Source of the DNA: Turritopsis dohrnii
Lineage: Eukaryota > Cnidaria > Hydrozoa > Anthoathecata > Oceaniidae
Direction of reading: 5' to 3'
NCBI GenBank assembly: GCA_027922465.2
Contig: BQMF02000017.1
Span: forward strand, 1,054,001-1,118,000
Length of the DNA stretch: 64,000 bases
The notes beneath the pieces were generated by a model. It was not told the DNA's origin. It searched no databases and was given only the letters and a program-made list of their open reading frames with translations. Made by a program: the position numbers and the translations under genes. Below, in pieces: positions 1-64,000 of the stretch. Each line of letters starts with the position of its first letter. Position 1 is the first letter of the stretch.

Positions 1-784
1 GTTTCAATTTGCTATCGTAAATAGAAAGTCCCCATTCTAATTAAAGATATTGATAATACAGCCAAGACCTTATACAAGTAGCTTAAATAGCTAGAGAGAA
101 ACATCAAACATAAATGATGCACAGGCAGAGAGGGTGGACAAGACATTCTTGTATGTTGTTGGAGCTGAGGAGGAAACTGAGCTGAGCTGTATGTATCCAG
201 AGCTTAAAAAGCACCACAGCCCACACATGAAACAAACGATAGGCTTAAAAGAATCCAAGACATTTTCCAAAAAATAAAAGCATTCCTTTTCACACACACT
301 GTTTTATAAAACATTGAGAACTTGCTTTTAGAAAGAATGAGCGCAGTAGAATCATCGTAAGATAATTATAAATTTCTCTCCTTCTCCCTTAAATCTTCTT
401 TTAAATCTGTTCAATATTGATCAATCAACACGAGGGGTTTCTTCGGTTTCCTCTACCATTATGCGAACGGCGTGCAGACGTGAAGTCGAAAAATACCCGG
501 ATGATCACATGGCGAAAATTCAAGCCAATAAAATAGCGCTATTAAAGTTAATTAGCACCCTTTCGTAATAGTGGCGCTCTATGCACCAATGAATTTTGAG
601 TCGGCAGCTGTATGAACCAATGAACTTCGAGATAAAAAAAATCGCTAGGTTTGGACAGTAAGATGAAAAAAAAACTAAGAAAAACAACGACGAAAGTAAA
701 GGCTTTCTTGCTTACGCAGAAATCCAAAAAGAAGAAAACGGAAGCCGCTTGTAATAGCTTTCTTGCTTTCGCAGAAATCTAATT
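1..784. other. AT-rich DNA without a recognised gene
   Basis: No open frame here resembles a known protein and I see no RNA gene. The sequence is AT-rich. A phrase about pairing a cttacgcagaaatcc-type motif recurs near 700-780 and again near 47850, so part of this stretch is repetitive. Confidence 0.5.
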
Positions 785-1562
785 AATTAAAAACACAAAT
801 TCAATGACAGAATTTGTAAAGCTTTTGATTAGAAAGTCTATAAAATCAACCAATGCTATAAGTTCATACGGGTTCACCACTCAACACTGGAGCTAAACTA
901 CATAAAGACTTTTAACGTGGGATACACAGCCAAACATCAAAATAATAAAAATAATTGAAGCAATGAAATGCCCTACCAAAGTCATAATTTAATACCGAAA
1001 AGATAAAAAGTAACAACAGTAAAACATAATGCGAAACTTATATAGTACCCAGGCATAGTACGTAAACAATTACCATAACACAAAATAATGTGTAATCATC
1101 ACCAAATATAAGAATCCATCCAGCAATGCAATGCTTCTTATTTGTAGTAGCACAGTTAGTAGTCATATCACATTGTACAGCAATAATTAATGAATTTCTG
1201 AAATACACAATCCATTCTTCTCTTAACTATCCCTCACAACATCATAATTTAACCATGTGCTTCATTTCTTTAATGGTTATACACTTTTTCTTTTCTGACT
1301 TAAAAGAAAAAGATTTCAGTGAAGAGCAGCTACAATCCACACTACTGCAACAACCATATTGAAGCAAACAAAAGCAAAAGATATAAATGACAGACTGGCA
1401 GAGAGACAAAGCACCAAACATCGTCAATTTAATAAAAAGCAGACATGGTTGAGATGAGATAAGACAGCATAACACGTTCCCCATTTCCACAGTCATGAGA
1501 ACCATTTTTAATTGATCTGTAAATAAAATCTTCTTTGCTAACTAATGGCGCGCGTTACCAAA
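785..1562 (-). repeat. Family D dispersed repeat, copy 1 (partial)
   Basis: This stretch aligns by eye, with small indels, to 26370-27090, 41650-42240 and 54500-55020. Shared landmarks are the actcaacactggagct phrase, the aagcaaacaaaagc phrase and the end aaatcttctttgctaacta. Open frames in it (for example 1242-1505) recur in degraded form in the other copies, so I treat them as repeat by-products. Other copies carry a GC-rich end resembling a Helitron 3' end, which suggests a non-autonomous Helitron relative on the minus strand; that is inference. Confidence 0.55.
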
Positions 1563-1574
1563 ACAAATTTTTAC

Positions 1575-4438
1575 TTTTTTTTTTTTTTTTTTTTTTTTGG
1601 CTTGATTGATTACAGAGATATTCTACCTCATTACTTTATCTTACAAGTAGCTATCGACTATGTCACAATATCAAGCAATACCAATATCAATATCACATGT
1701 TCAATTAAGAGATCTTTGCAAGTTCTGCTAGTTCCATATCGTCGATTTTGTTAGCAACGTAGTTGGTCTGCAATGATCTCGATCCGCGAATGCATAATAT
1801 CATCGATCGTAATAGCAAAAATGACAATTTTGTGCGTATGAATGAAGTTGCGATGGATTTTGAAACTTTCCGTTTTTCAGCGATCATCTCTGCCAATCGA
1901 CTATAAAATGCTTGACATTCTCTACCCATACCTCCGTTAACGTTGAATACCAATGGCGTGAAACTTCCATTTTCAACTTGCAACACACGTTCGTTGTAGT
2001 GTTTTTTCTTCTCCACTTCATTCTTCGTAAAGCACTTCTGTAGGTTATTGTTCCTGTATCGCAGAGCGTTATGGTCAAAGACCCTTACGTCGCAAAATGC
2101 TCGTTGACCAGGACTCCAAAAGCCTACAGCACTGATGTCAAGTCTCGCTTCGTCTCCTACGTTTGCTGTCTGTTCTTCAAGCTTTTCTCCAGATAATCTA
2201 CTTAGTTGGGGCTCCTTTCTTACGTCTTTGCATACTTCATTCAAAAACGAAGCAGTGATATCCCTTACTTCGTTGTGTCGTAGCGAAACAAATCCACCCT
2301 TTTTGCAGGATAGGGCATGCTGCACATCAAATTTCTTGCCACAAGCACATTCCATTGGTGTTCTTGGGATGAACCAATTGTGTCTGAGTCTCAAAGCATC
2401 CCAGAATTGATCCTTACTTAGATTGTAATTGAACTCAGCTAACGGTAGCGTTAACCAGTTACATGTTCCAGTTTGCTGATTTGCGTCATTGCTTTTAAGT
2501 TGCTGAGAATCCATTCGTGTTCTTATATCTTTCAGCAGTTCTTCATTTCTTGTTTTTCTTTCTTTTCTGATCTCAAGTTTAATCTCTGAAGTCTTCATTT
2601 TTCGGATGTGTTGTTCTTCTTGATCGAGAATAGTTCTGGACAGGTCTTCTGTCACCTTTATGGAATTGTTGTACTCCACATCTGCAACGTCTGTAATTAT
2701 CTTGATACCAAGCCCACCAAGACGTGGAGGTAACGATAACAAGATTCTTTCGTCATTATTGCAAATGTGTCCACCCGTTAAAGCTGGTAATAAGTTATGG
2801 CGCACAGCATCTTCAACTGGATTTAAGTACGTTTTAAATCCTTTTATTGTTCTAATGAAGTATGTGTATTTGCTTTGGAATCCATTTATATAACTGGCAT
2901 AGGCAGCTTGTGGTTCTGTTGTTGCGATTTCCGAAAGTAATTTTATTTCATCTACCCAGCCCTTAACTATCTTCTCGCAATATTGTTTCTGATAGTTCGT
3001 ATCACCAATAACAGCTCCAAGATGTCGCTGACCACTTGTGGTGATCTTTATGTCCGTTCCGTTAAATATCATTTCGGCTGTTTCGTGAAATTGTCCTTTA
3101 ACTATAAACCAAGATTTAGCTGGTTGTGGATAGTAGCCAAATTTCGGACCAATTTCGCATAAGTTTTCCCACCATTGCTTTAAGGATTTCAATCTACCAA
3201 CACCTGTCAAGTCATCAGCGTATGTTACCATTTTTGTTTTATCGTCATAGTTTGCTAAAAGCTGAACCAACATCTCCAGCAAAGGTGTCAAGCCAATAGC
3301 ATATATGGCCATGGCCAGAGGGTCACCTTGTGTTGTGCCTTCTTTAGAAGCTATTTCTTTTCCACCGAGAATGAATAATCTTGCCGGATGATTGTAGCAA
3401 TTGATGACGTACTGCGATAAAATCTTGATATTATTAAGCAGAGCATTTCTATTGAGGTTATTAAATGCATTGGCTGCATCTACTAACAATACAGCTTCAC
3501 TGGATTCGCTGTCCAACATTTCTCTCATGGCGTGTATTGCGGCTTCACTGCCTGATTCCTGTCCAGAGCACATTTGTACTTTTGATGACGTTTTCAGAAC
3601 ATCCTTACGCACAGTAGACATGACCATTTTCCCAGCAATTCTACGAAGTACTTCGCCAACACCGATAGGTCGTAGTCCTGGTCTTTTGTCAAGGGGTACG
3701 AGTCTACAGGCAAGGAAAGATTCCAATGAGTTGTCCTGAATGTCTTCTCTACATATCTTTTTGACGACTTCAGCGAACGTTTTTCTCAGGTCTGTACCAC
3801 TGTCACCATACACACGTGAAACTAACATCTTTCTCCATGCATCAGCATCTAGACCGGAAGGTCCAGAGCCTCCTTTCGTATATTTCGCCGCTTTGATGAC
3901 TAGATCGGCATCAATTTCCTCGAACAGTATTGGATGAACTTGTTGCATTGGTCCCTGCAATACAATGTCTTCCTCTATTTTAACGGATTCAGGATGTTTT
4001 TGATTCAACACTTCCAACGTTTCATCCGAAAGCGGAAGTATTCCACTGGACATATTGTTTGTTATAAGTTTCAAAGCTTTGTTGACATCTCCTTTTTGCA
4101 TCAGCTGTTTGAATTGCTTTGATATGATTTTTATATCTCCTGTCACTTGTTTCGATTGTAGTTGGTGTTGAATTGCGCGGGTTTCATTCAACAATTCTTC
4201 GAATTCTCCATTATGCCATAATGTTAGTCTTCTTTCTAGAGCTCGTACATGATCTCTCGCTTTCGAATTTTTTGATGGTTTTTGTAATAGAAGGTTTGGC
4301 ATAATATGAACGGCTTTTATTGAAATATCTTTCATTGGGCTATTTTCCACCCAGAGATTCAATAATCTCGTTGTTTCTCTGATGTAATTCTTGCCGGTCG
4401 CGCCATTCGGTAGCATAAATAAATTTTTCCTCCAGTAC
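1575..4438 (-). mobile_element. Retroelement with RT and restriction-like nuclease, 5'-truncated, with TSD and poly(A)
   Basis: The insert is bounded by a 13-bp direct duplication ACAAATTTTTACT at 1563-1575 and 4439-4451. At the 3' end (low coordinate, minus strand) there is a 24-nt T run at 1575-1598, a poly(A) tail when read on the minus strand. The reading frame runs right up to the 5' junction without a start near it, so this copy is probably 5'-truncated. Poly(A), a target duplication and 5' truncation are the hallmark of target-primed reverse transcription. The flanks (gcgcgttaccaaaacaaat) recur at 28915 and 55023 without this insert, which supports the junctions. Confidence 0.85.
1705..4437 (-). 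CDS. Reverse transcriptase with C-terminal zinc knuckle and restriction-like nuclease
   Basis: An uninterrupted frame of 911 codons that starts at the truncated 5' edge; the first in-frame ATG is at 4416. Residues 1-150 hold a basic, charged region (RLTLWHNGEFEELL near 71-84). RT motifs follow: LVDAANAFN (319-327, first catalytic Asp), EGTTQGDPLAM (367-377) and YADD (407-410). The C-terminal part has a Cys-x-Cys...His...Cys knuckle (CACGKKFDVQHALSC, 698-712), then RHNEVRD (721-727) and RLDIS...FCDVRVF (766-788). This looks like a PD-(D/E)XK, restriction-like endonuclease as in RLE-type non-LTR elements. The catalytic motifs are intact, so the copy is young. The exact clade is not assigned. 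Related truncated copies lie at 4960-5775 and 23609-24507. Confidence 0.85.
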   Translation of the reverse strand, partial: YWRKNLFMLPNGATGKNYIRETTRLLNLWVENSPMKDISIKAVHIMPNLLLQKPSKNSKARDHVRALERRLTLWHNGEFEELLNETRAIQHQLQSKQVTGDIKIISKQFKQLMQKGDVNKALKLITNNMSSGILPLSDETLEVLNQKHPESVKIEEDIVLQGPMQQVHPILFEEIDADLVIKAAKYTKGGSGPSGLDADAWRKMLVSRVYGDSGTDLRKTFAEVVKKICREDIQDNSLESFLACRLVPLDKRPGLRPIGVGEVLRRIAGKMVMSTVRKDVLKTSSKVQMCSGQESGSEAAIHAMREMLDSESSEAVLLVDAANAFNNLNRNALLNNIKILSQYVINCYNHPARLFILGGKEIASKEGTTQGDPLAMAIYAIGLTPLLEMLVQLLANYDDKTKMVTYADDLTGVGRLKSLKQWWENLCEIGPKFGYYPQPAKSWFIVKGQFHETAEMIFNGTDIKITTSGQRHLGAVIGDTNYQKQYCEKIVKGWVDEIKLLSEIATTEPQAAYASYINGFQSKYTYFIRTIKGFKTYLNPVEDAVRHNLLPALTGGHICNNDERILLSLPPRLGGLGIKIITDVADVEYNNSIKVTEDLSRTILDQEEQHIRKMKTSEIKLEIRKERKTRNEELLKDIRTRMDSQQLKSNDANQQTGTCNWLTLPLAEFNYNLSKDQFWDALRLRHNWFIPRTPMECACGKKFDVQHALSCKKGGFVSLRHNEVRDITASFLNEVCKDVRKEPQLSRLSGEKLEEQTANVGDEARLDISAVGFWSPGQRAFCDVRVFDHNALRYRNNNLQKCFTKNEVEKKKHYNERVLQVENGSFTPLVFNVNGGMGRECQAFYSRLAEMIAEKRKVSKSIATSFIRTKLSFLLLRSMILCIRGSRSLQTNYVANKIDDMELAELAKIS

Positions 4439-4451
4439 ACAAATTTTTACT

Positions 4452-4830
4452 GCGCCCCCCTTGTCTTCGTTGCTCCATCTTCTCTTCGCTTTCATCCAGC
4501 TTCTACATCCTAAACGATTGAATTACTTTAACTCTTACACTCACACATTAATAAGATATCTTTTCAAAACAAACTTAAAATTAAAACCATTCGTTACCCG
4601 TGTAAATAAACATCATTTTTTCTGCAGCTAATTTTTAAAAACTTCACTGCACTTCTTCTGTATAGCCACATTATCTTATTATTGATAACTAAAATGAAAT
4701 AAGTAAAACACTGAAAATGTGCTGGATACATTCTTCCACTCGCATTTCTTCTTTGTTTTCCACTGACATAAACCATTTCACTACACTGCTTTTACATCGT
4801 AAACAAACATTTAAATACATGCATAATAAA
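4452..4830. other. Repeat flank without gene
   Basis: This continues the host repeat that was split by the retroelement. The ttgtcttcgt...ctttcatccagc stretch has relatives at 28930-28970 and 55040-55090. No coding feature is seen. Confidence 0.5.
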
Positions 4831-4912
4831 ATGTAGGAATTACGTCAGGGCGCGCAGCGCCCGCAATGTAATTCCGATTTTATGAATAAAATCGAAAGAA
4901 GATCTAATACTG
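4831..4912 (+). repeat. 82-bp inverted repeat, left arm, with internal hairpin
   Basis: It is a perfect reverse complement of 6230-6311. The arm itself folds: GGAATTAC (4836-4843) pairs with GTAATTCC (4868-4875), and inside that GGGCGC pairs with GCGCCC around a short GC-rich loop. Each arm is therefore a hairpin. Confidence 0.85.
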
Positions 4913-4946
4913 AATCCTTACAACTTAATCGGCGACCGACATAGAA

Positions 4947-5917
4947 AGAAATAAAATAAAAAATAACTGACAAAGTTAGCATTAGAACCCTTGAAGCCAG
5001 CTTGGAAGTTGGGGCATCTAACTGGCTAACAACATTGCCCGTCAAAAAATATGGTTTTCTGTTAGATAAACAGTCATTTTGGGACAGTATTTATATTCGC
5101 TATAACATACAGTTAAAGCGTCTCCCTTCAACTTGTGTTTGCGGGGCTCCTTTTAAATTGGAACACGCTCTTTCGTGTCATAAAGGTGGCTTCATATCGA
5201 TTCGTCACAATGAGGTTAGAGATTTCACAGCAGAGTTACTGTCAGAATGCTGTAAAGATGTATCAACAGAACCAGTATTACAAGAACTAACTGGCGAAGG
5301 TTTACCACCGTCAACTATCCAAACAAATGATGCTCGTGTCGATGTTGCTGCACGCGGATTCTGGGTTAAGGGGCAAGTAGCGTACTTTGATGTTAAGGTT
5401 TTCAACCCCACAGCTAAAAGCTACTTAACTCAGTCTCTAACTGCATCACACAAAAGCAATGAACAAACAAAGAAAAGAAGCTATAACCAAAGGGTAAACC
5501 GTATTGACCAAGGAAGCTTCACACCACTAGTCTTCACTTGCTTTGGCGGTATGTCGCGAGAATGCTCGACCTTTTTCAACAGACTAGCAGAGATGATTGC
5601 GGATAAAAGAAACAAACCGATCCACATTATTAAAAACTGGATAAGATGTAGAATAAACTTTAGCCTTCTCAGATGCCAGCTGCTATGTCTCAGAGGATCT
5701 AGAGGATCAAAAAGGCTGTTCGCTGAACAAGATGACGTAAATTTGATCACCACCGAATGTCAATTACAATCTTGAATCTTAACGTTTTTAATTTCTATTT
5801 CTATTTACTATAATATTGTTTATGCTGTGATTGGGAAGAAGTCATTTTTGTAATAAAATGTTGTATCAAAGATGATTGAGAGAAAAAAAAAACAAAAAAA
5901 AAACAAAAAAAAAACAA
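4947..5917 (+). mobile_element. 5'-truncated RT/nuclease retroelement with 8-bp TSD
   Basis: An 8-bp duplication ACATAGAA flanks the insert (4939-4946 and 5918-5925). The 3' end is an A-rich tail with interspersed C (5881-5917). Only the C-terminal third of the protein is present. It is inserted inside the inverted-repeat element, so it is younger than that element. Confidence 0.75.
4960..5775 (+). pseudogene. C-terminal fragment of RT/nuclease retroelement protein
   Basis: About 270 codons remain open, after an in-frame TAA at 4957-4959. The protein carries the knuckle CVCGAPFKLEHALSC, the RHNEVRD motif and the nuclease-like ARGFWVKGQVAYFDVKVF segment. These align with the C-terminus of the longer protein at 1705-4437, although the sequence is clearly a different subfamily. 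It is nearly identical to the minus-strand copy at 23609-24507. The RT domain is absent, so this is a dead fragment. The frame has stayed open, which implies a recent insertion. Confidence 0.8.
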
Positions 5918-5925
5918 ACATAGAA

Positions 5926-6229
5926 GCTCCTATGTTCTGCGAAAACGTACGCAGAACATTCTAATTATTTAATGGTAAGACCAGACTAATCTAAGAGATT
6001 CATGTGAGGTGGTATGCGAGACATGAAAGACCAGCCGGATAATTTGAAAAGAAAAAATAAGCAAAATTCAAAATCACTGATAGGTAAATGCATTAGTAGA
6101 CATAAACACCGCATAAAATATATACAAGACTGTCAGCGATGCCAGTTGGATCCTCGTCGCGGTTTGTTGTTGTAATACTTGCCTATAAAATGAATAATAA
6201 TCATTTTCAGAAAGGCGCGGGAGGGAGGG
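5926..6229. other. Short interior of the inverted-repeat element
   Basis: No coding potential recognised. A short hairpin (gttctgcg...cgcagaac near 5934-5959) is visible just after the retroelement. Confidence 0.4.
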
Positions 6230-6311
6230 CAGTATTAGATCTTCTTTCGATTTTATTCATAAAATCGGAATTACATTGCGGGCGCTGCGCGCCCTGACGT
6301 AATTCCTACAT
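6230..6311 (-). repeat. 82-bp inverted repeat, right arm
   Basis: Exact reverse complement of 4831-4912, containing the same internal hairpin (GGAATTAC at 6267-6274, GTAATTCC at 6299-6306). Confidence 0.85.
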
Positions 6312-6370
6312 TTTATTTCATAAAATCTCAATCGATCTAATACTGAATCCTTACAACCTAATCGCCTCCA

Positions 6371-7541
6371 CTACACTAAGCTAGTGGAGCCCAGATCTCC
6401 TTCCTCGGTTTGTAGCGCCCTTGTGCCTCCTAAAACAGAGTTCTGGAAGCTTGTTTGTACATTATTAACAAATTTTTTCCTATAAAATCGTTGCCATGTG
6501 GACTTAAGAGACCAAGATCCTCTTTCTAAAATTTGTTTGGCAGACAACCCTGACTGCTCCACCTTAGAAGTTGAAGCCGATCTAGTGGAATGGGCAGAGA
6601 AAATATGTGTATCTATTCCTGCATCTTTAAGAACTGATTTAATCCAACTAGCTATAGTAGAGCTTGCAACGCCTTCATAAGGTCTGACTGTGCGCAACAG
6701 CAATTGAGAGGCGCCACTTTCTTCCCTCCAATCCTTGGTACGTTGCAAATAACTATCTAAAGCTTTAACTACACATAGATCTTCATCATCAGGATAACTT
6801 GCAAAAACAACTGTAGGGTTGGATTGGCTTTGTCTCCAAGACTTGTGAAGTTTATGAAAAGTGAATTTATACTGATCATCAGATTTAATCATAAACTTTG
6901 TATCCAAATGATGAATACCTAATACCCTAGAAGCTGAAGTCAGAGCTAATAACATAGAGAGTTTTAAAGATAAAGATCTCATAGAGATTTGCTCATTGTC
7001 GTTTAAATTTTGTTTAAGATAATTCAAAACAATCTGTACATCCCAAACAAAAGTACATATGTTTTGGCTGAGGAGGCTTTTCATTAAACACTCCTGAAAT
7101 AAGGGAACTCACTTTAGGATGTTCTCCAACCGGCCTCCCATCAATTTTGTCATGGAATGCCGAAATAGCAGACCTGTGGCAACAAATAGTCCTATACTCG
7201 TAATTACATTTAAACAAATCAGCTAGATAATTCAACACATAACTTATAGGGCACTGAAATGGATCAACTTGTCGTTCAGTACACCAGCGAGCCCACTTAT
7301 TCCAGGACGATGAGTAATTTGCATTAGTACCTTTTCGTCTGGACGAAACAATGAGATTGGAAGCCTCAGATGAAATTCCCTCCTCCAGAAGGCGTTTCCT
7401 GAAATTATCCACACCGCTAGTTGTAGATTGTTTGCAATTAACATGGGATGATTCTCTCCCTTTGGATTTTTTAGAAGATTTTTCCTCTGAGGAAGAAGAA
7501 ATGGGTGTCTTACTGACAGACGTAATACTTCTGGGTACCAT
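6371..7541 (-). pseudogene. DIRS tyrosine recombinase, one frameshift
   Basis: The protein starts at an ATG at 7541 (MVPRSITSVSK). A basic, serine-rich start leads into a SAM-like core-binding region (NANYSSSWNKWARWC). The frame shifts once near 7060-7085, where the same bases are read in two frames, then continues to 6371. The second part has the catalytic set: Arg in TSASRVLGI, His-x-x-Arg in SAHSTRSASTSK and the nucleophile Tyr in WQRFYRKK. The stop codon falls inside the left terminal repeat. In DIRS elements this enzyme integrates a circular DNA intermediate without making a target duplication. All key residues are present; only the frameshift breaks it. Confidence 0.85.
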
Positions 7542-7773
7542 GTTTCAGACTGCCAAGCTGGTGTGACCAGAAGTAGAATGGGCACTTCTTCTTCCTCTAC
7601 CTTCTGTAACACTCTGTGAATCAGAGCAAAAGGGGGAAATGCATAAAGACATTTCTGATCCCATCGGTAAAGAAAAGCATCTGCACTCTGACTGTGTGGG
7701 TCTGGCTTCCAAGAATAATAAATCGGAATTTGATGAGAGAGACGGGATGCAAATAAATCTATCTATGGCTGAC

Positions 7774-8428
7774 CTACTCTCTGACATGTGTGTGTCGAGA
7801 TTCCCAATCTGCTTTGATATTGAGAGAACCTGGCAGGTATTCTGCAGTAATTGTGATCTGATGCTGCAAAAGGAACTCCCAAATCTCCTTGGCTAAATTT
7901 ATCATCAACACATTCTTTGTTCCCCCCATTTTTAAAAGGTAAGACAAAGCAGTCATGTTGTCTGTCTGAATGTGAACGGACTTGAACCTTTTCATTTTGT
8001 AAAAGGATAGAAGAGACAATTTTATAGCCATTAGTTCCAAAATATTTATGTGCAAGATCTGCTCTGCTTGAGACCACATCCCCCCTGTCTTGGTGCCTTG
8101 GCAGACTGCACCCCAGCCCATCAGGGAGGCATCGGTTTGTAACAACACCTGGGCCTTAGGTTGCACAAGAGAACGTCCATTGTACAGGGTTAAATTGTGA
8201 ACCCACCACAGATGTTCGTCCAGAGAAGCCTGACTCAAATGTACCTGAGTGGCATAAGATTGCGACATTTTCAAACTGTGGATCTGTTGTTGTTGTAAAA
8301 AACGAAATTCCAGACGAGCTGGTAACACTGCTTGGATGGTGGAAGATAAAATTCCTATCAATTGAGTCAACTCCATGACAGTGGCCACTTTTCTCTTGTA
8401 CAAACCCAGACATTGTTTTTGTATATTC
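7774..8428 (-). pseudogene. DIRS RNase H domain
   Basis: This region continues the RT in another frame. RNase H landmarks are TDASLMGWGAV (first Asp), ILELMAIKLSL (Glu), QTDNMTALSYL (Asp) and the distal NIKADWESR. It degrades the RNA strand during reverse transcription. The junction with the RT near 8430 needs a 1-nt shift. At the C-terminal end another frame (about 7774-7560) continues with IDLFASR-type residues typical of the segment after RNase H in DIRS, so a second shift is present. Confidence 0.8.
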
Positions 8429-8429
8429 A

Positions 8430-9589
8430 GAACCTTTCCCTGGCAGAGACAGAGTAATTGTCACTGAGTCCACAAACATACCCAGAAAAGTCATTTTTTG
8501 AGTAGGCTCCAGAACAGACTTTTTCAAATTTATAATGAAACCCAGGTTTTGTAACAGGAAAATGACTGTGTCTCTTGCCTTTAGGACCTCCTCTCGGGAC
8601 CGTCCTAAAATCAACATATCGTCCAGATAAATTACAATCCGTATCATCAGGCGTCTCAACATAGCAATGGGAACTTTTAATAGTTTGGTGAATATTCTGG
8701 GAGATGGACCCAAACCAAAGCAAAGGCAGAGGAACTCGTACAAGTTTCCTGACCATTCGAACCTCACAAATTTCTTGGATAATTCGTGAAGGGGAACAGT
8801 GAAATATGCATCTTTCAGATCTAATTTGCACATCCAATCGTTTTTCTTCAAAAGGAATTTCAATGAATGCAAACCTTCCATTTTGAAGTGCTCGTAAAGA
8901 ACAAATTTGTTTAGTTGTTTCAGATTTATAACAGGCCGATTTCCTCCATCTTTCTTTGGTACCAAAAACACAGAACTCAATAATTGACCCTCCGATGGAG
9001 AGACTTTCGAAATGGCCCCTTTTCTCAACATCTCCTCCACTTCCAGATTTATTAATTTCACGTCTGACAGATTTAAGGTAGGTTTGTGAGTTGACTGTTT
9101 TGGCTTTGGATCTGAAATTAAAGGGATTTGATATCCTTTTATTATTGACAGGAGAGTTTTGTCCTGTGTTAACTTTTCCCAAGCTGGGCAAAAGTGCTTC
9201 AGTCGTCCTGCTAAAGGTGCAGTTGGAATCTGCCACCCTGAAAACAGACGTTTTACAGAAGGATGAACTCGAGTAAGATCCTCCAAATTCACCCAGTTTT
9301 CTGCCAGTGGAAGCGGTACTGGAGGTTGTTTGTTGAGAAAAGGATCCTTTTCTAATTCTTGAAAAGGAGTTACCTTTGTAGTGCTGTGGTTGCCTTGAGT
9401 AGTATTGATTACGCCCCTCACCACTTCTTTGTTGATGTGGGGGGCCTGACGAAAAGGGCCTTGGCCACTTTCTACTACCAGCAGAAGATGGGGGGCGCCG
9501 ACCAGCCACTGAATTCGCATCTTGCCTGATAGACTTTGAAACCTCTGCCATGTGGTCACGATATGTTTTCCCAAATAGTTCAGAGTCAT
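8430..9589 (-). pseudogene. DIRS reverse transcriptase
   Basis: RT motifs in order are SSVFLVPKKDGGNRPVINLK, CKLDLKDAYFTVPL (first Asp), FGLGPSPRIFTKLL and VIYLDDMLIL (YLDD active site). This YLDD type with LKDAYF is usual for DIRS and Ngaro RTs. Convincing similarity begins around 9370 and ends near 8430, where the frame moves to the RNase H. The upstream part of the open frame overlaps the Gag frame and is probably not coding. Confidence 0.8.
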
Positions 9590-10234
9590 GATTTTGTAGG
9601 TAAGTAGCTTGCTCTCTTAGAGTAGAAGCTGCCTGGGCTTGCGACATTTTCGATGACGCCATCAAAATATTTCTTCTCCGTTCATACGTGATGAAGTTCA
9701 TGGACTGGCCCACCATAGTAACTGCCTTCTCTATAACAGAGGAAATTTCCTCTGGTGTAGGAAGTTCATCGTCGTCGTTGGCAGTTCTAACCTTCTCGAC
9801 CATGTTCCAAACTTTCGAAAGAGGGCCCATAATATCACCTACCTTCTCCTGAACTTTTTTTAATGACCGTTCAAATTCAAAGCTTTGGCTGTCCTTCTTG
9901 ATAAGCCCTGCCAAAGATTCGTCCAGAGTTTTGACAGGGTCGAGGTTTGAAGGTCTGGGAGCCTCAACCATAACTTGCTCCCTCAGTTCCTTGTCTGGAA
10001 TGAATTCTTCCGATGCCTCATTCGCGCAAGATGCCATGTCGTCTGGAAGAGTCCATTTAAAGGCATCCTTGACGACCTTGAACCGTTTATATGGAACATG
10101 TCCATAGTATCGTCGGGAGATTTTCGTTTCCATGTTTCGACTGTGCTATCATTAGCCACAGAAGAGTCTCCCAATGAAACACTGTCACCATCATGGCTGA
10201 CAGAAATATTGACTGCTGAAGATTCAGAAGACAT
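9270..10234 (-). pseudogene. DIRS Gag-like protein
   Basis: The likely start is the ATG at 10234 (MSSESSAVNISVS). The frame must shift near 10130 to reach the long open frame with KVVKDAFKWTLPDD, an acidic and helical middle, and FITYERRRNILMASSKMSQAQA. The C-terminal part is rich in Arg, Ser, Gly and Gln (SAGSRKWPRPF), as in nucleic-acid-binding Gag tails. It has no zinc knuckle. The 3' part overlaps the RT frame around 9290. The role assignment rests on position and composition and is less certain than for the enzymes. Confidence 0.6.
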
Positions 10235-10449
10235 AACGGTAAAAACTGACAAATCGTAATAATCGATAAATCGCAGATGAAAAGTGATAAAACTGGATGA
10301 AGATACGAAACCAAAATCCAGAGCTCCTTTCTCGATCGTGAAGAAGTTGAAAGAGGAAGGAGATCTGGGCTCCACTAGCTTAGTGTAGTGGAGGCGCTTA
10401 GGTTGTGAGGATTCAGTATTAGATCGATTGAGATTTTATGAAATAAAAT

Positions 10450-10936
10450 ACATCAATACAACTAACTCACTTACGCACGTAGCACACCTGTCCTTCTATT
10501 AATCTAAAATACAATAAAAGTAAAAGTTTAACAATAAACAGTTTCATAATAACAATATTTTTGCATGTATACAAACCTGTGTTTCTTCGTGAAGTTCACA
10601 ACGAAGAAATGAAATCCGTTATAAACGAACTAATTTTTGGAATTTGTCAGCCAATCAAAACTGCGCATTTTAAGAGTTTTCCTTTATTAGCCAATGAAAT
10701 CGATCAGAGGCGGGGTTTCCCCATTTACTAATCGTAAAAAAACGCTCTCGCTCTGCGTGGTTTTACGACGAAAAGGGAAAAAATAAGAAGGTTTTGACCG
10801 TTGAAAAAAAGCAAATATGTCACTCTCTAAAATAAAAGTGTGACACACAGCGCGGATTATTATAATAAGATTATCTAAACTATCTATTATATAAATTATC
10901 TAAACTAAAATAAAACAAGATTCGCAAAAATGCGAC
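10450..10936. repeat. Partial R560-type module
   Basis: From about 10730, the phrases ctctgcgtggttttacgac, gaaggttttgaccg and cactctctaaaataaaagtg match modules at 24610, 29650, 32160, 40010, 42710 and 53140. No gene is seen. Confidence 0.6.
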
Positions 10937-11337
10937 TATATATTTCCCCAAAGTTGCGAAATTTTTGCCAATTATTGTGTGTAAATTGATAACCATGAGA
11001 AAAATATTTGATGAAACAATTACAGTATAACTACCATCCACCTGATACACATATAAAAATGTTGTCCTTACTAATCAGGGTGGAATTGAATTTAATAAAT
11101 GAAGATGTTCATGGTCAAATGATAAGGTTTGTTATATAATTTTTGAAGAGTTAAAAAGTGAGAGGTTACTATATGGGCACTTAGCTAAAAGTTATATGAC
11201 CTAAATGTGACAACTATTTCCCATTAAACCCATATATACATCATCAATGTGTGATATATAATTTCATCATAACAAAATGTATGATCTTTATTGTTACAGA
11301 AACTTTGCATCCTTTATACCGTGAAGAATGTAAAACA

Positions 11338-12194
11338 TCTATATATTAATAGCCGATTCTCTGTCTGTCTGTTTGTTTGTTTGTTTGTTTGTTTGTTTGT
11401 TTGTAAGTCACGCAAAATGGTAGATTGAGTTGTGAGCGAAATTATTTCTTTTTTTGTGAGCGACGTGAGTTCGAAGCAAATACATTGCAACCCCAATCGA
11501 AGGTGACTTTTTTTGGCTGGTGAACTAATAGGAATAACGTTTTGTTTTTATCATTATTGTTAGTTTTATATTCCACGTTGACTTGGCTTTGAAAACAGTA
11601 CATCAACTAAATACAAAGAAACTAACTGATTAAACATTTTGGACAAAAAGCAGCAGTGGCAGAACGTGGCAGCATATGTTCGGTTTGCCACTAACTTTTG
11701 CCTGACTGTATGAGACGGGTGAACTTTTTTTTTGAGCAATCAAAATGTTTAAAAAACGATAGGTAAAAAGAGAGTATCATATAAAAACAAAATGTTTTTT
11801 TTTTTGCTTTTCTTTTAATAAATTAATTTCTTCTTTTAATTGTTAAGCGTTCTGATCGAACGTTTTTTTATTCTATTTATTCATTTAGCACGTGCTTTTT
11901 TTCTCTCCTCCCGTGTGATCTTTTTAAGAAGAGAAACCATTTTTCCCCTGTTTGATAGCACCCATGTTAGAGCGCATAACTTTTTTAAAACAAAAGCTAA
12001 TAAAAAGTTGAAGTTTTCTCTCTCTACGTTTTGAGTGTATTGTTACACTGATAAAAGATTGGTTTTACCAGAGGTTGTGACTTCGAATCTGCTTCTGGTT
12101 GTACGAGCCGTTTATAAGGAAATTTTACGTTTATTGATACAGTGACACAGAGCAGGTGCACATGGGCAGTGAGCGACGCCGCCTTGGCGGCTAG
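11338..12194 (+). mobile_element. Non-autonomous Helitron-like element, copy 1
   Basis: It starts TCTATATATTAATAGCCG and ends GGCGGCTAG, that is 5' TC and 3' CTAG, with a GCCGCC-TT-GGCGGC hairpin immediately before the end. The base before the element is A and the base after the second copy is T, matching Helitron insertion between A and T. A (GTCT)n(GTTT)n tract lies just inside the 5' end. There is no coding frame of substance. Confidence 0.85.
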
Positions 12195-13137
12195 TCTATA
12201 TATTAATAGCCGATTCTCTGTCTGTCTGTCTGTCTGTTTGTTTGTTTGTTTGTTTGTAAGTCACGCAAAATGGTAGATTGAGTTGTGAGCGAAATTTTTT
12301 CTTTTTTTGTGTGCGACGTGAGTTCGAAGCAAATACATTGCAACCCCAATCGAACGTGACTTTTTTTGGCTGGTGAACTAATAGAAATAACGTTTTGTTT
12401 TTATTATTGTTGTGTTAGTTTTATATTCCACGTTGACTTGGCTTTGAAAACAATACATCAACTAAATACAAAGAAACTAACTGATTATACATTTTGGACA
12501 AAAAGTAGCAGTGGCAGAACGTGGCAGCATGTGCGGTTTGCCAGTGTATCCTAACGTATCCTTGCCTGACTGTCTGAGACGAATGAACTTTTTTTCGAGC
12601 AATCAAAATGTTAAAAAACCGATAGGTAAAAAAAGAGTATCATGAAACAAAATTTTTTTTCTTTTCTTTTAATAATTTAATTTCTTTTTTTAATTGTTAT
12701 GCGCTTCAGATCGAACGTTTCTTTTATTCACTTTATTCATTTAGCACGTGCCTTTTTTCTCTCCTCCTGTGTGAACTTTTTAAGAAGAGAAACCATTTCC
12801 TCCCTGTTTGATAGCACCCATGTTAGAGCGCGTGACTTTTTTAAAACAAAAGCTAATAAAAAGTTGATGTTTTTTCTCCCTACGTTTTGAGTGTATTGCT
12901 GTACTGATCAACGATTTGGTTTTAAAAAATAAATAAGTAACACATCATGAAAAACCTGAAAAATAGTTGATGTAACACTGATGTAACACTGACTGTACAC
13001 CAGAGGTTGTGACTTCGAATCTGCTTCTGGTTGAGCACAAGTTATACGAGCCGTTTATAAGGAAATTTGACGTTTATTGATACAGTGATACAGAGCAGGT
13101 GGACGTGGGCGGCGAGCGATGCCGCCTTGGTGGCTAG
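12195..13137 (+). mobile_element. Non-autonomous Helitron-like element, copy 2, head to tail with copy 1
   Basis: It begins TCTATATATTAATAGCC directly after the CTAG of copy 1, with no base between them, and ends in GGTGGCTAG. It is roughly 90 bp longer than copy 1, partly from an insertion near 12925-13005. The host sequence resumes with T at 13138. Confidence 0.85.
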
Positions 13138-14593
13138 TATATATAAATCTTACAACATTATATTATCAAATTTGTAAACAGGTGGTTTACTGTACAAAAG
13201 AAAAAAATATTGTTAAACCTAATCTTAATAGTTACAGTGGAATTGTAAATAAAATGCATATAAAATTCTCAATAATGAAACTTCTCGTAATTCTGTTTAT
13301 TATTATGTATAAACATTATAGTAAAATAAAACATCATAAGCAAATAACTAATTATCATAAGCAATCAAAAATTTTACTAACACAAACATAGCTACGTAGC
13401 ATTTCAAATTAGGACCGAAGAGTTATTTTCAAAAAAGAGATGGGCTTAAAATAACAATTTATAAAACCAAATTCAAGTATCAGAATAAACATTTCTGTTC
13501 AAAAAAATGTGTTCACACTCATTGTTTATTATCTGATAAAAATGACTTTCATAAATCTAAAATGGAAAAGAACAACAGATTGTCGTAGTGAAAATACACA
13601 TCCATAACCAAACCACTACATAGCTGAAAACACAAGTTTGTGTTCTGACTTGATTTAATTTACAGACTGTCTGTCATGTTGGATTGTGTTTTGATTTACG
13701 TTTGTTGTTCGTAAGAAAACTTGTCAGTATTATATATATTACATATTGAAAAATAAAATATGATATGCAGCATCAAAACAGTATACATGACCATAGACTT
13801 CATTCATAGTAAACTATTTTTCTGTTGTTGGATTAAACAATTATCCAAGTACACTCGACCAGATTCTTTCAAGTTATCATTATGTGTCTCCAATCCTCTG
13901 TGTATTAAAATATTATACGTAAATGTTTTTCTGAACTTTAAATTGCATATACAACATCACATATTTATATACTTGCTGTTTTTGAATTAACATAACTGGT
14001 TGAACTGGTGGTTGTTCTTCACGCGAAAAGGGTTTCCTTCTTTATGCTGCACATCATCGTGCTTGAATTCTCAGTTCAGTTGGGCTACATTACATTACAT
14101 CAGGATCATACTAAATAAATCTTCAGCTTGGTTATTGAGAATGAATTTTCACCTTTGCACTGGAATCAAAGCTTCAATGGTTTGTTGTTCCAAGCATTAA
14201 TTACCAATATCATCATCATATAACATTGTTATCAACACAAAAACAAACATACCAATGTTGGTTTTTTTGTTTGTTTGTTTTTTCCCGTTCCTTCAATAGT
14301 TTTTACAACTTTTTTAAGAAATAAAAAGATTTATTTCCATCATTTAACGTTTCATGTATTGAATCATTAAAGCTAGAAAACATCTTCAAAATCCTATCTG
14401 CACTGACACTGACTGAACTGAAAAGATGGCGTACCACTTTACTGAAGACTAGCCTCTAATCTTATCTACCTTAGCTAGCCCAGAGTTCAATACTGAACTG
14501 CGGCTATAAAAGTGAACGAAAAGAAGGAGAAGGAGGAGGAGGAGAAGGAAATGCCGGTTTTAACATATATTTCGCCCTACGGGGAAATATATA

Positions 14594-15520
14594 ATAAACT
14601 AAAATAAACTAAACTAAAATACCCTCATCAGTTTTCTATTCATTCAAGTGAGTCTATGTAAAGAAAGTCAAATGAAAATTTCCTAATGCTCACTTAAAGG
14701 TCTAAGTAATTCACTTTAATGAATAGAAAACTGATGGGGCAAAAGCATTAAAATTATATTGGTAAACTACAGTTGGGACTGCAGTTGGCACTGTAGTTGA
14801 CACTGTAGTGCACTGTTCTGGAACAGTTGTTTTGTTTTTATTTTTGCTCCACGTAAATTTGGGATGGTCCCGACCCCCAAATCTCTTCCACGCTTTAAAA
14901 GCCGCATTAGACCGGGGGCCGGGATGTGTCTTCCGGTACTCCCGAAAGTCTTTGTACGAATCTACAATATATAGTTGAAATAATTTTTATAAGTGAAGAA
15001 ACAAACAGGCTTATATTAGAATTGATAAAATACTATATCAAGGAAACTTACATTTCATTTTATTTGCCAGAACAGCATCTAAAAAAATTGCAAAATGTAA
15101 GACACAATTCTTCACCCATGTTACGTTAACATTGGAATTGTAAGAAATATTACCATTAGGTTTGGCGGATGATGATGGTTCAGCTAAAAGAAATGTATAA
15201 GTATATTGTGAAAGTCATAACATATAGAAAGAAAACATTAATGTGTATTGACTCTTACTATCAGCTGTTGGTAAAGCATTATCTAAATAAAGAAGGTTTA
15301 AAAAGTAGCTGTCATACAAAAGAAAGATAAAAGAAATTCAAACTACAAAGTTATGTCAATTAAAACCCTTACTCTTTGCCACATTCGGCACGTTATTGGT
15401 ATCTAATGAAGGAAATCACGAAGTTATAATTACAGAATGTAATTAATAAATTTGTCTTCTGAATCTGAAATGAAATCAATTTGATTAGTATTTTAATGTC
15501 TCTTACAGAAAGTTTAAAAA
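14594..15520. other. No gene; contains a 26-bp inverted repeat
   Basis: 14626-14651 and 14711-14736 are inverted copies with a single mismatch (catcagttttctattcatt). Short repeats of ctgcagttggcactgtagtt follow at 14770-14810. The rest is AT-rich with no recognised gene. Confidence 0.55.
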
Positions 15521-17110
15521 AGTAATGTTTTACCGTTGCACACATCCATGGGAGTTCCCATTATTATATTAATTCACTAAATGAAGAAAAAACAAAAAGT
15601 TACAATCATGGAGAGATAATATGGAGCATGCCCTGACTTTTAGTTCATGAATTGTCCACAAAGTTTACTTCATGCACAATTCATGGTAACGGAGTACACG
15701 GCGAGAACGTAAGTCAATGGGACTTGTACTCCACCTAAAAAAACAACAAAATCTAAAAGTAATGTTTTACCGTTGCACACATCCATGGGAGTTCCCATTA
15801 TTATATTAATTCTCTAAATGAAGAAAAAACAAAAAGTTACAATCATGGAGAGATAATATGGAGCATGCCCTGACTTTTAGTTCATGAACTGTCCACAAAG
15901 TTTACTTCATGCACAATTCATGGTAACGGAGTACACGGCGAGAACGTAAGTCAATGGGACTTGTACTCCACCTAAAAAAACAACAAAATCTAAAAGTAAT
16001 GTTTTACCGTTGCACACATCCATGGGAGTTCCCATCTATATATTAATAGCCGATTCTCCGTCTGTCTGTCTGTTTGTTTGTTTGTTTGTTTGTTTGTAAG
16101 TCACGCAAAATGGTAGATTGAGTTGTGAGCGAAATTATTTTTTTTGTGTGTGCGACGTGAGTTCGAAGCAAATACATTGCAACCCTCAATCGAACGTGAC
16201 TTTTTTTGGCTGATGAACTAATAGGAATAACGTTTTGTTTTTATTATTATTGTTACTTTTATATACCACGTTGACTTGGCTTTGAAAACAATACATCAAC
16301 TAAATACAAAGAAACTAACTGAGTAAACGTTTTGGACATAAAGCAGCAGTGGCAGAACGTGGGAGCATGTGCGGTTTACCAGTGTATCCTAATGTATCTT
16401 TGCCTGACTGTCTGAGACGGGTGAACTTTTTTTCGAGCAATCAAAATGTTTAAACCGATAGGTAAAAAAATACAAAAATACAAAATATTTTTTTTTGCTT
16501 TTGTCATAATAGTTGTCTTAATTTGTTTTAATCGATTTCTTTTAATCTATTTTAGTCAGATCGAACGTTTTTTTTTATTCACTTTATTCATTTAGCACGT
16601 GCCTTTTTTCTCTCCTCCCGTTTGATCTTTTTAAGAAGAGAAACCATTTCCCCCTTACGTTTGATAGCACCCATGTTAGAGCGCGTAACTTTTTTAAAAC
16701 AAAAGTTAATAAAAAGTTGAAGTTTTCTCTCTATACGTTTTGAGTGTATTGTTACACTGATAAAAGATTGGTTTTACCAGAGGTTGTGACTTCGAATCTG
16801 CTTCTGGTTGAACACAAGTTGTACGAGCCGTTTATAAGGAAATTTGACGTTTATTGATACAGTGATACAGAGCAGGTGGACATAGGCGGCGAGCGACGCC
16901 GCCTTGGCGGCTAGTTATTATATTAATTCTCTAAATGAAGAAAAAACAAAAAGTTACAATCATGGAGAGATAATATGGAGCATGCCCTGACTTTTAGTTC
17001 ATGAACTGTCCACAAAGTTTACTTCATGCACAATTCATGGTAACGGAGTACACGGCGAGAACGTAAGTCAATGGGACTTGTACTCCACCTAAAAAAAACA
17101 ACAAAATCTA
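15521..17110 (+). repeat. 237-bp tandem repeat, three units, third split by a Helitron
   Basis: Units begin at 15521, 15758 and 15995, exactly 237 bp apart, with agtaatgttttaccgttgc. They differ by only a few bases. The third unit is cut after 16034 and resumes at 16915. There is no long open frame and the function is unknown. Confidence 0.9.
16035..16914 (+). mobile_element. Non-autonomous Helitron-like element, copy 3
   Basis: It starts TCTATATATTAATAGCC and ends GGCGGCTAG, like copies 1 and 2. The intact tandem units give the empty site: gttccca-ttattatatt. The element lies exactly between that A and T with no base added or lost, the canonical Helitron insertion. The 3' end has two overlapping hairpins (16885-16911). 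Confidence 0.92.
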
Positions 17111-17331
17111 CAGGTTGTTCATTAGGTACAAAGCTGCCAAACTACAGTGCCACAACAACTGTCAGCAGTGACTACAGCAATGGTTTACAGTATACTAATG
17201 AGCCACAACATTTCTCAACAGTGGCGTAACTTATAGAAGAAGCCAAAACAACTGTCAACAGCAGCCACTACTGTAAGTGTTTACGCTATCTTGTTATATA
17301 ACAGAATAAGTCACAACAACAAACTCAAATG

Positions 17332-18771
17332 TTAAGGTGAATCACGACATTCACAGCAACACTTGCGGAAAGACAACATTGTGAGTATACATCTTTCCAT
17401 TAATATAACCTTGCTTACCCGTACCGGCAACTTTGATTTAGGCATACCTGTGTCGGATGGTGCCAATTGTACTCTAGGTATAAAAATCAGTTCCCCAACT
17501 GCTGACCCTGTCAAAACTTCAGCCTTAATAAAGTTATGCGACAATTCACGAACAATCAAGCGGGTGCCATTACAGAGACCTTTCCTGATGTTCAGATTCC
17601 TCAAAAGCATAATAATAGCCCCAACTTTAAGTTTCAAACAATGTGGAGGCATACCGGATGGTGTAATACTATTCAGAAAATCAACCGGATAGTTTTGCTG
17701 CTCTTCTTCATCGTCACACGCCACTTCATCAGCACTGTAATAACAAACTGCATCGCCAGGCAGTCTGTCCAACACCTCATTATTAATGCTCAACGATTGC
17801 TCATTTGTCGGTGTCAGAATGGCTGTGGTAGCATATTCGTGAGGCTCCAGTCCATCGTACATAACAGATATAATCGAAGTATCTTTAGGAACAACACAAC
17901 AATCAGGAATTTCGATGGAACCTTTAGCAGGTTCGTTTTGTTTGGTTGGAAGTTCACCGTTACCAAGTTGTAACAGCCAAGTACAGAATTCTTGCTCTTC
18001 CGGTCTGGCTCTCATATTTTCAGTGAGAGAGTATTTCGACACTGATGCCCATAACACAGAACTGGTCAAGCAAACTTCAATAACATCGGTTGGCTTTGCC
18101 TTTTTCACAACTGGCAAACACTGACGAAAATCTCCACCCCATAAAAAAACCTTGCCACCAAAAAGTGCATCACTGCCACAAATATCCTTGAGTAATCTGT
18201 CTACAGCATGGAAAATGTGCGTAGAAACCATAGTCGCTCCATCGATCAAAAACAGGTCGACACTTCGAAGGTATTCCGCATGTTTCGATGATGGTGTTAT
18301 ATTACATACACTGTTTTCTAAAACAGGAACAGGCAAACGAAATAATGAATGCAATGTACAACCACCAGACAGTAAGGTGGCTGCAATACCTGTAAATGCA
18401 GCTGTAGCAACTTTCCAACCTCTGGCTCTACATGCTGCAATAACATAATTGTATGTAAAAGTCTTACCTGTGCCAGCTGGTCCATCTAGATAAAACAAAG
18501 TTTCAACTTGTGCTAAACCATTACGCACATTTGAAACTGCAGACAAAGTCGCATCTGCCACAACTAACTGCTGTTCGTTAAGCAGAGGCCTTACCTGGTC
18601 CGCCCTGTCAATGTAAGTATTCACATAATCTTCTTCCTGAGCAACCTGCTGAACCAACTCAGGAAGATTAAACTGTGTTAAAGTCATACCAAATTGTCTC
18701 AGGACATTATCAATATAACCCAAAACCCTTTGCTCTGCTTGAGCGACAGCCAATGTTCGAAGGTAGTCTAC
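17332..18771 (-). pseudogene. Helitron Pif1-type DNA helicase domain
   Basis: It is in the same frame as the upstream Rep segment, separated by an in-frame TGA (18772-18774). Walker A is GPAGTGKTF and motif III is WGGDFRQCLPVV. The Walker B segment reads LFLIDGATM, where Pif1 proteins have Asp-Glu, so the catalytic Glu is replaced by Gly. The C-terminus departs from the family after KSKLPVRVS, and the expected motif with SQGQT is absent, so the last portion is deleted or frameshifted. In an intact element this domain unwinds DNA during rolling-circle transposition. This copy cannot be active. Confidence 0.85.
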
Positions 18772-20330
18772 TCACAAATTCCCCTTGAATGTATTCCACA
18801 ATTCCAGAGGATTGGAAGGCTCACAGTGAGTCAAAATAGTGACAAACAGTTGTCTAAGCTTTCGGGGCATTTGAAATGTTGAAGCCTCTTCCAATGTATT
18901 GTGCCACTCTGCGTCATCTTGCAGAAGATGTCTGGCAATACATGCTTCTCGGAATGTGTCGTAAACCACTCCATCGTAAGTACGCAAATCCTCGAAAGAC
19001 GTAGCACCTGCAACATGCAACAACAAAACTCGTAGGAAAAAACGTTCTCCTTCTGACGGTCGAGCATTGTATAACCGAGCGACTATAGGCTTAAATGTTC
19101 TTTTTCGTTTCTTCCATTTTTTCTCTTTGCCATGGAAGACATAATGATGCGGAATATTTGAGTAAAGATACTGCCGAGCATCAGGATCTTCTACATTCAG
19201 CTTAAACCATGCTGTAAGGTGACTATCATTCAATGCCCCTTCAGCAGCTGCCTCCTCTTCACCAGCTCTAAAATAAACTTGATGACGATCAGGTAAATGA
19301 ACAGCTAATCTCTTAATAGTATGTGATTTTTCATGCATGGAAAATTCGAAAATTCTCCATAACGCTTCAGGTGCACTGACATATCGAGCGTCCAGATACG
19401 TTTTTATTTCGTCATGTTCCAAACGTTTATTAATCTCCACATTAGCACGATCATGTCCCTTGTAAACATATTTAAAAAGATATTTCACGCTCCTGATCGT
19501 GGTACATGCTTCCAAATTTATGTGAGCATTGTACTTCTTGGACAACCACGGACAGTATGGAACTACCCATTGATTATCTAAGTCCACATTTCTTACCCTC
19601 ACTGTACGACCATTGTTACGTCTGCGATAGAGCGGATACCCATTTGCATTCATTTGGGTTGCTTCACAAAATCGCTTTGGAAAATCCTTGGTGCAGTTGC
19701 CATCATCATACATGACTTGATGATATTATGAAGTTCTGGTTCCTGTTCAGGATCTGGTATTTCAGCAGAAATTAAGCTGTCAATGTCATCAGCATTACGC
19801 AGTTTGTCCTCTTGTGCTAAATGGATAAGAATATGAGCATGAGGTAAAGAACGTTTCTAAAATTCAATAACATACAAATGAGAAATGGCTTTTCCCAAAA
19901 CACCATTTTTATTTATATCTTCCAAAAGTGCTTTTAATTTCAAATTGAAAACACGTGTAATCAGGTCCGGACGATAATGTGCAGGCTCATTATCTAAGTT
20001 TTCCGTGATCTCCTACCATTTCGGATTGCACGTAAATGTGCAAAACAGATCTGGCTTTCCCATTTTAGTTACCATAACCATAGCATCTTGATAATTCTGT
20101 TGCATGGTCCGAGGACCACCCTGAAAAGAAGACGGAAGAATCACCGGTCTGCCTGCATGGAGGCCACGATTTTCTGCAACATTTTCAAGATAATCAATGA
20201 GCCCTTGATATTGCTCAACACGGAAATTGCGCTGGTTTTGACGAATATAATTAAGACGGTCAGATTCAACTTTGCAGTAACAATCTACAGCATATTGTTG
20301 AAGTAATCTTTTACCTTTTAATATGGGGCT
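18772..20330 (-). pseudogene. Helitron Rep (HUH endonuclease) domain
   Basis: The nuclease motif LPHAHILIHL (HUH at 19833-19841) is intact, and downstream VKYLFKYVYKG holds the paired catalytic tyrosines. Two in-frame TAG codons interrupt it: at 20013-20015 after CNPKW, and at 19857-19859 in VIEF-stop-KRSLPH. Family members usually have Gln at both positions, so each could be a single C-to-T change. A further frame change near 19715 joins the Rep core to the MYDDGNCTKDFPK segment, and one near 20325 joins the segment upstream. In active Helitrons Rep nicks and joins single strands. Confidence 0.8.
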
Positions 20331-21337
20331 AAAGCATCTCTAAATGCAAACCTATAAGTATAATATTGCAGCATAGTTGTACGACGTTGCTGGCCTGCTG
20401 CATATTCTGCTACATGAGGGATGTCGGAACTCCAACCCAACTCTCCTCTTGGAAAAAATACAGGATACACCATCGGATCGAGAATAGGCGAATGCACAGG
20501 CAAATCCTGCAATGGTCTATCTCGAGGATAAACAACGATGTCTCGAGCCAATGGTGGTGCACCATCTTCACCAACAAAAACAGCAGCTACTTCATCATGG
20601 TGAGGTAGATTGTATCGACGCCGGTCACCACCACTTCTCAAATGCATTCTGACCTGCAAAACAATAGCAAAGATCTGTACATATCACTTCAAAGATTTTT
20701 AATTATTAATTTTCATCATATTTTCCATTTACCTCAGATGGGCGACGATTTTGTTCATTTGCAAGTTGAAATTCCTCAGCTTCTAACTCACCCATGTGTT
20801 TGTAAGCAGCTGCATATGGACTCTCCCTTAAAATGATGTCTTGCAAAGTTTGCATGACTTCGGGATAACATCCTTGATTTTCTGGTCTTGCCATTCTCTC
20901 ATTGAATGCATCCATACCGTCGTAGATATATAATTGACCAAAGGAAGGAAGAATACCGGGTGGCGGGTGCAAATTACCTGTTCGGTGACATACCTGGCCA
21001 TTAATACGAAAAACTGGTGGACCACGACCTTGTGGCACAACCAATTTTGCACCCATCGAAGCAAAAGCAACCGAACTATTGAACTTTCGAATATTTTCTT
21101 GAAAGTTTTTTGATTGATTAGAATCACCTACTAAAAGCTCTTTAAGATCATTAGGATATTAAATGTTATCTAAATGAACTTTACCATTGTGACAGCATTT
21201 AAAATTGGTCTCATCAACGAACATCTTGGCACCACAAAACTGACAGACCTTGTCCATGGCACCAAGATAGTGTAGCTCAGGCATTTGGCCTTGTCGAGCA
21301 GCAAGATGCAAGGGGGGATTAGCATCATTCATTCTCA
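20318..21337 (-). pseudogene. Helitron N-terminal region with a small intron
   Basis: A plausible start is MNDANPPLHLAARQGQ at 21337. A zinc-binding stretch VCQFCGAK...FKCCHNGK follows near 21200-21260. An in-frame TAA lies at 21159-21161. At 20654-20732 there is a 79-bp intron with GTAAAT donor and TTTTGCAG acceptor: it joins RRPSE to VRMHLRSGGDRRRYN in frame, which is the usual Helitron sequence here. The region with GEDGAPPLARDIVVYPR and DPMVYPVFFPRGELGW is typical of the segment before Rep. The open frame 21325-21618 just upstream is one frame off and may be a lost N-terminal part. Confidence 0.7.
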
Positions 21338-21618
21338 TTCCGCCTGGCTAATCTTTCACCTGGCTGTTGAGCTTGACGATATTCAACACTCCGCTGAGTG
21401 ATATTGATTCTAAGTCTCTCATTCTCTGATACTGATTGGATGTTATTTGCCTGCTGAAACTGTTGGCGCCTTGCTTCAGCTACATCCTCATTTGCATGCC
21501 TACGCTGAATAACAGAGCGAATTTGTTGTTGATCAGGTGGTTGCAAAACAAACTGACCATTCCTAAAAACTGCTTGGAAGCCAGGAACAATATTAGTGCC
21601 CCTTATATTAAACATCAC

Positions 21619-22439
21619 AACACAGAAACACTAACAATAGATAGTAGAAAGAAATAGCCACCCCAGTGAATTAATGCACAGAACATGGTGGAAGCGAAAA
21701 CAAACCTTTCTTTATACAAAAATAACAGACACTGAAGGGGCAACAGATAGCTAGACAACCTAGGAGAAAGTGAAAACAATTGACGTGTAACACGTAAATG
21801 ACAGACAGAATTACAGATGTAATTTAAGTGACAAACCTTTCTTTCTACTCTGTCTTCTTTCTACTTTCTGCTCTCTCTCTCTACTACACAGCAAGGGATA
21901 AATCAACCTGAATAAATGCAGATTTTAAAGTTAGGTACTTTTCGGTTTGCTTGGAAAAACCTCCGTGGAGTTTGCCATCTTAAAAATAATAAACACAATG
22001 TTACCTCGTTACGTAATTCTTTCGCTTTCGATAAACTGACTTCAATAACTGGTAAACTTGATAACTATAAACTTGATTGATAACTTAATTGATAAATTAT
22101 TGTACAGACAATTGCGATTGTCTATTATTGTCTATTATTGTCTATTATTGTCTATTATTATTATTGTCTATTAGTATTGCTTTTTTTTCTGGAGCGTAAC
22201 CGCACTGAATAAAAAACTTAATTTGTTTACTTTTTCTAACGAATTGGTTGCTTTGGTTTTTCCGATTTCAACAACCAATAAAAACGGCGAAATGGCGATC
22301 ACGTGTCAAAACAAATAATGAAAAATAGGCATTTTGAGGGTTTCTTCAATGGTCGGACTGCCGCTATATGACCACGATTAAGAAGATTTTGACCATTAAA
22401 AAAACAAAAACAAAACACTCTCTAAGTTAAATGTGTTGC
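21619..22439. other. No gene; short decamer microsatellite
   Basis: A ttgtctatta-type decamer is repeated about five times around 22115-22165. No protein-coding or RNA gene is seen. Confidence 0.5.
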
Positions 22440-23437
22440 ACACCACGGAATTGTAAGTGGAAAGTGTATCCATGTTGTAGAGCTCCAAAAACTAAGCAAA
22501 AAAATGTATGGGATCGTTTCGCTACGATTAACCGTTGCAGAGATATCGTCCTTCAAAGATTTTAATGACGTCATATCCGCAGTACAAAATACAATTTAGG
22601 CCCAAATGTTGTGTCACCCCGTCACCCGTATCGCGGACCCCAAAAAACGTCAGTTATCCCTATTGGTTCTCGAGATATTTTCCCCAAACGTCGCGTTCGA
22701 TTGGGGATGCAATGCAATGATCCCCCCGTGATATAATAAAAATAACTGACGTCACACCGCGTGCTATTATACTAATCGTCAACTATCAATGGTCTAACGA
22801 AAAAATGACCACGATTAAGAAGATTTTGACCATTAAAAAAGCAAAAACACAACACTCTCTAAGTTAAATGTGTTACACTCTATTGCGATTTAGTATAAGT
22901 AGACTAGTATCTCGTGTAAAAGTTTTTTACGACTTTAATTTCGAAAAGAATCTGCAGAAATACGACGCGTTCCCGTGTGTGTACCCGGTGACGAAAATTT
23001 TAATTACCGAATTAGAAATGGAAAGTGTACCCATGCTGTAGAGCTTGAAAAACTGAGCAAAAAAATGTATGGGATCGTTTCGCTACGACCAACCGTTGCG
23101 GAGATATCGTTGATCAAAGGTTTTGATGACGTCATATCCGCAGTACCAAATTAAATTTAGGCCCAAATGTTGCGTCACCCCATCACCCGTGCCACCAACC
23201 CTAAAAAACGTCAGTTATCACAATTGGTTACCGAGATAATTCCCCAAAAACGTCGCGTTCGATTGGGGTTGCAATGCAATGATTCCCCCGTGATGCGATA
23301 AAAATAACTGACGTCACGCCGCGTGCTATTATACTAATCGTCAATTGTCAATGGTCTAACGAAAAAATGACCACGATTAAGAAGATTTTGACCGTAAATT
23401 TTAAAACAACACAACACTCACTAAGTCGACGCTCCAT
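22440..23437 (+). repeat. R560 satellite, array A (first part)
   Basis: Nearly two units of the R560 repeat. Landmarks are gttgtagagct, atgtatgggatcgtttcgct, gatgacgtcat, acgtcagttatc, aacgtcgcgttcgattgggg and ctgacgtcac. The array is interrupted by a retroelement from 23438 and resumes at 24508. Confidence 0.8.
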
Positions 23438-24507
23438 ATTTTTTTTTTTTTTTTTTTTTACAAAAATGACTTCTTCCCAATCACAGCATCAACAATATTA
23501 TAATAAATAGAAATAGAAATTAAAAACGTTAAGATTCAGGGTTGTAATTGACATTCGGTGGTGATCAAATTGACGTCATCTTGTTCAGCGATTAGCCTTT
23601 TTGATCTTCTAGATCCTCTGAGACATAGCAGCTGGCAGCAGGCTAAAGTTTATTCTAAATCTTATCCAGTTTTTAATAATGTGGATCGGTTTGTTTCTTT
23701 TATCCGCAATCATCTCTGCTAGTCTGTTGAAAAAGGTCGAGCATTCTCGCGACATACCGCCAAAGCAAGTGAAGACTAGTGGTGTGAAGCTTCCTTGGTC
23801 AATACGGTTTACCCTTTGGTTATAGCTTCTTTTCTTTGTTTGTTCATTGCTTTTGTGTGATGCAGTTAGAGACTGAGTTAAGTAGCTTTTAGCTGTGGGG
23901 TTGAAAACCTTAACATCAAAGTACGCTACTTGCCCCTTAACCCAGAATCCGCGTGCAGCAACATCGACACAAGCATCATTTGTTTGGATAGTTGACGGTG
24001 GTAAACCTTCGCCAGTTAGTTCTTGTAATACTGGTTCTGTTGATACATCTTTACAGCATTCTGACAGTAACTCTGCTGTGAAATCTCTAACCTCATTGTG
24101 ACGAATCGATATGAAGCCACCTTTATGACACGAAAGAGCGTGTTCCAATTTAAAAGGAGCCCCGCAAACACAAGTTGAAGGGAGACGCTTTAACTGTATG
24201 TTATAGCGAATATAAATACTGTCCCAAAATGACTGTTTATCTAACAGAAAACCATATTTTTTGACGGGCAATGTTGTAAGCCAGTTAGATGCCCCAACTT
24301 CCAAGCTGGCTTCAAGGGTTCTAATGCTAACTTTGTCAGTTATTTTTGATTTTATTTCTTGCAGCAAGCCTTCATTTCTTTTCAATTTCTCTGTTTTTAA
24401 GGTACTCTGTTGCTTCTTTTGGTCAGTTTCTACTGCTTCGTCGTATATTTCAACTTGATTTTTTACTTTTTTAACCATTAAGCTTGTCACTGATCTCGAA
24501 TTATTAT
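23438..24507 (-). mobile_element. RT/nuclease retroelement, 5'-truncated, in R560
   Basis: On the plus strand a long T run (about 23438-23459) marks the poly(A) tail of a minus-strand insert. The insert sits in an R560 unit: ctaagt occurs at both edges (23423 and 24509), giving a possible 7-bp duplication ACTAAGT, although about a dozen extra bases separate it from the tail. Its 3' UTR matches that of the copy at 4947-5917 in inverse orientation. Confidence 0.7.
23609..24507 (-). pseudogene. C-terminal half of RT/nuclease retroelement protein
   Basis: About 300 codons are open. A charged helical stretch (KTEKLKRNEGLLQEIKSKI) precedes ASNWLTTLPVKKYGF, the CVCGAPFKLEHALSC knuckle, the RHNEVRD motif and the AYFDVKVF nuclease-like segment. 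It is almost identical to 4960-5775 but extends about 60 codons further upstream. The C-terminus is altered: after RINFSLL the frame shifts and ends in PAAMSQRI, whereas the other copy continues with RCQLLCLRGSRGSKR. A small indel near 23632 explains this. It has no RT domain. Confidence 0.8.
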
Positions 24508-24740
24508 TAACTAAGTTAAATGTGTTGCACACGCACGCGGATTAGTACTAATAAAACTGACGTCAAATGCCACGTGCTTTTAGAATGATCGTGAAAAAAG
24601 TGTCTCTCGCCTCTGCGTGGTTTTACGCGCACATAAGAGGATGATGACCGTAAATTAAAACTAAATATATCACTCTCTAAAATAAAAGTGTGACACACAA
24701 TTGCGAATTAGTATATATAGACTAGTAACCTGTGTAAAAG
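24508..24740 (+). repeat. R560 satellite, array A (resumed)
   Basis: ttaaatgtgttgcacacgc follows directly on the array interrupted at 23437. The unit includes a CCTGT...ACAGG palindrome around gtaaaagttttta at 24727-24748. Confidence 0.7.
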
Positions 24741-25841
24741 TTTTTACAGGTTTTAATCGATGTGAGCTGAACAGAGAAATAGGCTTAGTATAATGAATTT
24801 TAGCATGATAAAGTTCCTCAATTGTTTGGAATGTAGAATGTTTAGAATGTAGTATCCCGTTTTGAACAGCGTGTAGAACACGGGTTTTAATTCATCAAAA
24901 AAAAAAAAAGAAAATACGCACTGTGCGTCCACTTTTCACTGTTTACATAAATTGTATAAATTGAAGATGCAATGCAATGGTTCCCCATGATTAAAAATAT
25001 CTAACGTCAATACAGAAAAAAACACTCTTCACTCTTTTAATTAAAAATCTCTAGGTATATTCCGGCTAAAGCATATTTAGTTCAACACTTGAGTTATGAA
25101 CAGAAAAACTTTTTAATCAGAAGATCTGAAACACATCAAAATATTCATAACAAATCTTTCACGATACGATATAGCAGTAGTAAAAATAAATTGTGCGTAC
25201 TGGTAAACAACAAAAAGATTAAAATCGCTGTAACTGTTCATGGAATCCAAACCCCAATGTAAATAAAAGCCAAACGCGAAAGTCAAGAAAGTGTCGAAAT
25301 GTGAATTAAAAACAATTGCGATTTTCTTTACGAACCCAGACCGTCATGATTAAAAACGATGATATTCATTTCTTCAATTGCGTATTATTTGAAAAGTACT
25401 GACGCAGAAACCCTATTAATACTATAAGAAAAAAAACACAAACAAACAAAAAAGTTCTAAAGCGTACTTACCCTAAAAACATTAATAAATCTTTGCACAA
25501 TACTTTCGTTGTTGTCTATTGTTTCTTGATCTCGTGAATAATCAAAACATTTGAAACGATTAAATGCAATGCAATGTTTTCCCCTATACTAATCGTAGAA
25601 AAATATTAACCGCCGTGGTCTGACACCCCATTATGAATAAGTGACCGCAAAAACGACCCGAAATTTTAGAGAGTGAAAGCGTGAAAAAAGCGGATGCACA
25701 CTCGTGATTACAATAACCCGGGTAAAAACTTTTTACCGAACTTAACTTCGAAAACATTAGGTCAAATCCACCATTCCCGTGTACGTACCCCGTGACGAAA
25801 AAATAAATCATAGAATCGCAACTCAAAAACATCCCAGGTGG
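24741..25841. other. No gene; diverged repeat fragments
   Basis: AT-rich. Fragments near 25005-25600 have relatives at 55480-56640 (for example tttcacgatacgatatag and gcgtacttaccctaaaaa). A partial R560 unit with cccgggtaaaaactttttaccg lies at 25718-25760. No coding region is supported. Confidence 0.5.
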
Positions 25842-27090
25842 CGTCGCTCGCCACCCATGTTCAGTATGCGTTGTGTTGCGAAATTTAACTCGTGTAAAAG
25901 TTTCTACAGGCATTAATTTTTTAATTCATTTCTTACATTCAGAAGATTAAAAACAGAAACAAACAGCAACATGGCTCAGAATAATATATTTATACGCAGA
26001 AGAGAAGTAACTTTAATGTAAAAAAAGTGGCAATATATAACAAAGAACTGCAACCAAACATTACAAAATGTTAATTCAAAACAAATTGATACCTCCAACT
26101 TTTTCTTTTGTTCCAAAGTTACTACTCGACTGCAACCATTAATGAATTTTTGAAATGATATGTAGTCTGTTCTTCCCAAAACCATCAACATCATGATTAA
26201 AACCATGAGTTTCATTTCTTTATGCTTTTTTTATTATTACCTAAAAAATTAATACTTGAATTGTAATACCGAAAACCTAATCATGCTATAACAATATTGA
26301 AATAAAAAATAAAACAAAAAGAAAGAAAAAACAAAAAGAAAATTCAAGTACGCATTTATTCTAAAGATAACAATTAAAAACAAAATTTGGTCTATAAAGT
26401 CAACCGATACTGTGAGTCAATACGGGTTCACTCAACACTGGAGCTGAACAGAATAAAGACTTTTACCTGGCATACACAACCAAACATCAAATTAATAAAA
26501 ATAATTGAAACAACAAAATGCCCTACTTTGACCAAAACCATAATTGAATACCTAGAAGATATTAAAAGCAACAAATAAAAGCATAATGCTAAACTTATAT
26601 ACCTAGCAAGTATGTATGTAGCAATTAACATAACACAAAATAATGAATGCCGTAAACAAATATAAACTGAAGAAAAATATACGCCAGCAATGCTTCTTTT
26701 TTGTAGTACAATCGCAATGAAATACATAATCCATTCTTCTCTTAAATAACCTTCTCAACATACCATGTGTTTCATTTATACATTTATAAATTTCGTTTAT
26801 AAATAGCTACACTTTTTCTTTTCTGACCTAAAAGAAAAAGATTTCAGTAAAGAACAGCTACAATACTTACTACTACTGCAACCATATTTAAGCAAACCAA
26901 AACAAAAGGCATAAATGGCTGGCAGAAAGGCATGCAGGCAAAGCATCAAACATCGTCAATAGATACAATTTGACAGCATAACACGTTCCCTACTTCCACA
27001 GCCATCAGAAATGAAAACAGTCATAGCTGTGGGACCATTTTTAATTGATCTGTAAATAAATAAATCAAATCAAATCTTCTTTGCTAACTA
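25842..27090 (-). repeat. Family D dispersed repeat, copy 2
   Basis: This is the most complete copy. The left end has GGTGGCG-TCGCT-CGCCACC, a perfect hairpin resembling the reverse of the Helitron 3' end in copies 1-3 (GGCGGCG-AGCGA-CGCCGCC). The right end is aaatcttctttgctaacta. Related copies lie near 785, 29893, 41217, 53222/54230 and 57103. Interpretation as non-autonomous Helitron relatives on the minus strand rests on the GC-rich end only. Confidence 0.55.
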
Positions 27091-27114
27091 TAACAAGATT
27101 CGCAAAAATGCGAC

Positions 27115-28898
27115 TATATATTTCCCCAAAGTTGCGAAACTTAATTATACATCATTATATATTATACATTGTTAAGAAAAATATACATCATTAAATACCA
27201 TAAGAAAAATATACATTATCAAATAACTACAATGAATGGTATAACTACCATCAATGTCATACTCTCAGATAAAAATGTTGTCCTTACTAAACAGGGTAGA
27301 ATTGAATTTGATACCACAAAAGAACTTATTTTGAATTTATTAAAAAATGAAGATGTTCATGGTCAAATGAAGTTTCTTTTATAAATTTTAAATAACTAAA
27401 TATCAACAACCGCATCAATGTGTAAGGCGATTTAGCATAATAAACATGATCTTTATTGTTGCAGAAGCTTGACATCCTTTATGCCATAAAATCACAACAA
27501 AACAATGTAATGTAACGGAAGACACTTGCACTTGCTTTTTGTAACTCAGATAAAACTGTCTTTCAAAATTATACAATCAAATTTACAAAAGAAGAAAAGA
27601 AAATTTTCAAACTTAATTTTAGTACTACAGTATAAGTATTAAAAATACTATGAGGCAGATATATAAGCAAAAAGAGAATAATAAGTTTCATTTTGATTTA
27701 TAATTTAATTCAATATTTCGTCCTACATCCACAGAACATCATCATGCAGGACGAAATTTGAATTAAATTATAAATCAAAATGAAACTTCTCGTTATTCTC
27801 TTTTTACTTTACGCCCAGAAGAATATCTTCAATATATAAGCAAATAACTATCAAAAAGCAATCAAAAAATTTTGAGTTATTTTCAAAAAAGAGATGGGCT
27901 TAAAGTGAGAATTTATAAAATTAAATTCAAGTGTTCAGAATAAACATCTCTGTTCAAAAAAATATGTGCACACCCATTATTTATTATTTGATAAAAATGA
28001 CCATTGTAAATCCTAAATGAAAAAAAAAAATTTCTGTAGTGAAAATAGACTACATATCCATAACCAAACCACTAAAAAGCTGAAAGTAGACGTTTCATGT
28101 TCTGGTTTGATTTAATTTACAGTATAGGTGATCATGGAATTAATCCATAGTAAATTTATGTTTCTGTTGTCAGATTAAATGAATATCCAGGGAAGCACAT
28201 TTTCCGAGCAGATATTTGTATATCTCTCAATCTTGTCTGTTATTATACGTAATTGGTTTTCTGAAGTTCTTATTGCATATACGACATCACATTTTTACTT
28301 GCTGTTTTTGTAATGTACTTTTTGAATTAACACTGGTTGAACTGGTTGTTCTCCACATAAAAAAGACTTCCTTTTATAGCGCTGCACGTGTAAATCACAT
28401 GTGCTTTCAGTTCACATTACGTGACACAGGACGTACAATGAAAATAAATCTTCTGCCTGTATTGATAATGAATTTTCGCCTTTGCACTAAAATCACAGCT
28501 TCAATGGTTTGTTGTTCCAAGCATTTAATAACCAATCAATCATCATCTCAACAAAAACAAAACAACATTTTTCTGTTTTTACACGTTTCTTCAAAGGTTT
28601 TTACGAAACCTTTTAAGACAATACTGAACTAAAATGATTTATTTCCATCATTCAAAGTTGAATTCCCTTGAATCATTTTAAAAGCTAGTGGAAAAATCAA
28701 AAATCTTCTACAGCCCATCCGCACTGACTGAAAAAACATGGCCTACTACTTGACTGTAGACTAGCCTCTATTCTTATCTACTTTGGCGGCTAGGCGAAAA
28801 TTGCATTCTGAACCGCGGCTATAAAAGTGAACGGAGAAGATGATGAAGAAGGAAACTGCCGGTTTTAACATATATTTCGCCCTATGTGGAAATATATA
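27115..28898 (+). mobile_element. Family C TIR element, copy 2
   Basis: The left end TATATATTTCCCC (27115-27127) is mirrored by GTGGAAATATATA (28886-28898), with one change from the copy 1 end. The element is 1,784 bp with no transposase and an internal long hairpin (27669-27805). Regions such as cacttgctgtttttg and ctgaaccgcggctataaaagtgaacgg match copies 1 and 3. Confidence 0.65.
27669..27805. repeat. Long hairpin inside family C
   Basis: Arms of about 60 nt (aaaagagaataa...atttcgtcc and ggacgaaat...ttattctctttt) pair almost completely around a 12- to 20-nt loop. The same hairpin occurs at 47868-47999. Confidence 0.8.
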
Positions 28899-29640
28899 AA
28901 AATAATAATAGCGCGCGTTACCAAAACAAATTACTCTGGTCTTCGTTTTTCATCCAGTAGCATATAAAATAAACGAAAGAACTCATATAATAAGATATCT
29001 ATTCAAAGCTATAGTATTTAATCTTTCAAAACTAAATTAAAACCATTCCTTACTGTGTAAATAAACATCATTTTGTTCTGCATTTCTTCACTACACTTTC
29101 TTCTGTATAGCGATATTTGATAACTAAAACGTAAACAAACATTTAAATACATTTAAATACAAATACATATACCTAACTTGTTCTTTTATTAATCAAAAAT
29201 AACAGTTTTATAATAATACCTTTTGTTCGTTCGATCTTTCTGCAGCTAAATTTTAAAAACTTCACTGCACTTCTTCTGTATATCTAAATATGAATTTTCA
29301 TTCTTATAATAGTAAGAGTAAAAGTTTAGCAATAAACACGATAATAAAACGTTTTATAATAATAACAATACCTTCGTGCATACAAACCTGTGTTTCTTCG
29401 TCAGTTCTTTCGTCGATTTGCTGCCTAAAACAATCAAATTTAAATTAAAATATTCGTATACAAAAAGAAACACGTCTTCTTCGCGAAGTTTCTTGCTCAC
29501 GAAATGATCGTTGACAAATTTCGAACGAAGAAGATTGCATTGCTCGCACTCCTCCAAAGACGTTTTTCGGCTGATTTCCAGTGCGCAAACCAAAAATAAC
29601 AAAACGGAGGAGCATTTACTAATCGCGGAAAATCAAAAAA
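28899..29640. repeat. Dispersed module F, copy 1
   Basis: The stretch from about 29150 to 29640 recurs at 31640-32130 and 42235-42690. Shared phrases include cttcttcgcgaagtttcttgc and gcattgctcgcactcctcc. A minus-strand frame of about 80 codons (29354-29602) is open in two copies and broken in the third. It resembles no protein I know and is probably incidental. Confidence 0.6.
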
Positions 29641-29892
29641 AACGCTGTCACATCTGCGTGGCTTTACGACGAAAAGGGAAAAAATAAGAAGGTTTTGACC
29701 GTGAAAGAAAAACCAAATATATCACTCTCTAAAATAAAAGTGTGACACACAACGCTAATTAGTATAATAAGACTAGTATCCCGGGTAAAAACTTTTTACC
29801 GAACTTAACTTCGAAAACATTAGGTCAAATCCACCATTCCCGTGTACGTACCCCGTGACGAAAAAATAAATCATAGAATCGCAACTCAAAAA
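29641..29892 (+). repeat. Partial R560 unit
   Basis: Has the cactctctaaaataaaagtg module, cgctaattagtataataagactagtatcccgg and the GGTAAAAA-C-TTTTTACC palindrome at 29778-29796. Confidence 0.65.
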
Positions 29893-30920
29893 CATCCCAG
29901 GAGGCGTCGCTCGCCACCCATGTTCAGTATGCGTTGTGTCGCAGAATTTAACTCTTACAAAAGTTTCTTTTCAGGCATTAATTTTTTAATTCATTTCTTA
30001 CATTCAGAAAATTTAAAACAGAAACAAATAGCAACATGGCTCAGAATATATATATTCATACGCAGAAGAGCAGTAACTTTAATGTAAAAATATGCAATAT
30101 ATAACACAGAACCGTTTACTAAGACATACAAAACCAAACATTGAATAACATTACAAAAATGATACCTTCCAACTTTTTCTTTTGTTCAAAAGTTACTTCT
30201 GGACTGCAACCATTAATGAATTTTTGAAATGATATAGTTAGTTCTTCCCAAAACCATCAACATCATGATTAAAAGCATGAGTTTCATTTCTTTATGCTTT
30301 TTTTATTATTGCCTAAAAGAATAATGTTTCAATTGTAATACCGAAAAAAAAAAAAAAGAAACAAAAAAAAAAAGGAAATTCAGGTACGTATTTATCCTAA
30401 AAACAATAACTAAGAAAAAAAATTTACACAAAAGATAAAAAGTCACAAATAAAATCATAAATTCAAAGTTATATACCTAGGCATAGTACGTAAACGATTA
30501 CCATAACACAAAATATGCATAAACGCGATAAAATATAAACTTAAGAAAAATACAGCCAACAACACTTATTTTTTGTAAGATAGTTTCATTGCACAGTCAT
30601 TAAGTAAGTAAATCTTAAAGTAACCCTCTCGACATTATAACCCATCATGTGCTTCATTTCTATTTTAACAGATCAAAACATTAAAAAAACATATACAAAA
30701 AACCTAATCATGCTATGACGAAATCTAAAGAAAAACAAAACAAAGTAAAAGAAACTTTGAAAATGTATTAACCTTAAAAATAATAATTAAAAACACAAAC
30801 GTAATGACAGAATTAGTATAGCTGAAAAATTTTTAACATATGAAAACATTCGTGGAGCCATTTTTTATTTCCAGTTCAGAGCTCCTCTCTGCTGGAAAAT
30901 TCAAAACACAACAGTAAACA
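29893..30920 (-). repeat. Family D dispersed repeat, copy 3
   Basis: Begins caggaggcgtcgctcgccaccc, then follows copy 2 with indels to about 30700. No gene is seen. Confidence 0.5.
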
Positions 30921-30921
30921 T

Positions 30922-31076
30922 ATAAAGAATAAAAGTAAGCGCGAACAAATTCATCTTGTGTTAGTTTGATACTCAAAATAAAACAAGATATGTCATTCTT
31001 ACATATATATCTTGTTTTATTTTGAGTATCAAACTAACACAAGATGAATTTGTTCGCGCTTACTTTTATTCTTTAT
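30922..31076. repeat. Perfect 70-bp-arm hairpin
   Basis: 30922-30991 and 31007-31076 are exact reverse complements by eye, separated by a 15-nt loop (gtcattcttacat region). No coding potential. It could be a fold-back transposon relic or a source of double-stranded RNA. Confidence 0.85.
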
Positions 31077-32130
31077 TTGTTAAAATTGTCGAATGGCAAT
31101 GGATAACAGTAAACATCCCTCTTATCCTTTATGCATCCACTAATACTAACAGTGTTTAACTAAATAGATACTATTTTAACTTTACCTTTCAATACCAATT
31201 CACATCATCATGATAGTAAACAATAATATTGATCATGTTCTGTAGCCATTATCAAACACTTCTAAACTCTTTTACTTTCTGTATTTCATACCTGTAAACA
31301 AATTAATAACACTCGATTAACTTTCCAGCATACTTTTCTTCACCAATGTAAATAAACAGCATCCTTTCTGCAGCCATTTTTAAACAACTTCAACTTCATC
31401 TACACTACTCTAACTATTTGATAACTATAAAAAGAAATACGTAAACAGCTCGTAAAATAAAAATAGACTTTCTTCATCTCGTTCTTCGTTTCGTTTTCCT
31501 CTGAAAAAACCTATATATAAAAAACAACATCTGTTTAAAAACTCACCTAAGCATGTGGTTATACCTGTTCTTTTATTAATCTAAAATAAAATCTAAAATA
31601 CAATAACAATAAAAGTTTAACAATAAATTGATAACTAAAACGTAAACAAACATTTAAATACATTTAAATACTAACTTGTTCTTCTATTAATCAAAAATAA
31701 CAGTTTTATAATAATACCTTTTGTTCGTTCGATCTTTCTGCAGCTAATTTTTAAAAACTTCACTGCACTTCTTCTGTATATCTAAATATGATTTTTCATT
31801 GTAAACAAACAACTAACCCGTGTAAAAGTTTAGCAATAAACACGATAATAAAACGTTTTATAATAATAACAATACCTTCGTGCATACAAACCTGTGTTTC
31901 TTCGTCAGTTCTTTCGTCGATTTGCTGCCTAAAACAATCAAATTTAAATTGAAATATTCGTATACAAAAAGAAACACGTCTTCTTCGCGAAGTTTCTTGC
32001 TCACGAAATGATCGTTGACAAATTTCGAACGAAGAAATTGCATTGCTCGCACTCCTCCAAAGACGGTTTTCGGCTGATTTCCACTGCGCAAACCAAAAAT
32101 AACAAAACGGAGGAGCATATACTAATCGCG
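31077..32130. repeat. Repeat fragments including module F, copy 2
   Basis: 31640-32130 matches 29150-29640 closely. The part before it (31077-31640) is AT-rich and has distant similarity to 58060-58330 (hydrophobic-looking frames, tctgcagccattttcaaacacttctaaactctt). No gene is seen. Confidence 0.5.
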
Positions 32131-34281
32131 GAAAATCAAAAAAAGTGTTCTCGCATTCTACGTGGTTTTACGACAAAAAGGGAAAAAATAAGAAGGATTT
32201 GACCGTGAAAAAAAAACAAATATAGTCACTCTCTAAAATAAAAGTGGTATGCACAACGCGAATTAGTATATATAGATAGTCTTATAGTATCTCGCGTAAA
32301 AGTTTTTTACGACTTTAATTTCGAAAAGTTTTTGATGACGTCAGAGCCGCAGTACCAAATAAAATTTAGGTTCACATGTTGCGTCACCCCATCATCATCA
32401 TCAATCGAACTTAACTTGCAATGCAATGAATCCCCCCGTGATAAGGTAAAAAAAACTGACGTCACGCCGCGTGCTATTATACCAATCGTCAATTATCAAT
32501 GGTCTAACGAAAAAATGACCACGATTAAGAAGATTTTGACCATTAAAAAGCAAAAAAACAAACACTCTCTAAATTAAAAGTGGGATGCACACACGCGGAT
32601 TAGTATAAGTAGACTAGTATCCCGGTTAAAAACTTTTTACCGAACTTAACTTCAAAAATATTAGGTCAAATCCACCATTCCCGTGTATGTACCCCGTAAC
32701 GAAAAAATCAATCATGGAATCGCAACTCAAAAGTGTACCCATGTTGTAGAGCTTGTAAAACTGAGCAAAAAAATGTATGGGATTGTTTCGCTACGACCAA
32801 CCGTTGCAGAGATATCATCGGTGAAAGATTGTGATGACGTCATAGCCGCAGTACCAAATAAAATTTAAGACCAAATGTTGCATCACTCCATTACCCGTTT
32901 CACCGACCCTAAAAAACGTCAGTTATCCCTATTGGTTCTCGAAATATTTCCCCAAAAACGTCGCGTTCGATTGGGGATGCAATGCAATAATTCCCGTGAT
33001 CATAAAAATAACTGACGTCAAATGATGCCACGTGCTATTATACTAATCGTGAATGTGTCTTGCGTGGTCGAACTGCCGCTATATGACCACGATTAAGAAG
33101 ATTTTGACCATTAAAAAAGCAAAAACAAAACACTCTCTAAGTTAAATGCGTTACACACGCACGCGGATTAGTATAAGTAGACTAGTAACTCACGTAAAAG
33201 TTTTTTACGGCTTTATTTTCGAAATGGATGTGCAAGAATCCCGCGCTCTCGTGTGCAACCCCTGTGACGAAAAATTAAACCACGCAATTGTAAGTGGAAA
33301 GTGTATTCATGCTGTAGAGCTCAAAAAACTGAGCAAAAATGTATGGGATAGTTTCGCTACGACCAACCGTTGCAGAGATATCGTCGATCAAAGATTTTGA
33401 TGACGTCATAGCCGCAGTACCAAATAAAATTTAGGACCCAATGTTGTGTCACTCAATCACCCGTATCGCAGACCCTAAAAAACGTCAGTTATCCCTATTG
33501 GTTTTCGAGATATTTCCCCAAAAACGTCGCGTTCGATTGGGGATGCAATGTAATGGTTCCCCCGTGATGCGATAAAAATAACTGACGTCACGCCGCATGC
33601 TATTATACTAATCCTCGATCATCAATGGTCTAACGAAAAAATGACCACGATTAAGAAGATTTTGACCATAAATTTGAAAAAAAACAACACTCTCTAAGTT
33701 AAATGTGTTACACACTACGCGGATTAGTATAATAAGATAGTATCTCGCGTAAAATTTTTTACGGCTTTAATTTCGAAACGGATGTGCAAGAATCCTGCGT
33801 TCCTGTGTGAGAACCCCGTGACGAAAATTTTAATTACGGATTCGGGACTGGAAAGTGTACTGATGTTGTAGAGCATGAAAAACTGAGCAAAATTGTATGA
33901 GATCGTTTCGCTACGACCAACCGTTTCGGAGATATCGTCGATCAAAGGTTTTGATGACGTCATAGCCGCAGTACCAAATTAAATTTAGGCCCAAATGTTG
34001 CGTCACCCCATCACCCGTATTGCGGACCCTATAAAACGTCAGTTATCCCTATTGTTTCTCGAGATATTTCCCCAAAAACGTCGCGTTCGATTAGGGTTGC
34101 AATGCAATGATTCCTCCGTGATGCGATAAAAATAACTGACGTCACGCCGCGTGCTATTATACTAATCGTCAATTATCAATGGTCTAACGAAAAAATGACC
34201 TCGATTAAGAAGATTTTGACCGTAAATTTTAAAAAAAACACAACACTCTCCAAAATAAAAGTGGTATGCACACACGCGGAT
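32131..34281 (+). repeat. R560 satellite, array C (left part)
   Basis: Successive units start with cgcggattagtataagtagac-type sequence at about 32597, 33165 and 33718, giving a period of roughly 555-570 bp. Each unit has a GTAAAA/TTTTAC palindrome near its start and two TGACGTCA sites. The array is cut at 34281 by the RAG1-like transposon and resumes at 38977. Confidence 0.85.
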
Positions 34282-34293
34282 CACGGCTGTTTC
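34282..34293 (+). repeat. Left 12-bp terminal inverted repeat
   Basis: CACGGCTGTTTC, preceded by TSD copy GGAT (34278-34281). It begins with CAC, as do RAG recombination signals and CMC transposon ends. Confidence 0.92.
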
Positions 34294-34941
34294 GGAAGCG
34301 AAACTTAGTTTGCGCATGCGTCACATTCGACCGTTTTTTTCTAAACGGTTTTAAAGATGGTAGAACAACATGTGGTTTAATACATTCCTAGGTACTAAGT
34401 TTGTATTTCCATTTTTGGCGAATTCTCTCGTATCACTGGATGGAAAATAGTCTGAATGATTCACCACATGTGTTCATATTCTTCGGTGATTGGAATTTAT
34501 GGCAGAGGGAGCTAGCGCGAAGCTTTACTATGGCTATGACTTTCATCATTTGTTTTTGACTAAAAATTCATATCAAGGTAATCAAGGGTGAATTTTTTAA
34601 CTTTCAAAGTTTTCTCATGGATGTGGCTGATGTTATATGATAGCTAGATGGCTAATAAAAGACATTTCCAGAAGGTATAGTGCAAACATTTTTTTTAAAC
34701 TTTTTACAACATCTGAAACTTTCTTGATTTTCATATACACAATTTTTATGAAGTTGCATGCGAAGCAAACGTTTGCTTGTTGCTGGCAGTCAAAACTGAA
34801 TAAATAATAGCTCTGATATTTACTTTTGATTTAAGTTAGCTATAATTTCAAAACATCTTCACTTATTTGTGTTGCTCACTTATGTTTGTCTGATTATTTA
34901 TTCAAACGTTTTACTGCCAAGAAATCCCTAACCCCTGAAAA

Positions 34942-37900
34942 CTATTCTTGTCGTTTTCTTTTCTTCGGTTTCGGTTTCATCACTTGCGTGTCAGGACATG
35001 AAGATAGCAGATGCTGTTTCATCGTGTACTCAAGACGTTTAACAGGATCTTTCACTCCGACATATCTGTAACAGGTAAAATATGCATATCGTTTGTTACA
35101 AACTTTAATAAAAATCTTTAATGTTTCGTGAAAGTTATGACTTGAAATATTCACCTGGCTCTCATCTGCTTAAATTGATGGTGAAGACTTTCCCCACCTT
35201 GCTCACCAAAAAACCCACAAGCTGACTTCCATTGTCTAATAAATGGAGCAACGTGGTCTTCCAAAAAATGTAATTTTGGACTGATATTGATTTTAGGCCA
35301 GTTCAGTCGCAAAAAGTTTAAAAATGAATTTATCGCAATTTCTAAACAAATGTAAAAAGTTAAATTTGCAATACTGTGATAATATTTTGTGAATTGACTA
35401 AAAATTAAAAATTATCCTCACCAAGGGAGTCAATTTCACTGGTACTTAAGTGCATGGAGCTGTTAAAAATATTGTGGCACACAGAATATTTATCAATTAA
35501 TTGTGTAAAATTATTACACATCGTCTGTGCTTTTCCAAGAATCTGTTCATCATCTGTTTGATTTTGAACAGCTACGATTATCCCACTACATATATGTGTT
35601 GTATTTTCTTTCTAAAATATACAATTTATTATACACTTCAAGTTGACATCAAGATCATCTATGAAATGAGTCCTATCATATACAATTTATCAATTCCTTA
35701 CCTTTAGCAACTTATGGACATGATTCCCAATGAAGCTTTTGCCATGGTACGCCTGTCTTTCAATATTAATTTTTTGCAAACTAACATCCAGAGACATAGC
35801 ACATGGACCGGTACCAGTGGGTAAATTCTTGCTGAGTTCATTGAGCGTATCTTCAATCTCGTTTATCTCCGATTCCAGCTCATTAATTCTGGGAATATAG
35901 TATGTGGAAACTGCATCAGGACTTCCACCAGCTATCAGGTGATATCCTAGTTCCTCTTTTAGCGACACAATCTCGCTAATTATTTTATCTCTTGTTTGCT
36001 CAAGATCTGTTCTTTTTTCAATGAAAATTGTATATTCATTGTCTGTTCTGTCAACATTTTTTTTGATTTCAGTGTAGCCATTTCAATGTCAAGCAAATGA
36101 CATTCCATTTCCAACATATTGAAGATTTTTAAATATATGCCCAATGACAGATGCAATCCCGGCACGGCAACCTTAGAAGAACAATGTATGTAAGGGGAAT
36201 TTCATATCAGTTTTATCTTCATTTTAAATAATCCTACTTAATTGATTTTTGAATTTTAACTAAATTTTACCTGATTTATCGGTATGTTGAAGAATTGTTC
36301 TTCGATGACATTAAAGTGATTTTTTGCATGTCTAATGTTTTTCCCTGCATTAACGAAAGCCTCATGGTGATATCGCAGGTTTTCAAGGGTCCAAGGCTTG
36401 GAACTTCCTCTAGCAAAAGTTGGAAATTGTATTTCCTCATGTGTTGCTAAACACCACAAACATGGATGGCGACCTGAAATTGTTATAATGCAATAGATAT
36501 TTATTCATAAGTAATAATACAGTTCAGATATTCATTGTAGATTGGATACTTATCATTAGCACCAGACATTCCATACATAGCACAAAGAAATGCGTAATCA
36601 CCATACATTAATACACGCAAGTTTTGGTTATTGAATTTTGTTTTTTGCAACATTGCAACTTGTGGCTGAAACCGTTTCAAGCAAATTCGCAGATTGCTAC
36701 TTGTATCTTTTGCCTCGAAAATCGAGAAGATGACGGTGTTATCTGGCCTGTTAGGATTTTTTACATTTACGATTTGGTAGCCCATCTTGAAACTATTGTC
36801 ACCATGATCTCCACCTATTTTGACATGGATTTCACGTTGGTCGATGAAGCTATGTTGTTCAAGAAGATGACATTTTTCTAAAAGTGCCATACGTTTGAGG
36901 CAAAGGGCAACCAAATTATAAAGATACGCCCACGGAACAAGTATCACTTCCAATTTGGTACCTTTAGTTTTGGTTAGTGGAGCTATTTCAGCATTCAACC
37001 CAGCCCCAACCCATTCTGTTGCAATTTTTCTAGTCTCCTTCTCTGACGATACTTTTACATTAAAGGTTTTCAGCCAACGAGAAATTTGACGAAACTGGTT
37101 CCAGGGAATATTGAGAGAGGACTTCATTGCGGCGACATGCTGTGGTGGGATGACAGCTTCTACTTTGAGTTTTTTCACAATATCTGCACGCTCGTTCTCA
37201 TTAAAACTTTCAATGACTGGAGCAGTTTGGGTGGAAATTGCAGCTTCACTGGGACCAGCTGTCATAGATATTAATTCTTTGGCAGTTTTCGTCCTAGATT
37301 CCACACTTTTTCTGCTTGATACATCAGAGTGCTTTGTAGGGATACGAATTGGTGTCATAGTCAGTGGCTATAAAAATTACATTATAATGATTTTTTCCAA
37401 TATGTGCATGATTAACAAATTATATTGTGATAGAATAACTGGCTTAATACTTTATATACACAAAAATTAATTTTTAGCTATTGGATGTATTTTATGTGGT
37501 GTTAGTGTTCCTCTTTATTTTTATTTGTGTAGAAGAGGATTTTTTTTTCAAAAAAAAACATGCATGTACACAGTTTCATTCACACAAAAACGGGTTTGTT
37601 TTAAATTGTTGATCCAAGTATAAGTAAGTTACCTTAGAGCCTTTTGTAGGGAGTTGTATACTGCAGTTTGGTAGCTGGGACTTCTGCATTTGTATGCCGA
37701 CAACATGAGTGACACATTCCATGACTTCTTGAGGAACTTCTTGCTGGGCATTAATGTTCAATATGTCACTAGTGGTCAGGACTGGTTTTTTGCAAATGTG
37801 ACCTTTGAACCTTGTTATAAGAAAATTTACTTTGCACTTTGAACACAATATGTTCTGCATCGCCAGGCTGTTAATCAGGACTTGTCCTGAATGAATAGAG

Positions 37901-38523
37901 TTAGTATTAGGTGGTACATAATTGTGGCAAGAGGGGCAGTTGCAATCTGTTCGTAGGTGTAATGTCAGGCAAACTCCACAGAAAGTGTGGTTGCAATTAA
38001 CGATATACAAAGGCTTTTTAATCAAATCCTTGCAAATTCCGCATATGTAAGGTTTGATATGGCTGTTAATGACAATTGAGAAATCTTCCAGGCTTAAATC
38101 AATAATATATTGTGGAGACATGGCATGTAATTCATTGATTAAGGACGGTGACCAATTCTTGTGAACTACTTTAACTTTGATCGGGCGTCCTTTTGTTCTA
38201 CCTTTACTGGGTCTCCCACCTTTGGATTTCATTACTAGTAAGCTACATGTGCTGCAGTTTTCTGTGCTGTGCTCTTTCCATTCAAATGGTGTTTGTTGGT
38301 GGATAGAGCCACGTTTTAACAGATTCAATTTTGCAAAGCAGTTATTGCAAAAGTATTTAGGGTGAGTACCTTCTTTGTCCAGAGTGAAATCTGCGTTGAA
38401 AGCCGTGCTAAGGTTGTTGATATGTTCTTTTGTAGCATACTTCACTCTGTAGCATATCATGTTTCCACAAACACGACAAAGTTTTTCTAAAGCACGATCG
38501 TGAAGGCTTATGGTGGTCGCCAT
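34942..38523 (-). CDS. RAG1-like transposase, seven exons, single frameshift
   Basis: The exons, by splice signals and phase, are 38523-37633, 37367-36563, 36473-36271, 36171-35702, 35611-35422, 35341-35155 and 35065-34942. Together they give about 956 codons. Residues 1-250 resemble the RAG1 N-terminus: CRVCGN (16-21), HPKYFCNNC (54-62), C90/C93, basic GRPSKGRTKGRP, a RING finger (CGIC...CNHTFCGVC...CPSC, 161-199) and a following CSKC...GHICKK finger. The catalytic core has GGDHG in exon 2, YGDYAFLC followed by HPCLWC across exons 2-3, and Glu in FFGEQGGESLHH in exon 6, giving the DDE triad. The zinc-type KLHFLEDH precedes that Glu. The tail is basic (KPKPKKRKRQE). Exon 4 is out of frame by one base at an A8 run. 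The exon 2 donor (G|GTGCTA) is weak and was chosen by phase. Confidence 0.88.
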
Positions 38524-38964
38524 GACAGGTAAAATGGCCAAATTTTGATGCCTAGTAACTTTTTGTAAAAAAAATGTTTGCAATGTGTAACGATGTTAAA
38601 AAAGTAGGTTAATATAATGTTATTATCTGTAATGTTCTTTTTCCTGTGGCAAAACTTCGTAAGTTTGGGAAAAGCTGCACAGAAGTGGTACGGTCTTTCA
38701 GCAGGATTCTTAGTGGCTTTCTCAAATTTGAAAATTCGCGGGTTTGTCATTGCAATCTGACCACTATGACTTTTTGTTTGGAAAAGATATGTATTGAACT
38801 CCATCATGGTGGTTTTACTTTGTTTTTATTAATTGGAAATGGGGGAATTTTTGGCCCTTAAAATCCCCACAGATGGTGGAGAAGGAATGGCAAAGAAGAC
38901 AATGTATATTTTTGTAATTGAAAATCGCGCATGCTCAGTCTGAGTTTCGCGAAACCAAGCTACT

Positions 38965-38976
38965 GAAACAGCCGTG
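38965..38976 (-). repeat. Right 12-bp terminal inverted repeat
   Basis: GAAACAGCCGTG, exact reverse complement of the left end, followed by GGAT (38977-38980). Confidence 0.92.
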
Positions 38977-41216
38977 GGATTAGTATAAGTAGACTAGTAT
39001 CCGGGTAAAAACGTTTTACCGAACTTAACTTCGAAAACATTAGGTCAAATCCACCACTCCCGTGTACGTACCCCGTGACGAAAAAATAAATCATAGAATC
39101 GCAACTCAAAAGTGTACCCATGTTGTAGAGCTCGAAAAACTGAGCAAAAAAATGTATGGGATCGTTTCGCTACGATCAACCGTTGCAGAGATATCGTCGT
39201 TGAAAGATTTTAATGACGTCATATCCGCAGTACCAAATAAAATTAAGGCCCAAATGTTGCGTCACCCCATCACCCGTATCGCGGACCCTAAAAAACGTCA
39301 GTTATCCCTATTGGTTCTCGAGATATTTCCCCAAAAACGTCGCGTTCGATTGGGGTCGCAATGCAATGGTTCCTACGTGATATGCTAAAATGAAACTGAC
39401 GTCACGACGCGTGCTATTATACTAATCGTCAATTGTCAATGGTCTAACGAAAAAATGACCACGATTAAGAAGATTTTGACCGTAAATTTAGAAAAAACAC
39501 AACACTCTCTAAAATAAAAGTGGTATGCACAACGCGGATTAGTATATACTAGTATCCCGGGTAAAAACTTTTTACCGAAATTAACTTCGAAAACATTAGG
39601 TCAAATCCACCATTCCCGTGTATGTAGCCCGTGACGAAAAAATAAATCATAGAATCGCCACTCAAAAGTGTACCCATGTTGTAGAGCTCGAAAAACTGAT
39701 CAAAAAAATGTATGGGATCGTTTCGCTACGACCAACCGTTGCGGAGATATCGCTGATCAAAAATTTCGATGACGTCATATCCGCAGTACCAAATAAAATT
39801 TAGGCCCAAATGATGTGTCACCCCATCACCCGTATCGCTGACCCCAAAAAACGTCAGTTATCCCTATTGGTTCTCGAGATATTTCCCCAAAAACGTCGCG
39901 TTCGATTGGGGCTGCAATGCAATGATTCCCCGTGATCATAAAAAAACTGACGTCAAATGATGCCACGTGCTTTTGGAATGATCGTGAAAAAAGTGTCTCT
40001 CGCATCTACGTGGTTTTACGCGCACATAAGAGGACAATGACCGTAAATTAAAACTAAATATATCACTCTCTAAAATAAAAGTGGTATGCACAATCGCGGA
40101 TTATTATAATAAGACTAGTATCCCGGGTAAAAACTTTTTACCGAACTTAACTTCGAAAAGGATGGGTCAAAATCGCCTTTCCCGTGAACAATCCCCGTGA
40201 TGAAAATTTCAATTTAGGAATTGGAAACCGAAAATGTAACCATGTTGTAGAGCTCGAAAAACTGATCAAAAAAATGTATGGGATCGTTTCGCTACGACCA
40301 ACCGTTGCGGAGATATCACTGATCAAAGATTTCGATGACGTCATATCCGCAGTACCAAATAAAATTTAGGCCCAAATGATGCGTCACCCCATCACCCGTA
40401 TCGCTGACCCCAAAAAACGTCAGTTATCCCTATTGGTTCTTGAGATATTTCCCCAAAAACGTCGCGTTCGATTGGGGATGCAATGCAATGATTCCCCGTG
40501 ATCATAAAAAACTGACGTCAAATGTTGCCACGTGCTTTTGGAATGATCGTGAAAAAAAGTGTCTCGCATCTACGTGGTTTTACGCGCACATAAGAGGACG
40601 ATGACCGTAAAAATTAAACAAATATATCACTCTCTAAAATAAAAGTGTGACACACAACGCGGATTATTATAATAAGATAGACTAGTATTTCGCGTAAAAG
40701 TTTTTTACGGTTTTAATTTCGAAACGCATGTGCAAAAATCCCCCGTTCCCGTGTGAGAACCCCGTGACGAAAATTTCAATTACGGAATCGGGACTGGAAA
40801 GTGTAACGATGTTGTAGAGCTCGAAAAACTGAGCAAAAAAATGTATGGGATCGTTTCTCTACGATCAACCGTTGCTGAGATATCGTCTATCATAGATTTT
40901 AATGACGTCATATCCGCAGTCTCAAATAAAATTTTGACCCAAATGTTGCGTCACCCCATCACCCGTATCGCTGACCCTAAAAAACGTCAGTTATCCCCAT
41001 TGGTTCTCGAGATATTTCCCCAAAAACGTCGCGTTCGATTGGGGATGCAATGCAATGGTTCCCCGTGGTCTTAAAAACATCTGACGTCAAATGCCACGTG
41101 CTATTATACTAATCGTGAATGTGTCTTGCGTGGGCGAACTGCCGCTATTATTATTATTACTAGTATCCCGGGTAAAAACTTTTTACCGAACTTAAATCAT
41201 AGAACAGCAACTGAAA
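38977..41216 (+). repeat. R560 satellite, array C (right part)
   Basis: Units begin near 38977, 39535, 40096 and 40668, then the array degrades at about 41150. Spacing is about 560 bp. Open frames of 60-108 codons such as 39062-39388 fall in the same place in each unit (MYVPRDEK... type) but carry stops in most copies. I read them as by-products of the repeat. Confidence 0.85.
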
Positions 41217-42234
41217 AACATCCCAGGCGGCGTCGCTCGCCACCCATGTTCAGTATGCGTTGTGTTGCAAAATTTAACTTGTGTAAAAGTTTCTACAGGC
41301 ATTAATTTTTTAATTCATTTCTTACATTCAGAAGATTAAAAACAGAAACAAATGGCAACATGGCTCAGAATAATATATTTATACGCAGAAGAGAAGTAAC
41401 TTTGATGTAAAAAAAAAAGGCAATATATAACACAGAACTGTTTACCCAGACATACGAAACCAAACATTACAAAATGTTAATTCAAAACAAATTGATACCT
41501 TCCAACTTTTTCTTTTGTTCCAAAGTTACTACTCGACTGCAACCATTAATGAATTTTTGAAATGATATGTAGTTTGTTCTTCCCAAAACCATCAACGTCA
41601 TGATTAAAACCATGAGTTTCATTTCCTTGTGCTTTTTTTATTATTACCTAAAAAATTAATACTTGAATTGTAAATGCCCTACTTTGACAAAAACCATAAT
41701 TGAATACCCAGAAGATATTAAAAGCAACAAATAAAAACATAATGCTAAACTTATATACCTAGCAAGTATGTATGTAGCAATTAACATAACACAAAATAAT
41801 GAATGCCGTAAACAAATATAAACTGAAGAAAAATATACGCCAGCAATGCTTCTTTTTTGTAGTACAATCGCAATGAAATACATAATCCATTCTTCTCTTA
41901 AATAACCTTCTCAACATACCATGTGTTTCATTTATACATTTATAAATTTCGTTTATAAATAGCTACACTTTTTCTTTTCTGACCTAAAAGAAAAAGATTT
42001 CAGTAAAGAACAGCTACAATACTTACTACTACTGCAACCATATTTAAGCAAACCAAAACAAAAGGCATAAATGGCTGGCAGAAAGGCATGCAGACAAAGC
42101 ATCAAACATCGTCAATAGATACAATTTGACAGCATAACACGTTCCCTTACTTCCACAGCCATGAGAAAGGAAAACAGTCATAGCTGTGGGACCATTTTTA
42201 ATTGATCTGTAAATAAATAAATCAAATCAAATCT
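41217..42234 (-). repeat. Family D dispersed repeat, copy 4
   Basis: Begins caggcggcgtcgctcgccaccc and ends aaatcaaatcaaatcttct. It is closer to copy 2 than the others but lacks about 250 bp of copy 2's middle (around 26280-26510). Confidence 0.55.
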
Positions 42235-43095
42235 TCTACATATACCTAACTTGTTCTTTTATTAATCAAAAATAAAAGTTTTATAATAATACCTTTTGTT
42301 CGTTCGATCTTTCTGCAGCTAATTTTTAAAAACTTCACTGCACTTCTTCTGTATATCTAAATATGATTTTTCATTGTAAACAAACAACTAACTCACTTAC
42401 ACGTGCTACCCGTGTTCTTTTATTAATAAGAGTAAAAGTTTAGCAATAAACACGATAATAAAACGTGCATACAAACCTGTGTTTCTTCGTCAGTTCTTTC
42501 GTCAAATTAAAATATTCGTATACAAAAAGAAACACGTCTTCTTCGCGAAGTTTCTTGCTCACGAAATGATCGTTGACAAATTTCGAACGAAGAAGATTGC
42601 ATTGCTCGCACTCCTCCAAAGACGTTTTTCAGATGATTTCCACTGCGCAAACCAAAAATAACAAAACGGAAGAGCATATACTAATCGCGGAAAATCAAAA
42701 AAAACGCTGTCACATCTGCGTGGTTTTACGACGAAAAGGGAAAAAATAAGAAGGTTTTGACCGTGAAAAAAAAGTAAATATATCACTCTCTAAAATAAAA
42801 GTGTGACACACAATCGCGGATTATTATAATAAGATTACGAATATTTATTACAGGATGGTTCCTCAGTTATAAATACATATATACAATATATACAAATACT
42901 GTTATTCTGGAAGTCCTGTGCAAAAATGACGTAAAGGATTTAAAATATTAAGAGACGTATAGACGAGTTAGCCAAAAAACATGAAAGCTCTGAAATGAGA
43001 AAAGAAAATGATATAACCACATTAAAGAAAACAATCAACAATTAAAGAAAATAGGCGAAAACGAATGTCAAAAAAAAAAGAAAAGAAAAGTTACT
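42235..43095. repeat. Module F copy 3, partial R560 module, family C-like flank
   Basis: 42235-42690 is module F with a deletion around 42500. 42700-42835 is the R560 promoter-like module ending cgcggattattataataagatta. 42840-43095 is AT-rich; its A-rich end (43070-43095) aligns with family C near 27590. No gene is seen. Confidence 0.5.
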
Positions 43096-45528
43096 AATAG
43101 GTGATTATTATACACACAGAAAATTTATAAATTTTTTATAAGATCTTTAAATTTTTCATAATCCTTTTCAGCTCTTATCTCAGAAGGGAGACTGTTGTAT
43201 ATCAAAGCCCCTTGAAAGTAAAACGAGTTCCGTTCTGCTTCTAATTTTACTCGTGGTAGTCGTATAAGGTTTCCATTGTTTCGTGTATTTCGTCCAGTGC
43301 ATAGTTGAAAATAGTTTTTGAAATTTGAGCATACATCATTAGTTAGGCACCGATGAACATAATTTACGGCTTTCTTACGAATAATTGTGTTTGACTTGGG
43401 TATCACAAACTCATGTCCTACAATTTCCTGTGCACGTTGTTCCAAACTGGCGATCTTGTCCTTCAAGTATTCTGGGATTACACTAATCGTTACAAAGGAA
43501 CAGTACGTTAAGAAAGGGAGAATCATCGTTTTGTAGATGGTATAACTGGTTTTTGGATCTAGCATAAATCTCATTTTTCGTAGCAGATTAACACGCGATG
43601 AAGCTTTTGATATCGATTTCCTGATGTGTTCAGTTAGATTCAGGTTACTCGTTAATAGTACTCCCAGGTACTTGTAGGTATCGGTGCAGTTTATGTCAGT
43701 ATATTGATGTTGGATAATGATTGGCTGGTCATTAAGTTTATGCAGGCGGTTGTTAGTACCAAAAACCATAACTTCTGTTTTGCCTTTCTTACAATTCAGG
43801 ATAAGCTCATTCTCTTTCAACCAGTTTGCAAATATCTTGAATTCATGTGTCAAGACCTTTTCAATGTCATCAATAGACTTCGCAGAGTAGTAAAGGACAG
43901 TATCATCTGCATATTTGGTTATCCTGCATTGAGATAAAACTGTAGCCGAATCATTAAAGTGTAGAAGAAACAGGAGAGGTCCAAGAATGGACCCCTGCGG
44001 AACTCCACAGAATACTGGTTCTTGAGAGGAACTTGTCCCATCATACGAAACCTGTTGAAAGCGACCAAACAAGTAGTTGGTAATCCAGTTTTGGGGAATT
44101 CCTGTGATTCCGAATCCGGGCAGTTTCTCAATTATCGATGCATGGCTAACTGTATCAAATGCTTTGCTAAGGTCTATGTAAATGGCACCAGTTAGCATTC
44201 CTTTACCCATCGCTTTTCTAATTTCATCCACAAAATACACAGTTGCCAGCTCGGTAGAACGACATTTCCTGAAACCGAATTGAAGTGGAGATATCAAACA
44301 GTGTGATTCAATGTGATCCATAATTTGTCGGTGCACACATTTCTCTAAAATTTTGGATATGGCGGGCAGAACACTGATGGGTCTGTAGTTGTCGAATTTG
44401 TCTCTAGAGCCAGATTTAAAAACCGGAACAACTTTTGCTATTTTGAAGTCACTCGGTACTTTACCAGATTTTAGCGAGCAGTTTATAACGTGGGCCAGTG
44501 GTTTTGCTATTACAAACTTAATGTCCTTTAGGTAGGATGCTGGAATGTTATCTAAACCTACTGCACATTTTCGTTTAAGTCCCTTTAGGTAGTTCAGCAC
44601 TTCTTTATCGCTTACCATTTTGAATTCAAACTGGTGCTTACAAAATTCGATTCTTTTCGGTTTTGGTCTCCAAGCAAAGTCCGTAAAACGATATACATTT
44701 CGTTTGAGCAAACATGCGATAGTAGAAAAATATTTGCAAAAACCATTGGCGATTTCATATTTTCCACTAAGTATCTCATCATTAACTCTGAACGATTTCG
44801 GTAGATTTGTAGATTTGGGTTTCGTTGGAAAAATTCTTTTGATTATTTCCCAAAATTTAGACGGTTTATCCGAATTTTCTTTCAGTTCGGTTTTATAAAA
44901 CGATTTCTTTACTCGTTGAACTTCATTTGTCACAAAGTTCCGTTTTCTTTTGTATGCATTCCAATCACATTCCTTGTTTGATTTACGGGCGATTCGCTGG
45001 AGTTTATCTCTTTCATTCATTATGCGTTTTATGGATTCGTTTAACCATGGGCACGATCTTCCTTTCACCTTTTTCTCGATAAAAGGAGCACACTGATTGA
45101 TTGTTTCATTTAGAAAAGATTTCATTGTTGACCAAGCCACTAATGGGCAAGTTGTATTGTAAACAGAATTCCAATCTTTCTTAAGGAGATCTTTGTTAAT
45201 GTTATCTACGTTATAGTGTTTGTAATTGCGGCACTTTATTAACTTCCATTTATGCTTGTGACAATTTAGCTTCCGAACACAACCGATTAATTCATGATCA
45301 CCAATAGAGAGTGGAGTGACAATCACATCTTTAATAGTTGAAAGGTTATTTGTCAAAATAACATCAATTAGCGTCTTCGGCGAGGCTGTTATTCTCGTGG
45401 ACTCTGGTATAATTTGATCGAAACCATTTAATTTGATGATGTCTTTCAGTTCTTTATTATCTGACGCTACTAGATAATTTGCGTTCAGGTCACCCGTAAT
45501 AATTATTTCTTTTCTTTCCTTTTGAGCT
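43096..45528 (-). mobile_element. LINE (CR1/L2-like), 5'-truncated
   Basis: The coding region starts inside the endonuclease at the 5' edge. GTTACT occurs at both edges (43090-43095 and 45529-45534), a possible 6-bp duplication. The flanks join as family C sequence (compare 27585-27640), which supports the boundaries. Confidence 0.75.
43125..45527 (-). CDS. LINE endonuclease (C-terminal part) and reverse transcriptase
   Basis: 801 codons, uninterrupted to the stop. The first 60 residues are the end of an AP-type endonuclease: ITGDLNANYL (Asp-x-Asn), STRIT...TLIDVILTN (the Ser...Asp motif) and IGDHELIG (catalytic His). The reverse transcriptase has VVPVFKSGSRDKFDNYRPIS, IYIDLSKAFDTVSH (first Asp), GVPQGSILGPLLFLL and KYADDTVLYY (YADD). 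The thumb and C-terminal region follow. The domain order and motifs fit the CR1/L2/Jockey group; I lean to CR1/L2 without a tree. The N-terminal two thirds of the endonuclease and any ORF1 are missing, so the copy is defective although the frame is clean. Confidence 0.88.
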   Translation of the reverse strand, partial: AQKERKEIIITGDLNANYLVASDNKELKDIIKLNGFDQIIPESTRITASPKTLIDVILTNNLSTIKDVIVTPLSIGDHELIGCVRKLNCHKHKWKLIKCRNYKHYNVDNINKDLLKKDWNSVYNTTCPLVAWSTMKSFLNETINQCAPFIEKKVKGRSCPWLNESIKRIMNERDKLQRIARKSNKECDWNAYKRKRNFVTNEVQRVKKSFYKTELKENSDKPSKFWEIIKRIFPTKPKSTNLPKSFRVNDEILSGKYEIANGFCKYFSTIACLLKRNVYRFTDFAWRPKPKRIEFCKHQFEFKMVSDKEVLNYLKGLKRKCAVGLDNIPASYLKDIKFVIAKPLAHVINCSLKSGKVPSDFKIAKVVPVFKSGSRDKFDNYRPISVLPAISKILEKCVHRQIMDHIESHCLISPLQFGFRKCRSTELATVYFVDEIRKAMGKGMLTGAIYIDLSKAFDTVSHASIIEKLPGFGITGIPQNWITNYLFGRFQQVSYDGTSSSQEPVFCGVPQGSILGPLLFLLHFNDSATVLSQCRITKYADDTVLYYSAKSIDDIEKVLTHEFKIFANWLKENELILNCKKGKTEVMVFGTNNRLHKLNDQPIIIQHQYTDINCTDTYKYLGVLLTSNLNLTEHIRKSISKASSRVNLLRKMRFMLDPKTSYTIYKTMILPFLTYCSFVTISVIPEYLKDKIASLEQRAQEIVGHEFVIPKSNTIIRKKAVNYVHRCLTNDVCSNFKNYFQLCTGRNTRNNGNLIRLPRVKLEAERNSFYFQGALIYNSLPSEIRAEKDYEKFKDLIKNL

Positions 45529-45534
45529 GTTACT

Positions 45535-46083
45535 TAATTTTCATACTATAGTATTAGTATATATTAAAAATACTACGAGGTAGATATATAAGCAACAAGA
45601 TGCCCTGACAAGCATAAGGATTTCTGCGAAACCAGCTGAAGCATGAAAAATGAAAGACCAGTGATATCTTCAAATTTGAAGATTGAATGGCTTCTACAAT
45701 ACAACATCACATTTTTGATCATACACTCCCTAGGAATACATGAAAGCATAACTGATATATACTATAGATCAAAAATAGATAAAACAAAAATAAAACTATA
45801 ATAGTTAAACCCGTTAAGTTTGTCAACTTTTGTTCATTTCCAGGGATGATGGCACATTACCTTTTAAAAAGTGTAAATAGGACTTAACTAAAAACAACAA
45901 AGAAAAGAAATACGCATAAGGTAACCATAATCGCATAATCGTAACCATGGATACACATTTTATATGACAGTTTTTTAAAAAAAAGAAATGATGTATAAGA
46001 GCGAAAAGAAAAAAAACCCACAAACTTCGAAAAAAAATATTAAGAAACAAAAGCGAAAAACTCATCAGAAATACTTTGTTTAA
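45535..46083. other. Family C remnant and unassigned DNA
   Basis: 45535-45600 continues family C (tattaaaaatactacgagg, compare 27632). 45600-46083 has distant similarity to 53490-53640 but no gene. Confidence 0.45.
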
Positions 46084-47474
46084 AGAGGCATTGGCCGGCT
46101 TAAAATGTAAATATTATTCTCACGTGATCAAAACAATCAGAATCAAAACAAAGATGGCGCAAAGTTCGGTATAATTTTAAGCATTGTTTATAGAACTGGT
46201 GAAGTGAAAAAATAATAATAAAACAATAGCAGCACATGGCTTTAAATAGTAGAAATAATTCAATGTGAAGACAGAAATAATATTTCACACAAGGTTTACA
46301 CTTCGATTTTTGATATATTTTTTAAAAATCTGTTCCTTCTTATAAGAATGCAGCAGTGTGGGGACGGGAAGAGAAAGATAACAACAGTTCAATTTGCCAA
46401 ATGATGTTTTATCTTAGATTGAACCAGTGTTCTTCTTTCTTCATGATGCACACAATGAAACCAGCCATGACCATATTGGAACTCATAGTTTGAATGAATC
46501 GAAAAAAAAGATGTATATAAACTAAACCATGCATGGAGTCATCATAAAGATATCATTCTATCATCCAGTAAGTAATCAAATGCCCAAAATGACAAAAAAA
46601 GTCAAATACTATTTCAAACATTTAATAGAAAAACACACAAGTTATTTTCAATGATAATCCAGATGTAATGTAATAACAAACAAGAAGCGACTCCAGGCAG
46701 AAATTATCAATTACGGATATGTCATTCTGACAAAATCAAGATTTGTGTTGTTTTTTGGAAACAGTAAAAAAATAAGTGAATGAAAATTAAGAAGAGAAAA
46801 ACAAATTTAAAAACAAATTGTTTCCCTAAACAGTCTTATTTCCTTTTCTCCCTTGACAATGCCTTGCCTTATACAAGGCCCATGTTGAAATAGCTCCTTC
46901 TTTTACAAAATCAAAAAAGGTTTTTCTAGCTACGGTGTACAAATACGTAGACACAAAAGCTGTAGAGCGTGCAGTTGAAGTCATACCAGTAATCAAAAAA
47001 TCTTATTCCCTAGGAAATGTTTTTCTGTGATTGTCAGAAAGCAAATGGATTTTCTTTTACATTTTGAATAATAAAAATAACAGATATTACAAAAATGAAG
47101 ATAAAAATTGCAACAAAAAGTCAGATTTTTGCTTCGAAAAATCCATTGCGTGAACGTCGAAACAAGAGTGTGGTAGATATATCCACGTATATCTTTATAA
47201 TGACAGATATTCCCATTGATATATTAGTACATAGATGTTCCGAGAAGAGGTCAGTAATGTTCCATATTAATATTTTGTCTCTAATAGCAATCAACAACTC
47301 TAAAAGAAGACCTCAAAAAAATAATCCTTTCATCAACGAAAATTTTCCATCTTCTTGCTCGAAGTTTATTTTCTTCTCCTCGATAAGTCTGTTTTTTAAT
47401 AAGTAAATCCCTATAAGTATTTGAGTAATCGAGAGTAACTCAAACTCTATTGTTTTAATGCGGCCAATGCCTCT
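46084..47474. mobile_element. TTAA-flanked TIR element, non-autonomous
   Basis: The ends are AGAGGCATTGGCCG (46084) and CGGCCAATGCCTCT (47461-47474), a perfect 14-bp inverted repeat, with near-matching TTAAAA further inside. TTAA sits on both sides (46080-46083 and 47475-47478). TTAA duplication is known for piggyBac and Kolobok elements; the termini do not settle which. The 1,391-bp interior has no transposase. Confidence 0.75.
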
Positions 47475-47867
47475 TTAAAACTACCTACGTATCTACCTAC
47501 CTAATCTAGCTACTAAGCATTTAAAAATATAGCTTTTAAAAAGTTTATGAATGACTTCGATAAATTTTCCTAACTGCAAGAGAGCTTCGAACCACAAGAT
47601 GTTACCAACAACAAACTTTTAAAATCATAAGTTTATTACAAGCGATGCTTCGAATTTGGTGGAACTGAAGTTCTCCATTGTGTTTTTAGTGGGAGAAATG
47701 TCTGTTATTTCGTGAAAAGTGGCAAAACACTAAAAAACTTATATAAAGAATGTTTTGGTAGTTTTCATGTAAAGGCACACACGAAATTTCAAAAAACCGC
47801 TGGATTTGGACAGCAGAAAAAAAAAACAAAGCCGGTTTTGATGTATTTCTTGCTTCCGCAGAAATCC

Positions 47868-47999
47868 AAAAGAGAATAACAAGAAGTTTCATTTTGATTT
47901 ATAATTTAATTTAATATTTCGTCCTACATTCGCAGAACATCGTCATGCAAGACGAAATATTGAATTAAATTATAAATCAAAATCTCGTTATTCTCTTTT
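47868..47999. repeat. Long hairpin inside family C, second copy
   Basis: Arms of about 55 nt (aaaagagaataac...tttcgtc / gacgaaat...gttattctctttt) with a small bulge. It matches 27669-27805. Confidence 0.8.
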
Positions 48000-48000
48000 T

Positions 48001-48500
48001 ACTAAAGCTTTACGCCCTGAAGAATATCTTCAATATATAAGCAAATAACTATCAAAAAGCTATCAAAAGCACTTCAAATTAGCACTTCAAATTCAGACAG
48101 AAGAGTTATTTTCAAAAAAGAGATGGGCTTAAAGTGACAATTAAATTCAAGTGTTCAGAATAAATATATAAATAAATATATTTATTTATTATTTGATAAA
48201 AATGACCATTGTAAATCCTAAATGAAAAAAAAACCCAACAGATTTCGGTAGTGAAAATAGACTACACATCCATAACCAAATCACTAAAAAGCTGAAAGTA
48301 GACGTTTCTTGTTCTGGCTTGATTTAATTTACAGATTGTTTGTTGGATTGAGCTTTGATTTAGATACGTTTGTTGTTTGTGTAAGGAAAATTGACAGTAT
48401 ATCAATTTTTCCTAAAATACCATAGTATCAAAACAGTATAGGTGATCATGGAATTAATCCATAGTAAATTATGTTTCTGTTGTCAGATTAAATGAATATC
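48001..48500 (+). repeat. Family C copy 3, middle part
   Basis: Aligns with 27806-28180 of copy 2, up to agattaaatgaatatc, where a LINE interrupts it. The element resumes at 50611. Confidence 0.6.
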
Positions 48501-48781
48501 ATTATTATCATTATCATTATCATGTTTTTATTTTCCATAATAATAACTAAATATTTTACAATAACTGAAAATGGAAGGAGACCACCCAATAGTAAAATAC
48601 TAATCAGAGGGAGTGGCCACCAAATATGCTACTTCAATATATTGGACAAAAAAAAATAATAATAATAAAATAAATGAAATAAAAAAATAAATAAAAGTAC
48701 AAATAAAAATAAAAATAATAACAATTAGAAAAATATATATGCAGCAGAATCAGTCAGTGACGGTATAGCTATCAAAGAAAT

Positions 48782-49327
48782 TATTCAATGATATCCGCAC
48801 ACAATGTACCTTTCCAATTGCAGCGCAAAGTTATCGGATCGAGTGGGACACGAACCCACGACCTCTCGCTTGCCGGGCGATTGCTCTAACCACTAAGCTA
48901 CCGACCCCTTGCGATCACACTAGTTCGTAGCAGACGAGGGGAGCGTTTGTGCTCAATTGGACCTGAATGTCTACGAATCAGTGAAATCTCATTGGATAGA
49001 TGCTCAGAGGCGATTCGAGTTCCAACCAACTCGTTAACTTTGATGCAACTAGGAAGGTGTATTACATTGGGGAGAGGCGTCAACACGCCCAACAGAGCCC
49101 CGGTTTCGGACATAGTCCATCTTCAGTCAGGTAACTGAAACCAATGTGCAGTCTAGATATATATTATTCAATGATATCCGCACACAATGTAGAGCAATCG
49201 CCCGGCAAGCGAGAGGTCGTGGGTTCGAGTCCCACTCGATCCGATAACTTTGCGCTGCAATTGGAAAGGTACATTGTGTGCGGATATCATTGAATAATAT
49301 ATATCTAGACTGCACATTGGTTTCAGT
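48782..49327. mobile_element. SINE-like insertion with tRNA-derived heads, inverted, 12-bp TSD
   Basis: A perfect 12-bp duplication TATCAAAGAAAT flanks it (48770-48781 and 49328-49339). It contains a tRNA-like head on the minus strand (48836-48908) and a partial one on the plus strand (49191-49255), so two related units face each other. It lies in the 3' UTR of the LINE at 48501-50610 and is therefore younger. Confidence 0.75.
48836..48908 (-). repeat. tRNA-like SINE head
   Basis: On the minus strand it carries a good A box (TAGCTTAGTGG) and B box (GGTTCGTGTCC), the RNA polymerase III internal promoter. A TCGC...GCGA anticodon-like stem holds the loop CCGGCAA. The acceptor arm does not pair properly, so this is a SINE promoter and not a tRNA gene. 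Confidence 0.65.
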
Positions 49328-49328
49328 T
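49133..49328. repeat. 58-bp perfect inverted repeat around a tRNA-like fragment
   Basis: 49133-49190 and 49271-49328 are exact reverse complements. The 80-nt loop holds the partial plus-strand tRNA-like segment (agagcaatcgcccggcaagc...). Confidence 0.85.
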
Positions 49329-49377
49329 ATCAAAGAAATGTTTCACCACAATTGAGTTAATCTTAGCGAGAGTTAAA

Positions 49378-50610
49378 TTAGACAGGATTGAGATTTTGGA
49401 AAAAGTTCCACTGTTGGATGGCAAGATGACTTAAAGATCTAAGGCCGTAAAGGGTCGATTTGAAGTTAGGATAACTTAATAAACCCCTATTTCTTGCCCT
49501 GGTTCCGTATAATTGATTAATTTTTGAGAATTGGAAAGTATTAAGGGTGTCTAGAGGTAAACAAGAGTTCATGTTTTGGTTCACAAATTGTATGTTAAGG
49601 ACTTTGACAAGATCAAAAACATTTAGGATTTTTAGTTCGGAAAAAATCGGAGCGCTAGGTGTACGGTTATTAGAGAATGTCATGATTCTTATAGCAAACT
49701 TTTGAAGAACCAGTATCCGGAGTGTGGTTTGAGTATCACAAAGCCCCCAAAGCTGACAAGCGTAACGAAGATGAGAGTCAAAAAGAGAATGGTAAATTCC
49801 AACTAGAGCTTTTTTTGGAATAAAATGGCGAATTTTCGATAGTGCCCCATTAGCCCTTTGCAGTTTAAGACACAATTCGGAAACATGAGTTTTCCATTGA
49901 AGATGTTCTTCTAAATAAACACCTAAATATTTCACACTAGTGCTTGGGTAAATACGCTTTCCAAAAACTTTAAGAACAGGTATGAAAGGCAAAGATTTAG
50001 TTTTTGATCTGAAAATTAGAAATTCTGTTTTTTCAGCATTTAGAGCAATTTTATTGGCATATAGCCAGCTGCTCAGGAAATTAAGGTCAAGATTGACTCT
50101 CCTACATAGGCGTTCTAATGAGTTTGAAAAGTATAACAGGTGAGTGTCGTCCGCGAAGTGGTAAGTTTCAGATGACACAATTGCTGTGTTAAGGTCATTG
50201 ATATACAACAAGAATAACAGAGGCCCCAAAACTGAGCCTTGAGGGACACCATGTTTAACCAATTTGAGCTTAGACTACCAACAGCTACGTATTGAAGACG
50301 AGATGAAAGATAAGATCTAAACCATTGGTTAACAACTCCTCTTAATCCATAGTGCTCAAGCTTCGAGAGGAGAATAGAATGATCAACGGTATCAAATGCT
50401 TTTTGCAGATCGACAAACACACCACAGGGAAACTCACCTTTATCTAAACAACGTCTTATTCGCTCAACAATATTAAGTAATGTGTGAATGGTAGAATGAG
50501 ATTTCCGAAAGCCAAACTGCTTTTGGTAGATAATGTTATGAATATTAACAAAATTTACTACCCTATTACCCTACATTAGTTTTTCAAAAAGTTTTTCAAT
50601 ATTGGATAAT
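49378..50610 (-). pseudogene. LINE reverse transcriptase fragment
   Basis: It starts inside RT motif 2 (SLLSNIEKLFEKLM), followed directly by an in-frame TAG near 50574. RT motifs then follow: QKQFGFRKSHST, VFVDLQKAFDTVDH (first Asp), a 1-nt frameshift near 50262, GVPQGSVLGPLLFLLYIND and HFADDTHLLYF (FADD active site). The C-terminal region follows to 49378. It is a different lineage from the LINE at 43125-45527, and its FADD catalytic box replaces YADD. Truncation, stop and frameshift make it inactive. Confidence 0.85.
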
Positions 50611-50877
50611 AGGGAAGCACATTTTTCGAGCAGATATCTGTGTCTCAATCTTGTCTGTTATTATACGTAGTTGGTTTTCTGATGTTCTTATTGCATATAC
50701 GACATCACATTTTTACTTGCTGTTTTTGTAATGTACTTTTTTTACTACTGCTAGGCAAAAAATTGCATTCTGAACCGCGGCTACAAAAATGTGAACGGAG
50801 AAGGAGGAGGAGGAAGAGGAGGAGGAGAAGGAAACTGCCGGTTTTAACATATATTTCGCCCTATGGGGAAATATATA
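50611..50877 (+). repeat. Family C copy 3, right end
   Basis: Resumes family C (compare 28187-28330) and ends with the TIR GGGGAAATATATA (50865-50877). A (GGA)n-rich tract lies at 50800-50832. About 430 bp of the copy 2 sequence is missing here. Confidence 0.6.
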
Positions 50878-51243
50878 ATAAAAGTTAGCAATGTTAGGAG
50901 TAATAAAAAAAGAGGAAAAACTTTCTTGTGATATCTTTTTTATCTAAAGTACGTCGTTCTAGTTTCTGTCATGATGAAAATTAAAGAAACTAGAGATTAT
51001 ATTGCAGATGTATATGTCATTCTATCAGATTTTATTGCCAACTTTTAGAATTTATTGCTTTTGTCATTGTGTTCCAATCGTGCCATAGGACTCTTATTGA
51101 GCATTTTGAAATTATTGAAAAGAGAGAAATCGTAAACTTGATATAAAGATATCCCCAAAGTGAGTTTTAATTCATATTGTTATTAATATTTTGCGACATT
51201 ACTGAAGAAATATGAATAAGAAATAAGACTGCATTGTAAAGAA
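50878..51243 (+). other. Upstream region of the MFSD6-like exon
   Basis: AT-rich, probably promoter or 5' UTR of the host gene starting at 51244, but no TATA box or splice acceptor is convincing. Confidence 0.4.
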
Positions 51244-52390
51244 ATGATATATGTGAGCTGGTTTGCAAGAACTTTAACTGCATGTACCCTTTTTTATGGA
51301 ATTCATAAGAATGACTTGAGCAGACCTATTGCCATGTTTGACTCTACAACCGTAGTATCACCTATTCTTTCGCCCATCACTAATCTAGCAACGAACGACA
51401 AGCCCGATGTACTACTATATATCAATAAAGATTACAACACAATAAACTACAATGGGACGGGAAGTCCAATCAACGATGAGAGTAGCTTCCAGCAGTATGA
51501 CGGAAAATTAAATGAAAGTAGTGAGTACAACGAAACAGATTCTCATTCCAGAGATGGACCAAACATGAAGAAGGTAATAATTAACACAGACCTCTTAATT
51601 TACAAAGCATTTTATTTCATGTTTTATGGGGCAGTCGGATCATTGTTTCCATATTTAGTCGTATTCTACAAACAGCTGTATCTTTCTGCACAACAAGTTG
51701 GCTTTTTGATAGGAATTCGTCCATTTATTCAAATGGTTGCTGTTCCATTATGGGGAGCTTTAGCTGATACGTACAATGTTAAAAAATGGATTTTATTGCT
51801 TGCAATTGGTGCATGGCTTGGAGCTAATTATAGTCTGTGTATAGTTCGAGTACCACCAGAAAATGCGTGTAATTCAAGTCTAAGTTTCATTCAGTTTCCA
51901 AAAGTTGGCAAATTAGTTGAACCTAACAAGTTTGATATGAATATAACTACGGATTTTGGAAAAGTTGAAGGTACAGGAAGCAGAATGAATTTCCGAAAGC
52001 GTAGACAAAAGTCTACAATGACAAACGATGCTACTCGTTATTTTAAACGTCGTTCGACAATATCAGGCAATCGGTCCTTGAGAAAACTCATATCGCCTTA
52101 TAATATTCACACAGTTAGTAACTTAATCAGATCAAAAAGGTATAAAAAGTCTGTCAATAAATCTGAATTAAGTTCTACACTAAGAAACGAAATAAATATA
52201 AATAAATATAGCAATTATAGGCGATTGTCTCGTAGAAATAATCACTTTCCCCATAATGGAGAATTATCGAGTTGGCTCAATAAATCCATATACAATACTG
52301 GGACAACATTGCAAAGAATTTTCGCAGCTGATGAATTGGAAGAAGAATTTGATTCGTTAAATATAGATGATGACTATCCATGGCCATTAG
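51244..52390 (+). CDS. MFSD6: MFSD6-like transporter, first coding exon (partial gene)
   Basis: This is the one credible host gene. The frame starts at the ATG at 51244 and runs 382 codons to a GTAAGC donor after 52390 (phase 1). Residues 1-115 are a polar, Asn/Ser-rich start. Three membrane segments follow: about 117-141 (KAFYFMFYGAVGSLFPYLVV), 151-173 (GFLIGIRPFIQMVAVPLWGA) and 181-201 (WILLLAIGAWLGANYSLCIV). The GIRPF...PLWGALAD motif between them is the mark of the MFSD6 branch of major facilitators. A long basic hydrophilic stretch follows (residues 205-382), as in the large loop of this family. The later exons are not found in the remaining 11.6 kb, so the next intron is long or the gene is broken. 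The substrate is unknown. Confidence 0.8.
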
Positions 52391-52674
52391 GTAAGCTCAT
52401 GAATAACTTTATTCTTTATTGAACTTTGTATCTGATTCATGAGAAACATGGTAAACATGATCATTCGCAACTATGGAGAAACTCAAGAATTTACAAGTTA
52501 TTTCTTCTGTTTATTTACTATTATTCTAGTTTTACTTCTAATGTCATAAAACACATTATTACACTATATATACAACATATTGGCAACAAGGACTAATTTG
52601 CTGAGATTTCCAGGAAATATTTAAAAATGTACACAGATTTTTGAACATCGTGGAAATTCCCCAGTATTAGTAAC
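52391..52674 (+). other. Start of the intron after the MFSD6-like exon
   Basis: Begins GTAAGC at 52391. AT-rich with no other feature recognised. Confidence 0.45.
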
Positions 52675-53221
52675 TACTAGTATCCCGGGTAAACCCTTTC
52701 TACCGAACTTAACTTCGAAAACATTAGGTCAAATCCACCATTCCGGTGTACGTAGCCCGTGACGAAAATTTCAATTACGGAATCGCGACTGAAAAATGTA
52801 ACAATGTTGTAGAGCTTGAAAAACTGAGCAAAAAAATGTATGGGATCATTTTGCTACGACCAACCGTTGGAGAGATATCGTCGATCAAAGATTTTAATGA
52901 CGTCGTATCCGCAGTACCAAATAAAATTTAGGCCCAAATGTTGCGTCACCCCGTCACCCGTATCGCGAACCCTAAAAAACGTCAGTTATCCCTATTGGTT
53001 CTCGAGATATTTCCCCAAAATCGTCGCGTTCGATTGGGTATGCAATGTAATGATTCCCTGTGATTATAAAAAAATCTGACGTCAAATGATGCCACGTGCT
53101 TTTAGAATAATCGTGAAAAAAGTGTCTCTCGCCTCTACGTGGTTTTACGCGCACATAAGAGGACGATGACCGTAAATTAAAACTAAATATATCACTCTCT
53201 AAAATAAAAGTGGGATGCACA
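52675..53221 (+). repeat. R560 satellite unit, copy D
   Basis: A single nearly complete unit from actagtatcccgggtaaac to cactctctaaaataaaagtgggatgcac, about 545 bp. It lies in the intron of the MFSD6-like gene. Confidence 0.8.
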
Positions 53222-55010
53222 CCGCTCGCCACCCATGTTCAGCTTGCGTTGTGTCGCAGAATTTAACTTGTGTAGAAGGTTTTTACAGGCATTAATTTTT
53301 TAATTCATTTCTTACATTCAGAAAATTTAAAACAGAAACAAATAGCAATATGGCTATCAATATATATATTGAAGAGAAGTAACTTTAATGTAAACAAGAG
53401 CCATATGGCACAAAACGGTAGCAGCATTTCAACTCGCAATGTACAAAACGAAATAGATTCTAAATTAATTAGTCTGAAAGCCCCATGAAGCTTTGTCGAC
53501 CTTTGTTTATCTCTTAGGCATAAATTAAGGCAATTTTCATTTGAAAAAGTGTAAACAGGGCTTAAGTAAAACCACCAGAAAACTATTTGATACAAACAAA
53601 AGAAATATGCACAATACGCGAAACTACGTTTTTTTTTATATCAGATTTTTTTTATAAAAAGAAAGCTGTAAGACCGAAAAGAGAAAAAAAACAAACGTCT
53701 TCTAAAAATATAAGAAACAAAGTAAAACCGTTTCAAACTTTAATCCAAGACATTTTTGTAGACAAGCAAACAAAATATACACGCACAAAATATAAAAAAA
53801 ATGTAAAAATGCTTTTAAAAAGTTCGATGAATTTCGATAAATCTTTGTAACTGCAAGAAGAAGAGAGCTTCGAACTTCGAAGCACAAGACGTTACCAAAA
53901 ACAAAGCTTAAGTTTATTTTAACCGTGTTTCAAATTAGGTGCAACTAAAGTTCCCCACCGTGTTTTTAATAGGAAAATGTTTATTGGAAATGGCGAATCT
54001 ATGGTAAAATACTAAAAGAACGTATAAAGAATGTTTTGATAGTTATAAAGATTATATTAGCCTCCGTTCTTAAGTTGCAATTTACGCAGTTTCGAAAGCG
54101 ACATTGGTAGGCTGCACAGGCTAAACTGCCATTTCGGTCGGTAGTAGGAGGAGGAGGAGGAGGAGGAGGAGGAGTAGTCCAAGGGTGTTTTAATACGGTA
54201 TTCGCTTCGCTGCTACCGTAAAAAATGGCAATATATAACACAAAACTGTTTACCCAGACATACAAAACCAAACATTGAATAACATTACAAAAATGTTAAT
54301 TCAAAACAAATTGATACCTTCCAACTTTTTCTTTTGTTCCAAAGTTACTACTGGTCAGCAATCATTAATGAATTTTGAAATGATATATAGTCTGTTTTTC
54401 CCAAAACCATCAACATCATGATTTAAACCGTGAGTTTCATTTCTTTATGCTTTTTTATTATTGCCTAAAAGAATAATATTTCAATTGTAATACCAAAAAT
54501 AAAAAACAAAAAGAAACTAAAACTAAAAACACGAATTTACCCAGAAGATAAAAAGTAACAAATAAAAACACAATGCCAAACTTATACACCCAGGCATAGT
54601 ACGTAGGTAAACGATTATATACCATAACACAAAATAATGCATAAACTTGATAAAATATAAACTGAAGAAAAATCCATCCAATAATGCTTCTTTTTTGTAG
54701 GACAGTTTCATTGTACAGAACCCTCTCAACTTCATAATTTAACCATGTCCTTCATTTCTTTAATGGTTATATACACTTTTCTTTTTTCTGACCTAATAAA
54801 AAAAGAAAAGATTTCAGTCGAAGAACAGCTAAAATAATCACATTCATTGCAACCATATTGAAGCAAACAAAAACAAAAGACATAAAGTTGGCAGATAGAC
54901 AAAGTACCAAGCATCTGAAATTGTACAGGAAAATCTAATAAAAGGCAGACATGGTTGACGTACCCCCATTTCCACAGCCATGAGAACCATTTTTAATTGA
55001 TTTGTAAATA
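53222..55010 (-). repeat. Family D dispersed repeat, copy 5, split
   Basis: 53222-53395 matches the left end of family D (cgctcgccacccatgttcag). 54225-55010 matches the rest. Between them, 53396-54224 is an unrelated insert with distant similarity to 45790-46060 and 47540-47700. A (GGA)n tract lies at 54146-54173; the polyproline frame it creates is low complexity and not a gene. Confidence 0.5.
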
Positions 55011-56760
55011 AATAAATTACAGCACGCGTTACCAAAACAAATTTCGTTCGTTCCGCGTTCCTTTTCATCCAGCATCCAGTTTTCATCCAGCGAAGATACA
55101 TACTAAAGTACGTTTCAAATGAACTTGCACAGTTTTCATAAATGCTTGGAAAATTTGAAGGTTGTGAGATATTTCAAAAATTCTTTTTGCGCTGTGTCAA
55201 GCTTAAAAAGCACTTTTTCATGATATAAGAAATTTGGAAGAATAATGAAAACTAGTAACCCGTGTAAAAATTTTTTACGGATTTTAATTCTTGAAAATGA
55301 CGTCTCAAAAATGGTGTCGAAACATTAATTTACAAAATGACAAACAGAAAGTGCGTTAGTGTTGTAGTCAGCACTTCGTCAATTACGCAGACCATAAAAC
55401 TACCAGTTATTTTCTTAGAGGTTTTAAAGATGTTTTCCAAATAACTTTGAGTCTAATTTAGGAGGCAATGCGATGGTTCCCCTGATTTTAAAGATCCATT
55501 TAAACAGACACAACCTAGATAAAACATTTTTCCAAGTTTGCAATCAACACTGGGGCGTAGAACAAAAATATTGTTTTACTTGGAAGATCTGAAACCCATC
55601 AAAAATAATATATACGCGCTGTGCATCCGCTATTTTCACTCTCTAAAATAAATTGCATCTTGTTGTGTAAAATATTTTACGTGTTTTGATTTTTAAAATG
55701 ACGTCTCAAAAAATGAAAAATTTTAATCACAGAACGATGTTGAGAAAGTACATCCAACTGATTTGAAAAATACAGTAACCGTTACCGAGATGTCGGCGAT
55801 CAAACATCACAGTCCTGCGCAGACCATCAAAAATGTAAATCTCGAAAAGCGCCTTGTACAATGCAATGGTTCCCCGCGATTAAAAAATGTAACGTCAAAA
55901 TGTAAAAAAGTACTCCTCACCCTTTTAATTAAGAACTCTGTAGGTATTCCAGATAAAGCATTTTATCTGTTGATTGTCAACACTGCACATCATAACCATC
56001 TTTTTACTAGGAAGATCTGAAATACATAAAAAATACTCATATTAAATCCTTTCACGATATGATATAGAAATAAATTGTGCACACATGAAAACAACAGAAA
56101 GATTAAAATGGCTGTTACTGTTCATGGAACCCATGATCCAAGGTAAACAGAAGCTATTTTGCTATTTTGAAAAGCCAAACCCATAAGTCGTAAACGTGTC
56201 AAAATAAATTAATACCTTCAAGTGATTTTCTTTTTACGAAGCTAAGGTTGGATATTAATATAGAATATTGTTCTTCACCAACCCAGAACGTCATGATTTA
56301 AAATTCATTTCTTCAAATTTCATTGTTTTTATTGGTCTTCCCTAAAGGAGAAGTGATGGTGCAGCAACCCTATTTATATTATAAGAAAAACAAAACAAAC
56401 AAAAAAAGTTCAAGAGCGTACTTACCCTAAAAATATTAATACATCTTCGTGCAATACTTTCATTACTTACTTCGTTGTCTTGAGATTTCTTACTCTCGTA
56501 TGTTTCATTACCTCTTTTTCAAAATAGCAAATGAAAACTTGCTGGCAAACGAACGTCAACTCTATCGATTCTTGATCTTGCAAACAATCAAAACATTTGA
56601 ACGATCAAATTTGCTGTGAAGGTTTCCGCTTATACTAATCGTGAATGTGTCATGCGCGGTCTAACTGCCGCTATATAACCACAATTAAGAAGATTTTAAC
56701 CGTGAAAAACGACACGAAACATTCACTCTCTAAACTAAAAACTGGATGCACAGCGCGTAT
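55011..56760. other. No gene; diverged repeat fragments
   Basis: 55022-55090 repeats the flank gcgttaccaaaacaaatt seen at 1552 and 28915. 55245-55480 and 55600-55900 are degraded R560-like units (gtaaaaattttttacgg; gtaaaatattttac; atgcaatggttccc). 55480-56640 shares fragments with 24990-25600. No protein or RNA gene is seen. Confidence 0.45.
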
Positions 56761-56890
56761 TACTAATGTTTCTGCACAGCTAATTTTCTAGTTTGCCTAC
56801 GTTTACGATCTTTTTCCTTGGCCTCAGCAGTACATTTTCTAGCATGGCTTAGGATCTGAGAATAATTTTGGACATTTTGGTCACCTTCAT

Positions 56891-57102
56891 CTATATAGGT
56901 AGTGAAAATATATAACTCCAAATCTTTTTTTTTTTGAATTTCATCAGAATTGAATATCCATCAGGGATTGGCTGCCCGAGACTATTTCTACTATGCGAAT
57001 GCGAATGAAATAAGTAAATAAAATGCTGTTTGCGAATTATAGCAACACAAACACGCCTTTGACAAATATCAAATGAATTCGAATGGCCCACTGATTTATT
57101 TG
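56891..57102 (-). pseudogene. Relic of a Helitron cysteine-protease-like domain
   Basis: In minus-strand frame, FHSHSHSRNSLGQPIPDGYS is plainly the counterpart of LFDSHSRNDLGISIEDGTG in the Helitron protein at 58395-61446. The upstream part (CVAIIRKQHFIYLF) also fits the strand preceding this His motif. Only about 60 residues are similar. The region beyond 57103 belongs to family D. It is a short fragment of another copy of that element. Confidence 0.6.
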
Positions 57103-58340
57103 TATAGCCGCCCAGGCGGCGGTGCTCGCCACCCATGTTCAGTATGCGTTGTGTCGCAGAATTCTTTAACCCGGGTAAACAATTTTCAATGGTTTTAAGC
57201 AAATGTGAGCTGAATCGCAGAAAAGCTTAATAAAATAAATTTCCCCTGGAAAGAACCAAAGATCAAAATAATTAAAAAGTGATAACATCGAAATACTTAA
57301 CATTTGCTCCTGGGATAATGTTTAACCCTTGAAGACATTAAACAGAACCAAACATCAAAATGATAAAGAATTTGAATCATTGAAACACTTAAAATAACCT
57401 ATTTAGCGAAATCATGTTTTTACATGCAGAAGATTTAACACAAACAAATAGCAATAACAGAATATATATATTTATACGCAAAAGAGAAGTTGCAATATTT
57501 AAAACAGATCTGTTTACCCAGACATACAAAGCAAACATTGAATGAGATAACAAAATATTAAATATAAACAAATTGATACCTTCCAACTGCTTCCCTTGTG
57601 CTTGTTACTGGCCTGCAATCATTAATGAATTTTTGAAATGATAATATAGTCTGTTCTTCCCAAAACCATCAACACCATGATTAAAACCATGAGTTTTATT
57701 TCTTTATGGTTATTGTATGTTTTATTTTACTTATCTAAAAGAAAAAATATTTCGAAAGCATAATGATTCAAATACCTAATCGTATTATGACAAACAAACA
57801 AACAAACAAAAAGGAACTTTGAGAACATACTTAAAAACAATATTTGAAGGCACAAACTTAATAATTAACATACAAAAAACCTAAACATACTATGACGATA
57901 TTGAAAGAAAGCAAAACAAACTAAAAGAAACTTCAAGATTTACGTTATGAATAATAATTAAAAACACAAACGTAATGACAGAAATTATATATCTAAAGAG
58001 TTTATAAAAAATTGAAAACAACCACATTTTTAATCTGAGTTAAAATCTCTGTCTGGCTAATTCACAACAGTTAAACAACCCTTTATTCTTATTTATCCAG
58101 CATACCAACTGTGTTATAACTAAATAGATTTATACTATTTTAACTTTAGCTGAACTTCAAACAAAATAGGATACCTTTCACTGTCAATTCACATGTTAGT
58201 CAACAGCATTGATCATCTTCTGCAGCCATTTTCAAACACTTCTAAACTCTTTACTTTTTTATTCACACCTGTAAACAAATTACTAATACTTTGTTTACTT
58301 TCCAGCACAACACTTTCGCTAGGTCGTGTTTAGAATGTAT
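57103..58340 (-). repeat. Family D dispersed repeat, copy 6
   Basis: The left end reads tatagccgcccaggcggcgg, which on the minus strand gives GCCGCC-TG-GGCGGC-TA, the same terminal hairpin shape as the Helitron copies at 11338-16914. The rest follows family D with many indels to about 58000; the end is uncertain. Confidence 0.5.
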
Positions 58341-58394
58341 AGGCCATCGTAGGTGCCGTGAATACCGACACGGGAATTTTCCGACAGACTATAC

Positions 58395-61300
58395 TCAATG
58401 GCGATCGCGCCGCCATCCGCATGTACTATTTTTGTACTTGCGACAAGTTTTTGAGTGATTGTGTACCTGGTATGCTTTTACCAACTCAAACAATTCTGGT
58501 TCTAATTTGGGATCAGGCATGTCAGCTCTCACGATACCATCAACAAATACAATATAATCATCCTTAGTAGCTTCTGTTAATACGGGTGGTGGGTGTTCTA
58601 TCCAAATGAATACATGAACATGTGGGCTTCCACGTACTTGAAATTCAACCCTTATTACGTAATATTCAACTTTTCCTAATGGACCAGCTAAGACAATTTC
58701 CTTGAAAAACGTTTCAACTCTATACTGAAAATGCCTTGCCAGAAAAACAGGATTCATGTTCAACATTTCACATCTTTCTTGGTACGTCATGTTTCGAATT
58801 TCATCATCCTGTAAATTCATTTTATACAATTTTGATAGTATAGAAGGCAACTCGAACCACCTCAGATCTGCACATGATAATGTCAAGAAGAATGTTGGAA
58901 CACCAAGCTGTTTCACCATAGCTAACACTTCAAGCAAAAATCTTTTCCAATATGCTGGGGTGCCTTTAATTTGGTTCATGAAGTTAAATGCTTCATCATT
59001 AGCAATGAAAGTCCGAACAGTTTCGCTGAAACTTTGACTCAACATGCCAGCTGTTAAATTACATCCTGATAATTTCTTCATTGCAATGTTTATCTTGCTA
59101 TTTAAATTTGCCAACTGAAGGACATAATTAGCAAAAAATATATAATCAGAATCGGAAGAAAATTTTTGAGTGTAATTCAACAATCTTTGGTTCAAGTACT
59201 TTACAAGTGAAATTTTCATTTCCCGGTCAGTATTGTATCCAAATCTGCCAAAAGGAAACAGGTGTGGAAAAGCCATCTCTTCACAAAATTTATCTGCGTA
59301 AATTGGAATGGAAGTGACACCTTCACCTGGTGCAATAGTGACAGTGTCTTCATTGACATGAATAGGTACTTTGGAGGCCATGACTGTTTCATTAGTAGCA
59401 GTTCTGTCTGCGTCTAATGGATTATCATCCTCTTCATCCATTTCCAGTGAAAGGCTTGAGTTCATATCAATTTTTTCATTTTCACTCGTAAAGCTGATCA
59501 GTTCTTCAGAAAGACCATTCAAATCAACAATAACATTATTGTATAATGGGTTGTGTTCTTTCAAAAAATTTAAAGATCTCACAATTAACTCAGGTCGAAC
59601 AGGTTCAAAGTAGACATGTCCACGGTACATAAGCTTCCTTTTTAATTTCAACAAAAGTAAACCATTACTATCAGCTGGTCTTGGTAAAATATTACAGACA
59701 TCTTCAGCCTCAATTGGTACATTACAAATGGCTCCTTTTACTTTTGGAAAATTGCCTTTCGGTAGAATTACAACTTTCTTGAAAAGAATTCGTTTTGCTA
59801 TCAAAACTTTCTCCAATCGGTTGATGTCAGAAAGTTCAGACGGGAGATTATCAACTTCAAGATTGTTGCAAACAGCTTGAACTGGAATATTCTTTCTTTT
59901 TAACTTCTGATGACAAGTTTTGCAAATGTATTGGCAACCATTAAAGCTTTCCACAAATGAAAATTCAAAACTATTAGATATAATTGCATAATTGCATTCA
60001 TTGAATAATACAACAGACCGTTTATATAAACAACGATTGCAAACAACACATATGTAATAAGGTCCTTGAATTATCATGTCTTTAAATGTCTTAACTCGTT
60101 TTGCAGCTTTCAAGGTAGATAGATTCATCATTGAATATTTTTCTCTTCTTTGTCGCAACCTTTCCAAATGTTCATGAGTTCCTATGCTTTTTATATATTT
60201 ATCATGCATGATTTTCAATTTCTCAGCATGTTCGGCAGTTCCTTTACTTTCTTTATATCTAAGATGCATAGTTTTCAATTTCTCAGCATGTTCGGCAGTT
60301 CCTTTACTTTCGTTATATCTAAGATGCATAGTTTTCAATTTCTCAGCATGTTCGGCAGTTCCTTTACTTTCTTTATATCTAAGATGCATAGTTTTCAATT
60401 TCTCAGCATGTTCGGCAGTTCCTTTACTTTCTTTATATCTATGACGCATAGTTTTCAATTTCTCAGCATGTTCAGGAGTTCCTTTAGTTTCAATGTATTT
60501 TTGTTGCATGGCTTTTAATTTCTCAAAATGTTCAGGAGTTTCTTTACTTTCCAAATAATTGTCCCGCATGGTTTTCAGTTTTTCAATATGTTCAGGAGTC
60601 CCTTTATTTTCCATATATTTATCATGCATGGCTTTCAATTTCTGTGCATGTTTAGGAGTTCCTCGACTTTCCATGTACTTTTTGTGTAATTTTTGAAGAT
60701 GCTTTTTACCTTCTGGTGAACTCTTGTCTTCAACATATTTTTCTTTTAAATTTTTAAGCATATGAATATGTCGTTCTGACCCAATCAGATTTGAGTGTTC
60801 ATCACGCCAACGTTTCAATGTTTGTTCATGGTTTTCCGGCTCAAGCATTTTTGTTAGATCACGTTTTCTCTTTTTTGCTGCACCACCTTTAGAAATTGTT
60901 GGAAATGTTTTTTCAATTTCTATCAAAACATACTGTATTTGACAAAACACATATCCATGGTCATGTAATTGTACTGCACTGATGTATTTTTGAAGTTGCG
61001 AGAGGCTAGATAACTTTATTAAAGTGCCAGTGCCATCTTCGATACTTATCCCTAAGTCATTTCGGCTATGTGAATCAAATAAATAGAACGATTTGGTATC
61101 CCAAGTTATACTGAACGTCATTTGGTTAACAAAGAACAAAATACCATTGGATCCAGCTGAATAGGTTTTGAAGGATTTCAGAAAGTCATATCTGCCTTTA
61201 ACAATTTCTGCAGTAACATTCTCTCCATATTTCACAGCATACTTTATGTTTTCAATAGACACCTCAGGAGGTAAATCGTCAACTGACAGGTATCGTGACA

Positions 61301-61446
61301 AGTCAAGGTGTTGATATAATTCGTTCCCCTTAATCATTACAAAATCCAGGTCAGTTGTTTTCCAGAAAGACATTCGTTTGAATTGTGACCAACACAAACT
61401 CAACAAAGCATTGCATGCACACTGCATACCAGCACTGTCACCAAAC
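58395..61446 (-). pseudogene. Helitron protein: protease-like domain, 20-residue repeats, HUH Rep (truncated)
   Basis: Residues 1-175 form a cysteine-protease-like domain: GMQCACNAL (Gln-x-Cys) and LFDSHSRNDLG (Asp, His). The pattern resembles ubiquitin-specific peptidase family C76 seen in some transposon proteins; this is a pattern match only. About residues 230-440 hold 20-residue repeats of the KLKTMHLRYKESKGTAEHAE type. A Cys-x2-Cys pair set (VCNRCLY, CKTCHQKL) and the PRPADSNGLLLLKLKRKL region follow. The Helitron Rep starts near IPIYADKFCEEMAFPHLFPFG and has HUH in GSPHVHVFIWI. It ends before the Tyr motif. Without tyrosines and helicase it cannot transpose. Confidence 0.82.
60160..60790 (-). 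repeat. 60-bp coding tandem repeat
   Basis: About ten in-frame 60-bp units. Four consecutive ones around 60237-60476 are identical or differ by one or two bases; the outer ones are diverged. Each encodes 20 residues with alternating charged helical segments, likely a coiled or rod-like spacer. Confidence 0.9.
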
Positions 61447-61455
61447 ATAGGATTA

Positions 61456-61905
61456 TAATAATAATAATAATAATGATATATTTCACAGTATCTCCAAAAT
61501 TTTACAATTGGCTCTTCACCTGGAAATTGAGAAGATTATGTATATGCAGCGTCTAAAAAATATCGTATATTAAAAAAAATAATGGCAGAAATTAGAGAGA
61601 CAGTCGTAGTATGGGACGTGGCTAGGTGTGGATAAGGTGAAGGTAGAGTAGAACCAGATAGTCGTAAACCAAAAAGAATGTCGACTGAAGTTATGAAAAC
61701 TAGGAAATGGGACATGACTAAACCTAAGGACTAACGTAATGTAAACCGATGTGTAGGACCAAATTGAGGTTAGAACCGAATATTAGAAAAAAAAAACTGT
61801 TAATATATATAAACTTATAAATTAATTCCTCCATGGCAGTAAAGATAGAACTTGGACTCAAAAAGCAATCTAAAACCTAAAATAGGACTAGATGAAGGTA
61901 AGGAG
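61456..61905 (-). mobile_element. 450-bp insertion in Helitron ORF with 9-bp TSD
   Basis: ATAGGATTA flanks it (61447-61455 and 61906-61914). Next to the left copy is a (TAA)n tract, a simple-repeat tail on the minus strand, suggesting a SINE or truncated LINE. Dropping the insert and one duplication joins QGNP to MFGDSAG in frame. No coding region or tRNA-like head is recognised inside. Confidence 0.8.
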
Positions 61906-61914
61906 ATAGGATTA

Positions 61915-62183
61915 CCCTGATGGAAAGATGCCTTTGTCAATTTTACTATGTTACACGTTGGGCCAGGATTACTTTCAGCATCACCATCAGCAAGAAGTTG
62001 AACATTTTTCAAAAAGGTTAAATCAATTATAACTCCGATGAAATAAATCAATCGTAATGTAACAATACAAAAGTTATGCATAATTAACAATAACAGTTCA
62101 AAGTGGTTTACATACACACTGTCTGTACGTACTTTACAATAAAAAATGCCACATGCTGCACGCCATTGGTCAACAGTAATCAT
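61915..62183 (-). pseudogene. N-terminal part of the Helitron protein with 2A-like motif
   Basis: A hydrophobic segment (LLLLIMHNFCIVTLRLIYFIGVI) precedes QLLADGDAESNPGPT. The consensus of 2A ribosome-skipping peptides is D-x-E-x-NPGP, matched here by DAESNPGP. TKASFHQGNP then leads to the protease-like domain across the 450-bp insertion. 2A-like motifs at the N-terminus of retrotransposon and other transposon proteins are known. Whether the track start at 62183 is real is uncertain. Confidence 0.65.
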
Positions 62184-62277
62184 GATAATAATAATGTATA
62201 ATCCGGAAAAAAGTACTGTAATATTAGCTAAGTATTATCTCTAGGTAAACAATGTTGCACTGTGTGTACTCTATGTT

Positions 62278-62421
62278 TAATCAGTTTTGTTGCTGTATGT
62301 AGTCAGTTAAAACTGACAAGACAAAAATGTCTACAGCAGGTTTAATCAATATAGTGTTGTCGCTGTATGTAGTCAGTTAAATCTGACAAGACAGAAATGT
62401 CCACAGCAGGTTTAATCAATA
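62278..62421 (+). repeat. Tandem duplication of about 71 bp
   Basis: gctgtatgtagtcagttaaa...gcaggtttaatcaat occurs twice in a row with four or five differences. Each copy holds an inverted GTCAGTT-AACTGAC pair. Confidence 0.8.
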
Positions 62422-63004
62422 GTATGCTTGGTATATGGCAATATACCTTGAATTTCGATAGTTTGTTTGGTATTTCTCAATATATGTATTCAAGTTTGCT
62501 TCAATCAATACGATACAAACTCAAAACAACTACACAAATCTAATCGACGATAAAAACAACCGCAGGCAATAAATAACCCTCATTCACGACTGAATAACAA
62601 AATGACAAAAAGCAAATAATAACCTCAGAAAATCGAAACATGTGGAAAAAGTCTCACAACAGAATCCTTAACAAATAAATTCAAGTCAAATGTAATGAAC
62701 TCACCAACCAACGAATCAATGAATCGAGAGAATAAGCAAATCTCTCCGAGGGCTCCAATAAATTATCGAGAAGTATTAAAGAACTTCCACACTATGACCT
62801 TCTGTCTTAACGATATATTTTCAACTGACAAAAGTATTTACACGTTATGAATAGCTACATGCTAAGGGGTCTGGAACTAATATAACAACATGCTTCTGAC
62901 GTTGAAAAAGAGATGTTAGTTTACTTTTTTGTGTGCTAGCCCATATTACCTTTGCATAGGAAATGAAATAGCTGGAAATGCAAGTGAGAGACAGAATGTT
63001 TTTT
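62422..63004. other. No gene recognised
   Basis: AT-rich, with no coding frame of note and no repeat shared with the rest of the window that I could see. Confidence 0.4.
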
Positions 63005-63006
63005 CC

Positions 63007-63056
63007 AACCTCGAACCCAGTTATCGAAAAGGCAAGAGACCCTGGGTTCGAGGTTG
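63007..63056. repeat. Short inverted repeat
   Basis: AACCTCGAACCCAG and CTGGGTTCGAGGTT are exact 14-bp complements about 20 nt apart. The motif resembles a tRNA B box (GGTTCGAGG) but no tRNA structure is present. Confidence 0.6.
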
Positions 63057-63418
63057 TGTTTTTTCGTATCTTTCTCCTAATTTATTACTTTATTATGCTG
63101 TGTTATTTAGAAAGTTCGTTTGTTATAAATTTAGATACATCATTTTACAGAAATATACTCTATCATTTTAAATTTTCAGCAATATTTGGAAGGGCTGTTG
63201 ACGTCAGGCTTCGAGTAAACTGGCAGTTGACGTTTGAGTCTTCTCTGACGTTTGACGTCACGCTGATCAACTTGAAAAGCTGCTTCCAAAACTTTATTTG
63301 TACATATTGTCGGTCATCAAGGTTCATACCCCCATCTGAAGGCGCAGTATGGCGAAACTGTATCTCCAATGCTTCACGGACCTTCCTAGGAAAGTTCTTA
63401 TGTTCTACTTTGATTGTG

Positions 63419-63448
63419 TTAGGGTTAGAGTTAGGGTTAGGGTTAGGG
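63419..63448 (+). repeat. Interstitial TTAGGG tract
   Basis: Five hexamers in a row, four TTAGGG and one TTAGAG. This is the metazoan telomere unit. It lies just 3' of the Penelope-like element read on the minus strand. Confidence 0.85.
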
Positions 63449-63489
63449 TGCGTGTGTTGAAATTAAATTCGGCATGCGGACACATTCTT

Positions 63490-64000
63490 GAATGATTTGC
63501 AATCGCAGATTTTTACCACTTTTCTTTGACAATGTTGTCGTAAATCAGCACGATTTACGATTTCCCGCATGCACAGTCGACTTTGTAAACGCCCGGGTTG
63601 TTGTTGTCGCTGACCACTGGTTTGTTTCTTGATGTGTGGATGGAATTGAGGTTTCGGCCGGACTTGAAAACTGCTTTGTATCCAGCTTTTTTGAAAACTT
63701 TCTTTAGTTGCGGACTAACTTTTGGTATCCATGGCAAGGAAACGAGGTTGTTGGTTTTATACTGGTTTTTCTCATTTCTCTTCTTCTTTGCTTTTCTCTC
63801 TTTTGTGATCTTACTGAGAAATTTTCGGTTGTAGCCGTTTTCAATAAACATGTCTGTAAGATAGTTTAGTGTTGAGTTGAGAGCTTTGTTTATTGCTCTT
63901 TGTTCGTGAAATTGAAGGACACTTTCAGAAATGACAACCATCAGTGCGAGTCCAATCGGACCTGAATTTTCGAGTTCGTAAATGTTGTCGTTGATGTAGC
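63490..64000 (-). pseudogene. Penelope-like element, RT thumb and start of GIY-YIG nuclease (partial)
   Basis: The frame enters from beyond the window edge (ENSGPIGLALMVVISES) and runs to 63555. It holds a basic linker (KERKAKKKRNEKN), LPWIPKVSPQLKKVFKKAGY and NNPGVYKVDCACGK. The last is the beginning of the GIY-YIG endonuclease (PGVYKxxCxCGK, then usually YIGET) that marks Penelope-like retroelements. A stop follows right after CGKS. A later fragment AIANHSRMC near 63505 fits the distal part of the domain, so an internal deletion or frameshift destroyed it. Confidence 0.75.

Follow-up and report, generated by a model that had tools for sequence, protein, structure and literature searches.

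RAG pairs a 12-RSS with a 23-RSS. A transposon encoding a RAG1 N-terminal-like protein, N-RAG-TP, was reportedly described from Aplysia by Panchin and Moroz in 2008. One published source calls N-RAG-TP 'composed entirely' of RAG1-N-terminal-like sequence (PMC8355894). Target-site duplications (TSDs) are given as invariably 5 bp in protostome RAG-like (RAGL) elements and predominantly 5 bp in ProtoRAG, Transib and RAG (PMC7204232). The combination of a RAG1-type N-terminal half with a DDE core is a known architecture in the Chapaev superfamily (Kapitonov and Koonin 2015, PMC4411706): Chapaev elements with a Chapa domain and a RING go back to Kapitonov and Jurka (2007, as cited in PMC4411706 and PMC4079192), and the Pfam family PF06918 has been equated with Chapaev transposases (Majorek et al. 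2014, PMC3985635).

Here we analyse an element of this kind within a 64,000-nucleotide stretch of Turritopsis dohrnii DNA (the window). We assign it, with a probability of roughly 0.93, to the cut-and-paste DNA transposons of the Chapaev superfamily, in the sub-group that carries a RAG1-like N-terminal half before a DDE core of RAG1/Transib fold; the assignment is made from features and profiles rather than from a tree against Repbase Chapaev cores. Its architecture is one known from Chapaev, a relationship that the preliminary description had missed.

Termini, target sites and genomic copies

The element spans 34282..38976 of the window (4,695 bp) and has 5'-CAC...GTG-3' termini. Its TIR, CACGGCTGTTTC, is identical over all 12 bp between the left end (34282..34293, plus strand, on the 3' side of the gene), which recurs in sister copies, and the right end (38965..38976, minus strand, on the 5' side); the 12-mer has no further exact match in the whole window. 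The flanks read GCGGAT/CAC on the left and GTG/GGATTA on the right, giving a 4-bp TSD, GGAT, at 34278..34281 and 38977..38980. When both satellite flanks were joined by script and one GGAT was dropped, uninterrupted satellite units were recovered across the joined flanks at two places in the window, in a neighbouring unit at 32454..32751 (plus strand, 92% identity through the junction) and at 39394..39686 (plus strand, 94%). These are real empty sites, and both support the left TSD copy. The TIR match, the flanks and the junction search thus bear out the termini, the 4-bp TSD and the satellite empty site first reported for this locus. A neighbouring host-type ORF, MFSD6-like, lies at 51220-52422; it has 28 matches, the only named one being from Hydra vulgaris (39% identical), which by itself points to a cnidarian, perhaps a hydrozoan, as the likely host.

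A search of the organism's own 435.9-Mb assembly, in which 36 of 211 candidates were scored, returned 67 matches, with several falling on each copy. All 25 copies with both ends readable have the termini of the window element, with at most one mismatch, and 24 of them carry a perfect 4-bp TSD: 10 of 11 in subfamily 1, where L004 is the exception, and all 14 in subfamily 2, two of which occupy one common site. Sister copies with such ends and TSDs, which the preliminary description had proposed to look for, therefore exist, and the family has spread recently in the Turritopsis dohrnii genome. At other PF12560 loci, a TIR-based search of the 5' flanks was unproductive, and ends were located by the drop in homology between copies.

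The transposase gene

A single gene on the minus strand occupies 34942-38523, leaving about 660 and 450 bp of the element. Exon 1 (37633..38523), from the ATG to the donor, encodes the RAG1-like N-terminal half. Exon 2 (36554..37367) holds the first D (GGDHGD) and the second D (MYGD) of the DDE core and the match to PF06918 (DUF1280), exon 3 (36271..36473) the C(2)C zinc motif as CLWC, and exon 4 (35702..36171) the LH motif (GLHLSLG) and a long insert predicted to be helical from a homolog model. Exon 5 (35422..35611) is followed by exon 6 (35155..35341), where GEQGGES supplies the third catalytic acidic residue and the H(4)H zinc motif is also found, and by exon 7 (34942..35065), which includes the stop codon. 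The window copy is not intact: the frame of exon 4 is broken within an A-run, and the splice donor after exon 2 (36552..36553, minus strand) is AT instead of the GT seen in 17 of 18 aligned copies. The element had been called complete, which is right for its termini and TSD and wrong for its gene; its standing as a fuller example than N-RAG-TP is likewise weakened by the broken gene, although the gene is intact in sister copies such as L018.

The N-terminal half and the DDE core

Three zinc-binding regions are recognizable in exon 1, all on the minus strand: a putative Chapa or RAG1 central non-core zinc domain with three CxxC pairs (38245..38478, PF12560), a C3HC4 RING finger (37927..38043, PF13923, E 9.5e-8) and, at the position of RAG1 zinc finger A in an alignment to RAG1 154-373, a C2H2-like finger (37786..37845). 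PF12560 is a RAG1 model, taken here as the counterpart of Chapa following PMC4411706. The PF12560 and RING matches exceed the cut-off, exon 1 of the window copy scores 30.7 bits against Pfam RAG1_imp_bd (cut-off 23.3), and the N-terminal 249 aa of L018 match full-length mouse RAG1 at E 8.5e-8, so that the RAG1 N-terminal likeness noticed at the outset is real. A pattern scan found the RING at 23 of 30 loci; among the seven others, L039 has a RING with one ligand altered, and the translated frames of L031 and L040 contain the beginning of one. The support for a RAG1-type central zinc domain comes from sequence, and the lack of this domain among the structural matches carries no weight. By analogy with RAG1, dimerization through the RING half is probable, and a ubiquitinating activity is possible.

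An element consisting of the N-terminal half alone was rejected, as the core is present. The core matches PF06918 at E 2.7e-13 (50.5 bits, cut-off 25), and exon 2 of the window copy on its own at E 7.1e-14. The DDE residues and the C(2)C, LH and H(4)H motifs are all found in L018 (D485, D555, C574/C577, L643-H644, H882/H887, E908), and these catalytic and zinc residues are either invariant among 32 proteins or shared by 90% or more of them. The RAG1 core model PF12940 is absent among the matches listed up to E 10, a result to be read knowing that HMMER filters can drop weak matches; a homolog profile run against solved structures gave no RAG1 match at 0.01, amphioxus RAG1L appearing at E 0.57. 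Fold comparison nevertheless recovered the RAG1 fold for both the core and the RING/zinc-finger-A region, in the model of a 33%-identical homolog rather than of the window copy. The profile check suggested earlier has therefore gone two ways, with a RAG1 match for the N-terminal half and no significant one for the core, and the earlier proposal, a transposon with a 4-bp TSD whose protein combines an N-terminal half of RAG1 type with a DDE core of RAG1/Transib type, was correct. Such a transposase would cut beside CAC, using the DDE/nick-hairpin chemistry that RAG1 and Transib employ, and would insert with a 4-bp stagger.

Assignment to the Chapaev superfamily

Several features place the element with Chapaev: CAC...GTG termini with TIRs, a TSD in the 3-4 bp class (4 bp here), a DDE core of the PF06918 type with C(2)C, LH and H(4)H, and the order of a Chapa zinc domain followed by a RING, as in two subgroups. 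A RAG-like element (ProtoRAG/TransibSU), or a Transib that has retained its N-terminal half, would share the RAG1-type N-terminal domain and, judging from the homolog, a core of RAG1 fold. We consider this identity very improbable and rejected it on three grounds: 24 of the 25 readable copies have a 4-bp TSD, as against the 5 bp given for protostome RAGL and, predominantly, for ProtoRAG, Transib and RAG; the single gene fills so much of the element that, judged by the leftover length, a RAG2L gene would not fit; and PF06918 is matched while PF12940 is not listed.

The much better RAG1 match of the N-terminal half (E 8.5e-8, with no significant match for the core) could also be read as the mark of a recent chimera, in which a Chapaev core captured the half from a RAGL element of the host. 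However, PF12560 and/or a RING occur together with PF06918 in proteins named as Hydra, Patiria, Ptychodera and Antedon, so the fusion is old, and the exon-1 proteins of all four families (A-D) in the Turritopsis dohrnii genome carry both PF12560 and the RING. With an architecture that is old and widespread, a recent host-specific fusion was rejected as highly unlikely, and we retain the Chapaev assignment.

Proposed short and long ends

The two ends of the element are lopsided. At the left end, an inner block B, GCGAAACTTAG, occupies positions 17-27 from the terminus (34298..34308, plus strand) and an inner box, GCATGCG, starts at position 33 (34314..34320, plus strand); at the right end, block B, GCGAAACTCAG, occupies positions 27-37 (38940..38950, minus strand) and the box starts at position 43 (38928..38934, minus strand). 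At the 5' end of the gene, the common inner blocks are thus set back from the CAC terminus by a further 10-11 bp, or one helical turn; this suggests, with less certainty than the assignment itself, a 'short' and a 'long' end in the same element. Since the blocks are offset by one helical turn, the synaptic complex would join a short end with a long one, much like the 12-/23-RSS pairing of RAG. We tentatively propose, at somewhat under even odds, that Chapaev transposons with a RAG1-like N-terminal half follow a 12/23-like rule under which a short and a long end must pair.

The lopsided ends might instead be a chance inheritance without any role in synapsis, the GCGCATGCGC-like box being a host-factor (promoter) site whose distance from the terminus is unselected; this reading, too, is possible while falling a little short of an even chance. 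At the 5' end the box precedes the gene and starts about 43-46 bp in throughout families A-D, as a promoter element might, and its palindrome resembles a known site of an animal (host) transcription factor, which makes promoter use possible. Yet the box is also present at the 3' end, where no gene starts, although degenerate there in family D, whose inner match is weak, being equalled in 30 of 1000 shuffles. The 10-11 bp offset moreover persists in four families whose exon-1 proteins are only 24-43% identical to one another, with 3' ends found for two of five tried copies of B, two of three of C and one of two of D; being related, B, C and D are not fully independent. Finally, the 14-bp spacer differs in sequence between A1 and A2 and has kept its length.

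Discussion

Intact, recently spread copies offer a transposase with the whole RAG1 layout, so that the role of the RING/zinc half in transposition becomes testable outside immunity. Four families retain the one-turn difference between ends, which opens the origin of the 12/23 rule to testing in a RAG2-less relative of Transib. If the 12/23-like rule is true, asymmetric pairing works without RAG2, and either predates the RAG/Transib lineage or had two origins on a common protein scaffold. A published hypothesis takes as its premise that RAG and some Transibs are the only known cases of 12/23 asymmetry (PMC8355894), and in the excerpts of the literature searched we found no mention of a one-helical-turn end difference for Chapaev.

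Compared by description rather than by sequence, N-RAG-TP shares with the present element a transposon setting and a RAG1 N-terminal-like protein, but is described as the N-terminal part only (PMC8355894). Transib and HzTransib differ in that Transib lacks the N-terminal half (PMC4411706) and has a predominantly 5-bp TSD (PMC7204232), whereas the present element has the N-terminal half and 4 bp. ProtoRAG and other RAGL elements have a full-length RAG1-like architecture, CAC ends and, in amphioxus, asymmetric ends (27/31; PMC8355894), and differ in carrying RAG2L, in their 5-bp TSD and in their core, the present one being unmatched by the RAG1 Pfam model. With vertebrate RAG1, the element shares the N-terminal domain order, the catalytic and zinc residues, CAC-starting signals whose ends differ by about one helical turn and, as predicted from the homolog model, the folds of the RING/zinc-finger-A region and of the core; it differs in having no RAG2, a TSD of 4 rather than 5 bp, no listed PF12940 match, a GCATGCG-type inner box in place of the A-rich nonamer, and a long insert of helices that separates LH from H(4)H. 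Chapaev elements with Chapa and RING, to which it is likened by description rather than by comparison with Repbase sequences, have the same CAC..GTG ends and 4-bp TSD, a Chapa zinc domain and RING like its own, and a PF06918 core in which C(2)C, LH and H(4)H likewise occur; for the present families, an asymmetry of one helical turn between the ends is described here.

The element and its insertion site

The element is a 4,695-bp transposon (34282-38976) whose termini are perfect 12-bp inverted repeats beginning CAC; the terminal 12-mer has no further exact match elsewhere in the 64-kb window. GGAT adjoins it on each side, within a long diverged tandem repeat. A sequence made by joining the flanks with a single GGAT matches unbroken repeat units at 32454-32751 and 39394-39686; the empty site is therefore real, which bears out the ends, target site duplication (TSD) and satellite empty site of the preliminary description. 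This satellite, tandem or dispersed and with units near 560 bp as judged from match offsets, recurs across the window (22350-23426, 32417-34281, 38977-41125 and 52663-53222). Other open frames, whose translations were judged by eye, resemble mobile elements (reverse transcriptases, a tyrosine-recombinase retroelement, a PIF1-type helicase) and lie at 1705-4446, 4960-5775, 6371-10435, 17332-21158, 43125-45533, 49378-50570 and 58395-61535.

Recent copies in the genome

With the element as query, the 435.9-Mb genome yielded at least 67 matches, several per copy (a lower bound, 36 of 211 candidates being scored). The copies form two subfamilies with 81% mean identity between them: six aligned copies of subfamily 1 are 97-99% identical to one another, and twelve of subfamily 2 are 98.8-100% identical. 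Among the 25 copies with both ends readable, perfect 4-bp TSDs, differing in sequence, flank 10 of 11 in subfamily 1, L004 being the exception, and all 14 in subfamily 2; the duplication length read from the window copy recurs in other copies. One insertion site is common to L016 and L025. Four copies (L008, L009, L010, L012), each with its own 4-bp TSD, have lost roughly 1 kb of core sequence (approximately element positions 1195-2252) and are a non-autonomous subfamily. The family has moved recently.

Transposase gene and protein domains

The element carries a single gene on its minus strand, with seven exons traced in 18 aligned copies. Seven of these (L002, L018, L019, L020, L022, L024, L026) read through unchanged to a 960-aa protein; the other 11 have no such intact reading. 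The window copy's gene is broken: its reading frame is interrupted in exon 4, and the splice donor following exon 2 is AT in place of the GT seen in 17 of the 18 copies.

The RAG1-type N-terminal and RING region noticed earlier is confirmed by profile and pairwise matches. Exon 1 of the window copy scores 30.7 bits against Pfam RAG1_imp_bd (cut-off 23.3) and E 9.5e-8 against the RING model zf-C3HC4_2, and the N-terminus of L018, an intact sister copy, is collinear with full-length mouse RAG1 over RAG1 154-373 (E 8.5e-8). A separate L018 piece aligns at RAG1 99-117, insignificantly by itself; the L018 RING part alone also aligns with numerous RING proteins besides RAG1, and three of these score better than RAG1 does. 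Three CxxC pairs at L018 positions 16, 59 and 91 match in order RAG1 C110/113, C175/178 and C210/213, the pairs mutated in PMC3124419. A RING and then a C2H2-like finger follow, just as RAG1 has its RING and zinc finger A in that order. In four of the closest homologs (P0001-P0004, 38-45% identical), the Chapa zinc domain is joined to the core, with a RING neither listed nor visible in the alignment; the module could have been lost there, or the gene models could be wrong.

The motifs encoded by exons 2-7 of L018 are GGDHGD with the first D, MYGD with the second (19 residues ahead of the CxxC), CLWC, GLHLSLG, LHILEDH and GEQGGES. The RAG1 residues used for comparison are D600, D708, C727, C730, H937 and H942, together with E962, attested in PDB titles (RAG1 E962Q). 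The active site is conserved, as expected of the DDE core first described: in a set of 32 proteins, made up of L018 and 31 of the 42 detected homologs, there is no variation at either D or at the H(4)H histidines, and conservation of C(2)C and of the final E is 90% or higher. The core matches PF06918/DUF1280 (E 2.7e-13); PF12940 is not among its matches listed up to E 10. A profile search with the core homologs listed amphioxus RAG1L as its only RAG-type chain, at E 0.57, so the relation of the core to RAG1 rests on shared motifs and on structure, namely the predicted fold of a homolog.

Classification

All the Chapaev hallmarks put to the test, as given in PMC4079192 and PMC4411706, were found. 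RAGL and Transib identities were rejected on TSD length, N-terminal half or RAG2. Since the Chapa, RING and core architecture was already published in 2015 (PMC4411706), the element is of a known kind, and Hydra genomes have been reported as rich in RAG1-domain and DUF1280 genes (PMC7642931). In the 436-Mb host genome, the RAG1 N-terminal model PF12560 has at least 98 matches over cut-off; the L031-L060 loci of this set hold several Chapa+RING transposon families with different terminal repeats.

Asymmetric ends and their possible role

Counted inward from the CAC terminus, GCGAAACTYAG and GCATGCG lie at 17 and 33 at the gene 3' end (34282-34340), and at 27 and 43 at the gene 5' end (38917-38976). 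A scan of the fetched loci for terminal repeat and blocks, with one mismatch allowed in each, gave 58 matches, two of which were set aside (L059, with no block, and a second match in L026, another element with its box at 43). Positions 17/33 are kept in 28/28 long-enough 3' ends of the family and 27/43 in 12/12 long-enough 5' ends; the first block stands at 27 in the 14 short 5' ends, and both short 3' ends show 17/33. In subfamily 2 the spacer differs in sequence but is still 14 bp long. The other element in L026 (at 5170), adjoining a subfamily-2 copy, shares the CACGGCTGTTTC end and has the GCATGCG box at 43, but with a different inner block.

Three further Chapa+RING families, B, C and D, were examined likewise, with 5' ends taken from the drop in homology and 3' ends from small fetched stretches. 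The latter were found in 2/5 copies tried of B, 2/3 of C and 1/2 of D, where one of two repeat-like matches was chosen for its fewer mismatches and matching CATT TSD. All five copies with both ends have 4-bp TSDs (TAAA, CTGT, AAGT, AGTT, CATT). The best inner match of 3' end to 5' end, judged against 1000 shuffles, is offset by +10 in subfamily 1 (18/22; 0 shuffles as good), subfamily 2 (11/12; 1 as good, over only 40 bp of the 5' end) and B (20/22; 0), and by +11 in C (18/22; 0) and D (14/22; 30). One base of the box is changed in a B 5' end (L035). Inner blocks common to both ends are thus shifted 10-11 bp relative to CAC (L018/L062, L032/L077, L042/L078, L041/L086), with the long end on the gene 5' side in every family read, among exon-1 proteins only 24-31% identical between the element's family and the others (D versus B or C, 35%; B versus C, 43%).

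Shared blocks at both ends might instead be a host-factor site inherited at each, the main alternative to a role in pairing. From the sequence of the ends, we give functional pairing of a short with a long end a probability of roughly 0.4. By analogy with RAG1 and Transib, the transposase would dimerize via its RING half, nick and form a hairpin next to CAC, and insert with a 4-bp stagger.

RAG signals have spacers of 12 and 23, and the ends described here resemble that 12/23 design: their spacers differ by one helical turn, and this difference has persisted as spacer sequence and protein diverged. Our literature search, mostly without subscription papers, found no report of such end asymmetry for Chapaev among the papers listed. 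According to PMC8355894, the only 12/23 asymmetry known apart from V(D)J recombination is that of some Transibs, and the asymmetry of ProtoRAG ends is 27/31.
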